A stretch of 45,000 bases of DNA, from the NCBI GenBank assembly GCA_947474645.1, contig CANJJD010000021.1:1-45000 (forward strand). Direction: 5' to 3'. Positions 1 through 45,000 of this stretch are shown piece by piece. The translations under genes and the position numbers were made by a program. The notes under the pieces are model-generated. The model was not told the origin of the DNA, did no database searches, and saw only the letters and a list, made by a program, of their open reading frames with translations. How positions within the stretch are numbered: position 1 is the first letter of the stretch; each line of letters opens with the position of its first letter. This DNA comes from Alphaproteobacteria bacterium (GTDB lineage: Bacteria; Pseudomonadota; Alphaproteobacteria; Micropepsales; Micropepsaceae).

Positions 1-244
1 AAGTTAGGCAGCGAGGGCCATTTCATTATCGTTGGCACCTAAACAATAGTCCGATGACGGCGGAACCATACCGGGCAAAAGAACTGCCTTTACACATCCG
101 TCGATCCTGTTTCGCCCCCACAAAAACCCTCCGAGCCAAAAGGCCGAAGGGCTTATGGTGGAGGCGCCGGGTACCGCCCCCGGGTCCGGCCTGCTTATTA
201 CACAGTCGTTTATCGCCATAGTCTGCCGGGCGAACCCGGCGAGC
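1..244 (-). ncRNA. ssrA: Permuted two-piece tmRNA (alphaproteobacterial ssrA), 3' end cut by window edge
   Basis: tmRNA rescues stalled ribosomes: it is charged with alanine, then its own reading frame adds a degradation tag. On the minus strand the gene is circularly permuted. The acceptor piece comes first and ends in CGCCTCCACCA (CCA at 156-158). A spacer of about 36 nt follows, then the coding piece opens at 119 with GGGGGCG and a typical tmRNA 5' sequence (AAACAGGATCGACGG). GGGGGCG pairs with CGCCTCC over 7 bp, with G-U as the third pair, the known alanyl-tRNA synthetase identity element. The tag frame runs from 36 down to 7 and reads ANDNEMALAA, with stop TAA at 4-6. The layout is that of the two-piece tmRNA of Alphaproteobacteria. 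The 5' end near 244 is inferred from the promoter; mature ends are not visible. The part after the tag stop lies outside the window. Confidence 0.92.
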
Positions 245-250
245 CCTCGT

Positions 251-279
251 AATATAGGTGCTGGGAGTTAAGAATTGAA
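251..279 (-). promoter_or_regulatory. ssrA: Sigma70-type promoter of the tmRNA gene
   Basis: Reading the minus strand, TTCAAT (279-274) and TATATT (256-251) are separated by exactly 17 bp. The -10 matches the consensus at five of six positions; the -35 is weaker. The predicted start lies near 244, just before the acceptor piece of the tmRNA. Confidence 0.55.
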
Positions 280-323
280 GGGCGGAACTTGACTCTCCGT
301 GTCCGGGCGGGCATCCGCCTCAA

Positions 324-761
324 ATGAAGGTGATTTACGCCAGCGAAGCCGAGATTGTTCGTGTCGGCGAAGGGCTGATGGCGTGCAGCCTGCAACGTGA
401 AGAATGGACCCATGGCGCCCATTTCGCCGCGGCGCTGTGGCTGATGCGCTATCGCCCTGAACTGGAGCCGGCGGCCGCCATGCCCGACCTGATCCGCGCC
501 TTCAATGACGCGGTGGGCACGGTGAACAGCGACTCCAGCGGCTATCATCACACCATTACGCTGGCTTCGCTGCGGGCGGCGCGGGGCGTGTTCGACAGCT
601 TCCCGGCCGACGTGCCGGTTTACCGCATCGTCAATGCCTTGATGGGGACCAACTTCGCCAATCCCAACTGGCTGCTGGAATACTGGTCGCGGGACCGGCT
701 GATGTCTGTGGAAGCCCGGCGCGGCTGGCTGGAACCGGACTTGAAGGCCCTGCCATTCTGA
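324..761 (+). CDS. Conserved hypothetical protein, 145 aa
   Basis: No named function is recognised. The protein looks helical and soluble, without signal peptide or membrane segment. Conserved-looking signatures are EEWTHGAHFAAALW near residues 27-40 and SGYHHTIT near residues 72-79; the histidines and acidic residues could bind a metal, but that is inference. The ATG at 324 has no strong ribosome site. An ATG at 378 has a better one (GAAGGG), but the sequence before it looks part of the same fold, so the longer start is kept. It ends 23 bp before thyA on the same strand and may be co-transcribed with it. Confidence 0.7.
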   Translation: MKVIYASEAEIVRVGEGLMACSLQREEWTHGAHFAAALWLMRYRPELEPAAAMPDLIRAFNDAVGTVNSDSSGYHHTITLASLRAARGVFDSFPADVPVYRIVNALMGTNFANPNWLLEYWSRDRLMSVEARRGWLEPDLKALPF

Positions 762-784
762 GCCGAATCCGGTAAAATCTCCCC

Positions 785-1579
785 ATGCGGCAATATCTCG
801 ATCTTCTCCGGCTGGCGCGCGATACGGGCGTGGAAAAGCGCGACCGCACCGGCACCGGCACACGCTCGATCTTCGGCCACCAGATGCGCTTCAATCTGGC
901 CGATGGTTTTCCGCTGGTCACCACCAAGAAGGTGCATCTGAAATCCATCATCTATGAACTGCTCTGGTTCCTGCGCGGCGAGACCAATGTCCATTGGCTG
1001 CAGGAGCATGGCGTCACCATCTGGGACGAATGGGCCGATGCCAATGGCGAGCTGGGCCCGGTCTATGGCTATCAGTGGCGCAGTTGGCCCAGCCAGAGCG
1101 ATGGCACGATTGACCAGATCGCGAACGTCATCGCGGACATAAAGAAAAATCCGGACTCACGCCGCCTGATCGTCACCGCCTGGAATCCGGCGGATGTGCC
1201 CAAGATGGCGCTGCCGCCTTGTCACTGCCTGTTCCAGTTCTATGTCGCGGACGGCAAGCTGTCGTGCCAGCTTTACCAGCGCTCCGCGGACATCTTTTTG
1301 GGGGTGCCGTTCAACATCGCCTCTTATGCGCTGCTGACCATGATGGTGGCGCAGGTGACGGGGCTGAAGCCTGGCGAGTTCGTGCACAGTTTCGGCGATG
1401 CGCATCTTTATTTGAACCATCTCGACCAGGCGAACGAGCAACTGGCGCGCAAGCCTTATCCTTTGCCGGTGATGCGGTTGAATCCGGCGGTGAAGGATAT
1501 TTTCGCCTTCCAGTATGAGGATTTCACCCTGGAAAATTACCAGTCTCATGCCGGGATCAAGGCGCCGATCGCCGTTTAA
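785..1579 (+). CDS. thyA: Thymidylate synthase
   Basis: ThyA methylates dUMP to dTMP using methylene-tetrahydrofolate, in the cytoplasm. The protein is 264 aa, the same length as E. coli ThyA. Diagnostic segments are [13 protein letters not shown] near residue 20 (phosphate-binding arginine loop), LPPCHC with the nucleophile Cys146 at the expected place, [20 protein letters not shown], and [12 protein letters not shown]. Nothing is missing or truncated. The usual partner folA (dihydrofolate reductase) is not downstream; a small membrane peptide follows instead. Confidence 0.98.
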
Positions 1580-1638
1580 TCCTCGGGATTTGACAAAGCC
1601 GGGGCGGGGCTTAAAAGACCGCTTCAAGGAGACTTTTC

Positions 1639-1788
1639 ATGGCTACCCAGGACGTTCAGGGCACGGAAGAAACCAAGCTGGCCAATGGCGGCGGGGCTTT
1701 CCCCTTCTGGGTGTCGGTGGTCATCGTCGGCGGCCTGTTCGCGATCCTGGTCGGGATCGTCTATGGCGTGGTCCAGCTCTTCTCTTAA
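1639..1788 (+). CDS. 49-aa single-pass membrane peptide
   Basis: A short frame with a strong ribosome site (AAGGAG, about 10 nt before ATG). The product starts MATQDVQGTEETKLANGGG and then has one hydrophobic segment of about 23 residues (FWVSVVIVGG to GIVYGVV, residues 24-46). It lies 59 bp after thyA and ends 7 bp before the converging stop of the HAD gene. Good ribosome site, compact placement and a clear charged-head/membrane-tail design favour a real gene. Function is unknown. Confidence 0.62.
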   Translation: MATQDVQGTEETKLANGGGAFPFWVSVVIVGGLFAILVGIVYGVVQLFS

Positions 1789-1795
1789 TCGCCCT

Positions 1796-2575
1796 TCAGC
1801 GGCAATTGCGTAGCGGCAGGCCGCGCCGGATCAGGCCCGGCAGCTCCGCCACGCTGGGCAGGATCGCGTTGCTCTTTTCCTGCCGCAACCGGCTTTCCGG
1901 CGCCGCCCCGGTATAGACTCCGACCACCGCGCCCATGCCGCCATTGTTGCCGGCCTGCAGATCCAGCACCGTATCGCCCACCGCCAGCACTTGCGCCGTG
2001 TCGTTGACATGCGCCGCTTCCATGGCGCGGAACAGCATGTAGGGCGCCGGCCTGCCATCCACCACATCATCGCTGGTGATGCTGGTGACGAAATATTTCT
2101 GCCAGCCCAAGTGAGATAGCACCTGACTGGTGAGTGGGCGGTCGAAGCCGGTGGTGGTGGCCAGCAACAGCTTCATGGCGGCCAGTTCCTGCAGCGCTTT
2201 TTCCGCGCCCGGGATCGGCTGCACATTCGCGTAGGCTTTGGAAACCGTGGCGGTGAAGTCGGCATAGATTGCTTCTTCCAGCGCCGCCCGGCCAGTCGCC
2301 GGCCCGCGCGCCTCGACAAAGTGCTTGACCATGCCGCGCTTGGCGGCGCCCCGCCAGCCGCTGAACTCCTGCGGCGTGACGGTGATGCCCTTGCGCGCAA
2401 AGGCGCCCAGCATCGCATCAGGTACTTCGCCATGATCGCCAATCAGAGTGCCGCCGATATCCAGCACCACCAGCTTCAGCGCCAATGCAGATGCGCTGTC
2501 CACAGGCTGCGCCGCGGCCCCGCTTGCCATCAGCGCCGGCAGCAAGGAAAGACTGCGGCGGCGCGAAAGCGTCAC
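1796..2575 (-). CDS. Phosphonatase-like HAD-superfamily hydrolase with signal peptide
   Basis: A 259-aa HAD protein, expected to hydrolyse phosphate esters or a C-P bond through an aspartyl intermediate. Motif I is LVVLDIGGTL (Asp39); the usual second Asp is Gly41, as in phosphonoacetaldehyde hydrolase and phosphonatase-like proteins, where it is Ala. Motif II resembles that family (TTTGFDR), as does motif IV (VGDTVLDLQAGNNGGM). A lysine in GAAKRG lies where PhnX has its Schiff-base lysine. The N-terminus (SRRRSLSLLPALMASGAAAQ) looks like a signal peptide, unusual for this family. Its ATG overlaps the end of the upstream SDR gene by 4 nt, so the two are one operon. Substrate unknown. Confidence 0.85.
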   Translation of the reverse strand: MTLSRRRSLSLLPALMASGAAAQPVDSASALALKLVVLDIGGTLIGDHGEVPDAMLGAFARKGITVTPQEFSGWRGAAKRGMVKHFVEARGPATGRAALEEAIYADFTATVSKAYANVQPIPGAEKALQELAAMKLLLATTTGFDRPLTSQVLSHLGWQKYFVTSITSDDVVDGRPAPYMLFRAMEAAHVNDTAQVLAVGDTVLDLQAGNNGGMGAVVGVYTGAAPESRLRQEKSNAILPSVAELPGLIRRGLPLRNCR

Positions 2576-3549
2576 TGGTTCATCTCGTCTTCCTGATAGA
2601 CCTTGATGATCTCGTCGAAATTCTTCTCGGCCTTGAAACCCATCTTGCCCGCGAGCTTGGCGTCATAGCGCCCGGCCCAGCCCTGCACGATCTTGGCGAC
2701 GAAGGGATCATCGACCCGCTTGATCAGCGCCACGGCCTTGTCGCCCGCCGCCTTCTTCAGGGCCGCGATCTGTTCGCCCACCGTGGCCGAAACACCCGGC
2801 ATGGTCATGGAGCGCTGCGTGCCCAGCGGCGACGTATCAATGGTGGCGGCGGTGAGGAAGAAGCCCACCGCGGCGCGCGGGGAGGCGAACCAGTGCCGCA
2901 CTTCGTCGCCCACCGGCAGCGGCGCTTCCTGGCCGGCCAGCGGTTCGCGCAGGATGCCGGAGAAGAAGCTGGACGCCGCCTTGTTGGGCTTGCCCGGGCG
3001 GATGCAGATGGTGGGCAGGCGCACGCCCACGCCGTCCACGAAGCCCTTGCGGCTGTAATCGGCCAGCATCAGCTCGGTCATCGCCTTCTGGGTGCCATAG
3101 CTGGTGCTGGGCGTGGGGGCGAAATCATCCGGGATGGAATCGGGGAAGGGCGGGCCGAACACCGCCAGGGTGGAAGCGAAGACAAAGCGCGGCTTGTAGG
3201 GCGACTTTTGGCCTTCGATCCGCACCGCTTCCAGCAGCGCCCAACTGCCGTTGAAGTTGATCTTGTAGCCCATCTCGAAATTGGCCTCCGCATCGCCTGA
3301 CACGATGGCGGCGAGATGGAAGATCACGTCGGGGCGCTCGGCGATCAGCGTCTCGGCCACGCCCTTTTCGGAAAAGTCAGTGACGATCGGCTTGGTGTCT
3401 TTCGGCGCGCCGGTGGGAACCGGCGATTCCACCACATCCACCAGGGTCAGGCCGGTGATCGGCTTGCCGCCAAGGTTCTTGTCCGCCACCAGGCGCTCCA
3501 CCAGCTTGCGGCCGATCATGCCGCCCGCGCCGGTAATCAGAATTTTCAT
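2572..3549 (-). CDS. NAD-dependent epimerase/dehydratase, D-erythronate dehydrogenase-like
   Basis: A 325-aa extended SDR. The N-terminal MKILITGAGGMIGRKL is the nucleotide-binding GxxGxxG. The catalytic pair is in SYGTQKAM (Tyr-x3-Lys). The stretch RLPTICIRPGKPNKAASSFF followed by REPLAGQ resembles the DenD group (D-erythronate dehydrogenase), which oxidises a four-carbon sugar acid; that assignment is from memory of the family. Other erythronate or threonate genes (OtnC, OtnK and similar) are absent, so the substrate stays open. First gene of a two-gene minus-strand operon with the phosphonatase-like HAD protein. Confidence 0.85.
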   Translation of the reverse strand: MKILITGAGGMIGRKLVERLVADKNLGGKPITGLTLVDVVESPVPTGAPKDTKPIVTDFSEKGVAETLIAERPDVIFHLAAIVSGDAEANFEMGYKINFNGSWALLEAVRIEGQKSPYKPRFVFASTLAVFGPPFPDSIPDDFAPTPSTSYGTQKAMTELMLADYSRKGFVDGVGVRLPTICIRPGKPNKAASSFFSGILREPLAGQEAPLPVGDEVRHWFASPRAAVGFFLTAATIDTSPLGTQRSMTMPGVSATVGEQIAALKKAAGDKAVALIKRVDDPFVAKIVQGWAGRYDAKLAGKMGFKAEKNFDEIIKVYQEDEMNQ

Positions 3550-3588
3550 GTCCGTGTTTCCGCGTGATTTCGATGCGACATTATCCCA

Positions 3589-3660
3589 ATTTCTTTCGGG
3601 CGCACTGCGACCGAAAGAAATGCCAAGGGCGGGCGCGCGACAGCGCCTTGAGCCCGCCCG
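3589..3660. promoter_or_regulatory. Two consecutive hairpins between divergent genes
   Basis: The first hairpin is an 11-bp perfect stem, ATTTCTTTCGG (3589-3599) with CCGAAAGAAAT (3611-3621), loop 11 nt. The second pairs GGGCGGGC (3627-3634) with GCCCGCCC (3652-3659). They lie in the 261-bp gap between the divergent DenD-like and NHL genes, close to the former's start. No T-tract marks a simple terminator. They could be a leader, an operator or a small RNA. Confidence 0.45.
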
Positions 3661-3810
3661 CGGCAGAAGCGGAAGAAATAGGTGCCATGCTGCGGCGCAA
3701 CTTCAGATGCGAGTTTGTCGCAGTTTTCGCGCCTTTGACGCGCCAGTAACCGGGGGCTAGCGTCCCTCAAAATCGGGCTGGAATCGGTCCGCTGGGGAAG
3801 GAAGTACAAC

Positions 3811-4806
3811 TTGAAAATCCGTATCGCGCTGGGTCTGGTCTTTTTTCCTTTCGCCGCTTTGGCGCAAGGCCTGACCAGCCCCTATGGTGCGCCTGAGCAC
3901 CAATGGGCAACGCCGCCCGCCGGCGCGCCTGAAACAAAATGGGGCTCCAGCGCCGGCATCGAGCGCGGCCCCCATGGCGAGATCTGGGCGATCGATCGCT
4001 GCGGCGCCAATAGCTGCGACGGCTCCGACAAGGCGCCTATCGTCCAGCTCGACACCGCGACCGGCAAGGCGGTCAAGAGCATCGGCGCCGGCCTGTTCGT
4101 GTTTCCACACGGCCTGCATGTGGACCGGGGCGGCAATGTCTGGGTCACCGACGGCGCCATCAGCAAGGACGGCAGCAAAGGCCTGACCGTCACCAAGCTG
4201 TCGCCCGACGGCAAGGTGCTGCAGACGCTTGGCGTACCGGGCCAGCGCGGCGACGACGAAAGTCATTTCAATTCGCCCAGCGACGTGATCACCGCCCCCA
4301 ATGGCGACATCTTTGTCACCGACGGCCACGCCCCCATCGCCCCGATCATTCCGGCGGGCCTGAACATGCGGGTTATGAAGTTCGATTCCCAAGGCAAGTT
4401 CATCAAGCAATGGGGCAAGGCGGGCGCCAAGGCCGGCGAGTTCAGCAATCCCCATGCGCTGGGACTGGACAATAAGGGCCGGCTCTATCTGGCCGACCGC
4501 GGCAACAACCGCATCCAGATCTTCAACCAGGACGGCAAGCTGCTCAATGAATGGAAGCAGTTCGGCCGCCCCTCCGGCTTCTACATCACCGGCGACAGGC
4601 TTTACGCCATTGATGCCGATTCCACCGAGGCGATTCATCCCGGCTGGAAGAAGGGCGTGTGGATCGGCAGCATTTCCAGCGCCAAGGCCGAAGCCTTTGT
4701 GCCCGACGAACAGGCCGGCGAAGGCGTGGTGGTTGCGCCCGATGGCAACATGTTCGGCGCGGTGAATGTGGTGCCGCGCGGCATTACCAAATATCCCAAA
4801 CACTAG
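3811..4806 (+). CDS. Secreted NHL-repeat beta-propeller protein
   Basis: A 331-aa exported protein with a signal peptide ending ALA-Q near residue 19. It is built from NHL-type repeats: FPHGLHVDRGGNVWVTD, FNSPSDVITAPNGDIFVTD, FSNPHALGLDNKGRLYLAD and NNRIQIFNQDGKLLNEW, as expected for a six-bladed propeller. Such proteins bind ligands or act as lyases (the peptidyl-hydroxyglycine lyase type); no catalytic set can be assigned here. The start is TTG at 3811 after a GGGGAAGGAAG ribosome site. It ends 15 bp before the dehydrogenase small subunit, so it is the first gene of a three-gene operon and probably acts with the GMC enzyme in the periplasm. Confidence 0.87.
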   Translation: MKIRIALGLVFFPFAALAQGLTSPYGAPEHQWATPPAGAPETKWGSSAGIERGPHGEIWAIDRCGANSCDGSDKAPIVQLDTATGKAVKSIGAGLFVFPHGLHVDRGGNVWVTDGAISKDGSKGLTVTKLSPDGKVLQTLGVPGQRGDDESHFNSPSDVITAPNGDIFVTDGHAPIAPIIPAGLNMRVMKFDSQGKFIKQWGKAGAKAGEFSNPHALGLDNKGRLYLADRGNNRIQIFNQDGKLLNEWKQFGRPSGFYITGDRLYAIDADSTEAIHPGWKKGVWIGSISSAKAEAFVPDEQAGEGVVVAPDGNMFGAVNVVPRGITKYPKH

Positions 4807-4821
4807 TACCGGAGGTTCGCC

Positions 4822-5364
4822 ATGAGCGACAGCAGACGGAAATTTCTTCTGAAATCCTTTTCGGCAACCAGCGCCGCCTGGCTGGCGGCCAACTGGCCGG
4901 CCCAGGTCGCGGCGGCGGAAAAGGCCCAGGCGATGGGCAACTTCACTTTCTTCACCCGCGAGCAGGCGGGCGTGGTGGATGCCATGGCGGCCCAGATTTA
5001 TCCCACCACCGACACGCCCGGCGCGCGCGAAGCCCAGGTGATCTATTTCATCGACCTGGCGCTGGTGACCTTCGCCCAGGACAAGCAGGACATCTACACC
5101 AAGGGCCTGGCGGAGCTTTCCAGCCATACCGGCGGTCGGCCGTTCGGCACCTTGTCGGCCGAGCAGCAGATCCAGGCGCTGACCGCGATTGAGACCACGC
5201 CCTTCTTCAAGACCGTGCGCGATCACACCATCATGGGCATGTTCGCCTCGCCCCAGCATGGCGGCAACTTCAAGAAAGTCGGTTGGACCCAGATCGGCTT
5301 TGACGATAGCCTGAATTTCCGTACCCCGTTTGGGGCCTATGACACTGCTGAGGGGACCTGGTAA
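4822..5364 (+). CDS. Gluconate 2-dehydrogenase subunit 3 family protein (Tat small subunit)
   Basis: A 180-aa small subunit of a flavin sugar or sugar-acid dehydrogenase. The N-terminus SRRKFLLKSFSATSAAW is a twin-arginine signal, followed by the family region FFTREQAGVVDAMAAQIYPTTD. In known complexes this subunit carries the folded, signal-less GMC subunit through the Tat system and helps its assembly. That fits here: the following GMC gene has no signal and starts inside this gene's stop codon (TAATG at 5362-5366). It ends with FGAYDTAEGTW. No cytochrome subunit follows. Confidence 0.9.
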   Translation: MSDSRRKFLLKSFSATSAAWLAANWPAQVAAAEKAQAMGNFTFFTREQAGVVDAMAAQIYPTTDTPGAREAQVIYFIDLALVTFAQDKQDIYTKGLAELSSHTGGRPFGTLSAEQQIQALTAIETTPFFKTVRDHTIMGMFASPQHGGNFKKVGWTQIGFDDSLNFRTPFGAYDTAEGTW

Positions 5365-7034
5365 TGAAAAAGTTCAAGCCCTCCGAGGAAGTGGATTTCG
5401 TCGTCATCGGCTCCGGCGCGGCCGGCGGCGTGATGGCCAAGCAGCTGGCCCAGGCCGGCTTCTCTGTCGTGGTGATGGAGCAGGGCCCCTGGGGCGCCTA
5501 TGGCCATGAGCAGGATTACAACAAGGACGAGCTGATCAACCGCTTCCCCTCGCCGGAAGACACGATGATCAGCGACCCCAAGCTTCACCGCAGCACCTTC
5601 CGCCGCAACGCCAGTGAAAAGGCGGTGGCGGGCAATCACAGCTTTGGTTGCGTGGTCGGCGGCGGCACCGTCACCTATGGCGCCTCGAGCTGGCGGCACC
5701 TGCCGTACGAGTTCGACGAGGCCAGCCGTTTCGGCACCATGAAGGGCACCGGCATCGCCGATTGGCCCGTCAGCTATGCCGAGATCGAGCCCTATTACAC
5801 CCAGGCCGAATGGGAAATCGGCATCAGCGGCCCCAACGTCAAGACGCCGCTGATCGCGCCCATGTCCAAGCCCTATCCCTGCCGGCCGCTGCCGCTGAAA
5901 AGCTCCGGCGCGCTGGTGCAGAAAGCCGCCGCCAAGCTGAACCTTGTGGTGACGCCGAACGTCGCGGCCATCATCACCGAGCCCTATAACGGACGCCCGG
6001 GCTGCATCAATTGCGGCGCCTGCTCCGGTTATGGCTGCCAGACCAAGGCGCGGTCCTCTTCGGCGGTGGCGTTGCTGCCCATCGCGGTGGCGACCGGCAA
6101 TTGCGAAATCCGCGTTAACTCCTATGTGCGCGAGATCAATGTGGATGCGTCTGGCCGCGCCACCGGCGTCACCTACTTCGACAAGTCCAACGACAACCAG
6201 GAGGTCTTCCAGAAGGCCAAGTGCGTGGTGCTGTCGGCCAACGGCACGGAAACCCCGCGCCTGTTGCTGATGTCCAAGTCCAATCGCTTCCAGAACGGGC
6301 TGGCCAATTCCAGCGGCATTGTCGGCAAGTATCTGATGACCGGTAATGGCGGCGGCGCGTCCGGCCTCTTCGACCAGCCCCTGAACGAATACAAGGGCGC
6401 GGTGACGGGCGCGGCGGTGCTGTCCTATGTGCCCAATGACGTGAAAAATCGCGGCTTTTATGGCGGCGGCCGCATGACGGCGCGCGGCCAGATGTCGCCG
6501 ATGCAATACGGCCTGGCGGGCCCGCATGGCGCGCCGAGCTGGGGCGCCGGCTACAAGAAGGCGCTGATGGAGCAGGCCAATCGCCGCCTCACCATGGTGA
6601 ACTTCATCTCCCAGTTGCCGATCGAGACCAACATGGTGGACCTGGATCCGGACGTGAAGGACGCCTGGGGCCTGCCCGCTTTGCGCATCACCTCCACCAG
6701 CCATGAGAATGACTTCAAGGCGATGCGGTTCTTCATCGACCGGTCGGTGGACATTCTCAAGGCGGCGGGCGCCACCCAAGTCTGGGCCGACCAGGTCAAT
6801 GACAGCAAGGGCGGGGCGCATGCCCGCGGCACCTGCCGCATCGGCAATGATCCCCGGTCCAGCGTGGCCAACAAGTATCACCGCGCCCATGACGTGCCCA
6901 ACCTGTTCATCGTGGACGGCTCCAGCCTGGTCACCGGCGGGCGCAACCATCCCACCATGACCATCTCGGCGCTGGCCTATCGCTGCGCCGATCATCTGGT
7001 GAAGGCGGCCAAGACGGGCAACGTCACCATCTGA
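5364..7034 (+). CDS. GMC oxidoreductase, catalytic subunit of a periplasmic sugar dehydrogenase
   Basis: A 556-aa FAD enzyme. The dinucleotide-binding loop is VVIGSGAAGG (residues 14-22). The C-terminal GMC block ends with GTCRIGNDPRSS and FIVDGSSLVTGGRNHPTMTI, the region of the catalytic His-Asn/His pair. Cysteines C214, C217, C220 and C225 form CxxCxxCxxxxC, the place where bacterial FAD-glucose dehydrogenases hold an Fe-S cluster; that role is inferred. No signal peptide is present, so export would depend on the Tat small subunit upstream. Family members oxidise gluconate, glucose, sorbitol or glycosides (at C3); the substrate cannot be read from sequence. The gene is followed by a strong terminator, closing the NHL-small subunit-GMC operon. 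Confidence 0.93.
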   Translation: MKKFKPSEEVDFVVIGSGAAGGVMAKQLAQAGFSVVVMEQGPWGAYGHEQDYNKDELINRFPSPEDTMISDPKLHRSTFRRNASEKAVAGNHSFGCVVGGGTVTYGASSWRHLPYEFDEASRFGTMKGTGIADWPVSYAEIEPYYTQAEWEIGISGPNVKTPLIAPMSKPYPCRPLPLKSSGALVQKAAAKLNLVVTPNVAAIITEPYNGRPGCINCGACSGYGCQTKARSSSAVALLPIAVATGNCEIRVNSYVREINVDASGRATGVTYFDKSNDNQEVFQKAKCVVLSANGTETPRLLLMSKSNRFQNGLANSSGIVGKYLMTGNGGGASGLFDQPLNEYKGAVTGAAVLSYVPNDVKNRGFYGGGRMTARGQMSPMQYGLAGPHGAPSWGAGYKKALMEQANRRLTMVNFISQLPIETNMVDLDPDVKDAWGLPALRITSTSHENDFKAMRFFIDRSVDILKAAGATQVWADQVNDSKGGAHARGTCRIGNDPRSSVANKYHRAHDVPNLFIVDGSSLVTGGRNHPTMTISALAYRCADHLVKAAKTGNVTI

Positions 7035-7052
7035 TGTCCGTAATACTCAGGG

Positions 7053-7079
7053 AAACGGCGCCCCCGCGGGCGCCGTTTT
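7053..7079 (+). terminator. Rho-independent terminator after the GMC gene
   Basis: An 11-bp perfect stem (AAACGGCGCCC with GGGCGCCGTTT), 4-nt loop, followed by TTTTCTTTT. It lies 18 bp after the GMC stop. Confidence 0.9.
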
Positions 7080-7117
7080 CTTTTGACGGGCGCGGGTCCC
7101 GGTCCTAGCATCGGCGC

Positions 7118-7999
7118 ATGATCTCGGAACAGGACATCGCGCGCTATCGGGAAACCGGCTATCTGGTGGTGCCGGATGTGATCGATGCAGACCTGCTGGG
7201 CCGCTGCCGCGCCGCTTTGGACAAGCTCGTTGCCGATGCTGGTTCGGTCCGTGAACACACCGACGTCTATGACCTGGAACCCGGACATACGCCCGAGGCC
7301 CCCAAGGTGCGGCGTATCAAGTTTCCCGACACCCACACCCCGGTATTCTGGGAACTGGCCAAGTATCGTCCCATGGTCGAAATCCTGGAGCAGTTGTTGG
7401 GCCCGTCGGGCGTGCGGCTGCAAAGCTCCAAGATCAACCTGAAGGCGCCGCACTACGGCTCGCCGGTGGAGTGGCACCAGGACTGGGCCTTCTATCCCCA
7501 CACCAATGACGACATGCTGGCGGTGGGCGTGATGCTGGACGATGCCTTCCTGGAGAACGGGCCGCTGATGGTGGTGCCGGGCTCGCACAAGGGGCCGACC
7601 TGGAATCACCATTCGAACGGCCATTTCTGCGGCGCCATGGACCCGACGCGCAAGGAAGTGGATTTTGAATCCGCCGTGCCGCTGGTCGGCAAGGCCGGCT
7701 CGATGAGCTTTCATCATGTGCGGATGGTGCATGGCTCGGCCCAGAATGTGTCCGACAAGCCGCGCCGGTTGCTGTTGTATGAATTCTCCGCCGGCGACGC
7801 CTTCCCGCTGATGGGGATCAAGGACTGGGAGAAGTACAACCGCTACCTGGTGTCCGGCACGCCCATCGTCACGCCGCGCATCGTGCCGGCGCCGGTGCGC
7901 ATACCGTTGCCGCCATCGCCGTTCCAGGGCTCGATCTACGAAAACCAGACGACCCTGGAAAACAAGTATTTCGAGCGGAAAGAACCCGCCAAGGTCTGA
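7118..7999 (+). CDS. Phytanoyl-CoA dioxygenase (PhyH) family protein
   Basis: A 293-aa Fe(II)/2-oxoglutarate oxygenase of the PhyH family, expected to be cytoplasmic and to hydroxylate a small molecule. The iron ligands are visible: WHQDW (His120, Asp122) and the distal histidine in VHGSAQN (His205). The arginines of DKPRRLLL are in the place that usually holds 2-oxoglutarate. NGPLMVVPGSHKG is a family signature. The gene stands between a terminator and an MHS-family transporter 37 bp downstream, so the transporter may carry its substrate or product. Substrate unknown. Confidence 0.92.
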   Translation: MISEQDIARYRETGYLVVPDVIDADLLGRCRAALDKLVADAGSVREHTDVYDLEPGHTPEAPKVRRIKFPDTHTPVFWELAKYRPMVEILEQLLGPSGVRLQSSKINLKAPHYGSPVEWHQDWAFYPHTNDDMLAVGVMLDDAFLENGPLMVVPGSHKGPTWNHHSNGHFCGAMDPTRKEVDFESAVPLVGKAGSMSFHHVRMVHGSAQNVSDKPRRLLLYEFSAGDAFPLMGIKDWEKYNRYLVSGTPIVTPRIVPAPVRIPLPPSPFQGSIYENQTTLENKYFERKEPAKV

Positions 8000-8036
8000 C
8001 ATCAGCGGCGCATCTAGTGCCGTGCTGGGGGAATGT

Positions 8037-9350
8037 GTGACGGACGCCGACGCCCCTTCGCCAACCCGGCTGCGCCATGTGCTGCTGTCTGCCGGCATCG
8101 GCTCGGCGCTGGAATGGTACGATTTCTATATTTTCAGCCTGGCGTCCGCGCTGGTGTTCGGGCCGCTGTTCTTCCCCAGCTTTGATGCCACGACCGGAAC
8201 GCTGGCGTCTTTTGCCACCTTCGCGGTGGGTTTCCTGGCGCGCCCGTTCGGCGGCTTGTTCTTCGGCCATTTCGGCGACCGCTGGGGCCGCAAGCCTGTG
8301 CTGGTGGCGACTCTGCTGCTGGTGGGCGGCAGCACCTTCGCCATCGGCCTGTTGCCGACTTACGCGCAGATCGGCATATGGGCCCCGATCCTGTTGCTGC
8401 TGATGCGCCTGATCCAGGGCTTCGGCGCCGGCGCGGAATATGGCGGCGCGGTGGTGATGGCGGTGGAGTTTGCGCCGCCCGGCAAGCGCGGCCTGTATGG
8501 CGCTTTCGCGCCCATGGGCACCCAGATCGGCAGCATATTGGCGGGCGGCGGCTTCTGGCTGGTCGGCATGATGGCCAAGGATTCGATGATGAGCTGGGGC
8601 TGGCGCATCCCCTTTCTGGTCTCGATCGCGCTCCTGGGACTCGGTGTTTATATCCGCGCCAGGGTGAGCGAGACGCCGGTATTCCAGGCCGCACGTGCCA
8701 AGTATCCGCCGCTGAAGCTGCCCGCCTTCGAAGCCGTGCGGCGCAGCCCGCGCAACTTCTTCGTGGTGGTGGGGGCGCGGCTGGCGGAAAATGCGCTGGG
8801 CTATCTCTATCCGGTGTTCGGCGTCAGCTACCTGATCAACAACCTGCATGTGGCGCGCGAGGTCGCGGTCATGGGCACCATCGCGGGCAGCTTCGCGCTG
8901 GTGATCGGGGCGCTGGGCTTTGCCGCTCTGTCTGACCGCATCGGCCGGCGTCCGGTCTATATTTTCGGCGCACTGTTCTCGGCGGCCTGCGCCTTTCCCT
9001 TTTTCCTGCTGGCGCAAACCGGCGATTCCGGGCTGATCATCCTGGCCTTCGTCATCGAGATGGGAATCGGCAGCGCCGCCATGTTCGGCCCGCAGGCGGT
9101 CTACTTCGCCGAACTGTTCGGCCCGCGGCTGCGCTATTCCGGCTTTGCCTTCGCGCGCGAGCTTGGTTCGATCATCGCCGGCGGCCCCGCCCCGCTGATC
9201 GCGGGCTTGCTGGTGGCGAGCATGTCGGGCGCCCCCTGGGGTGTGTGCATCTACATCATAGCGATCTCGCTGGTCACCGCATTCGCGGTTTGGTGCGGCC
9301 CCGAAACTTACAAGAACGACATCCGCCAGGACGACGTCCAGGACCGCTAG
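8037..9350 (+). CDS. MFS transporter, metabolite:H+ symporter (MHS) family
   Basis: A 437-aa inner-membrane carrier with about 12 membrane segments. The MHS group (ShiA, ProP, KgtP and relatives) is indicated by SALEWYDFYIFSLASALVF near the N-terminus, GDRWGRKPVLVATLL after the second segment, RLIQGFGAGAEYGGAV and APMGTQIGSIL. These import organic acids or zwitterions with protons. The start is chosen as GTG 8037 with GGGGGAA just before it; an in-frame GTG at 8022 would add five residues. It follows the PhyH gene by 37 bp and converges with the sugar isomerase, their ends overlapping by 4 bp. Confidence 0.92.
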   Translation: MTDADAPSPTRLRHVLLSAGIGSALEWYDFYIFSLASALVFGPLFFPSFDATTGTLASFATFAVGFLARPFGGLFFGHFGDRWGRKPVLVATLLLVGGSTFAIGLLPTYAQIGIWAPILLLLMRLIQGFGAGAEYGGAVVMAVEFAPPGKRGLYGAFAPMGTQIGSILAGGGFWLVGMMAKDSMMSWGWRIPFLVSIALLGLGVYIRARVSETPVFQAARAKYPPLKLPAFEAVRRSPRNFFVVVGARLAENALGYLYPVFGVSYLINNLHVAREVAVMGTIAGSFALVIGALGFAALSDRIGRRPVYIFGALFSAACAFPFFLLAQTGDSGLIILAFVIEMGIGSAAMFGPQAVYFAELFGPRLRYSGFAFARELGSIIAGGPAPLIAGLLVASMSGAPWGVCIYIIAISLVTAFAVWCGPETYKNDIRQDDVQDR

Positions 9351-10192
9351 CCGTCCTGCTCGATCCTCTGCCACAGGGCCCGGATCATGTCTTTCATCTG
9401 GCCTGCCTCGGCCCAGCGGTCCGACAATTCATAGCCGTCGGCGCCGGTGATGGCGTAGGGCGAAGGGCCGAACTCGCACAGGAAGGTGAAGATTTCGTCC
9501 GGTCCGGCGCGTTTCTTCCACGAGCGGATGCCGTATTCCCACCAGCCCATGAACAGGTCCAGCCAGTCCTTGTGCTGCGGGAAATTGAATTGCACCTGGA
9601 TCTGTTCGCGGCTGGCGACGCGGCCATGCAGGCCCCAGCTATTGTCCAGGATGCGGTGGATCATGGCGTGGTTCTCAGGCGCGATGGGCGGTCCGGCGAA
9701 TTCGCGCCCCACCAGGTAATGCGACAGGTCGGCGGTGAAGCGCAGGTCCGGGAAGCGATCCAGCAGATGCAGGGTGAAGAACAGGTCTGTGGTCATGCGG
9801 TCGCGGTGGGTTTCGATATGCAGCTCCACCCCCGCATCCGCCGCCAGCTTGCGCCAGCCGTTGATGTAGGGAACGCAGTCTTCCAGCGTATAGGGCCGCA
9901 CATCCGCCTGCAGGTTCAGGTGATCGGCGCCCAGCTCGTTGACCAGCGCCAGCACCGGCTTCAAATCGTCCACGCTCTGCGGATAGCATTGCGCCTGCCA
10001 GGTCATGCCGTGCTTGCGCAAAAAGCTGGTGACTTCGCGCGCGAAAGGCGGATCGATGAAGCGCACGCCGCAGCCGTCAAAGCCTGCGTCCCGGATCATG
10101 GACAGCTTTTCGGAAAGCTCCCACTCCTGGCCGTCGGGCCGGCGCCGTTCCATCGCCCATAGCGATTGATAGACCAGAAGTTTCTGCGCCAT
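9347..10192 (-). CDS. Sugar phosphate isomerase/epimerase family protein (TIM barrel)
   Basis: About 281 aa with the xylose-isomerase-like TIM-barrel pattern: SMIRDAGFDGCGVRF early on, VELHIETHRDR with a metal-ligand Glu, LRFTADLSHYLVG with Asp and His, and FLCEFGPSPYAITG with the last Glu. No export signal. Members isomerise or epimerise free or keto sugars, or act as lyases. The start chosen is MAQKLL at 10192; an ATG at 10204 would add four residues. It converges with the MHS transporter and stands apart from the Flp pilin upstream. Precise reaction unknown. Confidence 0.87.
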   Translation of the reverse strand: MAQKLLVYQSLWAMERRRPDGQEWELSEKLSMIRDAGFDGCGVRFIDPPFAREVTSFLRKHGMTWQAQCYPQSVDDLKPVLALVNELGADHLNLQADVRPYTLEDCVPYINGWRKLAADAGVELHIETHRDRMTTDLFFTLHLLDRFPDLRFTADLSHYLVGREFAGPPIAPENHAMIHRILDNSWGLHGRVASREQIQVQFNFPQHKDWLDLFMGWWEYGIRSWKKRAGPDEIFTFLCEFGPSPYAITGADGYELSDRWAEAGQMKDMIRALWQRIEQDG

Positions 10193-10243
10193 GTTCCGCC
10201 CCATTTTGCCGCGATGCTAGCGGCGGGCGAGGCGGGACGCCAG

Positions 10244-10408
10244 TTACTTCAGATTGCCGGACAGGTTGCTGAAGGTGGTGCTGAGCTGGGTGCCCACCGC
10301 GGTCACGCCAGTGATGATCACCACCGCGATCAGGGCGGCGAGCAGGCCGTATTCGATCGCCGTGGCCCCGGCATTGTTCTTCAGGAAGTTCGAAATAATG
10401 GTCTTCAT
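10244..10408 (-). CDS. Flp/Fap-type IVb pilin
   Basis: A 54-aa pilin precursor with an AAAGGGG ribosome site. After a short positive leader (MKTIISNFLKNN) comes AGATAIEYGLLAALIAVVII, the hallmark of Flp pilins: prepilin peptidase (TadV/CpaA) should cut near Gly-Ala-Thr-Ala and the Glu five residues into the mature protein is present. The rest is the usual hydrophobic helix and a short polar tail. Flp pilins build Tad pili used for surface attachment. No tad or cpa assembly gene lies in this window, so this is an orphan pilin copy. Confidence 0.93.
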   Translation of the reverse strand: MKTIISNFLKNNAGATAIEYGLLAALIAVVIITGVTAVGTQLSTTFSNLSGNLK

Positions 10409-10527
10409 AATAAGCCCCTTTCCAAAAACGCTGTGAGGCTAGCGGACACAGTTTGCGCTTATATTTCCGCAATCTCTAAAAACCGGACATTTCGCGGTTT
10501 GAATCCAGTTTGAAGAAATCTTGCTGC

Positions 10528-11574
10528 TCAAAATGTCTTCGGCGCGCAGGGGCGGCCCTTGGCGGCCGACTCCGCCACCGCCAGAGTGGCGGCCAGGGTG
10601 TTGGCGCCGTCCAGCACCGATACGAGCGCGGCTTCATTCTTCCGCACCAGGCGCTGGAAATGCTCCAGTTGCGCCACATAGGGATCGTGCCAAGGCACGT
10701 TGATGTCGGTGGCGATGATGGGGCGGTCCCAACCCACTTCGCCGGGATTTTTCGCCGACCAATGGCGCAGCACCGGCAGCTCCAGGCTGCCTTGCGTGCC
10801 CACCAGCCGATAGGCGCTCTGCCCGGTGAAAGCGAAGTTGGGATTTTCCTTTGTGCCCTGTTCGATGGTCCAGGGGGAAAATCCGGCATCGGTGCAGATC
10901 AGGGTGCCCAGGCAGCCATTTTCAAAAGCGAAGGTCGCGGCCGCGCTGTCTTCCACCGCAAAGCCGCGCCGCGCATTGCTGGTGACGCCGCCGATGCTGC
11001 GGATTTCACCGCACAGATGGCGCAGCATGTCGATTTCATGGATGGCGTTGATCAGGATCGGACCGCCGCCCGGCTGGATGCGCCAGGCGGTGTCGAAATA
11101 ACGGTCGGGCTTGCGTGTGGCCCACACCACCGACGCGGCGACCAGATCGCCCAGCGCGCCGCTGGCGAGGCGCCTTTTGGCTTCCTGGATCGCCGCCAGG
11201 TAACGACGGTGATGCCCGACCAGGGTCTTCACCCCGCTATCCGCGACTTGCCTCACCAGTGTCGCGGCTTCGGCCAATGTCGCCGTCACGGGCTTTTCCA
11301 CCAGGAAATGGATGCCGCGTTCGCACGCCAGCTTGCCGTGCCCAGCATGCAAGGCATTGGGGGTGGCGATGATGACGGCTTCGGGTTTGGCCCGGTCCAG
11401 CATCTCTTTTTCATCGGCAAACCAGGCCGCGCCGTCCAAGTCGAAATCGTGCGCGTTCGCCACTGGATCGGCCACCGCAACCAGCTCGCCCGCATGCGGC
11501 GCGGCCAGAATGGTCTGGATATGGCGCTTGCCGATCAGGCCGGCGCCCAGCACGGCGATACGCAGCGGTTTCAT
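10528..11574 (-). CDS. Gfo/Idh/MocA family oxidoreductase
   Basis: A 348-aa NAD(P)-dependent sugar dehydrogenase-type protein. The N-terminal Rossmann domain begins MKPLRIAVLGAGLIGKRH; HFLVEKPVT contains the family EKP lysine; GGPILINAIHEIDMLRHLCG is the conserved C-terminal-domain helix with the catalytic His-Asp region. No signal peptide, so cytoplasmic. The first codons overlap the end of the isomerase gene by 4 nt (11571-11574), so the two are one operon: a common pairing in inositol and 3-keto-sugar catabolism. Substrate unknown. Confidence 0.93.
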   Translation of the reverse strand: MKPLRIAVLGAGLIGKRHIQTILAAPHAGELVAVADPVANAHDFDLDGAAWFADEKEMLDRAKPEAVIIATPNALHAGHGKLACERGIHFLVEKPVTATLAEAATLVRQVADSGVKTLVGHHRRYLAAIQEAKRRLASGALGDLVAASVVWATRKPDRYFDTAWRIQPGGGPILINAIHEIDMLRHLCGEIRSIGGVTSNARRGFAVEDSAAATFAFENGCLGTLICTDAGFSPWTIEQGTKENPNFAFTGQSAYRLVGTQGSLELPVLRHWSAKNPGEVGWDRPIIATDINVPWHDPYVAQLEHFQRLVRKNEAALVSVLDGANTLAATLAVAESAAKGRPCAPKTF

Positions 11575-12383
11575 GACACGGTCTCCAGCCGCGCGCAGAC
11601 GGTGCGCGCCGCCGCCAGAATCGCGCGCGCATGGATGAGGGGATCATCACCCGGCGGCAGCGGCACTTCCAGGCTGGTGACGCAATCGGGCGGCATCGCC
11701 TCCAGCAAGTCGCCCAACGCCAGCGCGCCTTCGCCGGGCGGCAAGCGGTTGGTGCGCGCTTCCGCAATCAGCGCTTCGCGTCCCACCGGGGCTGTGGCGG
11801 GCGCATCGCATAGTTGCACATAGTTCAATAATGCCGGCCCGGCGGCGCGAATGCCTTCCGCTCTATCGCCGGCGCGCGCCCAATGCAGCGCGTCCACCAG
11901 CACCTTGAGATTGAGCGCTCCCGCCGCAGCCACCACGGCCAGCGCCGCCTTCAGGGACTTCACGCCGGAGAACACCATATATTCCAGGTCCAGGGTCAGG
12001 CCGAACGGCGCCGCCAGCCCAGCCAGTTCATGTAGCAATGCGCAAGCGTACGCATGATCGTCCGTGTCGCACACCAGCTTCATGCGTGACGCGCCCAGCG
12101 TGGCAGCCGCTTCCATCAATGGCAGATAATCGCGCGGCCGGGTGCGGTCGTTCAGGCGGATGATCTCCACGTCCCACACCTTCAGGCCCGCACCCCGCAC
12201 CATCGGCGCCAGGTCGCGCGCCAGCCCCGCCAGTTCGCCGGCGCTGTAAACCGCATCGGTTTGCGTGGCGGGTGCCAGGCGCAGATCCACAAGATCAAAA
12301 CCGGCTGCCACCGCGATCCGCACCAGCTCGGCCGGCGGGCTTTCGATCAGGCTGAGATGGGCGAGGGAGAAGCGGCGGCTCAT
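11571..12383 (-). CDS. Sugar phosphate isomerase/epimerase family protein (TIM barrel)
   Basis: A 270-aa TIM-barrel protein: AVAAGFDLVDLRL near the start, LTLDLEYM with the first metal-ligand Glu, LKVLVDALHWARAG with Asp and His, VQLCDAP, and VTSLEVPLPPGDDP with the final Glu. It forms an operon with the Gfo/Idh gene that follows. By analogy with such pairs it would isomerise the keto sugar made or used by the dehydrogenase. The upstream gap carries one copy of the 50-bp palindromic repeat. Confidence 0.86.
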   Translation of the reverse strand: MSRRFSLAHLSLIESPPAELVRIAVAAGFDLVDLRLAPATQTDAVYSAGELAGLARDLAPMVRGAGLKVWDVEIIRLNDRTRPRDYLPLMEAAATLGASRMKLVCDTDDHAYACALLHELAGLAAPFGLTLDLEYMVFSGVKSLKAALAVVAAAGALNLKVLVDALHWARAGDRAEGIRAAGPALLNYVQLCDAPATAPVGREALIAEARTNRLPPGEGALALGDLLEAMPPDCVTSLEVPLPPGDDPLIHARAILAAARTVCARLETVS

Positions 12384-12405
12384 GCGCCGGCGGACTTCTC
12401 GTACC

Positions 12406-12455
12406 GTTCGCCGCGTTTTACAAAACGGTCCAGTGGACCGTTTTGCGCGGCGAAC
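12406..12455 (+). repeat. REP-like 50-bp palindromic element, copy 1
   Basis: A nested palindrome. The outer stem is GTTCGCCGCG (12406-12415) with CGCGGCGAAC (12446-12455). The inner stem is CAAAACGGTCC (12421-12431) with GGACCGTTTTG (12435-12445), loop AGT. A 5-nt bulge (TTTTA) lies on the 5' side. Copy 2 at 14454-14503 is the same element inverted, differing only in the bulge. It lies between a cupin gene and the isomerase/Gfo operon. Confidence 0.85.
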
Positions 12456-12483
12456 GCCCCGAGCTTAAGCGAGGGGCAGGCGT

Positions 12484-12846
12484 CTAGGTCTTTTCGTACC
12501 ATATTTCAAACTTCTTGTTGGTGATGAACAGCACGGTGACGTCTTCGGTCTGCGTCGCGCCATGCTCCATCCGCATGCCTTGGGGAAACCAGACAAAGTT
12601 GCCGGGCGCGAACGATCCCTTGTGGGTGACCAGCGTGCCTTCCAGCACAAACATGCCGTGGGCGCAGGGATGGGTGTGCCATTCATTCATGAAGCCGGCG
12701 GGATATTTCACCATCCGCACCGTGACACCGGTATCGGGATCTTCCAGGAAGGCCTTGGCGAACAGCGCCTTGCCCAGTTGGGGGACAAAGCGTTCCTCCC
12801 AGGGAATCGTCTTGGAGTCGAATACCTGCAGTTCATGTTCGGACAT
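12484..12846 (-). CDS. Cupin-domain protein
   Basis: A 120-aa single-domain cupin, probably cytoplasmic. NEWHTHPCAHGMFVLEG gives the first cupin motif with metal-ligand histidines, and APGNFVWFPQGMRMEHG gives the second with the last histidine. The start chosen is MSEHELQ at 12846 because GGGGAG lies just before it; an upstream ATG at 12891 would add 15 residues without a good site. Small cupins of this kind often bind sugars or act as dioxygenases or regulators' ligand sensors; no specific role can be given. Confidence 0.88.
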   Translation of the reverse strand: MSEHELQVFDSKTIPWEERFVPQLGKALFAKAFLEDPDTGVTVRMVKYPAGFMNEWHTHPCAHGMFVLEGTLVTHKGSFAPGNFVWFPQGMRMEHGATQTEDVTVLFITNKKFEIWYEKT

Positions 12847-13026
12847 TTTGCTCTCCCCTGAATGATCCATTTTTGTCCGGATCGCGGGCAAAGGCCACTG
12901 TTGTTAACGCTGATCCGTCGCTTCTTGCGCCCCTTTTTGGGGCCGCGGGTTTTTGCGTTAGCAAGGCCTTAGGCCTGTTGCGGGCTTTTGCTTCCCGGCC
13001 CCCGCGGTCCGTGCGAGGCTTGCCGC

Positions 13027-13224
13027 ATGGGTCAAGCCATCACCTCCGCCACCGATATGATGTCCTATGCCGGCGAGCTGCGCCGCGCGGCGCGGGCGAT
13101 GCCGCAAGCTGAGCTGGCGCAGAAGGTTCAGCAATCCGCCGCCCAGATCGAAAAGACCGCCATCCAGCAGGTGGCTCCGGCCGCCGCCCACGGCATTGGC
13201 AGGCTGCTGGATACCTTCGCCTGA
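13027..13224 (+). CDS. Small helical hypothetical protein, 65 aa
   Basis: The frame begins MGQAITSATDMMSYAGELRR and is rich in Ala and Gln, suggesting amphipathic helices (AELAQKVQQSAAQIEKTA). No signal peptide or membrane segment. A weak GAGG lies about 10 nt before the ATG. It sits 83 bp before tRNA-Gly. It could be real or chance; composition and start are only moderately convincing. Confidence 0.4.
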   Translation: MGQAITSATDMMSYAGELRRAARAMPQAELAQKVQQSAAQIEKTAIQQVAPAAAHGIGRLLDTFA

Positions 13225-13257
13225 GGGCGAGGGGGGCTACTTAGTGCCCGGCACTCC

Positions 13258-13272
13258 GAACGGCAGCTTCCC
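13258..13272. repeat. 15-bp direct repeat of the tRNA-Gly anticodon arm
   Basis: GAACGGCAGCTTCCC occurs here and again at 13328-13342 inside the tRNA gene, ending exactly at the CCC anticodon. The spacing is 70 bp. Flanking bases do not match, so this is not a full tRNA copy. Confidence 0.6.
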
Positions 13273-13307
13273 TAATCGACTAACGGCGCGATATAACCCT
13301 GCCAAAT

Positions 13308-13381
13308 GCGGGTGTAGTTCAATGGTAGAACGGCAGCTTCCCAAGCTGCATACGTGGGTTCGATTCCCATCACCCGCTCCA
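13308..13381 (+). tRNA. tRNA-Gly (CCC)
   Basis: A complete cloverleaf: acceptor stem GCGGGTG with CACCCGC, D arm around TAGTTCAATGGTAGA, anticodon stem GCAGC/GCTGC with loop TTCCCAA (anticodon CCC at 13340-13342), T arm GTGGGTTCGATTCCCAT, discriminator T and encoded CCA at 13379-13381. It reads GGG codons. Confidence 0.97.
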
Positions 13382-13411
13382 TATAAAAGAAGAAAAATGG
13401 GGAGGCGCGCC

Positions 13412-14383
13412 ATGAGATCATCCACCTTTGCGGCATTGGCTTTGATCCTGGGCGCCGTGCCCGCCCTGGCGCAGGACGCCAAGGCCCCGCCCACCAACCA
13501 TTGGTCCCAGGCCGGCGGCGAGGCCGGTCCCCAGCGCACGGTCTGGGCGGCGGTGAAGACGCCCGAAACCGCCTATGGCAAGATCAACCGGCCGCTCTGG
13601 CGCATTGCCGATGTGATCAAGGACCATAAGGGCCAGGCACGCTGGGAACAGCAGATCCTGCTGAACCGCGATTTCGACGGCCGCTATGTGCAGATGGCGC
13701 CGGGCGACAAGTCCAAGTGCCAGTTCTATGCCGATGACCGCGCCTGGGGCTGGGTCTATAGCGGCCAGTTGAAAGTCACCATTGACGGGCAGGAGCCCAA
13801 GGTGCTGCCCAAGGGATGGGTGTTCAACGTGGCGCCGCGCCTGTCCTATTGCCTGGAGACGGTGGGAGCCACGCCGGTGATCTATTACCGCACCACGCCG
13901 GCGGGCCAGGTGCCGTCCTATCCGGAAAGTGAAACGCCGACACCCATCAAGGGCTGGAAGTATATCAAGACCCGGATCACCTCCACCGGCGGCTATGACA
14001 GCTTCAATGTGCCCTTCTTCAATGTGGACGAATATGGCGCCTCCGACCGCAGGGGCGAGCGCTTCCTGTATGACGGCCACACCTCGTCCAACCTGAACAT
14101 CGGCAACAACATCACGGCGCTGCCGCCCGACACAAGCTGGGGCCATTTCCACGAGAACATGCAGGAAGTCTGGCTGAACGTGTATGGCGAGGTCTGCGCC
14201 CTGATCTCGGGCGTCGGCGTCGTCCATGGCCAGTATGGCGACCTGCTGAATGCCAATGAGGAACGCTGGCACCGTGCCACGAGCTGCCCCAACACCGGCC
14301 GCAGCATCCGCATGGCGATCACCCCCCGCAGCAAGGAAGGCCAGGTCCACTATTTCCAGACCGACCAGCCGCCTGGTAACTAG
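13412..14383 (+). CDS. Secreted double-cupin-like protein
   Basis: A 323-aa exported protein. The signal peptide (MRSSTFAALALILGAVPALA-Q) is cut near residue 21. The C-terminal half has a cupin motif, WGHFHENMQEVWLNVYGEV, followed by a late His (VHGQYG or RWHRATSC). The N-terminal half (VYSGQLKVTIDGQEPKVLPKGWVF) looks like a second cupin barrel whose metal ligands are not clear. The ATG at 13412 follows GGGGAGG and lies 31 bp after tRNA-Gly; the frame stays open upstream through the tRNA, but that part is not coding. Function unknown; likely periplasmic binding or oxidation of a small molecule. Confidence 0.85.
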   Translation: MRSSTFAALALILGAVPALAQDAKAPPTNHWSQAGGEAGPQRTVWAAVKTPETAYGKINRPLWRIADVIKDHKGQARWEQQILLNRDFDGRYVQMAPGDKSKCQFYADDRAWGWVYSGQLKVTIDGQEPKVLPKGWVFNVAPRLSYCLETVGATPVIYYRTTPAGQVPSYPESETPTPIKGWKYIKTRITSTGGYDSFNVPFFNVDEYGASDRRGERFLYDGHTSSNLNIGNNITALPPDTSWGHFHENMQEVWLNVYGEVCALISGVGVVHGQYGDLLNANEERWHRATSCPNTGRSIRMAITPRSKEGQVHYFQTDQPPGN

Positions 14384-14453
14384 GCGTCCATACCGCCTGT
14401 GGCGGCCTGCCTGCACCAACGGCCTGCGGGCTTCGCTGCGCTAAGCCCTTGGC

Positions 14454-14503
14454 GTTCGCCGCGCAAAACGGTCCACTGGACCGTTTTGTCAGGCGCGGCG
14501 AAC
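14454..14503 (-). repeat. REP-like 50-bp palindromic element, copy 2 (inverted)
   Basis: GTTCGCCGCG (14454-14463) pairs with CGCGGCGAAC (14494-14503) and encloses CAAAACGGTCC/GGACCGTTTTG (14464-14488). The 5-nt bulge (TCAGG) is on the 3' side. Read on the minus strand it matches copy 1 at 45 of 50 positions. Similarity continues more weakly for about 30 bp on the inner side of each copy. Confidence 0.85.
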
Positions 14504-14534
14504 CTACCGCCGGTTGCCTCTGGCCGGTTCCGCC

Positions 14535-14573
14535 TATAAAAGTACGCCCATTATTGGGCGCGCATTTGCGCGC
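14535..14573 (+). promoter_or_regulatory. Candidate -10 and twin-hairpin leader of the sorbosone-dehydrogenase-like gene
   Basis: TATAAA (14535-14540) could be a -10. Just after it two short perfect hairpins follow: CGCCCA-TTAT-TGGGCG (14545-14560) and GCGCGC-ATTT-GCGCGC (14558-14573), sharing three bases, so only one can form fully at a time. The ribosome site AGGGAGAA and ATG 14591 come directly after. Confidence 0.4.
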
Positions 14574-14590
14574 ATAGGGAGAACGGACAC

Positions 14591-15826
14591 ATGAAATTCT
14601 TGAAGACGGTTCTGGCGCTGGCGCTGCTTTCCACGGCCGCCTCCGCCCAGGTCAACCAGGGCAGCCAGAAGCCCGAAGCGGCCTTGCCCTTCAACATGGC
14701 GTCCGTCGCCACCTTCAACCTGCCCTGGCGCATCGCCTTCCTGCCCGATGGCCGCATGCTGGTGACCGAAAAGGTCGGTCCCATCTGGCTGGTCACCCCC
14801 ACCGGCATGAAGCGCCCGGTGCTGAATGTGCCGGCCGCGCAATATGGCGGGCAGGGCGGCATGCTGGGCATCTATGTCTCGCCCACCTACGCCACCGACC
14901 AGAGCGTCTACATCACCTATTGCGAGCCCGGCACCTTGGGCGGCATCAACGGCTCCAGCCTGGCGGTGGCCAAGGCCAAGCTGGTGATCAATGACGGCGC
15001 CCCGCCCTCGGTCTCGCTGCAGGATGTGAATGTGATCTGGCGCGACGGCGCGCGCGGCCGCGGCGGCCAGTTCGGCGCCAATATCGCTTTCGCGCCCGAC
15101 GGCAAGTCGATGTTCCTGACGGTCGGCGAGCGTCAGCGCTTTACTCCGGCCCAGGATCCCAACCAGCCGCTGGGCAAGATTCTGCACCTGACGTTGGACG
15201 GCAAGCCCGCCGCGGGCAATCCTTATGCCGGCAAGATGGGCGCGCAGACCGTCAACATCATCAATCCGCCGTCCGATACCGAAGCGGCCAAGACCGCGCC
15301 GGCGGCCTACACCTACACCTTCCCCGGCGGCAACAAGACGCCGTCGGAAGTGTGGACCACCGGGCATCGTACGCCCTACGGCCTGGCCTTCGCGCCCGAC
15401 GGCCGGTTGTGGGAAATGGAGCATGGCCCCAAGGGCGGCGACGAGCTGAACCTGATCGAAAAGGGCAAGAATTACGGCTGGCCGCTGGTGGGATATGCCG
15501 AGAATTATAACGGCGTGCCGATCCCGCAGCCCGATACCCGCCCCGACCTGACCAAGCCGGTGATCTACTGGAATCCCATCATCGCGCCGGGCAGCCTGAC
15601 CTTCTACAAGGGCAGTGTCTTCCCGCAATGGAACGGCAATGCCCTGGTCGGCGGCATGGCCAGCATGACCGTCAACCGGATCATCATTGATGGCGCCAAG
15701 GCCACGATGGCCGAGCGCTGGAATGTCGGCAAGCGCATCCGCGACATCGAAGTCGCGCCCGATGGTTCGCTGTGGATGCTGGAAGACAGCACCACCGGCG
15801 GGCTGTGGCGCGTCACGCCGAAGTAG
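14591..15826 (+). CDS. PQQ-dependent sugar dehydrogenase-like (sorbosone/aldose dehydrogenase family)
   Basis: A 411-aa secreted six-bladed propeller with a signal peptide (MKFLKTVLALALLSTAASA-Q). Family blocks are PWRIAFLPDGRMLVTEKVG, GGQGGMLGIYVSP, GHRTPYGLAFAPDGRLWEMEHGP and GGDELNLIEKGKNYGWPLV. Relatives such as soluble glucose dehydrogenase and E. coli YliI oxidise aldoses with PQQ. The segment that in active members reads roughly GHFGGRxxF (catalytic His) here reads GQFGANIAF, so the catalytic His and the next Arg appear replaced. Activity is therefore uncertain. The gene has its own leader and ends at a strong bidirectional terminator. Confidence 0.88.
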   Translation: MKFLKTVLALALLSTAASAQVNQGSQKPEAALPFNMASVATFNLPWRIAFLPDGRMLVTEKVGPIWLVTPTGMKRPVLNVPAAQYGGQGGMLGIYVSPTYATDQSVYITYCEPGTLGGINGSSLAVAKAKLVINDGAPPSVSLQDVNVIWRDGARGRGGQFGANIAFAPDGKSMFLTVGERQRFTPAQDPNQPLGKILHLTLDGKPAAGNPYAGKMGAQTVNIINPPSDTEAAKTAPAAYTYTFPGGNKTPSEVWTTGHRTPYGLAFAPDGRLWEMEHGPKGGDELNLIEKGKNYGWPLVGYAENYNGVPIPQPDTRPDLTKPVIYWNPIIAPGSLTFYKGSVFPQWNGNALVGGMASMTVNRIIIDGAKATMAERWNVGKRIRDIEVAPDGSLWMLEDSTTGGLWRVTPK

Positions 15827-15843
15827 AAGTCTTCATCTTTGCG

Positions 15844-15877
15844 AACGCCGGGCCTGGGAAACCAGGCCCGGCGTTTT
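15844..15877. terminator. Bidirectional Rho-independent terminator
   Basis: A 14-bp perfect stem, AACGCCGGGCCTGG with CCAGGCCCGGCGTT, closed by a GAAA tetraloop and followed by TTTT. It lies between the convergent sugar dehydrogenase-like and TPR-glycosyltransferase genes and mainly serves the plus strand. Confidence 0.93.
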
Positions 15878-15881
15878 CGTT

Positions 15882-17093
15882 TCAAATCGTCTTCTTCTGG
15901 TAAAGCGCGAAGCTGCGGTCTTCCAGGATCGAGCGTCCGATCAGGGTGCAGGTGCCCGCAGGCCAATCCTTCAGCATGGCAATCATCGCCGAGACATTGG
16001 ACAGGCCGTTGCCGGTGAAACGCTGCGCCCGCAAGGCGAGATAGGCGTCAATCATCGCTTCGCGCCCGGTCTGTAAGGGATCTGTGGCGGGCAAGTGATG
16101 CACCCCCGTGCCGTCATCGCTACGCCGGCAATCGGTGGCTGCGATGCGGCTGCCGAACTTGTCCTTCGCCATCGCCAGGCAGCGTGTATCGTCGGTCAGG
16201 ATCAGGATGCGCTGCCGCGGGTCCACCTGTTCCAGGGATGACAGGATCTGCGCGTTGGCGATACCGATGCTTTCATCTTCGAGGAATTTGTCGCCGCCGC
16301 GCAGGTGCGCCGCCACGAAGGATGCGCCGTTCAATTCCTTTTCCAGGAACGCATCGCAGGCGGCCACGATATCGGCGCGCGGGCGCAGATACTTGTCCGC
16401 CAGGTATCGATAGGCCGCCGCCACCGACTTGCCGTGCAACGGATGACCGGACGGCAACCAGGGCAGGACATTGGGCACGGCCGCGAAGAAATCGCACACC
16501 GCCACGCGCTCGGGGCGGTTCAGGAAATAGACCGGGCCGGTACGGCCCTGCCATTTGGCGTCGGTTATCGTCTTCAGGTTGCCGGCGTTCCAGCGCGGCG
16601 GGAAGAAACTGTCGGGAAGATCCTGCAAACGCACATCCGAGACCGGCCGGAAATAATTCTGGAACGCATCGCGATCGGCGCCGTCGCTGAACAGGCTTTG
16701 GCTTCCCCACCAGGTGACGGGAACGCGGCCCGTCACTTCCGCCAGCAGCAACGCGCCCACGACATGGCTGACATCGGACCACAGCCCGAAGCCCCATTCG
16801 CGGATCAGCAGAAAGCGGTCGCCGGACGAAAGTTGCGGCCGCGGCGCATCGCGCACCGCCGCCAGGTTCTGCGCGATCTGGGCGTTGCCGGGCTCGGACG
16901 CCAGCGCGCGGGTGAAATATTCCTCGGCCTGGTCGAAGGCATGCGCCTTGGCCGCGATCACGCCCAGCAGGTGCAGCGCCGCCGCGTCGTCCGGTGCATC
17001 GTCCAGTATCAGCCGCGCGGCGATCTCGGCGCCCGCCACATCTTTGGTCTTCAGGGCGCGGATGGCGAAGGGCAATAGCGCGGGATCGGCCAT
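15882..17093 (-). CDS. TPR protein with fucosyltransferase-like domain
   Basis: A 403-aa protein without signal peptide. Residues 15-80 are TPR-like (AALHLLGVIAAKAHAFDQAEEYF, EPGNAQIAQNLAAV). Residues 95-395 resemble a GT-B fold related to O- or alpha-1,6-fucosyltransferases: GFGLWSDVSHVVGALLLAEV (101-120), TGRVPVTWWG (121-130) and AAHLRGGDKF (261-270), the likely nucleotide-sugar arginine motif. It would transfer a sugar to a protein or glycan in the cytoplasm. It stands alone, not next to polysaccharide genes, but the window has two more modifying enzymes, a sulfotransferase and an OGT-like protein. Donor and acceptor unknown. Confidence 0.72.
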   Translation of the reverse strand: MADPALLPFAIRALKTKDVAGAEIAARLILDDAPDDAAALHLLGVIAAKAHAFDQAEEYFTRALASEPGNAQIAQNLAAVRDAPRPQLSSGDRFLLIREWGFGLWSDVSHVVGALLLAEVTGRVPVTWWGSQSLFSDGADRDAFQNYFRPVSDVRLQDLPDSFFPPRWNAGNLKTITDAKWQGRTGPVYFLNRPERVAVCDFFAAVPNVLPWLPSGHPLHGKSVAAAYRYLADKYLRPRADIVAACDAFLEKELNGASFVAAHLRGGDKFLEDESIGIANAQILSSLEQVDPRQRILILTDDTRCLAMAKDKFGSRIAATDCRRSDDGTGVHHLPATDPLQTGREAMIDAYLALRAQRFTGNGLSNVSAMIAMLKDWPAGTCTLIGRSILEDRSFALYQKKTI

Positions 17094-17395
17094 CAGACGG
17101 CTAGAACACAGATGGCGCCGAATTTAAAGTTCCCGCGACTCGGCGGCAGTTCCGCCCAAGGCGTCTCCAACCCAACCTTCTTTGTTGCGTCGCACAATGG
17201 GCAGAAGGGCGGCGTTCCGGGCAAAATCCGCCAGGCGGCAGTCCGGCGTCATGGGCCCGCCCGCAATGTTTTACTCCATGGGCAAATTCTGATTATTTCT
17301 CCTCGAATTGCCGGGGTTTTTCGGCACTTCGGGGGAGGCGGCAGTCCGCGCATGCGGGCTGGGGCCAAAACAAAAACACAACAGAGTTTTGCCGC
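17094..17395. other. Gene-free stretch with spaced direct repeats upstream of the DUF1592 gene
   Basis: No convincing gene or RNA is seen. GGCGGCAGTCCG occurs at 17234-17245 and 17337-17348, and a copy with one inserted T at 17142-17154, roughly 92 and 103 bp apart. An A-rich run precedes the DUF1592 start codon, with no clear ribosome site. The stretch must hold promoters of the two divergent genes, but no clear -35/-10 pair was found. Confidence 0.5.
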
Positions 17396-20300
17396 ATGAG
17401 ACTGCCGCTTATCGTGCTTTTGGCCACTTGCATCGCCGCCCCGGCATTCGCCCAGGACGGTTTGCAAAAACAGTTCGACGCGACGGTCAAACCCTTTGTC
17501 GGCAAATATTGCGTGGCTTGCCATTCGGGCACCCAGCCCCAGGCACAGTTCGATCTGAAGTCCTACACATCCGTCGACCAGGTGAAGGAGGATTTTCCCC
17601 GCTGGTCGCTGCTGGCCGACCGCCTGACGGCGCATGAGATGCCGCCCAAGCAGATGCCGCAGCCGCCGCAACCCTTGATCGACCAGATCGTCGCCTTTGT
17701 GCATGACGTGCGCGGCGAGGAAATCAAGCGGCTGGGCGGCGATCCCGGCGTGGTGCTGGCGCGTCGCCTGTCCAATGCCGAATATGACAACACCATTCGC
17801 GACCTGACCGGCCAGAACATGGGCATCGCCCGCACCTTCCCGGTGGATCCGGCCAACACGAGCGGATTCGACAATTCCGGCGAGACCCTGACCATGTCGC
17901 CGGCGCTGCTGGGCAAGTATCTGCAGGGCGCGCGCACCATCGCCGACCGCATGGTGCTGACCACCGGCGGCATTGATTTTGCGCCCCATGCCATGCGGGT
18001 GGAAACCGACCGCGAGAAATATTCCCTGCAGCGGATCATCGCCTTCTATCAGGCGCAGCCCACCGACATCTCGCAATATTTCGAAGCCGCCTGGCGCTAT
18101 CGCTATCGCGCCGAGCTGGGCAAGCCCGCCGCGACGCTTGCCTCCACCGCCGCCGAGATGAAGATCAGCGCCAAGTATCTGCCGATGGTGTGGGCGATCC
18201 TGCATGACAAGGACGCCATCGGTCCCGTCGCCAAGCTGCAGGCGATGTTCAATGCGCTGCCCAAGCCTGATTCCAAGAATGGCGCCGGCCCGCTGGCGGT
18301 GAAGACGGCGGCGATGGAAAATTTCGTCACCCGCATCCGCGCCCATACCGCCATGCAGTTTGCGGCGCCGATCGTGAAGGGCCTGCCGGGCCAGTCCGAG
18401 CCGCTGCACAATTGGCGCCTGGAGCAATACGCCCAGAACCATCGCAAGAGCGATCCGAACGCGCTGCGCGCCTCGGGCGAGCCGCAAGGGGCCCTTCCCG
18501 AAATCCCCAAATATCCGCCGCTGCATGAAGACGCCTCGCCGCGCTGGGCCGCCTTGATGGCCCATGCCCGCCATGGCGATGCCGATCTGGTTTATCCGGC
18601 CGGCCAGAAGGCCCAATACCAGGCGGCCTTCGCCCGCTTCGCTTCGGTTTTCCCTGACAGTTTCGTGGTCAGCGAGCGCGGCCGCTACTGGCCCGACCAG
18701 GGCACCGACAATGGCCGCTTGCTCAGCGCCGGCTATCACAATACCGGCGGCTATTACCGCGACGACACCGCCTTGCGCGAACTGATCCTGGACAAGAAGG
18801 GCACCGACCGGCTCAACGCCTTGTGGAACGAGTTTGATTTCGTCGGCCGCCAGACCGAACACACCTGGGTGCAGTATTTCTTCAACCAGTCGGGCGAGGT
18901 GGACGGCAACATCAACGGCCCGCTGTCGTCGGAATCCGGCTCCAAGCGTCCCGTCGGCCATGCCGTGACGGATGCGTTCGTCATCAACCAGATGCAGGGC
19001 AAGTATCTGGCGCGCTGGGCGCTGGAGAAGAGCAATGACCCCATCGCGCCGAAGGCCTTCAAGTGGCATTTCGGCCTGGTCAACGCCACTCTTCGCGATC
19101 AGGAAAAACAGCGCGCCGCCGCCGAGCCGAAACAGCTTGCCGCCCTGGTGCGCTTTGCCGAGCGCGCCTATCGCCGCCCGCTGACGGCGAGCGAGCGCAC
19201 CGATCTGCTCGCTTACTACAAGAAGCTGCGCACCAAAAATGCGCTGACCCACGAAGACGCCGTGCGCGACTCCATCGTCAGCGTGCTGATGGCGCCGGAC
19301 TTCCTGTATCGCTTCGACCTGTCGGTGGCGCGCAACGCGCAAGCCGGCTTGTCCAAGGCCGGCCTGAAGACCGCCAAGGCTTATGCCAGCGAACCGCTAT
19401 CGGACTTCAGCCTGGCCAACCGGCTGAGCTATTTCCTCTGGGCCAGCATGCCTGACGCCGAGCTGTTGAAGCATGCCGCCGCCGGTGACCTGCACAAGCC
19501 CGCCGTGATGCTGGGCCAGGCGCGCCGCATGCTGAAGGACAGCCGCGTCAAGGGCCTGGCTACCGAGTTCACAGGCAACTGGCTGGTGTTCCGCCAGTTC
19601 GAGACCAACAATTCGGTCGACCGCATGCGCTTCCCGACCTTCGATGACGATCTGCGCGAAGCCATGTTCCAGGAACCCATCCATTTGATGCAGGACACCA
19701 TCCAGCGCGATGCCTCGGTGCTGGACCTGCTCTATGGCAAGACCACCTTCGTCAATCCGCCGCTGGCCCGTCATTACGGCATGCCCGTGGTCGAAGGCGG
19801 CAAGGACAATTGGGTGCGAGTGGACAATGCCGACAAGTATGGCCGGGGCGGCATCCTGCCCATGGCCGTGTTCATGACCCAATATTCCCCTGGCCTGCGC
19901 ACCAGCCCGGTCAAGCGCGGCAACTGGGTGGTGCAGAAGGTGCTGGGCATTCGCGTGCCCCCGCCGCCGCCGGTGGTGCCCGAACTGCCGTCCGACGAAT
20001 CCAAGACCGACAAGCCGATCCGCGAAATGCTGGCACAGCATCGCCAAAACCCGTTCTGCGCCGGCTGCCACCAGCGCTTCGATTCCTTCGGCCTGGCCTT
20101 CGAGGGCTATGGCCCGGTCGGCAATGTCCGCGACAAGGACCTGGCGGGCCGGCCGATCGACGCCGCCGCCACCTATCCGGGCGGCGTGGACGGCAACGGC
20201 CTGGCGGGCCTGCAGTCCTTCATCAAGGACCATCGCCAGGACAAGTATCTGGAGAATCTCAGCCGCAAGCTTTTGTCCTATGCCTTGAACCGTTCGCTGC

Positions 20301-20503
20301 AATTGTCGGATGAATCCCTGGTCGAGAAGATGACCACGGACCTGGCCGCGGGCGGCTACAAGTTCCGCATCCTGGTCGAGACCATCGTGCTCAGCCCGCA
20401 ATTTCTCAACCGCCGCATTGTCGAAACGCCTGTCAACAACCCGGCCGCGCCGCAGAAGCCGGCCGGCAAATTCCTCAAAATCGATTTCCGGAAGGAGCAA
20501 TGA
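17396..20503 (+). CDS. DUF1592-family large cytochrome-like protein (DUF1587/1595/1592/1588/1585)
   Basis: A 1035-aa exported protein of the planctomycete-type cytochrome family. A signal peptide covers residues 1-20. A haem c site CVACH (39-43) opens the protein, followed by a DUF1587-like segment (ARRLSNAEYDNTIRDLTGQ), a DUF1595-like segment (AERAYRRPLTASERTDLL), DUF1592 (FSLANRLSYFLWASMPDAEL), DUF1588 with a second haem site CAGCH (888-892, followed by QRFDSFGLAFEGYG) and C-terminal DUF1585 (LSRKLLSYALNRSLQLSDES). It is encoded 4 nt overlapping with a DUF1552 gene, the standard partner. The family is mostly known from Planctomycetes and Myxobacteria; its reaction is not established. It probably does periplasmic redox chemistry on carbohydrates or related compounds. 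Confidence 0.94.
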   Translation: MRLPLIVLLATCIAAPAFAQDGLQKQFDATVKPFVGKYCVACHSGTQPQAQFDLKSYTSVDQVKEDFPRWSLLADRLTAHEMPPKQMPQPPQPLIDQIVAFVHDVRGEEIKRLGGDPGVVLARRLSNAEYDNTIRDLTGQNMGIARTFPVDPANTSGFDNSGETLTMSPALLGKYLQGARTIADRMVLTTGGIDFAPHAMRVETDREKYSLQRIIAFYQAQPTDISQYFEAAWRYRYRAELGKPAATLASTAAEMKISAKYLPMVWAILHDKDAIGPVAKLQAMFNALPKPDSKNGAGPLAVKTAAMENFVTRIRAHTAMQFAAPIVKGLPGQSEPLHNWRLEQYAQNHRKSDPNALRASGEPQGALPEIPKYPPLHEDASPRWAALMAHARHGDADLVYPAGQKAQYQAAFARFASVFPDSFVVSERGRYWPDQGTDNGRLLSAGYHNTGGYYRDDTALRELILDKKGTDRLNALWNEFDFVGRQTEHTWVQYFFNQSGEVDGNINGPLSSESGSKRPVGHAVTDAFVINQMQGKYLARWALEKSNDPIAPKAFKWHFGLVNATLRDQEKQRAAAEPKQLAALVRFAERAYRRPLTASERTDLLAYYKKLRTKNALTHEDAVRDSIVSVLMAPDFLYRFDLSVARNAQAGLSKAGLKTAKAYASEPLSDFSLANRLSYFLWASMPDAELLKHAAAGDLHKPAVMLGQARRMLKDSRVKGLATEFTGNWLVFRQFETNNSVDRMRFPTFDDDLREAMFQEPIHLMQDTIQRDASVLDLLYGKTTFVNPPLARHYGMPVVEGGKDNWVRVDNADKYGRGGILPMAVFMTQYSPGLRTSPVKRGNWVVQKVLGIRVPPPPPVVPELPSDESKTDKPIREMLAQHRQNPFCAGCHQRFDSFGLAFEGYGPVGNVRDKDLAGRPIDAAATYPGGVDGNGLAGLQSFIKDHRQDKYLENLSRKLLSYALNRSLQLSDESLVEKMTTDLAAGGYKFRILVETIVLSPQFLNRRIVETPVNNPAAPQKPAGKFLKIDFRKEQ

Positions 20504-21843
20504 TCATGTCCAAGGACAAGACATCCAATCCCTTTAGGTCCCGCGCTTTCTCCCGCCGCGCCGTGCTGCGCGGCACGGGCTGCGCCATGGCGCTGCCCTG
20601 GCTGGAATCGGTCAGCGCCCTGGCCGATCCTTCTTCTGGTGATTTTCCCAAGCGCTTCGGCGTGGTGTTCCTGGGCTGCGGCGTCAATGAGAATCATTGG
20701 ACCGCCTCGGGCAACGGCGCGGACATGAAGCTGGGCAAGACGCTCCAGTCGCTGGAGCCCATCAAGCAGAAGATCAATGTGGTGGACGGCCTTTATGTGA
20801 AGGCGCTGACCAACCAGGGCATCCATCCCGCCCAGACCGGCAGCCTGCTGTCGGGCGTGCCGATCACCAAGGGCGCCATCATCCATTCGGGCATCAGCGT
20901 CGACCAGATGATCGCCAACCATGTCGGCCAGGACACGCCGCAATCCTCCATGGTGCTGGCCTGCGAACAGCCCATGACCGGCTTCCACGAGACCAATTTT
21001 TCGCTGGCCTACTCTTCGCACCTGTCGTGGCAGACGGCGGATTCCCCCGTGCCGGTGGAAGTCTATCCCGCCCAGGCCTGGGACAATCTGTTCGACAATC
21101 GCGGCAGCCTGCTGAATGTCAGCGTGCTGGACCGGGTCAAGGACCGCGCCCAGGACCTGTCGCGCAAGATCAGCAGCACCGACCGCGGCAAGCTGGACGA
21201 ATATCTCACCAGCGTGCGCGAAGTGGAAAAGCGCGTCGAACTGATGCGCAAGGCCGGGGAAACGGCCAACGAAACCGCCAAGGCCAAGAACACCGTGCTG
21301 GCCGCCATGGACCGGCCCAGCAACGGGTTGCCGGAAGACCTGCGCGAGCATGCCAGGCTGATGTGCGACATCGTCGCCATCGCCTTCCAGACCAACAAGA
21401 CCCGCGTTGCCTCGCTGATCATCTCCCGCGACCTGTCGGCGATGTATTATCCCTTCCTGGACGTGAAGGAAGGTCATCATGCCGCCAGCCACGACAATTC
21501 ATCCGACAGTTACGAGCGCATCGCCAACTTCCATGTCAGCCAGTACGCGTACCTCGCGTCCAAGCTGGACAGCATGAAGGAAGGCAACGGCACCGTGCTG
21601 GACAATAGCTGCCTGATGTTCATGTCCAACATGTTCGTGGGCCGCAAGCACGACAATTCGCACCTGCCGCTGATCCTGGCGGGCGGGCTGGGCGGCACCC
21701 TCAAGACCGGCCGTTCGCTCGACTTCACCAAGGAGAGTGAAGACAACCGCAAGATGTGCAGCCTTTACCTGTCGTTGATGGATCGTTTCGACATGAAGCT
21801 GGACCAGTTCGGCGATTCCTCGACGCGCCTGCAGGGCATCTAG
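20500..21843 (+). CDS. DUF1552-family Tat-exported protein
   Basis: A 447-aa protein with a twin-arginine signal (FSRRAVLRGTGCAMALPWLE). The start ATG overlaps the TGA of the DUF1592 gene and follows AAGGAG, so the two are translationally coupled. Family features are KRFGVVFLGCGVN, LSGVPITKG, GISVDQMIANHVG, CEQPMTGFHETNFSLAYS and HHAASHDNSSDSYERI. The fold belongs near the alkaline-phosphatase/sulfatase-like DUF1501 group, though the usual metal set cannot be assigned. It is the constant partner of DUF1592 proteins; the joint function is unknown. Confidence 0.93.
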   Translation: MIMSKDKTSNPFRSRAFSRRAVLRGTGCAMALPWLESVSALADPSSGDFPKRFGVVFLGCGVNENHWTASGNGADMKLGKTLQSLEPIKQKINVVDGLYVKALTNQGIHPAQTGSLLSGVPITKGAIIHSGISVDQMIANHVGQDTPQSSMVLACEQPMTGFHETNFSLAYSSHLSWQTADSPVPVEVYPAQAWDNLFDNRGSLLNVSVLDRVKDRAQDLSRKISSTDRGKLDEYLTSVREVEKRVELMRKAGETANETAKAKNTVLAAMDRPSNGLPEDLREHARLMCDIVAIAFQTNKTRVASLIISRDLSAMYYPFLDVKEGHHAASHDNSSDSYERIANFHVSQYAYLASKLDSMKEGNGTVLDNSCLMFMSNMFVGRKHDNSHLPLILAGGLGGTLKTGRSLDFTKESEDNRKMCSLYLSLMDRFDMKLDQFGDSSTRLQGI

Positions 21844-21849
21844 GGACGG

Positions 21850-22566
21850 TCAGGCGTTGGGACGGGCGCCGGCGCCGTGGCCGCGCCCGGCTCCGCCATA
21901 ACCCAGCGCGCGCAAGGTCTCGCCATGCAGCCGCTCGAACAGCCGCTGCGTCTCGCCGTCCATTTCCAGGATATTGGCGGAATCCGAACCGCTGCGGAAA
22001 AAGACCGGGCTCAAGGCATGCAGGGTCTCGAAGGAAATGTCGAAACCGTGCAGCAGCGGCTTGCCGATAAAGGCTGAGATCTTCTTCAAGGTCGCGGCGT
22101 CTCCCGCCGCCAGATCCTCATAGCGGACTGTCAGGGTATGCGGACGCGGGCCCCAGGCCCGCACATGATGCGACCAGGAAAGCCCCGCCTTGCCTTCGCT
22201 CACTTCGGCCAGGGTGATGTCGCGCCCCAGGATCTCGCGGAGATAATGGGCGTGGCTGACCACCGCCGAGCGGCCGTCGCGCACCACATGGATGGCCGGA
22301 TGCTTGTCGGCCGGCGGCATTTCATGGGTTTTCACATATAGACTGCGGCCGGCCTGGGCCGCGCCGGCGATGAATGCCGGCGCATTGGCCCCCACCGCTT
22401 CATGCCCCACCAGGCGGGCCACTTCCGGGTCCGCAATTTCGGCATCGTCATAGATGGACTGGCTGGGCTGGTCGAAGCAGCGCTTCAGGATGGTGCGCAG
22501 CAAGGTGTTGCCGGAACGGGGATAGGAGGCCAACCAGGTGACAGGCGCACGCGACGCAACCGACAT
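21850..22566 (-). CDS. Sulfotransferase family protein
   Basis: A 238-aa cytoplasmic sulfotransferase. WLASYPRSGNTLLRTIL at residues 10-26 is the PAPS 5'-phosphosulfate loop, LYVKTHEMP contains the next conserved segment, and HVVRDGRSAVVSHAHYL is the 3'-phosphate-binding motif. RYEDLAAGDAATLKKISAFIG is also typical. The start is MSVASRAP at 22566; the frame is open further upstream but that part is arginine-rich, overlaps the lipoprotein gene and is not coding. It converges with the DUF1552 gene, ending 6 bp away. Acceptor unknown: surface sugar, lipid or peptide. Confidence 0.9.
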   Translation of the reverse strand: MSVASRAPVTWLASYPRSGNTLLRTILKRCFDQPSQSIYDDAEIADPEVARLVGHEAVGANAPAFIAGAAQAGRSLYVKTHEMPPADKHPAIHVVRDGRSAVVSHAHYLREILGRDITLAEVSEGKAGLSWSHHVRAWGPRPHTLTVRYEDLAAGDAATLKKISAFIGKPLLHGFDISFETLHALSPVFFRSGSDSANILEMDGETQRLFERLHGETLRALGYGGAGRGHGAGARPNA

Positions 22567-22727
22567 CAAAAGCCATTCCCGAATACTGTCGCAAAGGACT
22601 ACAGAATTTGGCTTTGCCGCGCTTGCCGCGATTTTGCCCAAATGTCGCAAAGCTTCGCGGTGCGCCCGCGCGGCACAGCCCGATGTGACTTTAATGTTGG
22701 TGGCGAAAACTATGTTGTCACCGGTCG

Positions 22728-22753
22728 GGAACGTTGCGCATCGGTTATGCGTT
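22728..22753 (+). promoter_or_regulatory. EcfG-type (general stress response) promoter
   Basis: GGAAC (22728-22732) and CGTT (22750-22753) are separated by exactly 17 bp, matching the alphaproteobacterial EcfG consensus GGAAC-N16/17-CGTT. It is placed 37 bp before the ATG of the glycine-zipper lipoprotein, a sensible leader length. Confidence 0.72.
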
Positions 22754-22790
22754 CTGGCTTCGATTAGACATTGGCAATAGGAGCAGAACC

Positions 22791-23081
22791 ATGCGCACCC
22801 AGATGATGATTGTTGGATTTGCGGCGGCCCTTGTGCTGTCGGGTTGCGGTACCAATCCGGGCGACCGGGCCGTGAGCGGTGCCTTGATCGGCGCGGCCGG
22901 CGGTGCGGCCATCGGCGCTGCGGCCGGCAATCCGGCCCTTGGCGCCGCGGCCGGCGCCGTGGCCGGCGGCGTGGTCGGCGCGGCCACCGACCCTTGCGAC
23001 CTGAACCTGGGCGATCCCGCCTGGCGGAACGATCGCGGTTCGTATGAACGCCGTTGCGGCCGTCCCTATCGCGACCGCTAA
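22791..23081 (+). CDS. Glycine-zipper lipoprotein
   Basis: A 96-aa envelope protein. The lipobox LVLSGCG puts the lipidated Cys at residue 19. Residues 30-67 are a glycine zipper of small-residue repeats (GAAGGAAIGAAAGNPALG and GAVAGGVVGAA) that pack in or across a membrane. The tail (DPAWRNDRGSYERRCGRPYRDR) is charged. Ribosome site AGGAGC. An EcfG-type promoter lies upstream and a clear terminator downstream, so it is a single-gene stress-response unit. Similar proteins are outer-membrane lipoproteins of the YMGG/OsmB type. Confidence 0.93.
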   Translation: MRTQMMIVGFAAALVLSGCGTNPGDRAVSGALIGAAGGAAIGAAAGNPALGAAAGAVAGGVVGAATDPCDLNLGDPAWRNDRGSYERRCGRPYRDR

Positions 23082-23112
23082 GATGCAGGGTCGCCTCTAG
23101 GCAGTTACAGGA

Positions 23113-23143
23113 ATGGTCCGGACCTGGTGTCCGGGCCATTTTT
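23113..23143 (+). terminator. Rho-independent terminator after the lipoprotein
   Basis: A 10-bp stem (ATGGTCCGGA with TCCGGGCCAT, one G-U), 7-nt loop, followed by TTTTTGTT. It lies 31 bp after the lipoprotein stop. Confidence 0.88.
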
Positions 23144-23144
23144 G

Positions 23145-24965
23145 TTAGGACGCTTGTCCCGCCATGCCGAGATAAGCCGTTTCCAGGTTGCGCGTGAAAG
23201 CGCCCACGTCGAACAGCGGGGCGGTCGCCAGGTTTTGCACCAGCTTGTCTTTCAGCAGCTTCATCTGCGCCGGATCGCGCGCCAGCTCCAGGGCGCGGGC
23301 TTCGTAATCGGCCAGGTTTTTCGTCACCAGTTCGTCCATCCCCACCGCATGCAGCAGGCTGGCGGCCACCCGCCCGGCAAAGGCTTCGCCCAGGCAGGTC
23401 AGGACCGGCAGGCCCGCGCCCAGCGCATCGGCGGCGGTGGCATGGGCGTTGTAGGGCAGGGTATCGAGGAACAGGTCCGCGCAGGCATGGCGCGCCAGGT
23501 GAACCTCCAGCGCCACATCTTCGGCATAGACGAAACGCGCCGGATCAATGCCGCGCGCCCGCGCCTCGCGCTCCAGATTTTGGCGCACATCGGGGGCGGG
23601 ACGCTTGAGCCACAACACGCTGCCCGGCACTTGCGCCAACAGCCGCATCCAGACATCGAACACCGGCGCGGTGATTTTGAAAGCAGCATTGAAGCAGCAG
23701 AAGACAAATCCGTTCTCCGGCAGGCCGGCTTCCGCGCGGCTGGGTGCGGCGCCGGAAGGGCGCTGCGGATCGCCGGGAAAGAAGCTGCCGGGCAGGTGCA
23801 CCAGCTTTTCGCTGAAGAAGGGCTGGTGCTCGAACGGCGTCACCACCGCGTCGCCGATCAGATAATCGATGAAAGGCGCCCCCGTGGTGCCGGCATAGCC
23901 CAGCCAGGCCGCCTGCACCGGGGCAAAACGATGGGAGAAGATCTGCAACCGGGTGAGGCCGGTATGCCCGCCCAGGTCGATGGCGATGTCGATTTCCATT
24001 TCCCGCAGCCGGCGGGCGATCTCGTCGCTATTGAGGCCGGCAAAATCGTGGAACCGGTCAAAGCCCTTGATCAGCCGGGCGCGGATGGCGCTGTCGTCTC
24101 TGAGACCGGTGGAAATGCCGATCACCTGGAAACGCGTCCGGTCATGGTGTTCGATCACCGGCGAAAGCTGGAACGCCACGGCATGTTCGCGAAAATCCGC
24201 CGAGATATAGGCGATGCGGATGCGGTCATGGCGATAGGCCTCGCCGGTCCAGAGCGGGGCCACCGGCCGGGGCGCCAGGGCGCGGACGGCATTGGCGGCG
24301 CAAGCCCGCTGCAGCGCCTTGTCGCCGCTGTAACCCAGGAAGGTGAGGGGCGGCGCCAGCATCACCGCCTGCTCGATCGGCATCGCGGCCATGCGCGCCC
24401 AGTCGCACAAGTTCAGCGCCGCCATGAAACGGTTGGACATGGCGGGGGCATGGCCCGGCTCCAGGCCCAGGGCGCGGTCGTAGCTTTCCAGCGCCTCGGA
24501 AAAGCGTTCCAGCGCGGTCAGCACCACGCCGCGATTGAAATGCAACGCCGCCACATTGGGCGCCGCGGCCAGGGCGCGGTCCAGTGCTTCGATCGCTTCG
24601 GCGGGTTTTCCCTGCTGGGACAGGATGACGCCGCGATTGTACAGCGCTTCGACATTATTGGGCTGCAGCGCCAGCAGCCGGTCATAGGCCTCCAGCGCCT
24701 GGTCATGGCGCTGCGACGCCATCAGGACATAGGCGTAATGGCCCAGCAGGGCGGGATCGCCCCCGTTCTTCTTCACCGCCTTGTTCAGAAGGGTGATGGC
24801 TTCCTCATAGCGGCCCTGCTGGCCCTTGAGAAAACCCAGCATGTGCAGCGCGGGAAAATTGCCGGGATCGGCGCGCAGCATCTGGCGGTAGGCGGCCTCC
24901 GCCTGGTCCAGCCGGCCGGCGCGCTGCGCCGCCACGCCCTGTTCGAATAGCTCACGCAACTCCAT
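23145..24965 (-). CDS. TPR protein with O-GlcNAc transferase (GT41) domain
   Basis: A 606-aa soluble protein. Residues 1 to about 190 hold five TPR units (AQRAGRLDQAEAAYRQML, GRYEEAITLLNKAV, HDQALEAYDRLLAL, KPAEAIEALDRAL, ERFSEALESYDRAL). The rest is the SPINDLY/OGT catalytic domain: IAYISADFREHAV with the conserved His, QAAWLGYAGTTGAPFIDYLI, FNAAFKITAPVFDVW with the nucleotide-contacting Lys, and DLFLDTLPYNAHATAADALG. It would add GlcNAc or a similar sugar to Ser/Thr of proteins in the cytoplasm; bacterial relatives often modify flagellins or adhesins. It stops just before the lipoprotein terminator and starts 6 bp after the stop of the ThuA gene on the same strand, so the two may be co-transcribed. 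Confidence 0.93.
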   Translation of the reverse strand: MELRELFEQGVAAQRAGRLDQAEAAYRQMLRADPGNFPALHMLGFLKGQQGRYEEAITLLNKAVKKNGGDPALLGHYAYVLMASQRHDQALEAYDRLLALQPNNVEALYNRGVILSQQGKPAEAIEALDRALAAAPNVAALHFNRGVVLTALERFSEALESYDRALGLEPGHAPAMSNRFMAALNLCDWARMAAMPIEQAVMLAPPLTFLGYSGDKALQRACAANAVRALAPRPVAPLWTGEAYRHDRIRIAYISADFREHAVAFQLSPVIEHHDRTRFQVIGISTGLRDDSAIRARLIKGFDRFHDFAGLNSDEIARRLREMEIDIAIDLGGHTGLTRLQIFSHRFAPVQAAWLGYAGTTGAPFIDYLIGDAVVTPFEHQPFFSEKLVHLPGSFFPGDPQRPSGAAPSRAEAGLPENGFVFCCFNAAFKITAPVFDVWMRLLAQVPGSVLWLKRPAPDVRQNLEREARARGIDPARFVYAEDVALEVHLARHACADLFLDTLPYNAHATAADALGAGLPVLTCLGEAFAGRVAASLLHAVGMDELVTKNLADYEARALELARDPAQMKLLKDKLVQNLATAPLFDVGAFTRNLETAYLGMAGQAS

Positions 24966-24971
24966 CCGGAC

Positions 24972-25811
24972 CTAGATTTCCTTCAGCAACCAGCGAATGG
25001 AGCGCTTCTGCAATTCGACATACTGCGGATTCCACATGGCATGGATGGTGTGGCCCACGGCGGTGAATACCACCCGGCCCTTGCCATAATCATAAGCCCA
25101 GCCGGCGGGCGACTTGGTGCCGCGGCCTTCATAGGTAAGCCCGTCCAGATTTTCCGACTCCAGGATCACGTATTTGGGATCCTTGTCGTAATCCACGTAG
25201 TGCTGCTCGTCATTGACGACAAAGGGCTGCATGCCCGCGGTGATGGGATGGGCGTTGGCGGTGGCGTGCACCTGGAAGGGACGCAGCGGCGGATGGCCGA
25301 AATAGGCGCCGCCCATCACCTCGCGGTAATTCTTCGATGACAGCGAGATATGGCTGGAATTGTGCAGCGGATAAAAGCCGCCGCCGGCATTGACGAAATT
25401 CCTGACCGCCATGCCCTGTTCCTCGGTCATCCAAGTCACCGCCTTGGCGGCGGGGAATTTGTCGGCATCCTCCAGCATCATTTCATAGGCGCTATAGGCG
25501 TTGGGGCCGGAATAGCCGCCGGGCCAGATCATGCCGTCGCGCAGGATAAGCAGAAGCTGATAGGGCTTGATCGAAGCCGCCGACAGGCTGGCGTAATCCA
25601 TGGTGTAGTCGATGGCGATGTCCATCTCATGGAACACCTTGTCCAGACTGACACGGATATAATCGGGATTGTGATAGCGGTCGCCGATCAGGGCGAGGGC
25701 GCGGGGACGCGCCTTGGTGGCGGCCCGGGATGCGGTTGCGGCCGGGATCGCGGCGGCGGCGGCGCCCGCCAAAGCCGCGCGGCGGCTGATTTTCGGAACG
25801 AAGAATTTCAT
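24972..25811 (-). CDS. ThuA-like protein with Tat signal
   Basis: A 279-aa exported protein. ISRRAALAGAAAAAIPAATASRA is a twin-arginine signal. The ThuA (class I amidotransferase-like) fold shows in RALALIGDRYHNPDYI, NFVNAGGGFYPLHNSSHI, GAYFGHPPLRPFQV, HPITAGMQPFVVNDEQHYVDY and GKGRVVFTAVGHTIHAMWNPQY. The start is MKFFVPK at 25811 after GGGGAGCAGG. The gene is divergent from the PQQ dehydrogenase, sharing a 142-bp promoter region, and is followed by the OGT-like gene. ThuA proteins are linked to trehalose or 3-keto-sugar use; biochemistry is poorly known. Confidence 0.9.
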   Translation of the reverse strand: MKFFVPKISRRAALAGAAAAAIPAATASRAATKARPRALALIGDRYHNPDYIRVSLDKVFHEMDIAIDYTMDYASLSAASIKPYQLLLILRDGMIWPGGYSGPNAYSAYEMMLEDADKFPAAKAVTWMTEEQGMAVRNFVNAGGGFYPLHNSSHISLSSKNYREVMGGAYFGHPPLRPFQVHATANAHPITAGMQPFVVNDEQHYVDYDKDPKYVILESENLDGLTYEGRGTKSPAGWAYDYGKGRVVFTAVGHTIHAMWNPQYVELQKRSIRWLLKEI

Positions 25812-25953
25812 GTCCTGCTCCCCTTGCTTATTCTTGTTTTCATGAGGTTTTCGGGCCGGGGAAAGCCTATAGACGGGCGCGGGTCCCCCCGCCAATATAG
25901 TCCTACAAATAATACAGGGCGGGCAACCACCCGGGTGGGAAGGATAGTGCAGA

Positions 25954-27876
25954 ATGGCGAAAACCGAAAATCGCGCCGGTTGGCTTGCGGTCTTTGCGGC
26001 CATCGCCGCGCTGACCCTGGCCGGCTGCGATGAAGGCTCGCCCACCCGTCACGCCGGCGGGGCGGTGGATGGCTGGCCGGTCTGGGGTCACAATCACCTG
26101 GGCCAGCGCTACAGCGCCAACACCCAGATCACGCCCCAGAACGTCAAGAACCTGAAAGTCGCCTGGACCTATCGCACCGGCGACCTGTCGGCCCCGAACG
26201 AAAAGGCGACCCTGGCCTTCGAAGCCACGCCCATCCTGGCCAACAACACGCTTTATCTTTGCTCGCCGCGCAACCGCATTGCCGCGCTCGATCCCGTCAC
26301 GGGCAAGGAAAAGTGGATGCGCGACCTCAAGCCCGACATCAATGGCGGCACCGTCATTGTCTGCCGCGGCGTGTCCTACTGGAAGGATAGCCAAGCCAGC
26401 GGCTTCTGTTCCCAGCGCATCTTTGCCGGCACCATTGACGGCAAGATGTGGGCGCTGGATGCCGATACCGGCAAGCCCTGCACCGGTTTCGGCGAGAATG
26501 GGCGCGTCGATCTGCACGACAATCTGGGCTTCATCGCAAAGCCGGCGCTGTATGGCGTGTCCTCGGCGCCCACCATCGTGGGCGACATGGTGATCACCGG
26601 CTCCAAGATCATCGACTTCCACAATACCGACATGCCCGGCGGCGTGGTGCGTGCCCTGGATGCACGCACCGGCAAGGTGGTGTGGGCCTTCACCGCCGCG
26701 CCGCCCAGCCTGCCGCCGGGAGATGGCAAGACCTATCCGCGCAGCACCCCCAATGTCTGGGCCCCCATGTCGGTGGATGCGCAGCGCAAGCTGATCTTCC
26801 TGCCCACCGGCACGCCGCAGATCGATGCGGTGCTGGGCAAGGGCGACTGGGATCATTACGGCTCCGCCGTGGTGGCGCTGAACACCGATACCGGCACGCC
26901 GGTGTGGCATTACCAGTTCGTGCGCAAGGATATCTGGGATTACGACACTCCCGCCCAGCCCATGCTGTTTGACTACAAGGCGCCGGACGGCACGGTGACG
27001 CCGGCGCTCGCCCAGGCCACCAAGATGGGCTACATCTTCGTCCTCAACCGCGAGACCGGCGTGCCGATCTTTCCGGTGAAGGAAACCCCGGTTTCCACCG
27101 GCGGCCTGCAAAAGGGCCTGTCGCCCACCCAGCCGATCCCAGAACTGCCCGAACACGAAATCCAGATCACGAAAATGCAGGAATCCGACATGTTCGGCTT
27201 CGCGCTGATCGACAAGTGGGATTGCCAGAAGCGTTTCCGCAAGCTCAAGAATGACGGCATCTTCACGCCCTTCTATGCGGAGTCCTCGGTGGATTATCCG
27301 GTCAGCGTGGGCGGCATGGACTGGGGCGGGCTGGCCTTCGATCCGGGCCGCAACATCCTGATCGTTAATTCCAACAATATACTCGGGGCCCATCACCTGG
27401 CGCCGCATGCGGGCACGGACGGCTATTCGCCGCTGATCGGCACGCCCTACCGCCAGGTCTATGACAACATGATGTCCATGTTCGGCGCGCCCTGTAACGC
27501 GCCGCCCTGGGGCCGGCTCACCGGCATCAACATGACGACCGGCAAGAAAGTGTGGGAAGTGCCGCTGGGCACCAGCCGCGACGAGGCGCCCTGGCCGTTA
27601 TGGTTTCATCTGGGCGTGCCCAACCAGGGCGGCGCCATTACCACCGCGTCCGGCCTGACCTTCATTGCCGCCACCACCGACCGCTATTTCCGCGCCTTTG
27701 AAACCGAGACCGGCAAGGAGTTGTGGCGGGTGTCGCTGCCGGCGGCGGGCCAGTCCATGCCGATGACCTACCGCATGGACGCCAACGGCAAGCAATATGT
27801 CGTGCTGTCGGCCGGCGGCCACAGCGCGCTTCACAACAAGCAGGGCGATTACGTCATCGCCTATGCGCTGCCATAG
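25954..27876 (+). CDS. PQQ-dependent dehydrogenase, lipoprotein, glucose-dehydrogenase-like
   Basis: A 640-aa eight-bladed quinoprotein. The N-terminus ends in the lipobox LTLAGCDEG (Cys about residue 25), so it is tethered to a membrane, unlike E. coli Gcd with five helices. Propeller motifs include VWGHNHLGQRYSANTQITPQNV, AFEATPILANNTLYLCSP, KDIWDYDTPAQPMLFDY, TKMGYIFVLNRETG, APPWGRLTGINMTTGKKVW and PNQGGAITTASGLTFIAAT. No adjacent cysteine pair of alcohol dehydrogenases is present, which favours the glucose-dehydrogenase side. It oxidises an aldose or polyol in the periplasm. A GntR regulator follows after 8 bp; a ThuA gene is divergent. Confidence 0.93.
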   Translation: MAKTENRAGWLAVFAAIAALTLAGCDEGSPTRHAGGAVDGWPVWGHNHLGQRYSANTQITPQNVKNLKVAWTYRTGDLSAPNEKATLAFEATPILANNTLYLCSPRNRIAALDPVTGKEKWMRDLKPDINGGTVIVCRGVSYWKDSQASGFCSQRIFAGTIDGKMWALDADTGKPCTGFGENGRVDLHDNLGFIAKPALYGVSSAPTIVGDMVITGSKIIDFHNTDMPGGVVRALDARTGKVVWAFTAAPPSLPPGDGKTYPRSTPNVWAPMSVDAQRKLIFLPTGTPQIDAVLGKGDWDHYGSAVVALNTDTGTPVWHYQFVRKDIWDYDTPAQPMLFDYKAPDGTVTPALAQATKMGYIFVLNRETGVPIFPVKETPVSTGGLQKGLSPTQPIPELPEHEIQITKMQESDMFGFALIDKWDCQKRFRKLKNDGIFTPFYAESSVDYPVSVGGMDWGGLAFDPGRNILIVNSNNILGAHHLAPHAGTDGYSPLIGTPYRQVYDNMMSMFGAPCNAPPWGRLTGINMTTGKKVWEVPLGTSRDEAPWPLWFHLGVPNQGGAITTASGLTFIAATTDRYFRAFETETGKELWRVSLPAAGQSMPMTYRMDANGKQYVVLSAGGHSALHNKQGDYVIAYALP

Positions 27877-27884
27877 AGGGCAAA

Positions 27885-28577
27885 GTGGAAAATCTGGAAC
27901 AACAGCCCGCCACGATTCCCGGCAAACCTGTCCCCACCAGCCTGCGCGCCCAGGTGGTGCAGGTGCTCAGCCACGGCATCCTCACGGGCAAATACAAGCC
28001 CGGCATGCGGCTGAACGAAAGCCAGATCGCGCGCGAGTTGAGTATCAGCCGCATTCCGGTGCGCGAAGCGCTGTCGCAGCTTCAGGAACAGGGCCTGGTG
28101 CAGAACCGCGAACGCCGCGGCATGTTCGTCACCCATATCGGGCCGCGGGAAGTGGACCAGATCTTCGCCCTGCGTTTCCTGCTGGAAGGCGAGGCGCTGC
28201 GGCTGGCGCGCATCAACATGACGCCGGACATCCTGGCGGAGTTGGAAGCCATCATCGCCCGGATGGAAGCCTGGGACGGCAACCTGCTGGAATCCGCCGC
28301 CCTGGATTTGTCGTTTCACCGCACCCTGTGGAAGGCCTGCGCCAATCCCTATCTGGAGCGGGCGCTGAATTCGGTGATGGTGACCCTGTTCGCCCACAAG
28401 ACCCTGGACCATGTCACCCATGACGTGCGGCGCTGGCGCCTCAGCCATCACCGCATCCTGCTGGACGCGGTGATGGGAACCTCGGGTGAGGACCCGCAGG
28501 CCGTGCTGCAGACCCATATGCGCATGGCCCATACCGAGCCGGAGCGCTATTCCAACCTGCCCAGGAAACCCTCATAA
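27885..28577 (+). CDS. GntR-family transcriptional regulator (FadR/FCD subfamily)
   Basis: A 230-aa regulator. The N-terminal winged helix spans about residues 20-85 (GILTGKYKPGMRLNESQIARELSISRIPVREALSQL, in two conserved blocks, then GLVQNRERRGMFV). The C-terminal FCD ligand domain includes IFALRFLLEGEALRLA, DLSFHRTLWKACAN and LSHHRILLDAV, whose histidines and Asp normally hold a metal and a sugar acid. Start is GTG at 27885 after AGAGGG. It sits between two PQQ/ThuA groups and is the only regulator in the window, so it probably controls them in response to an organic acid. A 12-bp palindrome 14 bp after its stop is a candidate operator. Confidence 0.93.
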   Translation: MENLEQQPATIPGKPVPTSLRAQVVQVLSHGILTGKYKPGMRLNESQIARELSISRIPVREALSQLQEQGLVQNRERRGMFVTHIGPREVDQIFALRFLLEGEALRLARINMTPDILAELEAIIARMEAWDGNLLESAALDLSFHRTLWKACANPYLERALNSVMVTLFAHKTLDHVTHDVRRWRLSHHRILLDAVMGTSGEDPQAVLQTHMRMAHTEPERYSNLPRKPS

Positions 28578-28590
28578 AAGCGAAATAATC

Positions 28591-28602
28591 TCGCAATTGC
28601 GA
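28591..28602. promoter_or_regulatory. Perfect 12-bp palindrome, candidate operator
   Basis: TCGCAATTGCGA lies in the 144-bp gap between the GntR gene and the second ThuA gene. The gap also has the AT-rich sequence CATAATATAC (about 28644-28653), possibly a -10. A role as GntR operator is inference. Confidence 0.4.
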
Positions 28603-28721
28603 AGGCTGTGCGGCCTTGTCGCTTGGCAATAAAGCGGCCCAACACATAATATACGGCATCTGCAGGGCGGGGGCGGTTCACAAGACCTCCAGCTGGGGCG
28701 GCCACCAACAGGAAGGTTACC

Positions 28722-29597
28722 ATGACCATCAAGAGTATTTTGCTTGTTAGTGCCGTGGCGCTGGCCTGCATCGCCGGTGCGACCGCGCAGACGGCAAAGG
28801 ACTATGCCCGCTACAACAGCTACGCCGCGCCGCACGCGCAAGGCCAGCATGTCGGGGGCTTGCGCGTCTTCATCCTGGGCGGCCTCAAGAGCCATGGCCC
28901 GGGCGCGCATGACTATCCTTATTTCATGGACACCTGGAGCAAGATGCTCACCGCCCATGGCGCGGTGGTGGATGGCAGCTTCTCCTTCCCCAGCCAGGAG
29001 CAGCTCGAAAATTCCGATGTGGTGATCATCTATCGCGGCGATGCCGGCTACATGACGCCTGAACAGCGCGCCCGGCTGCAGGCCTATGTGAAGCGCGGCG
29101 GCGGGTTGGTGACCTTCCACGACTCGCTGTGCGGTCCCGACCCGGCCGACATGGCCACGTTGGTGGGCGCCGGCAAGAAGCATGGCGAGGTCAATTACAC
29201 CTGGACCGCCACGCTCGATTACAATGTCGTGGACAAGGACAATCCCATCGCCGCCGGCATGCCGGCCCAGATCTATGACGAAGCTTTCTACAAGCTGAAC
29301 TTCGCCCCCGAGGTGAAGCCCATCCTCACCGTCACCATGCCCGACACGCCCGCCGCCCGGCGCGGCGGCGGCGTCGGCCAGACCATCCCGCAAATGTGGA
29401 CCTATGAGCACACCTTGCCGGGCGGTGCGCCGGCGCGCGCCTTTGTCTGGATGCAGGGCCACATGATCGACAGCCTGCAGGACCCCGCCATCCAGAAGGT
29501 GATGCTGCGCGGCATCGCCTGGGCCGGCAAGAAACCGACCACCGAGCTGACCGACTATGTGGCGCCGCCGCCCCGCCCCTCGATCCCGGCACAGTAA
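28722..29597 (+). CDS. ThuA-domain protein, secreted
   Basis: A 291-aa exported protein with a Sec signal (MTIKSILLVSAVALACIAGATA-Q). ThuA features are LRVFILGGLKSHGPGAHDYPYF, VVIIYRGDAGYMTPEQRARL, YVKRGGGLVTFHDSLCGP, HGEVNYTWTA and DEAFYKLNFAPEVKP. It is only loosely like the other ThuA gene at 24972. It is followed after 86 bp by a second PQQ dehydrogenase and a cytochrome, so this is the second ThuA-quinoprotein pair. ThuA domains lie near sugar oxidation genes in many bacteria, and the reaction is unsettled. Confidence 0.91.
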   Translation: MTIKSILLVSAVALACIAGATAQTAKDYARYNSYAAPHAQGQHVGGLRVFILGGLKSHGPGAHDYPYFMDTWSKMLTAHGAVVDGSFSFPSQEQLENSDVVIIYRGDAGYMTPEQRARLQAYVKRGGGLVTFHDSLCGPDPADMATLVGAGKKHGEVNYTWTATLDYNVVDKDNPIAAGMPAQIYDEAFYKLNFAPEVKPILTVTMPDTPAARRGGGVGQTIPQMWTYEHTLPGGAPARAFVWMQGHMIDSLQDPAIQKVMLRGIAWAGKKPTTELTDYVAPPPRPSIPAQ

Positions 29598-29612
29598 TCA
29601 AGGCAGAACAAA

Positions 29613-29634
29613 GGCCACCGCCGAGGCGGTGGCC
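29613..29634 (+). terminator. Strong hairpin between ThuA and PQQ genes, possible attenuator
   Basis: GGCCACCGCC pairs with GGCGGTGGCC around a minimal GA-containing loop. Only a short pyrimidine-rich stretch follows, so termination would be partial. It may lower transcription into the downstream quinoprotein gene. Confidence 0.5.
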
Positions 29635-29683
29635 GTTCATCTTCCATACAGGCTGCAAGGCCTAGAACGGGGCGAGGAGTGCG

Positions 29684-31576
29684 ATGAAGACTTCGGGAAA
29701 ATGGCTGTTGGGATGCGCTGCGCTGGCGTTGGGCGCGACGGCCGCTATGGCTGCCGGCACCGACTGGCCGATGGTGGGCCAGGACCAGGGCGCCAACCGC
29801 TATGTCACGCTCACCCAGATCACGCCCGCCAATGTGAGCAAGCTGGAAAAGGCCTGGACCTTCCATCTCAAGCCCGCCAACTTGCCCGCCGATGCCCGTC
29901 TGCGCATGTCCCAGGACATTCCGCTGGTGATTGGCAACGTCATGTACATCGTTTCCCCATACAGCCAGGCGATCGCCCTGAACGCCACCACCGGCGCGGT
30001 GATCTGGACCTACGACATTCCCGACAGTGACATTCCCTCCGCCCAGGCGCGCGGCGCCGCCTATTGGCCGGGCGCCGACGGCGTGCCCGCCTCGATCATC
30101 TTCGGCAGCGTCAAGGGCCGGCTTTATTCGTTGCGCGCCTCGGACGGCAAGCCCAACACCGCCTTTGGCGAGAACGGCATCGTCAATCTCAAGACCCCCG
30201 AAGTCATGCAGACCGGCATGCAGGACGGCTATATTCTGCCGTCGCCGCCGGTGATTTTTAAGAACCTGGTGATCACCGGCGCCGGTCCCGGCGAAGGCCC
30301 CGGCGGCTCCAAGCACGGCACCGGTCCGGCGGGCGATACCCGCGCCTGGGATCTGCGCACCGGCAAGCTGGTCTGGACCTTCCACACCATCCCGCGCCCG
30401 GGCGAGTTCGGTTACGACACCTGGACGCCGGAAGGCGCCAAGAACCGCTCCGGCGTCAATGTCTGGGGCTATATGACGGTGGATGCCAAGCGCGACATCC
30501 TCTTCATGCCGCTGGGCGCGCCCAACAACGACATGGTCGGCACCGACCGTCCCGGCAACAACCTGTTCAGCTCATCCCTGGTGGCGGTGCAAGCCAGCAC
30601 CGGCAAGTATCTCTGGCACTTCCAGGTCACCCATCACGACATCTGGGACATGGACACCCAGACCGCGCCGATGCTGATCGACGTCAAGAAGGACGGCCAC
30701 ACCATCCCCGCCGTCATCACGGTCAACAAGAACGCGCTGATGTTCATCCTGGACCGCACCAACGGCAAGCCGATCTTCGGCGTCGAGGAACGCCCGGTTC
30801 CCCAGAGCGACGTGCCCGGCGAAAAGACCTCGCCCACCCAGCCTTTCCCGGTCAAGCCGGAGCAGCTCAGCGTGGGCGCGATCACGCACGAGACCCTCTA
30901 CAAGGGCGTGCCGGAGCATCAGGCCTTCTGCGAAAAATACGTCGCCGACAACCAGTTCAAGCTGGGCGCGACCTATACGCCGCCAGGCTACGACCAGTGG
31001 GTGGTGGCGCCACCGGGAACCCAGGGCGGCGTCAACTATTATGGCGGCAGCTTCGATCCCAAGCGCCATCTCTATATCGTCAACGTCAACAACCTGTTCC
31101 AGCCGATGAAGGTGGTGAAGACCGCCGACGGCGAGTTCGTGAACAATGCGCGCCCCGCCATTCGCCGCTTCTGGGACAATGACAAGCATTTGCCGTGCAA
31201 CCAGACGCCCTGGGGCCAGCTTGTGGCGGTGGACGTGAACACCGGCGATGTCGTCTATCGCAAGACCTTGGGCATCACCGAGCAGTTCCCGCAAGGCCAG
31301 CAGGAAACCGGCCGTCCCGGCCTGGGTGGAACCACCGTCACCGCCAGCGGCGTCACTTTTGTAGGCGCCACCGACGACCGCCGGTTCCGCGCCTTCGAGA
31401 CCGCCACCGGCAAGAATCTGTGGACCACGACCTTGAACGCGTCGGCGCAATCCACACCTATCAGTTACCAGGGTTCGGACGGCCGCCAGTTCGTGGCCAT
31501 CACCGCGACGGGCGGCGGTCTTATTGGCGCCAAACTTGAAGGCGATGAAGTCGTCGCCTTCGCATTGCCGAAGTAG
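29684..31576 (+). CDS. PQQ-dependent dehydrogenase, secreted
   Basis: A 630-aa eight-bladed quinoprotein with a Sec signal (LLGCAALALGATAAMA-A). Blades show DWPMVGQDQGANRYVTLTQI, LYSLRASDGKPNTAFGENG, HHDIWDMDTQTAPMLIDV, NKNALMFILDRTNGKPIFG, CNQTPWGQLVAVDVNTGD and RRFRAFETATGKNLW. No vicinal cysteine pair. It differs clearly from the 25954 protein, so the two are not a recent duplication. A small cytochrome c starts 14 bp downstream and is the likely electron acceptor. Substrate class (aldose, polyol or alcohol) cannot be decided. Confidence 0.93.
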   Translation: MKTSGKWLLGCAALALGATAAMAAGTDWPMVGQDQGANRYVTLTQITPANVSKLEKAWTFHLKPANLPADARLRMSQDIPLVIGNVMYIVSPYSQAIALNATTGAVIWTYDIPDSDIPSAQARGAAYWPGADGVPASIIFGSVKGRLYSLRASDGKPNTAFGENGIVNLKTPEVMQTGMQDGYILPSPPVIFKNLVITGAGPGEGPGGSKHGTGPAGDTRAWDLRTGKLVWTFHTIPRPGEFGYDTWTPEGAKNRSGVNVWGYMTVDAKRDILFMPLGAPNNDMVGTDRPGNNLFSSSLVAVQASTGKYLWHFQVTHHDIWDMDTQTAPMLIDVKKDGHTIPAVITVNKNALMFILDRTNGKPIFGVEERPVPQSDVPGEKTSPTQPFPVKPEQLSVGAITHETLYKGVPEHQAFCEKYVADNQFKLGATYTPPGYDQWVVAPPGTQGGVNYYGGSFDPKRHLYIVNVNNLFQPMKVVKTADGEFVNNARPAIRRFWDNDKHLPCNQTPWGQLVAVDVNTGDVVYRKTLGITEQFPQGQQETGRPGLGGTTVTASGVTFVGATDDRRFRAFETATGKNLWTTTLNASAQSTPISYQGSDGRQFVAITATGGGLIGAKLEGDEVVAFALPK

Positions 31577-31590
31577 AAGGAGTGAAAGAC

Positions 31591-31866
31591 GTGAAACTTA
31601 TTCTTGCATCCGCGCTCAGCCTGTCCGTCCTGGCCGGCCCCGCTTTGGCCGACGATTTCAAGCTGTTGCCCGAAGGCCCCGGCCGCGACGTAACGGTGCG
31701 GGTCTGCGCCCAGTGCCATTCCCCGGAAATCGCCGCCCAGCAGAGCCTGGACGCCGCGGGCTGGAAGGCCCTGGTGGACCAGATGGCCAACAATGGCGCC
31801 AATGGCACGGACGCCGAATTCGACACCATTACCAAGTATCTGACGGTCGCTTTTCCGGCCAAATAG
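31591..31866 (+). CDS. Small c-type cytochrome
   Basis: A 91-aa periplasmic cytochrome: signal peptide (VKLILASALSLSVLAGPALA-D), one haem site VCAQCHSPE (CxxCH near residue 43) and a C-terminal helix. There is one candidate methionine ligand (VDQMANNG). Start GTG 31591 is chosen because AAGGAG lies 8 nt before it; an in-frame GTG at 31582 overlaps that site. It follows the quinoprotein by 14 bp and is probably its electron acceptor. Confidence 0.93.
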   Translation: MKLILASALSLSVLAGPALADDFKLLPEGPGRDVTVRVCAQCHSPEIAAQQSLDAAGWKALVDQMANNGANGTDAEFDTITKYLTVAFPAK

Positions 31867-31893
31867 GCCCCGAAAAAGCCCCTGTCATAAAAC

Positions 31894-31925
31894 ATCCCGC
31901 CGGGCTAAAACCCGGCGGGATTTTT
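31894..31925 (+). terminator. Rho-independent terminator after the cytochrome
   Basis: An 11-bp perfect stem (ATCCCGCCGGG with CCCGGCGGGAT), 6-nt loop CTAAAA, then TTTTTC. It closes the ThuA-PQQ-cytochrome unit. Confidence 0.95.
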
Positions 31926-31950
31926 CGTATCTGAGACAGGGAAAAGCACG

Positions 31951-32793
31951 ATGAAACTGCTGCGCTATGGGCCCAAGGGCCAGGAGAAGCCGGGCCTGAT
32001 GGACGATAGCGGCCAGATCCGCGACCTGTCCGGCATCGTCAAGGACATTGACGGCAAGGTGCTGTCGGACCTGTCGGCCATCCGCGCCGCCAAGGTGGAC
32101 AGCCTGCCGGTGGTGGCCAAGGGCGTGCGTATCGCCGAGCCGGTCGCACGCGTCGGCAAGTTCATTTGCATCGGCCTGAACTATGCGGACCATGCCAAGG
32201 AATCCAATATGCCCGAGCCGGCCGAGCCGATCATTTTCATGAAGGCGACCAGCGCCATCATCGGCCCCAACGACGACGTCTATCTGCCGCCCACCGCCAA
32301 GAAGGGCGACTGGGAAGTGGAACTGGGCGTCGTGATCGGCAAGGAAGCGCGCTATGTACCTAAGGAAAAGGCGCTGGATTATGTCGCGGGCGCCGTGGTG
32401 GTGAACGACCTGTCCGAGCGCGAATTCCAGCTCGAGCGCCTGGGCACCTGGGACAAGGGCAAGGGCTGCGACACCTTCGGCCCGTTCGGTCCTTATCTGG
32501 TTACCCTGGATGAAGTCGGCGACCTCAACACGCTCGGCCTGTGGCTGGACCTGAACGGCAAGCGCGTCCAGACCGGCAACACCTCCACCCTGATCTTCGA
32601 CGTGCCGACCCTGATCTCTTACGTCAGCCAGTTCATGAGCCTGCAGCCGGGCGACGTGATCTCCACCGGCACCCCGCCGGGCGTCGGCCTGGGCATGAAG
32701 CCGCCAGTGTTTCTCAAGGAAGGCGATGTGATGGAACTGGGCATCGACAAGCTCGGCAGCCAGAAGCAGACGGTCTATCGCACCAAGATCTGA
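31951..32793 (+). CDS. Fumarylacetoacetate hydrolase family protein (2,4-diketo-3-deoxy-aldonate hydrolase-like)
   Basis: A 280-aa cytoplasmic FAH-family enzyme. ICIGLNYADHAKESN opens the catalytic domain; GDWEVELGVVIGKEA carries the metal-ligand Glu-x-Glu; AGAVVVNDLSEREFQ has the Asp ligand and a signature shared with 2,4-diketo-3-deoxy-L-fuconate hydrolases; ISTGTPPGVGLGMKPP is the substrate loop. Such enzymes cleave 2,4-diketo-3-deoxy acids to pyruvate and a hydroxy acid. The nearby aldonate dehydratase and SDR would produce exactly that type of compound, but the sugar cannot be told. It has its own terminator. Confidence 0.92.
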   Translation: MKLLRYGPKGQEKPGLMDDSGQIRDLSGIVKDIDGKVLSDLSAIRAAKVDSLPVVAKGVRIAEPVARVGKFICIGLNYADHAKESNMPEPAEPIIFMKATSAIIGPNDDVYLPPTAKKGDWEVELGVVIGKEARYVPKEKALDYVAGAVVVNDLSEREFQLERLGTWDKGKGCDTFGPFGPYLVTLDEVGDLNTLGLWLDLNGKRVQTGNTSTLIFDVPTLISYVSQFMSLQPGDVISTGTPPGVGLGMKPPVFLKEGDVMELGIDKLGSQKQTVYRTKI

Positions 32794-32814
32794 TCGCCAC
32801 GACAGTCAAAGAAA

Positions 32815-32845
32815 AAGGCGCCGGATTTCTCCGGCGCCTTTTTTG
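32815..32845 (+). terminator. Rho-independent terminator after the FAH gene
   Basis: A 10-bp stem AAGGCGCCGG with CCGGCGCCTT, loop ATTTCT, followed by TTTTTTG. It lies 22 bp after the FAH stop. Confidence 0.93.
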
Positions 32846-32851
32846 TTTATG

Positions 32852-32930
32852 TGTCATTCCCGCGAAAGCGGAAATCCAACTTTAATGTCGCTTCGCGCAC
32901 TGGATGGCCCGGTCAAGCCGGGCCATGACA
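32852..32930. repeat. Palindromic intergenic repeat (TGTCATTCCCGCGAAAGCGG type)
   Basis: The element has short terminal inverted repeats TGTCAT and ATGACA. Inside are CCGC-GAAA-GCGG (32859-32870) and the stem TGGCCCGG/CCGGGCCA (32905-32925). Sequences beginning CATTCCCGCGAAAGCGG are a common dispersed repeat in proteobacteria. It lies between the FAH terminator and the end of the dehydratase gene. Only one copy is seen in this window. Confidence 0.7.
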
Positions 32931-32935
32931 AGTTG

Positions 32936-34750
32936 CTAGTGATTGTCGCGCGGAATGCCCTTGCTTTGATCGATCTTCTGATACTTGACCGCATTCTCCA
33001 GAACCATGCCGGTACCCATCTGGCCCTGGAAGGCGCGCTGGATTTCCTGCCACGGGGTCTGGGAGGCGGGATAGGCAAAGCCGCCGCGCGCCTCCAGATC
33101 CTTGCGGCGCTTGGCGATCTCGTCTTCGGACAGCAGCATGTTGGCCGTGCCCTTGTTGAGATCGACGCGCACCCGGTCGCCCGTCTGGAGCAAGCCCAGC
33201 CCGCCACCGGCGGCGGCTTCGGGCGAAGCATTGAGGATGGAGGGCGAGCCCGAAGTGCCCGACTGGCGGCCGTCGCCGATGCAGGGCAGGGCATTGACCC
33301 CGGCCTTCAGCAATGCGGCGGGCGGATGCATGTTCACCACCTCGGCGGCGCCCGGGTAGCCGATGGGACCGGCGCCGCGCATGATCAGCAGGGTGTTCTC
33401 GTCAATGTTCAGCGACGGATCATCCAGGCGCTTGTGGTAATCCTCCGGCCCGTCGAACACCACGACCTTGCCTTCAAAGGCTTCCGGGTCCTTGGGGTTG
33501 GACAGGTAGCGCTTGCGGAACTCGTCGCTGATGACGCTGGTCTTCATGATGGCGCTGTCGAACAGGTTGCCCGACAACACGATGAACCCGGCTTCCTTCT
33601 TCATCGGCTTGTCGAACGGCCAGATCACTTCGGGCAGCAGCACCTTCTTGCCCTTGCAATTCTCGCCCATGGTCTTGCCGTTGACGGTCAGCGCCTTTTC
33701 CTTGATCAGGCCCTTTTCCATCAGGATGTTCACCACGGCGGGCACGCCGCCGGCATGGTGGTAATCCTCGCCCAGATATTCGCCGGCCGGCTGCAGGTTC
33801 ACCAGCAGCGGCACCTTGTGGCCGATGGTCTGCCAGTCCTGCAGCGGCGAATCCACGCCGATATGGCGGGCGATGGCGCAGATATGGATGGGCGCGTTGG
33901 TCGACCCGCCGATGGCCGAGTTGACCACGATGGCGTTGTGGAAGGCTTCCTTGGTCAGGATCTTCGACGGACGGAGGTCTTCATGCACCATGTCCACGAT
34001 ACGCTTGCCGGTCAGGTAGGCCATTTGCGCGCGTTCGCGGTACGGCGCGGGGATGGAAGCGGAACCTGGAAGCTGCATGCCCAGCGCTTCGGCCAGGCTG
34101 TTCATGGTGCTGGCGGTGCCCATGGTGTTGCAATAGCCCACCGACGGCGCCGACGACGATACCAGCTCCATAAAGCCGGTATAATCCAGCTCGCCGCGCG
34201 CCATCATCTCGCGCGCCTTCCACACGATGGTGCCCGAACCGGTGCGTTCGCCTTCATGCCAGCCGTTCAGCATGGGGCCGACCGACAGGGCAATGGCGGG
34301 AATGTCCACCGTCGCCGCCGCCATCAGGCAGGCGGGCGTGGTCTTGTCACAGCCGATGGTCAGCACCACGCCGTCCAGCGGATAGCCGTAGAGCAGATCC
34401 ACCAGGCCGAGATAGGCGAGATTGCGATCCAGACCCGCGGTGGGGCGCTTGCCGGTTTCCTGAATCGGGTGCACCGGAAATTCCATGGCGATGCCGCCGG
34501 CTTCGCGGATGCCTTCGCGCACGCGCTTGGCCAGTTCCAGGTGATGGCGGTTGCAGGGCGACAGGTCGCTGCCGGTCTGGGCGATGCCGATGATCGGCTT
34601 GCCCGACTGCAATTCCTCGCGCGTCAGCCCGTAATTGAGATAGCGCTCCAGATACAGCGCCGTCATGTCCGGGTTGGAGGGATTGTCGAACCAGGCGCGG
34701 CTCCTCAGGGTCTGGGGAGTCTTGCCGTCATATTTCTTGTCGTCTGCCAT
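32936..34750 (-). CDS. IlvD/Edd family sugar-acid dehydratase (xylonate/arabinonate dehydratase-like)
   Basis: A 604-aa Fe-S dehydratase that removes water from an aldonate to give a 2-keto-3-deoxy acid. The three cluster cysteines are C66 ([10 protein letters not shown]), C134 ([10 protein letters not shown]) and C207 ([10 protein letters not shown]), with Lys136 at the carbamylated metal-ligand position and [13 protein letters not shown] holding the catalytic Ser. Cysteine spacing equals that of L-arabinonate and D-xylonate dehydratases. [22 protein letters not shown] and the C-terminal FAVKYQ-like/RDNH ending recall Caulobacter XylD. Sugar-acid specificity is not certain: xylonate, arabinonate, fuconate and gluconate dehydratases share this fold. 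It follows the SDR gene at 34773 by 22 bp, as one operon. Confidence 0.95.
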
Positions 34751-34772
34751 GGTGAAATCCTGTGGTGAAAAA

Positions 34773-35597
34773 TTAGCTGAACAGAGTCATGCCGCCATCG
34801 ACGCGCAGCACTTGTCCATTGACGAAACCGGCCTGGCCGGAGGCCAGGAAGGCGACCGCGTCGGCGATCTCCTGCGGCTTGGCGTAACGCTCCAGCGACA
34901 CGCCATCCATCAGCCGCGGATCGGTGGTGCGGGTGGCCAGGAAGCGGGCGGTGGTGGTGGGGCCGGGGCTGATGGCGTTGACGCGCACGCCGTTGGGCTT
35001 CATCTCCAATGCCAGGCAGCGCGTGTAATGCAGAATGGCCGCCTTGGCGCAGCCATAGACCACTTCCGACACCACGCCGATATGGCCGTTGAGCGAGCCG
35101 AAATTGATCACCGCGCCCGCATTGCGCTTGGCCATGCCGGGCACCACGGCGCGGCACATCAGCATGGTGCCGACGAAATTGCGGTTCATCACCGCCTGCA
35201 TGTCTTCCAGCGAAATGTTCAGCGCGTCATTGGGATTGGGCTTGCCGCCCTTGGCGGCGATGTCGCCGCCGGCGCAATTCACCAAAATCGAGACGGGGCC
35301 GAGCGTGTCTTCCACTTTCTTGACCAGCGCCGCGACGTCGCTTTCCTTCGAGATGTCGCCCAGCACCGACACGACCTTGCCCGGACCGCGCGCCGACAAC
35401 TCCTTGGCCAGCGCCGTCAGGCTTTCGCTTTCGCCAAAGGCGGCGGGCGCATCTTCGCTGATGTCATGCAGGGCGACATGGGCGCCGCCGGCCAAAAGGG
35501 TCTCGGCGATCATGCGTCCCAGGCCCCGGCCCGATCCCGTCACCAGCGCCACGGCGCCGTCGAAATTGAAGGTTTTGGGGATGCTCAATCCGGACAC
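34773..35597 (-). CDS. SDR-family oxidoreductase
   Basis: A 274-aa classical short-chain dehydrogenase. TGSGRGLG near residue 20 is the NAD(P) site, LVNCAGGD the NAG-like block, [24 protein letters not shown] carries the Ser and Tyr-x3-Lys active site in adjacent blocks, and VNAISPGPT follows. Start is GTG at 35597. It is the first gene of the operon with the aldonate dehydratase. It could oxidise the aldose or lactone, or act on the 2-keto-3-deoxy acid at C4 to feed the FAH hydrolase; the latter is an inference from the gene set. Faces the MFS gene across a 207-bp divergent region. Confidence 0.92.
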
Positions 35598-35711
35598 TCC
35601 GCTGCAGGACGATCGGGCAGGGGTTGGCCTGAAAACCCTTGTTTTTTATTGGCGAATTCGCCCCTCGCGAGGCGCGAACGGGCCCGATCCATTGACTTCC
35701 CGCTGCCCGAA

Positions 35712-35725
35712 TTTAGTATACAAAA
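35712..35725. promoter_or_regulatory. GTATAC-centred operator (GntR-type) in a divergent promoter region
   Basis: TTTAGTATACAAAA is a nearly perfect inverted repeat around GTATAC. Sites of the TnGTATACnA kind are bound by GntR/FCD regulators of sugar-acid genes. It is centrally placed between the divergent SDR-dehydratase operon and the MFS-SDR-isomerase operon. No second copy of GTATAC was noticed in other intergenic regions. Confidence 0.55.
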
Positions 35726-35804
35726 CGCAAGCCGATGTGAAGCCTTACGGGGCGCAATCCGGCTTCCCATGCCCCAATAAAGGGTCAGGAAACAGGGGCG
35801 GACC

Positions 35805-37028
35805 ATGCAAGCGACACGCACACGTTACTGGGTCGTGGCCTTCGCGCTCTCCCTGGCCATGATCATGTACATCCAGCGCGTGGCCATCGGTCAGGCGATG
35901 GTGCCCATCGCCGCCGAACTGAACCTGGACCAGGCGCAGAAGGGCCTGGTGCTGGGCGCCTTCGGTCTTTCCTATGCGCTGTTTGAAATTCCCATGGGCC
36001 TGCTCGGCGACAAGCTGGGCGTGCGCCGGGTGCTGGGCTTCCTGGTGCTGTTCTGGTCGCTGTTCACCGCCCTGACGGGGGCTGCCTGGAACATGGTGTC
36101 GCTGTGGATCGCGCGCTTTGTCTTCGGCGCCGGCGAAGCCGGCTGTTTCCCCAACCTGACCCGCATGCTGTCGGCCTGGCTGCCGGTGGGCGAACGCATC
36201 AAGGCCCAGGCCATCATGTGGGCGTTCGGCCGCTGGGGCGGTGCGCTGGCTCCACCGGTGGCCTATTTCGTGATCTCCCATGTCGGCTGGCGCTGGGGCT
36301 TTGTCTGCCTGGCCCTGTTGGGCGTGGCCTGGGTGGCGGTGTTCGTGCCCTGGTTCCGCGACGATCCGGCCCAGCACAAGGCGGTCAACGCCGCCGAGCT
36401 GGAGATGCTGGAAGGCAGCCGCAAGCTGGTGCTGCACGACCATGGCATGCCCTGGTACAAACTCCTGTTCCAGCGCGACATCGCGTTCCTGGGGCTGCAA
36501 TATTTCTGCTTCTCCTACACCTGGTACTTCTACGTCACCTGGCTGCCCACCTGGCTGCAGCAGGCGCGTGGCCTCAGCGCGCTGGAAGCGGCGGGCTATG
36601 CCACCCTGCCGCTGGCGGCGGGCGGCTTCGGCTCCATCGTGTCGGGCTTCCTGCCGCTCTCCATTCCGCGCAAGTGGGTGGCGATCCTGGGCTTCTTCAC
36701 CACCGCGGTGCTGATCTGCATCATTCCCAATGTGCCCAGCGTGACGACGGCCATGCTGCTGATGGCGGCGGCGAGCTTCTCGTCCGACCTGACCATGCCG
36801 ATCAGTTGGAACACCTGCGTGGAGATCGGCAAGCAGTATACCGCCACCGTGTCCTCGACCATGAACATGCTGGGCAACTTTGCCGGCTTCGTGGCGCCGG
36901 TGGTGTTCGGCTTCATCCTGCAGGCCACCAACAGCGACTACAGCATGGTGATGTACACCATGGCCGGCGCCGCGGTGCTGGCCGGCATCTGCTGGCTGTT
37001 CATCGATCCGGACAAGTCGCGCGCCTGA
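35805..37028 (+). CDS. MFS transporter, anion:cation symporter (ACS) type
   Basis: A 407-aa inner-membrane carrier with about 12 helices. MIMYIQRVAIGQAMVPIAAEL after the first helix, GLSYALFEIPMGLLGDKLGVRRV with the MFS loop 2-3 motif, FGAGEAGCFPNL and the loop AWLPVGERIKAQ are typical of the ACS family that imports hexuronates, aldonates and galactonate (ExuT, GarP, DgoT types). It starts the operon MFS-SDR-isomerase and is divergent from the dehydratase operon, so the likely cargo is the sugar acid that the dehydratase uses. Confidence 0.93.
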   Translation: MQATRTRYWVVAFALSLAMIMYIQRVAIGQAMVPIAAELNLDQAQKGLVLGAFGLSYALFEIPMGLLGDKLGVRRVLGFLVLFWSLFTALTGAAWNMVSLWIARFVFGAGEAGCFPNLTRMLSAWLPVGERIKAQAIMWAFGRWGGALAPPVAYFVISHVGWRWGFVCLALLGVAWVAVFVPWFRDDPAQHKAVNAAELEMLEGSRKLVLHDHGMPWYKLLFQRDIAFLGLQYFCFSYTWYFYVTWLPTWLQQARGLSALEAAGYATLPLAAGGFGSIVSGFLPLSIPRKWVAILGFFTTAVLICIIPNVPSVTTAMLLMAAASFSSDLTMPISWNTCVEIGKQYTATVSSTMNMLGNFAGFVAPVVFGFILQATNSDYSMVMYTMAGAAVLAGICWLFIDPDKSRA

Positions 37029-37058
37029 TTTTTTCTCCAAAGCAAGAAGGTTTGAACC

Positions 37059-37814
37059 GTGAAGATTGATCTGACTGGCAAGACGGCGGTGATCGTGGGC
37101 GGCTCGGGCGGCCTGGGCGAAGCCATGGCGCATACCCTGTCGGGCGCCGGCGCCAAGATCGCGCTGGTCGGCCGCAACCAGTCCAAGCTGGACAAGGTGG
37201 CGGGCGAGCTCAAGGCCAAGGGCGCCACGGTGGAAAGCTTCAATGCCGACATGACCAGCGAAAGCGACGTCAAGCGGCTGGGCGTGGAGGTGAACGCCAA
37301 GTTCAAGAACCCGCAGATCCTGATCAATAGCGCCGGCATCAATATCCGCAAGTCGGTGACCGATTTCACCCTCAAGGAATTCCAGAGCGTGGTGGATTCC
37401 AGCCTGGTCACCACGTTCCTGGCCTGCAACGTCTTCGTGCCCGGCATGAAGGGCACCGGCTATGGCCGCATCATCAACCTCAGCTCGATGATGGCGCATA
37501 TCTCGCTGCCCAACCGCACCGCTTATTCCGGCGGCAAGGCGGGGCTGCTGGGCTTCACCAAGTCGCTGGCGCTGGAACTGGCGGCGGAAGGCATCACCGC
37601 CAACTGCATTTCGCCCGGACCCTTCCTGACCGAGATGAACCTTCCCGTGGTCAATGATCCGGAAGCCAACAAGCTGTTCCTGTCCAAGCTGCCGGTGGGC
37701 CGCTGGGGCAAGGTGGAAGAAATCGGCGCCCTGGCCTGCTATTTGTGCAGCGACCTGGCGGGCTTTGTCACCGGCACCGACATCCTGATCGACGGCGGCT
37801 GGACCGCCGCCTAG
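37059..37814 (+). CDS. SDR-family oxidoreductase
   Basis: A 251-aa classical SDR. IVGGSGGLGEAMAHTL is the cofactor loop; INSAGIN is the structural block; INLSSMMAHISLPNRTAYSG then GKAGLLGFTKSLALEL give the Ser and Tyr-x3-Lys; ANCISPGPFLTEM and TGTDILIDGGWTAA close it. It resembles gluconate 5-dehydrogenase and similar sugar-acid dehydrogenases, but this level of detail is not secure. Second gene of the MFS operon, 30 bp after the carrier and 24 bp before the exported isomerase. Confidence 0.93.
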   Translation: MKIDLTGKTAVIVGGSGGLGEAMAHTLSGAGAKIALVGRNQSKLDKVAGELKAKGATVESFNADMTSESDVKRLGVEVNAKFKNPQILINSAGINIRKSVTDFTLKEFQSVVDSSLVTTFLACNVFVPGMKGTGYGRIINLSSMMAHISLPNRTAYSGGKAGLLGFTKSLALELAAEGITANCISPGPFLTEMNLPVVNDPEANKLFLSKLPVGRWGKVEEIGALACYLCSDLAGFVTGTDILIDGGWTAA

Positions 37815-37838
37815 TGGGCGCCTAAAGCGGAGAAACGC

Positions 37839-38894
37839 ATGACGACGCGGCGTGACGTGATGCTGGGAGGCGCCGCGCTGGCGGCGGCTTCCGCGCTGCC
37901 GGCGATGGCCGCCGATCGCCCGCAATCGGTGCTGGGCGTGGCCCAGACCGCGCTGGGGCATTATTTCCGCAAGCAGCGCGGCGACAATCCCAATCTGCGC
38001 GGCCCCGCCGATCCCTTCGCCACCCTGGATTATGTCCGCTCCCTCGGCGCGGGCGGGGTGCAGATGGCGCTGCCGCTGGATACCGACGTCAAGAAGCTGC
38101 GCCGGCGGCTGGAGCATCACAAGATGTTCTTCGAGGGCGATATCCGCCTGCTCGACAAGCCGGGCGACGACACCGCGGGTTTTGAAAAAGGCCTGCGCAT
38201 GTTCAAGGAACTGGGCGCGCCCTGCGTGCGCACCGTCTGCTTTGTCGGCCGCCGCTACGAGAATTTCACCAGCCTGCAGCAATACAAGGACTGGAAGGCC
38301 AATTCCCTGGCGGTGCTGGAGGTTTGCGTGCCGATCGCCGACAAGGTTGGCATTCCGCTGGCCATGGAAAACCACAAGGACCGGGTGGTGGATGAAGAGG
38401 TCGAGGTGCTGAAGAAATTCTCCAGCGCCAATTTCGGCGCCCTGGTGGATTTCGGCAACAACATTTCCATGTGCGACGACCCGGTAGAGGTCATCACCAA
38501 GCTGGCGCCTTATGCGAAGTCTTGTCACATCAAGAACATGGCGGTGCAGAATTATGCCGATGGCTTCTTATTGTCGGAAGTGCTGTTCGAGGACGGCTTT
38601 CTCGACATTCCCGCGCTGTGGGCGGTGGTGAAGAAATCCAATCCCAAGGTGCTGGCAACCCATGAGCTGATCACCCGCGATCCGCTCAAGGTGCCGGTGC
38701 TGACCGACAAATACTGGGTCACCTGGCCGGACCGTCCGGCCAAATATCTCGCCGACACGCTCCGGCTGGTGAACACAAATGCCAGCAAGAAGCCGCTGCC
38801 TATGGTCAGCACCCTGTCGCAGGAAGCGCAGTTCCAGGCGGAGGAAAGCAACAACATCCGCTGCTTCGAATGGGCCAGGAAAGCGCTGGTTTAG
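37839..38894 (+). CDS. Tat-exported sugar isomerase/epimerase-like TIM-barrel protein
   Basis: A 351-aa protein. It opens MTTRRDVMLGGAALAAASALPAMA-A, a twin-arginine signal, then a TIM barrel of the sugar phosphate isomerase/epimerase type: LDYVRSLGAGGVQMAL, VGIPLAMENHKDRVVDEE with the first Glu, FGALVDFGNNISM with Asp, SCHIKNMAV with the His, and LATHELITRDPLKVP. The full metal-ligand set is present, so it should be active, yet in the periplasm, where phosphorylated sugars are not expected. A free or keto sugar is the likely substrate. Third gene of the MFS-SDR operon; its end overlaps by 4 bp with the converging aldose epimerase. Confidence 0.92.
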   Translation: MTTRRDVMLGGAALAAASALPAMAADRPQSVLGVAQTALGHYFRKQRGDNPNLRGPADPFATLDYVRSLGAGGVQMALPLDTDVKKLRRRLEHHKMFFEGDIRLLDKPGDDTAGFEKGLRMFKELGAPCVRTVCFVGRRYENFTSLQQYKDWKANSLAVLEVCVPIADKVGIPLAMENHKDRVVDEEVEVLKKFSSANFGALVDFGNNISMCDDPVEVITKLAPYAKSCHIKNMAVQNYADGFLLSEVLFEDGFLDIPALWAVVKKSNPKVLATHELITRDPLKVPVLTDKYWVTWPDRPAKYLADTLRLVNTNASKKPLPMVSTLSQEAQFQAEESNNIRCFEWARKALV

Positions 38895-40009
38895 CGCACG
38901 GAGAAGTGCATCACCGTCGAGGATGTGAAGGTCTCGCCCGGCCGCAGCAGGGTGGAGGGGAAGTTCGGCTTGTTGGGACTGTCGGGATAATGCTGGGTCT
39001 CCAGCGCCAGCCCGTCCGCCGCGCGCAAGGTGGTGCCCGCCGCGCTGACGATGCTGCCGTTGAAATTGTTCGCCGAATAGACCTGCACCCCCGGCTCGGT
39101 GGTGAGCAGCTCCAGGGTACGGCCGCTGACCGGATCGGTGATCCGCGCCGCCAGCTCCAGCGCGCCGGGCTTTGACTTGCGCAGCACATAATTATGGTCG
39201 AAGCCGCGGCCGATCAGCATCTGAGGCTCGGTGGAACGGATATTCTTGCCGATGGGGGTGGGCTCGCGGAAGTCGAACGGCGTGCCCGCCACAGCGGTGA
39301 ATTCGCCGGTCGGCACCTGGAAGGCGTCGGTGGGTGTCACCTGGTCGGCGAACAGGGTCATCACCTGGTTCTCGACATTGCCCGAGCCGTTGCCCGCCAG
39401 ATTGTAATAGGTGTGGTTGGTGAAGTTCACCACCGTGGTCTTGTCGGTGGTCGCCTTATAGTCCATCCGGAAATCATTGTTGTCGGTCAGGGTGTAGGTG
39501 ACATCCAGGGTCACGGCGCCGGGAAAGCCCTGGTCGCCATCGGGCGAGTTGAGCCGGAAGCTGACGCCGGCATCGTTCGCATGACTGAAGTTGCCCACCG
39601 TCTGAAGGATGCGCCGGTTATAGGGCGGCGGCCCGCCATGCAGGGTGACGCCATTGGGATTTTGCGCGAGGTCATAATGCTTGCCCTCAATGGTCACGCC
39701 ATGGCCGATGCGGTTGGCATAGCGCCCGGTCAGCGCGCTCATCGGGCCTGTGGCCTCGATACCGGCCAAATCCTTCTGACACAGGATCACATTCGCCAGC
39801 TTGCCGTCGCGGCCCGGCGCCTCCACGGCGCAGACCGTGCCGCCATAATCCAGCACCTGGGCGCTCATGCCCTGATTGTTGGTCAGGGTGAAGACATGGA
39901 CCGCGGCGCCGTCCTTGGTGGTGCCGAACAGGGCGCTGTTCACCGTGCCGGCCTGGGCGGGCGCCGCCATGCCCAGCAAAACCGCGGCCAGGACCATTTG
40001 TACACGCAT
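38891..40009 (-). CDS. galM: Aldose 1-epimerase (mutarotase), secreted
   Basis: A 372-aa mutarotase with a signal peptide (MRVQMVLAAVLLGMAAPAQA-G), so it works in the periplasm. It interconverts alpha and beta anomers of aldoses. Motifs are GVTLHGGPPPYNRRI, VNFTNHTYYNLAG with the catalytic-site His, FDHNYVLR, QVYSANNFNG and ALETQHYPDSPNKPNF with the catalytic Glu. The start is MRVQMVL at 40009 after GGGGGA; an upstream ATG would add 16 residues. Periplasmic mutarotation would supply the anomer used by the exported PQQ dehydrogenases. Confidence 0.95.
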   Translation of the reverse strand: MRVQMVLAAVLLGMAAPAQAGTVNSALFGTTKDGAAVHVFTLTNNQGMSAQVLDYGGTVCAVEAPGRDGKLANVILCQKDLAGIEATGPMSALTGRYANRIGHGVTIEGKHYDLAQNPNGVTLHGGPPPYNRRILQTVGNFSHANDAGVSFRLNSPDGDQGFPGAVTLDVTYTLTDNNDFRMDYKATTDKTTVVNFTNHTYYNLAGNGSGNVENQVMTLFADQVTPTDAFQVPTGEFTAVAGTPFDFREPTPIGKNIRSTEPQMLIGRGFDHNYVLRKSKPGALELAARITDPVSGRTLELLTTEPGVQVYSANNFNGSIVSAAGTTLRAADGLALETQHYPDSPNKPNFPSTLLRPGETFTSSTVMHFSVR

Positions 40010-40167
40010 TTTTCCCCCGTTTCCGCCCGGTTCCGGCTGGGCTTTGTCGCCGGGCACTATAGTATCGCGCCCACAAAAAAGCGCCTCTTCGGAGCGATTC
40101 TGAAGGGGTCAAAGCTGGGGTTTGGCGGCCGTGCGTTGCGGCGCCGGGGATGTTTTCCGAGGATTGC

Positions 40168-40689
40168 ATGACGAGCGTTGAGAAGCCTTTGATTGTGGTG
40201 ATGGGCGTGGCCGGTTCGGGCAAGACCACCATCGCCAGCGGGTTGGCCGAGCGGCTGGGCGTGCCCTTTGTCGAGGGCGATTCCCTGCATCCCATCGCCA
40301 ATGTGAAAAAGATGGCCAGCGGCACGCCGCTGACCGACGAGGATCGCTGGCCATGGCTGGAAGCCATCGGTGAGCGCATGGAAGTGGAACGCGACACCGG
40401 CCATGGCGTGGTGGTGTCCTGTTCGGCGCTGCGCCAGGTCTATCGCGACTGCCTGCGCAAGCAAGTGCACGGCAAGGTGCACTTCATCCTGTTGGACGGC
40501 TCGCGCGAGCTGATCTCGGGCCGCATGCAAAAGCGCAAGGGCCACTTCATGCCGCCGGCGCTGCTGGACAGCCAATTCGCCACCCTGGAAAAACCCACGG
40601 CGGAAGAAGACGCGGTGATCCTGGACATTTCCCATACCGTGCCGGCGCTGCTGGCCCAGGCCGCCCGCTCCCTGGTTCCGGCGCCGTAG
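40168..40689 (+). CDS. gntK: Gluconokinase
   Basis: A 173-aa GntK-type kinase, phosphorylating gluconate to 6-phosphogluconate with ATP. The P-loop is VMGVAGSGKTT (residues 10-20); GVPFVEGDSLHPIANVKKMASG and TPLTDEDRWPWLEAI are diagnostic for gluconokinase, as are CSALRQVYRDCLR and KGHFMPPALLDSQFATLE. The start is ATG 40168 after GAGGA; an ATG at 40150 would add six residues. It starts 158 bp from the divergent aldose epimerase and 19 bp before the esterase. It gives the cell a way to use gluconate formed by periplasmic glucose oxidation. Confidence 0.96.
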   Translation: MTSVEKPLIVVMGVAGSGKTTIASGLAERLGVPFVEGDSLHPIANVKKMASGTPLTDEDRWPWLEAIGERMEVERDTGHGVVVSCSALRQVYRDCLRKQVHGKVHFILLDGSRELISGRMQKRKGHFMPPALLDSQFATLEKPTAEEDAVILDISHTVPALLAQAARSLVPAP

Positions 40690-40708
40690 GTTTCAGAAAG
40701 GCACGACA

Positions 40709-41728
40709 ATGCGAAAGATGCTTGCGGCGTGTTTGCTTTTGGGTGCGCTTCCCGTGCTGGCGCAGCCCATACCGCCGCCCGCCGTGACGGCCGAGAATGG
40801 CATCATCAGGCCGCCCTATACCGACGCACCGGAATACGCCATCAATTCCGCGGTGCCGCAGGGCGATATCCGCGAATTCATAATGTATTCCGAGGACAGC
40901 AAGATCTATCCCGGCATTGTGCGCATCCGTGAGCTGAAGCGCGACCAGCACGACAACAACGCCATCGTGCCGGGAGACACGATTTCCGGGCCTGGCCGTT
41001 ATGAACGCCATGTCTGGGTCTATATCCCCAAGCAGGTGAAGCCCAATGCGCCCTTCATGGTGGTGCAGGACGGCCATTCCTACATCAACCGCCTGGCGCC
41101 GGTGCTGGACAACATGATCGCGCAGCACCGCGTGCCGGCGATGATCGTGGTGGCGCCGGATTCCGGCGGCAGCGACGCGCAGGGCTCCCAGCGCGGTCTG
41201 GAATACGACACCTTGTCAGACCGTTATTCCAACTGGGTGGAAAGCGAACTGCTGCCGGCGGTGACGAAAAATTATGGCGTTACTTTCACGACCGATCCGG
41301 AAGGCCGCGCCGCCATGGGCGGCTCCTCGGGCGCGGCGGCGGCCTTCACCATGGCCTGGTATCATCCCGAGCGTTATCACAAGGTGCTGAGCTATTCGGG
41401 CACGTTCGTGAACCAGGCCTGGCCGGTGGACCCCAAGACGCCGCGCGGCGCCTGGGAGTATCACGCCACCCTGATTCCCAAGGCGGCGAAAAAGCCCATC
41501 CGCATCTGGATGCATGTGGGCGAGAAGGACAACCGCTTCGATAATCCCGAAAGCACCTGGCACAACTGGCCGCTGGCCAACAACCGCATGGCGGCGGTGC
41601 TGAAGAAGAAGGGCTATGACTACAAGTATGTCTTCGCCATGGAGGGGACCCATACCCAGCCACAGGTGATCCGCAACACCCTGCCGGCGGCGCTGGAATG
41701 GCTGTGGCGCGACTATCCTAAGGACTGA
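40709..41728 (+). CDS. Secreted alpha/beta-hydrolase esterase (enterochelin-esterase/CE1-like)
   Basis: A 339-aa exported hydrolase with signal peptide ([19 protein letters not shown]). [25 protein letters not shown] is typical of the Fes/CE1 group in adjacent blocks; [20 protein letters not shown] holds the nucleophile Ser; [12 protein letters not shown] supplies the Asp region; [14 protein letters not shown] holds the His. Family members cleave siderophores or ferulic and acetyl esters of plant polymers; here the sugar context favours a carbohydrate ester. It follows gntK by 19 bp. Its end overlaps by 11 bp with the converging KdgT gene. Confidence 0.9.
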
Positions 41729-42662
41729 GCTTCTTCGCCCACCAGGCCGTGATGATCGGCACCGTCAGCATGGTCACCACCACACTGGCGGCTACCAGCA
41801 CGGTGGCGGCGGGCGCGGCTGCCGCATAAGCAGGATTGGCGGCGGCGACCAAGGCGGGCACTGCCGCGGCATTGCCGGCGGTTGCGGCGGCAGCTAACCC
41901 CGCCAAACCTTTGCCGCCGCTGATGCGGTCGGCCAGGAACATCACGGTGCAGGACACCACCAGCACCACCACGCCAAGCGCCAGACCCAATAGCCCAGCG
42001 CGCCACACGGCGGTGAGATTGAGGCCTGCGCCGATGGCGAAGGCAAAGAAGGGGATCAGCGCCGGCGCGGCTTTTCCCAAAAACTCGCGCATCTCGCGGT
42101 CGAGGTTGCCCAGGAGGATGCCGATGCTCAGCGGCAGGATGGCGCCCAGCAAGGTCTGCCAGGGAAAGGCCAGCAATCCGCCGAGCGTCATCATGGTGAT
42201 GAAGGGCCCCGACTCCAGCGACATCAGCGAATAGGCGCCGACATCCTTGGGCGTGCCGTAGCGGCCCATCAGCGCCATATAGAGCCCGCCATTGGTGTCG
42301 TTGATCGCCACCACCACCGCCAGGGTGGAAAGCCCCGCCAGCAGTCCGGTCTGGATCGGCTGGGTGCCCAGGAAATGCCCCAGCACCAGCGCCGCCGCCA
42401 CGCCCATGCCCACCTTGGCGGCCAGCAGCACGCCGCCCTTGCCCGCCACTTGCGGCAAGGTCTCGAACGGGATGGTGGCGCCCATGCAGACATAGAACAC
42501 CGCCAGGATGGGCAGGGCGCCGGTGAACAGGGCGCCGGTGAAGGAGCCGAAGAACTGCCCCGCGCCGGGCGCGAAGGTGGCGATCAGGGCGCCGATGGTG
42601 AGCGGCACGATCACCATGCCGCCGGGAATGCGCTCGATGCCGCGCTTGATCGGAACGCCCAT
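41718..42662 (-). CDS. kdgT: 2-keto-3-deoxygluconate permease
   Basis: A 314-aa, roughly ten-helix inner-membrane carrier that imports 2-keto-3-deoxygluconate with protons. [44 protein letters not shown]-like [35 protein letters not shown] and [20 protein letters not shown] (two blocks) match the KdgT family closely. The start is MGVPIKR at 42662 after GGGGGAAAG; the frame is open further upstream but would run across the quinoprotein start. It suits a cell that uses keto-deoxy acids, though KDG kinase and aldolase are not in the window. Confidence 0.95.
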
Positions 42663-42761
42663 TCTTTCCCCCGTTTTGCGCCAGCTTAGCGAGCCTGAGG
42701 CTTGGTTGACAGCCGGGAGGTCTATGGGGACGCTGCAGGGCAAGCAGGGATAGACGTCACA

Positions 42762-44774
42762 ATGGTTGGTTTTCTTTCGCGGCGCGCCATCTGCCTGTCG
42801 GGGGCCGCGGCCCTGTTGCCGGCCCCAGTGTGGGGCGCACGCGTTTCCTCGCGGCCCTATGATACCGCCGGCGGGCAATGGCGGACTTATGGCGGCAATC
42901 TTGGAAGCTGGCGCTACACCGCGCTGGATCGGATAACCGCAGGCAACTTCAACAGCCTTCAGCCGGCCTGGACCTTTCGCAGCGACAGCGTGGGCGGCGT
43001 TTTCAATTCCAACCTGCAAGCCACGCCACTGATGATCAATGACGTGCTGTATCTGACCGCGGGCCCCCGCCGCTCTGCGATTGCGATCAGCGCCACCACC
43101 GGCAAGCTGAAATGGGAATATCACCTGGACGAAGGCCGCCGGGCCGCGAAATCACCGCGCCCCGGCACGGGCAGGGGGCTTGCCTATTGGACGGACGGGA
43201 CGGCGGAACGGATTTTATACGTCACCATCGGCTATCAACTGGTGTGCCTGGATGCCGCTACCGGCCAACCGATGGCGGACTTCGGCAATAACGGCGTGGT
43301 CGATCTCAAGAAGGAGATGGACCAGGACATTGACCTGGACGGCGACCGGGTGGGCGATGACATCGGCTATCACGCGGCGCCCCTGGTGGTGGGCAATGTC
43401 ATCGTCATCGGCGCGGCGCATGCGCCCGGCCAGTCCCCCTTCAAGCGTCACGTCAAAGGCTATGTCCGTGGCTATGACGCGCGCACCGGCAAGCGCCTCT
43501 GGATTTTCCATACCATCCCGCAAAAGGGCGAGTTCGGCTACGATACCTGGCTGAACGGGTCCGCCGAATATACCGGCAATGCCGGCAACTGGTGCCAGAA
43601 CAGCGCCGACCCCGAATTGGGGCTTGTTTATGTCGGGATCGAGATGCCGACCGGCGACTGGTATGGCGGCGAACGGCCGGGCGATGGGCTGTTCGGCGAA
43701 TGCATCGTCGCGCTGGATATCCTGACCGGCAAACGCCGCTGGCACTACCAGACGGTGCATCATGGCATCCAGGACCGCGACATTCCCTGCGCGCCGACCC
43801 TTTGCGACATCACGGTGGATGGCCGGAAGATCAAGGCGCTGGCGCAGCCCACCAAGCAGGCCTGGCTTTATGTGCTGGATCGCGTGACGGGCAAGCCGGT
43901 CTGGCCGATTCCCGAACGTCCCGTGCCCGCGGGCGATGTGCCCGGCGAATGGTATCCGCCCACCCAGCCGATGGTGACAAAGCCGCCGCCGTTCGACCGG
44001 CAAGGACTGTTTGTTGAAGACCTGATCGATTTCACCCCGGCCTTGCGCAAGGAAGCCGAAGCGCTGGTCTCGCATTATCGCATCGGCCCGCTGTTCACGC
44101 CGCCTTCGGCCAGCAAATGGCCCTCGCCCCTGGGCACGATCATGAATCCCAATGGCGACGGCGCCGGCCAGTGGCCCGGCGGCGCCTACGATCCTGCAAC
44201 GCAGACCTTCTATATTTTTTCCAACATCTCCTACAACCCGACCGGCGAGGTGCCGGCCGATCCCAAGGTCACCGATGCGCGGATGATGCTGGGCCGCGCC
44301 ACGCCGCCGGCGGATGACAATAGCGGTGCGCCCAAGGCCGTCGCGCCGTTGACGGTGCAGGGCATGCCGCTGATGAAGCCGCCCTATGGCCAGATCACCG
44401 CCATCGACATGAACCGGGGCACGATCGCCTGGCAGGTGCCGCATGGCGAAACCCCGGACGAGGTGCGAAACAACCCGGCGCTGAAGGGCCTGGCCATTCC
44501 CCGGACTGGATCGCGTGGAAAAGTCGGCGTGCTGGTGACAAAAACGCTGGTCATCGCCGGCGATGGCACCGCGACCACCGGCGACGATGGCAAGAAGGGC
44601 GGATGGCTGCGCGCCTATGACAAGCGCAGCGGCCGTGAGGTCGGCGCCGTGCCGCTGCCCGCCCGTGTGACGGGATCGCCGATGAGTTACGAGTCGGCGG
44701 GCGCCCAATATGTCGTGGTGCCGGTGTCGGGGCCGGGTGAACCGGGGCAGTTGGTGGCGTTTAAACTGCCCTAG
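42762..44774 (+). CDS. PQQ-dependent dehydrogenase, Tat-type signal
   Basis: A 670-aa eight-bladed quinoprotein. It opens [20 protein letters not shown], a twin-arginine-like signal. Propeller motifs: [93 protein letters not shown] and [20 protein letters not shown]. No vicinal cysteines. The last blade region after the PYG motif resembles PQQ glucose/alcohol dehydrogenases of the membrane group, yet no helices are present. Divergent from kdgT across a 99-bp gap. No cytochrome gene follows. The chosen ATG at 42762 gives a proper signal; an upstream ATG at 42702 would add 20 residues. Confidence 0.92.
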
Positions 44775-44851
44775 CCGTTTTAACCGTTAAACGGGTATTT
44801 CCTCAGAAATACAACCATAGGTTAAGACGCTGCGGTACTTGCTTGCCGGGG
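44775..44851. promoter_or_regulatory. AT-rich palindromes next to the insertion element
   Basis: This short gap has TTAACCGTTAA (about 44781-44791), GTATTT-CCTCAG-AAATAC (about 44798-44815), and AACC-ATA-GGTT. Together they look like operator or promoter elements (CtrA-like half sites are possible) whose downstream gene is now cut off by the IS element. No coding potential. Confidence 0.35.
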
Positions 44852-45000
44852 TGACCGGCCCCCACTGAGTGGTCCAGTTTCAATGTTAGTTTAGTGACGG
44901 GGTTTGCGCTAGCTGGCCGTCTGCGGACTGTCCCGGCGGCCAACAGATTGCTTCTGGTGCTGGCGGACGATATCCCAGCGATGAGTGCGGCCTGACGGTA
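44852..45000 (-). mobile_element. 3' end of an IS3-family insertion sequence, cut by window edge
   Basis: The candidate terminus begins TGACCGGCCCCCACTGAGTG at 44852, a TG end followed by GGCCCCC as in several IS3 members. It precedes the end of a transposase reading frame on the minus strand. The other end and any target duplication lie outside the window. Confidence 0.65.
44886..45000 (-). CDS. IS3-family transposase OrfB, C-terminal fragment (partial)
   Basis: The last 37 residues read TVRPHSSLGYRPPAPEAI then CWPPGQSADGQLAQTPSLN and stop (TAA, 44886-44888). RPHSSLGYRPPAPEA is the C-terminal hallmark of the IS3-group integrase-core transposase. The gene continues past 45000, so only its 3' end is visible. 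Whether the full element is intact cannot be judged. Confidence 0.78.
   Translation of the reverse strand, partial: TVRPHSSLGYRPPAPEAICWPPGQSADGQLAQTPSLN

Follow-up and report, generated by a model that had tools for sequence, protein, structure and literature searches.

A gene cluster in the window, meaning the whole stretch of 45,000 nucleotides analyzed here, looks from its gene families like a system of periplasmic quinoprotein sugar oxidation that feeds a Route III sugar-acid pathway. In the reading we prefer, at a probability of just under one half (roughly 0.48), two quinoproteins would oxidize a sugar in the periplasm, the product would be taken up and broken down in the cytosol through Route III, and two exported ThuA-family proteins would act on the quinoprotein products. 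If this is true, periplasmic sugar oxidation gains an extra step, and the existence of ThuA-quinoprotein pairs in which the quinoprotein differs permits a narrow, testable guess at the ThuA substrate. A wider proposal, put forward tentatively and at clearly less than even odds, is that exported ThuA proteins have repeatedly been paired, in interchangeable combinations, with soluble quinoprotein sugar dehydrogenases. They would form a periplasmic enzyme class, unassigned until now, that processes the oxidized sugar as a lactone or keto form and was recruited independently in the Alphaproteobacteria and the Acidobacteria; in the cluster this class would be joined to Route III.

Core genes, export signals and candidate operators

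The initial annotation had described six genes, ThuA1, PQQ1, a GntR/FCD regulator, ThuA2, PQQ2 and a small cytochrome c, and this set was recovered in the order and orientation it gave (Table 1). Both ThuA proteins pass the PF06283 cut-off of 33.4 bits, and the regulator contains the GntR helix-turn-helix as well as the FCD domain. Export signals were called by eye and not with a signal predictor. On these calls the claimed differences within each pair hold: ThuA1 has a twin-arginine and ThuA2 a Sec signal, while PQQ1 is of lipoprotein type (lipobox LTLAGC) and PQQ2 is soluble with a Sec signal. As the cytochrome also has a Sec signal, all core proteins except the regulator carry one, in agreement with the proposed export of the enzyme products. 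ThuA1 and ThuA2 are 23% identical over 163 residues, and PQQ1 and PQQ2 36% over 618 residues. An alignment of 10 ThuA1 sequences has a mean column identity of 81%; a ThuA1 frame from 26045 was rejected, as it would overlap PQQ1, and the start adopted is backed by coding score and orthologues. Comparison of the cytochrome with solved structures gave no clear relative, the best listed match being a ribosomal protein (E 0.016, taken as chance) and the second the p-cresol methylhydroxylase cytochrome (E 0.038).

Table 1. Features of the cluster and its flank, with positions in the window and the evidence for each.
Feature	Position	Strand	Evidence
ThuA1, 279 aa, family F4, twin-arginine type signal (by eye)	24972..25811	-	PF06283 89.4 bits
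ThuA1/PQQ1 divergent promoter region	25812..25953	.	operator-like inverted repeat CTGTAT-N5-ATACAG in L037, L040; window best 7 of 10
PQQ1, lipoprotein-type (by eye) quinoprotein dehydrogenase	25954..27876	+	PF01011 685 bits
GntR/FCD transcription regulator	27885..28577 (start ~27885)	+	PF07729 68.9 bits (FCD), PF00392 61.9 bits (GntR helix-turn-helix)
ThuA2 promoter region	28578..28721	+	GTATATTGTCTACAG type site in L038 and L041; weak in window
ThuA2, 291 aa, family F0, Sec signal (by eye)	28722..29597	+	PF06283 87.4 bits
Intergenic hairpin (by eye, not folded) GGCCACCGCC..GGCGGTGGCC, without T run	29598..29683	+	similar in 10 aligned loci
PQQ2, soluble exported (by eye) quinoprotein dehydrogenase	29684..31576	+	PF01011 594 bits
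Small exported (by eye) cytochrome c, 94 aa, CAQCH	31582..31866	+	CxxCH motif; weak SorB-family match 32.7 bits, cut-off 93
Intrinsic-terminator-like stem and T run (by eye), cytochrome/FAH gap	31867..31950	+	missing from L040 and L043
FAH-family hydrolase, 2,4-diketo-3-deoxy sugar acid type	31951..32793	+	NF053535 418.3 bits, cut-off 500
IlvD/Edd sugar acid dehydratase	32936..34750	-	NF009560 1047 bits, cut-off 684
SDR1, candidate 2-keto-3-deoxy acid 4-dehydrogenase	34773..35597	-	PF13561 178.2 bits
MFS carrier, galactonate type	35805..37028	+	TIGR00893 218.4 bits, cut-off 395; TTTAGTATACAA upstream
SDR2	37059..37814	+	best solved relative gluconate 5-dehydrogenase, 156.7 bits
TIM-barrel sugar isomerase/epimerase-like protein, export signal (by eye)	37839..38894	+	PF01261 46.4 bits
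Aldose 1-epimerase	38891..40057	-	PF01263 254.8 bits; TIGR02636 278.5 bits, cut-off 397.65
Gluconokinase	40150..40689	+	TIGR01313 200.9 bits, cut-off 113.75
Putative esterase, just past cluster	40709-41728		PF00756 69.6 bits

The initial annotation had also tied its proposal to regulation of the ThuA genes together with the quinoproteins, and for this the support is suggestive, with operator-like sites that are common to the promoters and clear in some relatives but weak in the window. Using a consensus picked after inspecting the sequences, TTGTATACAA matches at at least 8 of 10 positions in all eight SDR1|MFS upstream regions, in 5/9 for PQQ1 and in 3/13 for ThuA2, compared with 2/176 controls (duplicate loci included). 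The corresponding window scores are 9, 7 and 6 of 10. These suggestive matches are in keeping with probable control of the PQQ1, ThuA2 and MFS promoters by GntR.

Quinoproteins, cofactor supply and the sugar-acid genes

Both quinoproteins match the full-length PF01011 propeller (positions 1-595 of 595), and both fall below the 832.65-bit cut-off of TIGR03074 (PQQ1 682.6, PQQ2 442.4 bits), their matches beginning at model positions 154 and 151. They share the PQQ propeller and the catalytic Asp and Lys positions of the membrane glucose dehydrogenase Gcd (TIGR03074), but differ from it in having no N-terminal membrane domain and in the separate small cytochrome c that adjoins PQQ2. On these matches PQQ1 is related to the glucose/quinate type, minus the membrane domain. 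In E. coli Gcd numbering, we take D466 to be the catalytic Asp, K493 the PQQ-contacting Lys and D354 a metal ligand. PQQ1 keeps D466, K493, N607, D354 and E217, and PQQ2 keeps D466, K493 and N607, with metal position D354 replaced by E and E217 by Q. At the Thr 424 position PQQ1 has Gln and PQQ2 has Asn; the His 262 position lies in an alignment gap.

Neither PqqC nor PqqE was detected in the genome, so PQQ probably comes from an outside source. Such bacteria have at least two dozen quinoprotein genes, yet the genus tested is apparently without PQQ synthesis. The lack of PqqC and PqqE could also mean that the quinoproteins are empty or apo-proteins devoid of PQQ and that the cluster does not serve oxidation, as might the weak resemblance of both to TIGR04528 'acido-empty-quinoprotein' (197.2 and 224.3 bits, cut-off 650). 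We consider this very improbable, as the catalytic residues of the PQQ site are kept and many bacteria that do not synthesize PQQ take it from outside, according to PMC12124388.

The initial annotation had envisaged a periplasmic system; the system is not confined to the periplasm, as the cluster runs on into an apparently cytosolic sugar-acid route. The annotation had overlooked the genes 3' of the cytochrome. These encode a hydrolase of FAH type and a dehydratase of the IlvD/Edd family, two SDRs, a carrier of galactonate type, a mutarotase and a gluconokinase. The hydrolase scores below its equivalog cut-off, and its best solved relative is L-2,4-diketo-3-deoxyrhamnonate hydrolase (8gsr, 324.8 bits). 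The dehydratase matches 'galactonate dehydratase' 7m3k at 1079.7 bits (residues 8-604 of 604) and 5oyn at 831 bits, and its family match identifies it as a probable Route III-type sugar acid dehydratase. SDR1 gave no specific family match, and its closest solved structures are generic SDRs. Taken by family, the downstream genes appear to form a coherent Route III set, the pathway being that set out in PMC6336799. In Route III as it serves L-rhamnose, L-fucose and pentoses (LRA5/LRA6, FucF/FucG; Herbaspirillum huttiense), a dehydratase, an SDR and a hydrolase lead to pyruvate and a hydroxy acid (PMC6336799, PMC11199699), and the cluster has such a dehydratase together with a candidate SDR and a candidate hydrolase. 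The cluster differs in that its first oxidation is apparently periplasmic, in its two ThuA proteins, and in that no SMP-30-type lactonase was recognized among the cluster genes scanned. The lack of such a lactonase favors the preferred reading of ThuA. The putative esterase just past the cluster could itself open lactones, and both this gene and the varying PQQ-contact positions count against that reading.

Family membership and gene order, from which all of the oxidation, uptake and breakdown steps are drawn, suggest that, in the periplasm, PQQ1 and PQQ2 would oxidize a sugar of the galactose, fucose or pentose type and pass the electrons to the small cytochrome c. The aldonic acid would be taken up via the MFS carrier, and in the cytosol the dehydratase, the SDR 4-dehydrogenase and then the diketo-acid hydrolase would convert it to pyruvate and a hydroxy acid. 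ThuA1 and ThuA2 would be exported enzymes working on the quinoprotein products, most likely by lactone opening or keto-sugar conversion before uptake, a step suggested by the way the genes pair, change partners and are lost together, and by the polar residues that are conserved. That the ThuA substrate is a lactone or keto product is our guess.

ThuA fold and comparison with ThuAB

ThuA is a widespread family to which, to our knowledge, no reaction has been assigned, and we know of no ThuA activity on lactones. The fold search covered the ThuA2 model (pLDDT 82.7); the ThuA1 model was weaker (pLDDT 69.7). ThuA2 has a ThuA-like fold, in common with the solved proteins 4E5V (Z 20.5), 1T0B (Z 19.1) and 4JQS/4PXY (Z 18.8 and 18.7), from which it differs in sequence (identity 17-21%); their titles read 'ThuA-like', three of the four 'putative', and name no function. 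Across 18 ThuA2 sequences from Alphaproteobacteria and Acidobacteria, 80 columns are invariant, including K56, H58, H63, D64, D107, H133, D134, D186, E187, E229, H230 and H247. The many charged and histidine residues kept across two phyla look catalytic, which argues against the suggestion, in our view an unlikely one, that ThuA is not a catalyst but binds the substrate or presents it to the dehydrogenase, or else docks with the cytochrome. A role of that kind would fit the presence of a levan utilisome chain (8aa2, Z 12.5) in the ThuA2 fold list, and the position of ThuA2 directly upstream of the cytochrome gene in two loci where PQQ2 is missing (L040, L043).

A ThuA-family protein likewise sits with a partner in a sugar catabolic operon in the thuEFGKAB (ThuAB) system of rhizobia and Agrobacterium, although the ThuA proteins of the cluster differ in having an export signal and in their setting of quinoproteins, cytochrome and MFS carrier. 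ThuB is a Gfo/Idh/MocA-type enzyme, and rhizobial ThuA is cytosolic. Rhizobial thuA is accompanied by an ABC importer and thuB, according to PMC6683767, and a review reports that ThuAB makes 3-keto derivatives of trehalose and maltitol (PMC6515357). By this precedent, ThuA and a dehydrogenase might make or process 3-keto sugars in the cluster also, the quinoprotein replacing ThuB. One acidobacterial run (L184), which joins genes for a cytochrome c, a quinoprotein, ThuA, a TIM barrel and a Gfo/Idh/MocA protein, is in keeping with this idea. We nevertheless judge it improbable, as neither a Gfo/Idh/MocA protein (ThuB) nor an ABC importer is present among the cluster genes scanned, and the downstream enzymes are of the aldonic acid type and not the 3-keto sugar type. 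A Gfo/Idh/MocA-type gene, recognized by eye, lies at 10528-11574, 13 kb from the cluster.

Distribution and rearrangement of ThuA-quinoprotein pairs

The 2.64 Mb genome contains only two PF06283 matches by profile search, ThuA1 and ThuA2, and 38 PF01011 matches, in 26 open frames by count. With so many quinoproteins a single chance neighbor would be just mildly surprising, and it is the conserved order that carries the weight. The initial annotation had called for ThuA-quinoprotein adjacency in genomes at large, and as a general rule this was rejected, the pairing being confined to particular ThuA families. In 20 alphaproteobacterial genomes outside the genus, 0/36 ThuA matches lay near PF01011 among the matches listed (to about E 3e-7; 22 ThuA-positive genomes are covered in the adjacency listing). 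A PF01011 run across 240 genomes, which scored no more than 5 candidates in each, was kept out of the adjacency count. None of 36 ThuA genes of other families in cluster-bearing and related genomes had an adjacent quinoprotein, and a phylum-wide sample of Acidobacteria, including G255 from the first set, gave 1/30. A search of the literature available for the analysis found no paper linking ThuA with quinoproteins; where both words do occur, they belong to unrelated entries, or 'ThuA' begins an author's name. ThuA-GSDH fusions occur in Bacteroidota; among 61 acidobacterial ThuA genes there was neither such a fusion nor a ThuA with a CxxCH motif, the fusion test being weak because its single GSDH query matched 0/453 genes.

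For the family count, 138 ThuA genes were grouped into 17 families at 45% identity (137 distinct, as L169 repeats L060), excluding ThuA pieces below 150 aa and the duplicates L049, L050, L085, L087, L103 and L106-L110, with L170 and L171 representing L049 and L050. Of the 63 ThuA matches in one listing, the weak short match G251:C3 was left out, and L063 (42 residues, E 2e-4) was taken as spurious. A quinoprotein neighbor was present for 9/10 members of F4 (ThuA1), 11/34 distinct members of F0 (ThuA2; 18 from Alphaproteobacteria and 16 from Acidobacteria) and 6/22 of F1 (ThuA3), and for none of the four single-member families. The L184 ThuA, which groups with F3, also has one. The Alphaproteobacteria count of 18/56 is one too low, as L102 (ThuA1 and PQQ1 of the L031 genome, not a duplicate) was left out; the 18 also include ThuA2 of L032 and of L040, which are separated from PQQ1 by GntR and do not strictly adjoin it. 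In line with the earlier claim that the pairing arose more than once or is old, it recurs in unlike families: ThuA1 and ThuA2 in Alphaproteobacteria, and ThuA3 and L184 in Acidobacteria.

In six Acidobacteria genomes, ThuA3 lies directly upstream of PQQ2-like genes. These ThuA3 proteins are 74-93% alike, and their quinoproteins fall into two sets; when these sets are compared, the longer aligned segment is 41-45% alike and a shorter one 55-61%. The other 16/22 ThuA3 genes have no quinoprotein neighbor, nor do the 16 acidobacterial ThuA2 relatives, which have no neighborhood common to all, though a few share neighbors (L054, L055, L062; L048 and L056 at a distance). In total, 8/94 acidobacterial ThuA genes have a quinoprotein neighbor compared with 1.1-2.2 expected from a binomial that treats genes as independent although they are not, given as a range because no more than 49 candidates were scored per genome; one orthologous pair accounts for six of the eight.

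These counts bear on the explanation that ThuA and quinoproteins have no functional link, being common together in the sugar-degradation islands of quinoprotein-rich bacteria, with ThuA serving the sugar-acid pathway or another sugar reaction. Quinoprotein density is about 11 matches per Mb (507 in 44.3 Mb across the 15 genomes of the relatives' loci, some genes matched twice), most ThuA families are unlinked, and in Acidobacteria quinoproteins are common two and three genes away as well (within three genes of 15/61 ThuA, within one gene of 8/61). In one locus (L043), the cluster has lost both PQQ1 and PQQ2, while ThuA2 remains alongside the genes for the cytochrome, FAH, dehydratase, SDR and MFS proteins. 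Against this, several ThuA families show close pairing again and again, with exchanged partners, the acidobacterial count exceeds expectation, and ThuA1 and PQQ1 left the cluster jointly in L042 and L043, so that we hold the lack of a functional link to be rather unlikely, and prefer ThuA enzymes acting on quinoprotein products.

Another 14 alphaproteobacterial loci, from 13 genomes, show the cluster order in whole or in part; contig ends cut several of them. The joint absence of ThuA1 and PQQ1 from L042 and L043, where relics are left, may be a single event. Counting against a link, ThuA2 and the cytochrome are kept without PQQ2 in L040 and L043, and those genomes have no close PQQ2 (best 49%). 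Changed partners are found in one genome (G248) with no PQQ2 orthologue (best 52%), where ThuA2 adjoins a PQQ1-like gene (L039; 67%, cut by a contig end) and ThuA1 adjoins a PQQ3-like gene (L082; 58%). Elsewhere, and again counting against a link, PQQ1 is kept with no ThuA1 alongside (L035, L037), and ThuA1 occurs at another site without a quinoprotein (G246). The ThuA2 gene of L035 has an inner stop and was called as two pieces, of which the shorter was excluded.

Composition and conservation of the cluster

All six genes named in the initial annotation are present in the window (see table), and the members of each pair are indeed unlike, with 23% identity over 163 residues between ThuA1 and ThuA2 and 36% identity between the quinoproteins PQQ1 and PQQ2. 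The two ThuA genes are the only matches to PF06283 in the genome (2.64 Mb, 99.6% complete). Overlooked in that annotation were the genes immediately following the cytochrome, which encode a FAH-family hydrolase, a dehydratase, SDRs, a carrier, a mutarotase and a gluconokinase.

Genes of the cluster and its downstream neighbours in the window, in listed order (signals read by eye)
Gene	Position	Strand	Remarks
ThuA1	24972-25811	minus	Twin-arginine signal
PQQ1 quinoprotein	25954-27876		Lipobox
GntR/FCD regulator	27885-28577
ThuA2	28722-29597		Sec signal
PQQ2 quinoprotein	29684-31576		Sec signal
Cytochrome c	31582-31866		94 residues, CAQCH, Sec signal
FAH-family hydrolase			Nearest solved structure 8gsr, L-2,4-diketo-3-deoxyrhamnonate hydrolase, 324.8 bits
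IlvD/Edd dehydratase			Nearest solved structure 7m3k, named galactonate dehydratase, 1079.7 bits
SDR (SDR1)
Galactonate-type carrier (MFS)			218.4 bits, cut-off 395
Second SDR (SDR2)
TIM-barrel protein			Weak match
Galactose-type mutarotase
Gluconokinase			Score above cut-off

A scan with ThuA2 yielded 33 loci, 14 of which are alphaproteobacterial and carry the whole or part of the cluster (L031-L043 and L045; L032 and L045 come from the same genome, and contig ends truncate several of the loci). Two further alphaproteobacterial loci (L044, L046) place the gene in another context, 16 are from Acidobacteria (L047-L062), and L063 was taken as spurious. The recurring order is ThuA1-PQQ1-GntR-ThuA2-PQQ2-cytochrome-FAH // dehydratase-SDR1 // MFS-SDR2. 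No ThuA match was found in G004 and G239, two of the three other same-genus genomes sampled, so not every member of the genus carries the cluster.

ThuA1 and PQQ1 are both missing from the cluster in L042 and L043. The latter retains a relic of 293 bases at 71% identity that spans the beginning of ThuA1, the promoter common to both genes and the leader of PQQ1, and the former retains 187 bases of promoter and leader, indicating that the two genes left the cluster jointly, possibly in one event. L040 and L043 are without PQQ2, yet ThuA2 and the cytochrome still adjoin, and no close PQQ2 was found in these two genomes (best 49%). In L035 and L037, PQQ1 is present without ThuA1 alongside; the genome of L037 holds a ThuA1 orthologue elsewhere (L090) with no quinoprotein neighbor.

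Several further features lie within or near the cluster. A TPR and GT41 (O-GlcNAc transferase-like) protein at 23145-24965 adjoins it, as it does in several loci reaching that far. At 17396-21843, a PSD-domain (DUF1592/1588/1587/1595/1585) protein is followed by a gene that we take to resemble DUF1552; both lie upstream of the cluster in L033, L035, L036 and L042, and the second also in L037. A 927-codon open frame at 35745-38528 on the minus strand, where no gene is called, runs antisense to MFS and SDR2.

Pairing of ThuA families with quinoproteins

The test suggested in that annotation, whether ThuA lies beside PQQ-dependent dehydrogenases above chance, failed for Alphaproteobacteria generally, where 22 of 240 genomes have ThuA matches. 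For the 36 ThuA matches in 20 genomes outside the genus, every PF01011 match listed (down to about E 3e-7) lay about 6.9 kb away or farther. Within the 15 genomes of the ThuA2-scan loci, which hold 507 quinoprotein matches in 44.3 Mb, every neighbouring quinoprotein adjoins a ThuA1 or ThuA2 gene, and none adjoins any of the 36 alphaproteobacterial ThuA genes from seven other families.

Families cut at 45% identity numbered 17, with 137 ThuA genes once a duplicate was removed (138 before). A closely paired quinoprotein was found for 9/10 genes of the ThuA1 family (F4), for 11/34 of the ThuA2 family (F0), all 11 alphaproteobacterial, and for 6/22 of the acidobacterial ThuA3 family (F1). The repeated pairing put forward earlier therefore stands for certain families and is narrower than claimed. 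Looser cases were L166 (divergent, 2056 bases) and L167 (811 bases). The acidobacterial L184:2555-8510 is a single run of genes, all on one strand, for a cytochrome c, a quinoprotein, a member of the F3 group of ThuA proteins, a TIM-barrel protein and a protein of the Gfo/Idh/MocA type. A midpoint-rooted tree of 66 sequences placed F0 and F4 as sisters with weak support (0.61), and F1 and F3 elsewhere.

Two sets of Acidobacteria were counted. In 60 stretches picked from the ThuA list (13 genomes), 7/64 ThuA had a quinoprotein domain at most 700 bases away; by gene calls, a quinoprotein was within one gene for 8/61 and within three for 15/61. A phylum-wide sample of 60 genomes gave 15 with a ThuA match, and among 30 stretches from 12 of these the 700-base figure was 1/30, by itself no excess. 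Pooled, 8/94 were observed against 1.1 to 2.2 expected (P = 0.00002 to 0.0016 if genes were independent, which they are not). As six of the eight are a single orthologous pair and the phylum-wide sample has no excess, the evidence rests on families and not on this count.

Changes of partner provide additional support. Both partners in G248 are unlike those of the window: after ThuA2 comes a PQQ1-like gene (67%, truncated where the contig ends; L039), and after ThuA1 a PQQ3-like gene (58%; L082). A PQQ2 orthologue sought in this genome was not found (best 52%). Where ThuA3 is paired (six cases), the ThuA3 proteins are 74-93% alike, and the quinoproteins downstream of them form two sets (L142/L150/L151 and L159/L163/L164); between the sets the figure is 41-45% for the longer aligned part and 55-61% for a shorter one. 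For all six quinoproteins, the nearest reference among those tried is PQQ2. Together with the joint departure of ThuA1 and PQQ1, these changes favor a functional pair. The ThuA-quinoprotein pairing is genuine, somewhat better supported yet narrower than first described: certain ThuA families recurrently pair with exported quinoproteins (signals by eye), here inside a sugar-acid catabolic cluster. The papers available for searching yielded no ThuA-quinoprotein link.

In L164:3040-9589, and also in L159, L151 and L163, the ThuA3-quinoprotein pair is divergent from a TonB-dependent-receptor-like gene (by eye) of 1044-1097 residues. Tandem ThuA pairs occur away from quinoproteins in relatives' genomes (L068, L069, L081, L083, L092).

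Candidate pathway, cofactor supply and the role of ThuA

Route III employs a dehydratase, an SDR and a hydrolase, and oxidises a 2-keto-3-deoxy acid before cleaving it into pyruvate plus a hydroxy acid (PMC6336799, PMC11199699). Candidates for all three enzymes are present here; the FAH-family hydrolase scored 418.3 bits against an NCBIfam cut-off of 500. Given this match, the cluster most likely serves oxidation of some sugar outside the inner membrane, after which the acid would be imported and broken down in the cytosol; both pathway and substrate are what we infer from gene content.

An alignment with E. coli Gcd shows that both quinoproteins retain Asp 466, presumably catalytic, along with Lys 493, Asn 607, Arg 266 and Trp 404. 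At Asp 354, which we take to be a metal ligand, PQQ1 has Asp and PQQ2 Glu; at Glu 217 they have Glu and Gln, at Thr 424 Gln and Asn, and His 262 falls in a gap. PqqC was not found in the window genome or in G140, G004 and G239 of the same genus, and was present in 8/25 genomes searched. PqqE, sought in the window genome only, gave at best 30 bits (cut-off 381), in a search that had no positive control, 0/14 control genomes reaching the cut-off. PQQ is therefore probably taken up from outside. A 2025 paper (PMC12124388) reports that Alphaproteobacteria for the most part lack the PQQ importer PqqU and infers that they chiefly synthesise PQQ; the present genus would then be exceptional. The window genome has 38 PF01011 matches falling, by our own count, in 26 open frames. 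With that many quinoprotein frames in 2.6 Mb and neither PqqC nor PqqE found, it looks like an apparent PQQ scavenger among Alphaproteobacteria.

The confidently predicted ThuA2 model (pLDDT 82.7) has a ThuA-like fold, matching 4e5v (Z 20.5, rmsd 3.0, 215 residues) and 1t0b (Z 19.1). In an alignment of 18 sequences drawn from two phyla, 80 columns show no variation, and the many charged and histidine residues among them (including K56, H58, H63, D64, D107, H133, D134, D186, E187, E229, H230 and H247) suggest catalysis. For ThuA1, the alignment held 10 sequences and the model reached pLDDT 69.7. Scanning of the cluster genes revealed no SMP-30-type lactonase, leaving room for ThuA as a candidate lactone-opening enzyme; a putative esterase at 40709-41728 is another candidate for this step. 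That ThuA handles the oxidised product, as originally proposed, is a guess.

Putative regulatory elements

A GntR-type site, TTGTATACAA, was found with at least 8/10 matches upstream at SDR1|MFS in 8/8 cases, PQQ1 in 5/9 and ThuA2 in 3/13, compared to 2/176 control intergenic regions. In the window, matches out of 10 were 9 for MFS, 7 for PQQ1 and 6 for ThuA2, only the first being good. As the consensus was picked after viewing the sequences and the candidate site appears by eye to overlap probable -10 elements, the evidence for a shared operator is suggestive. Between ThuA2 and PQQ2 (29598-29683), a hairpin recognised by eye recurs in 10 loci; its stem is similar throughout, its loop varies and it has no T run. 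It is perhaps an attenuator or processing site. Finally, a terminator-like stem lies 3' of the cytochrome gene, both in the window and in some relatives.
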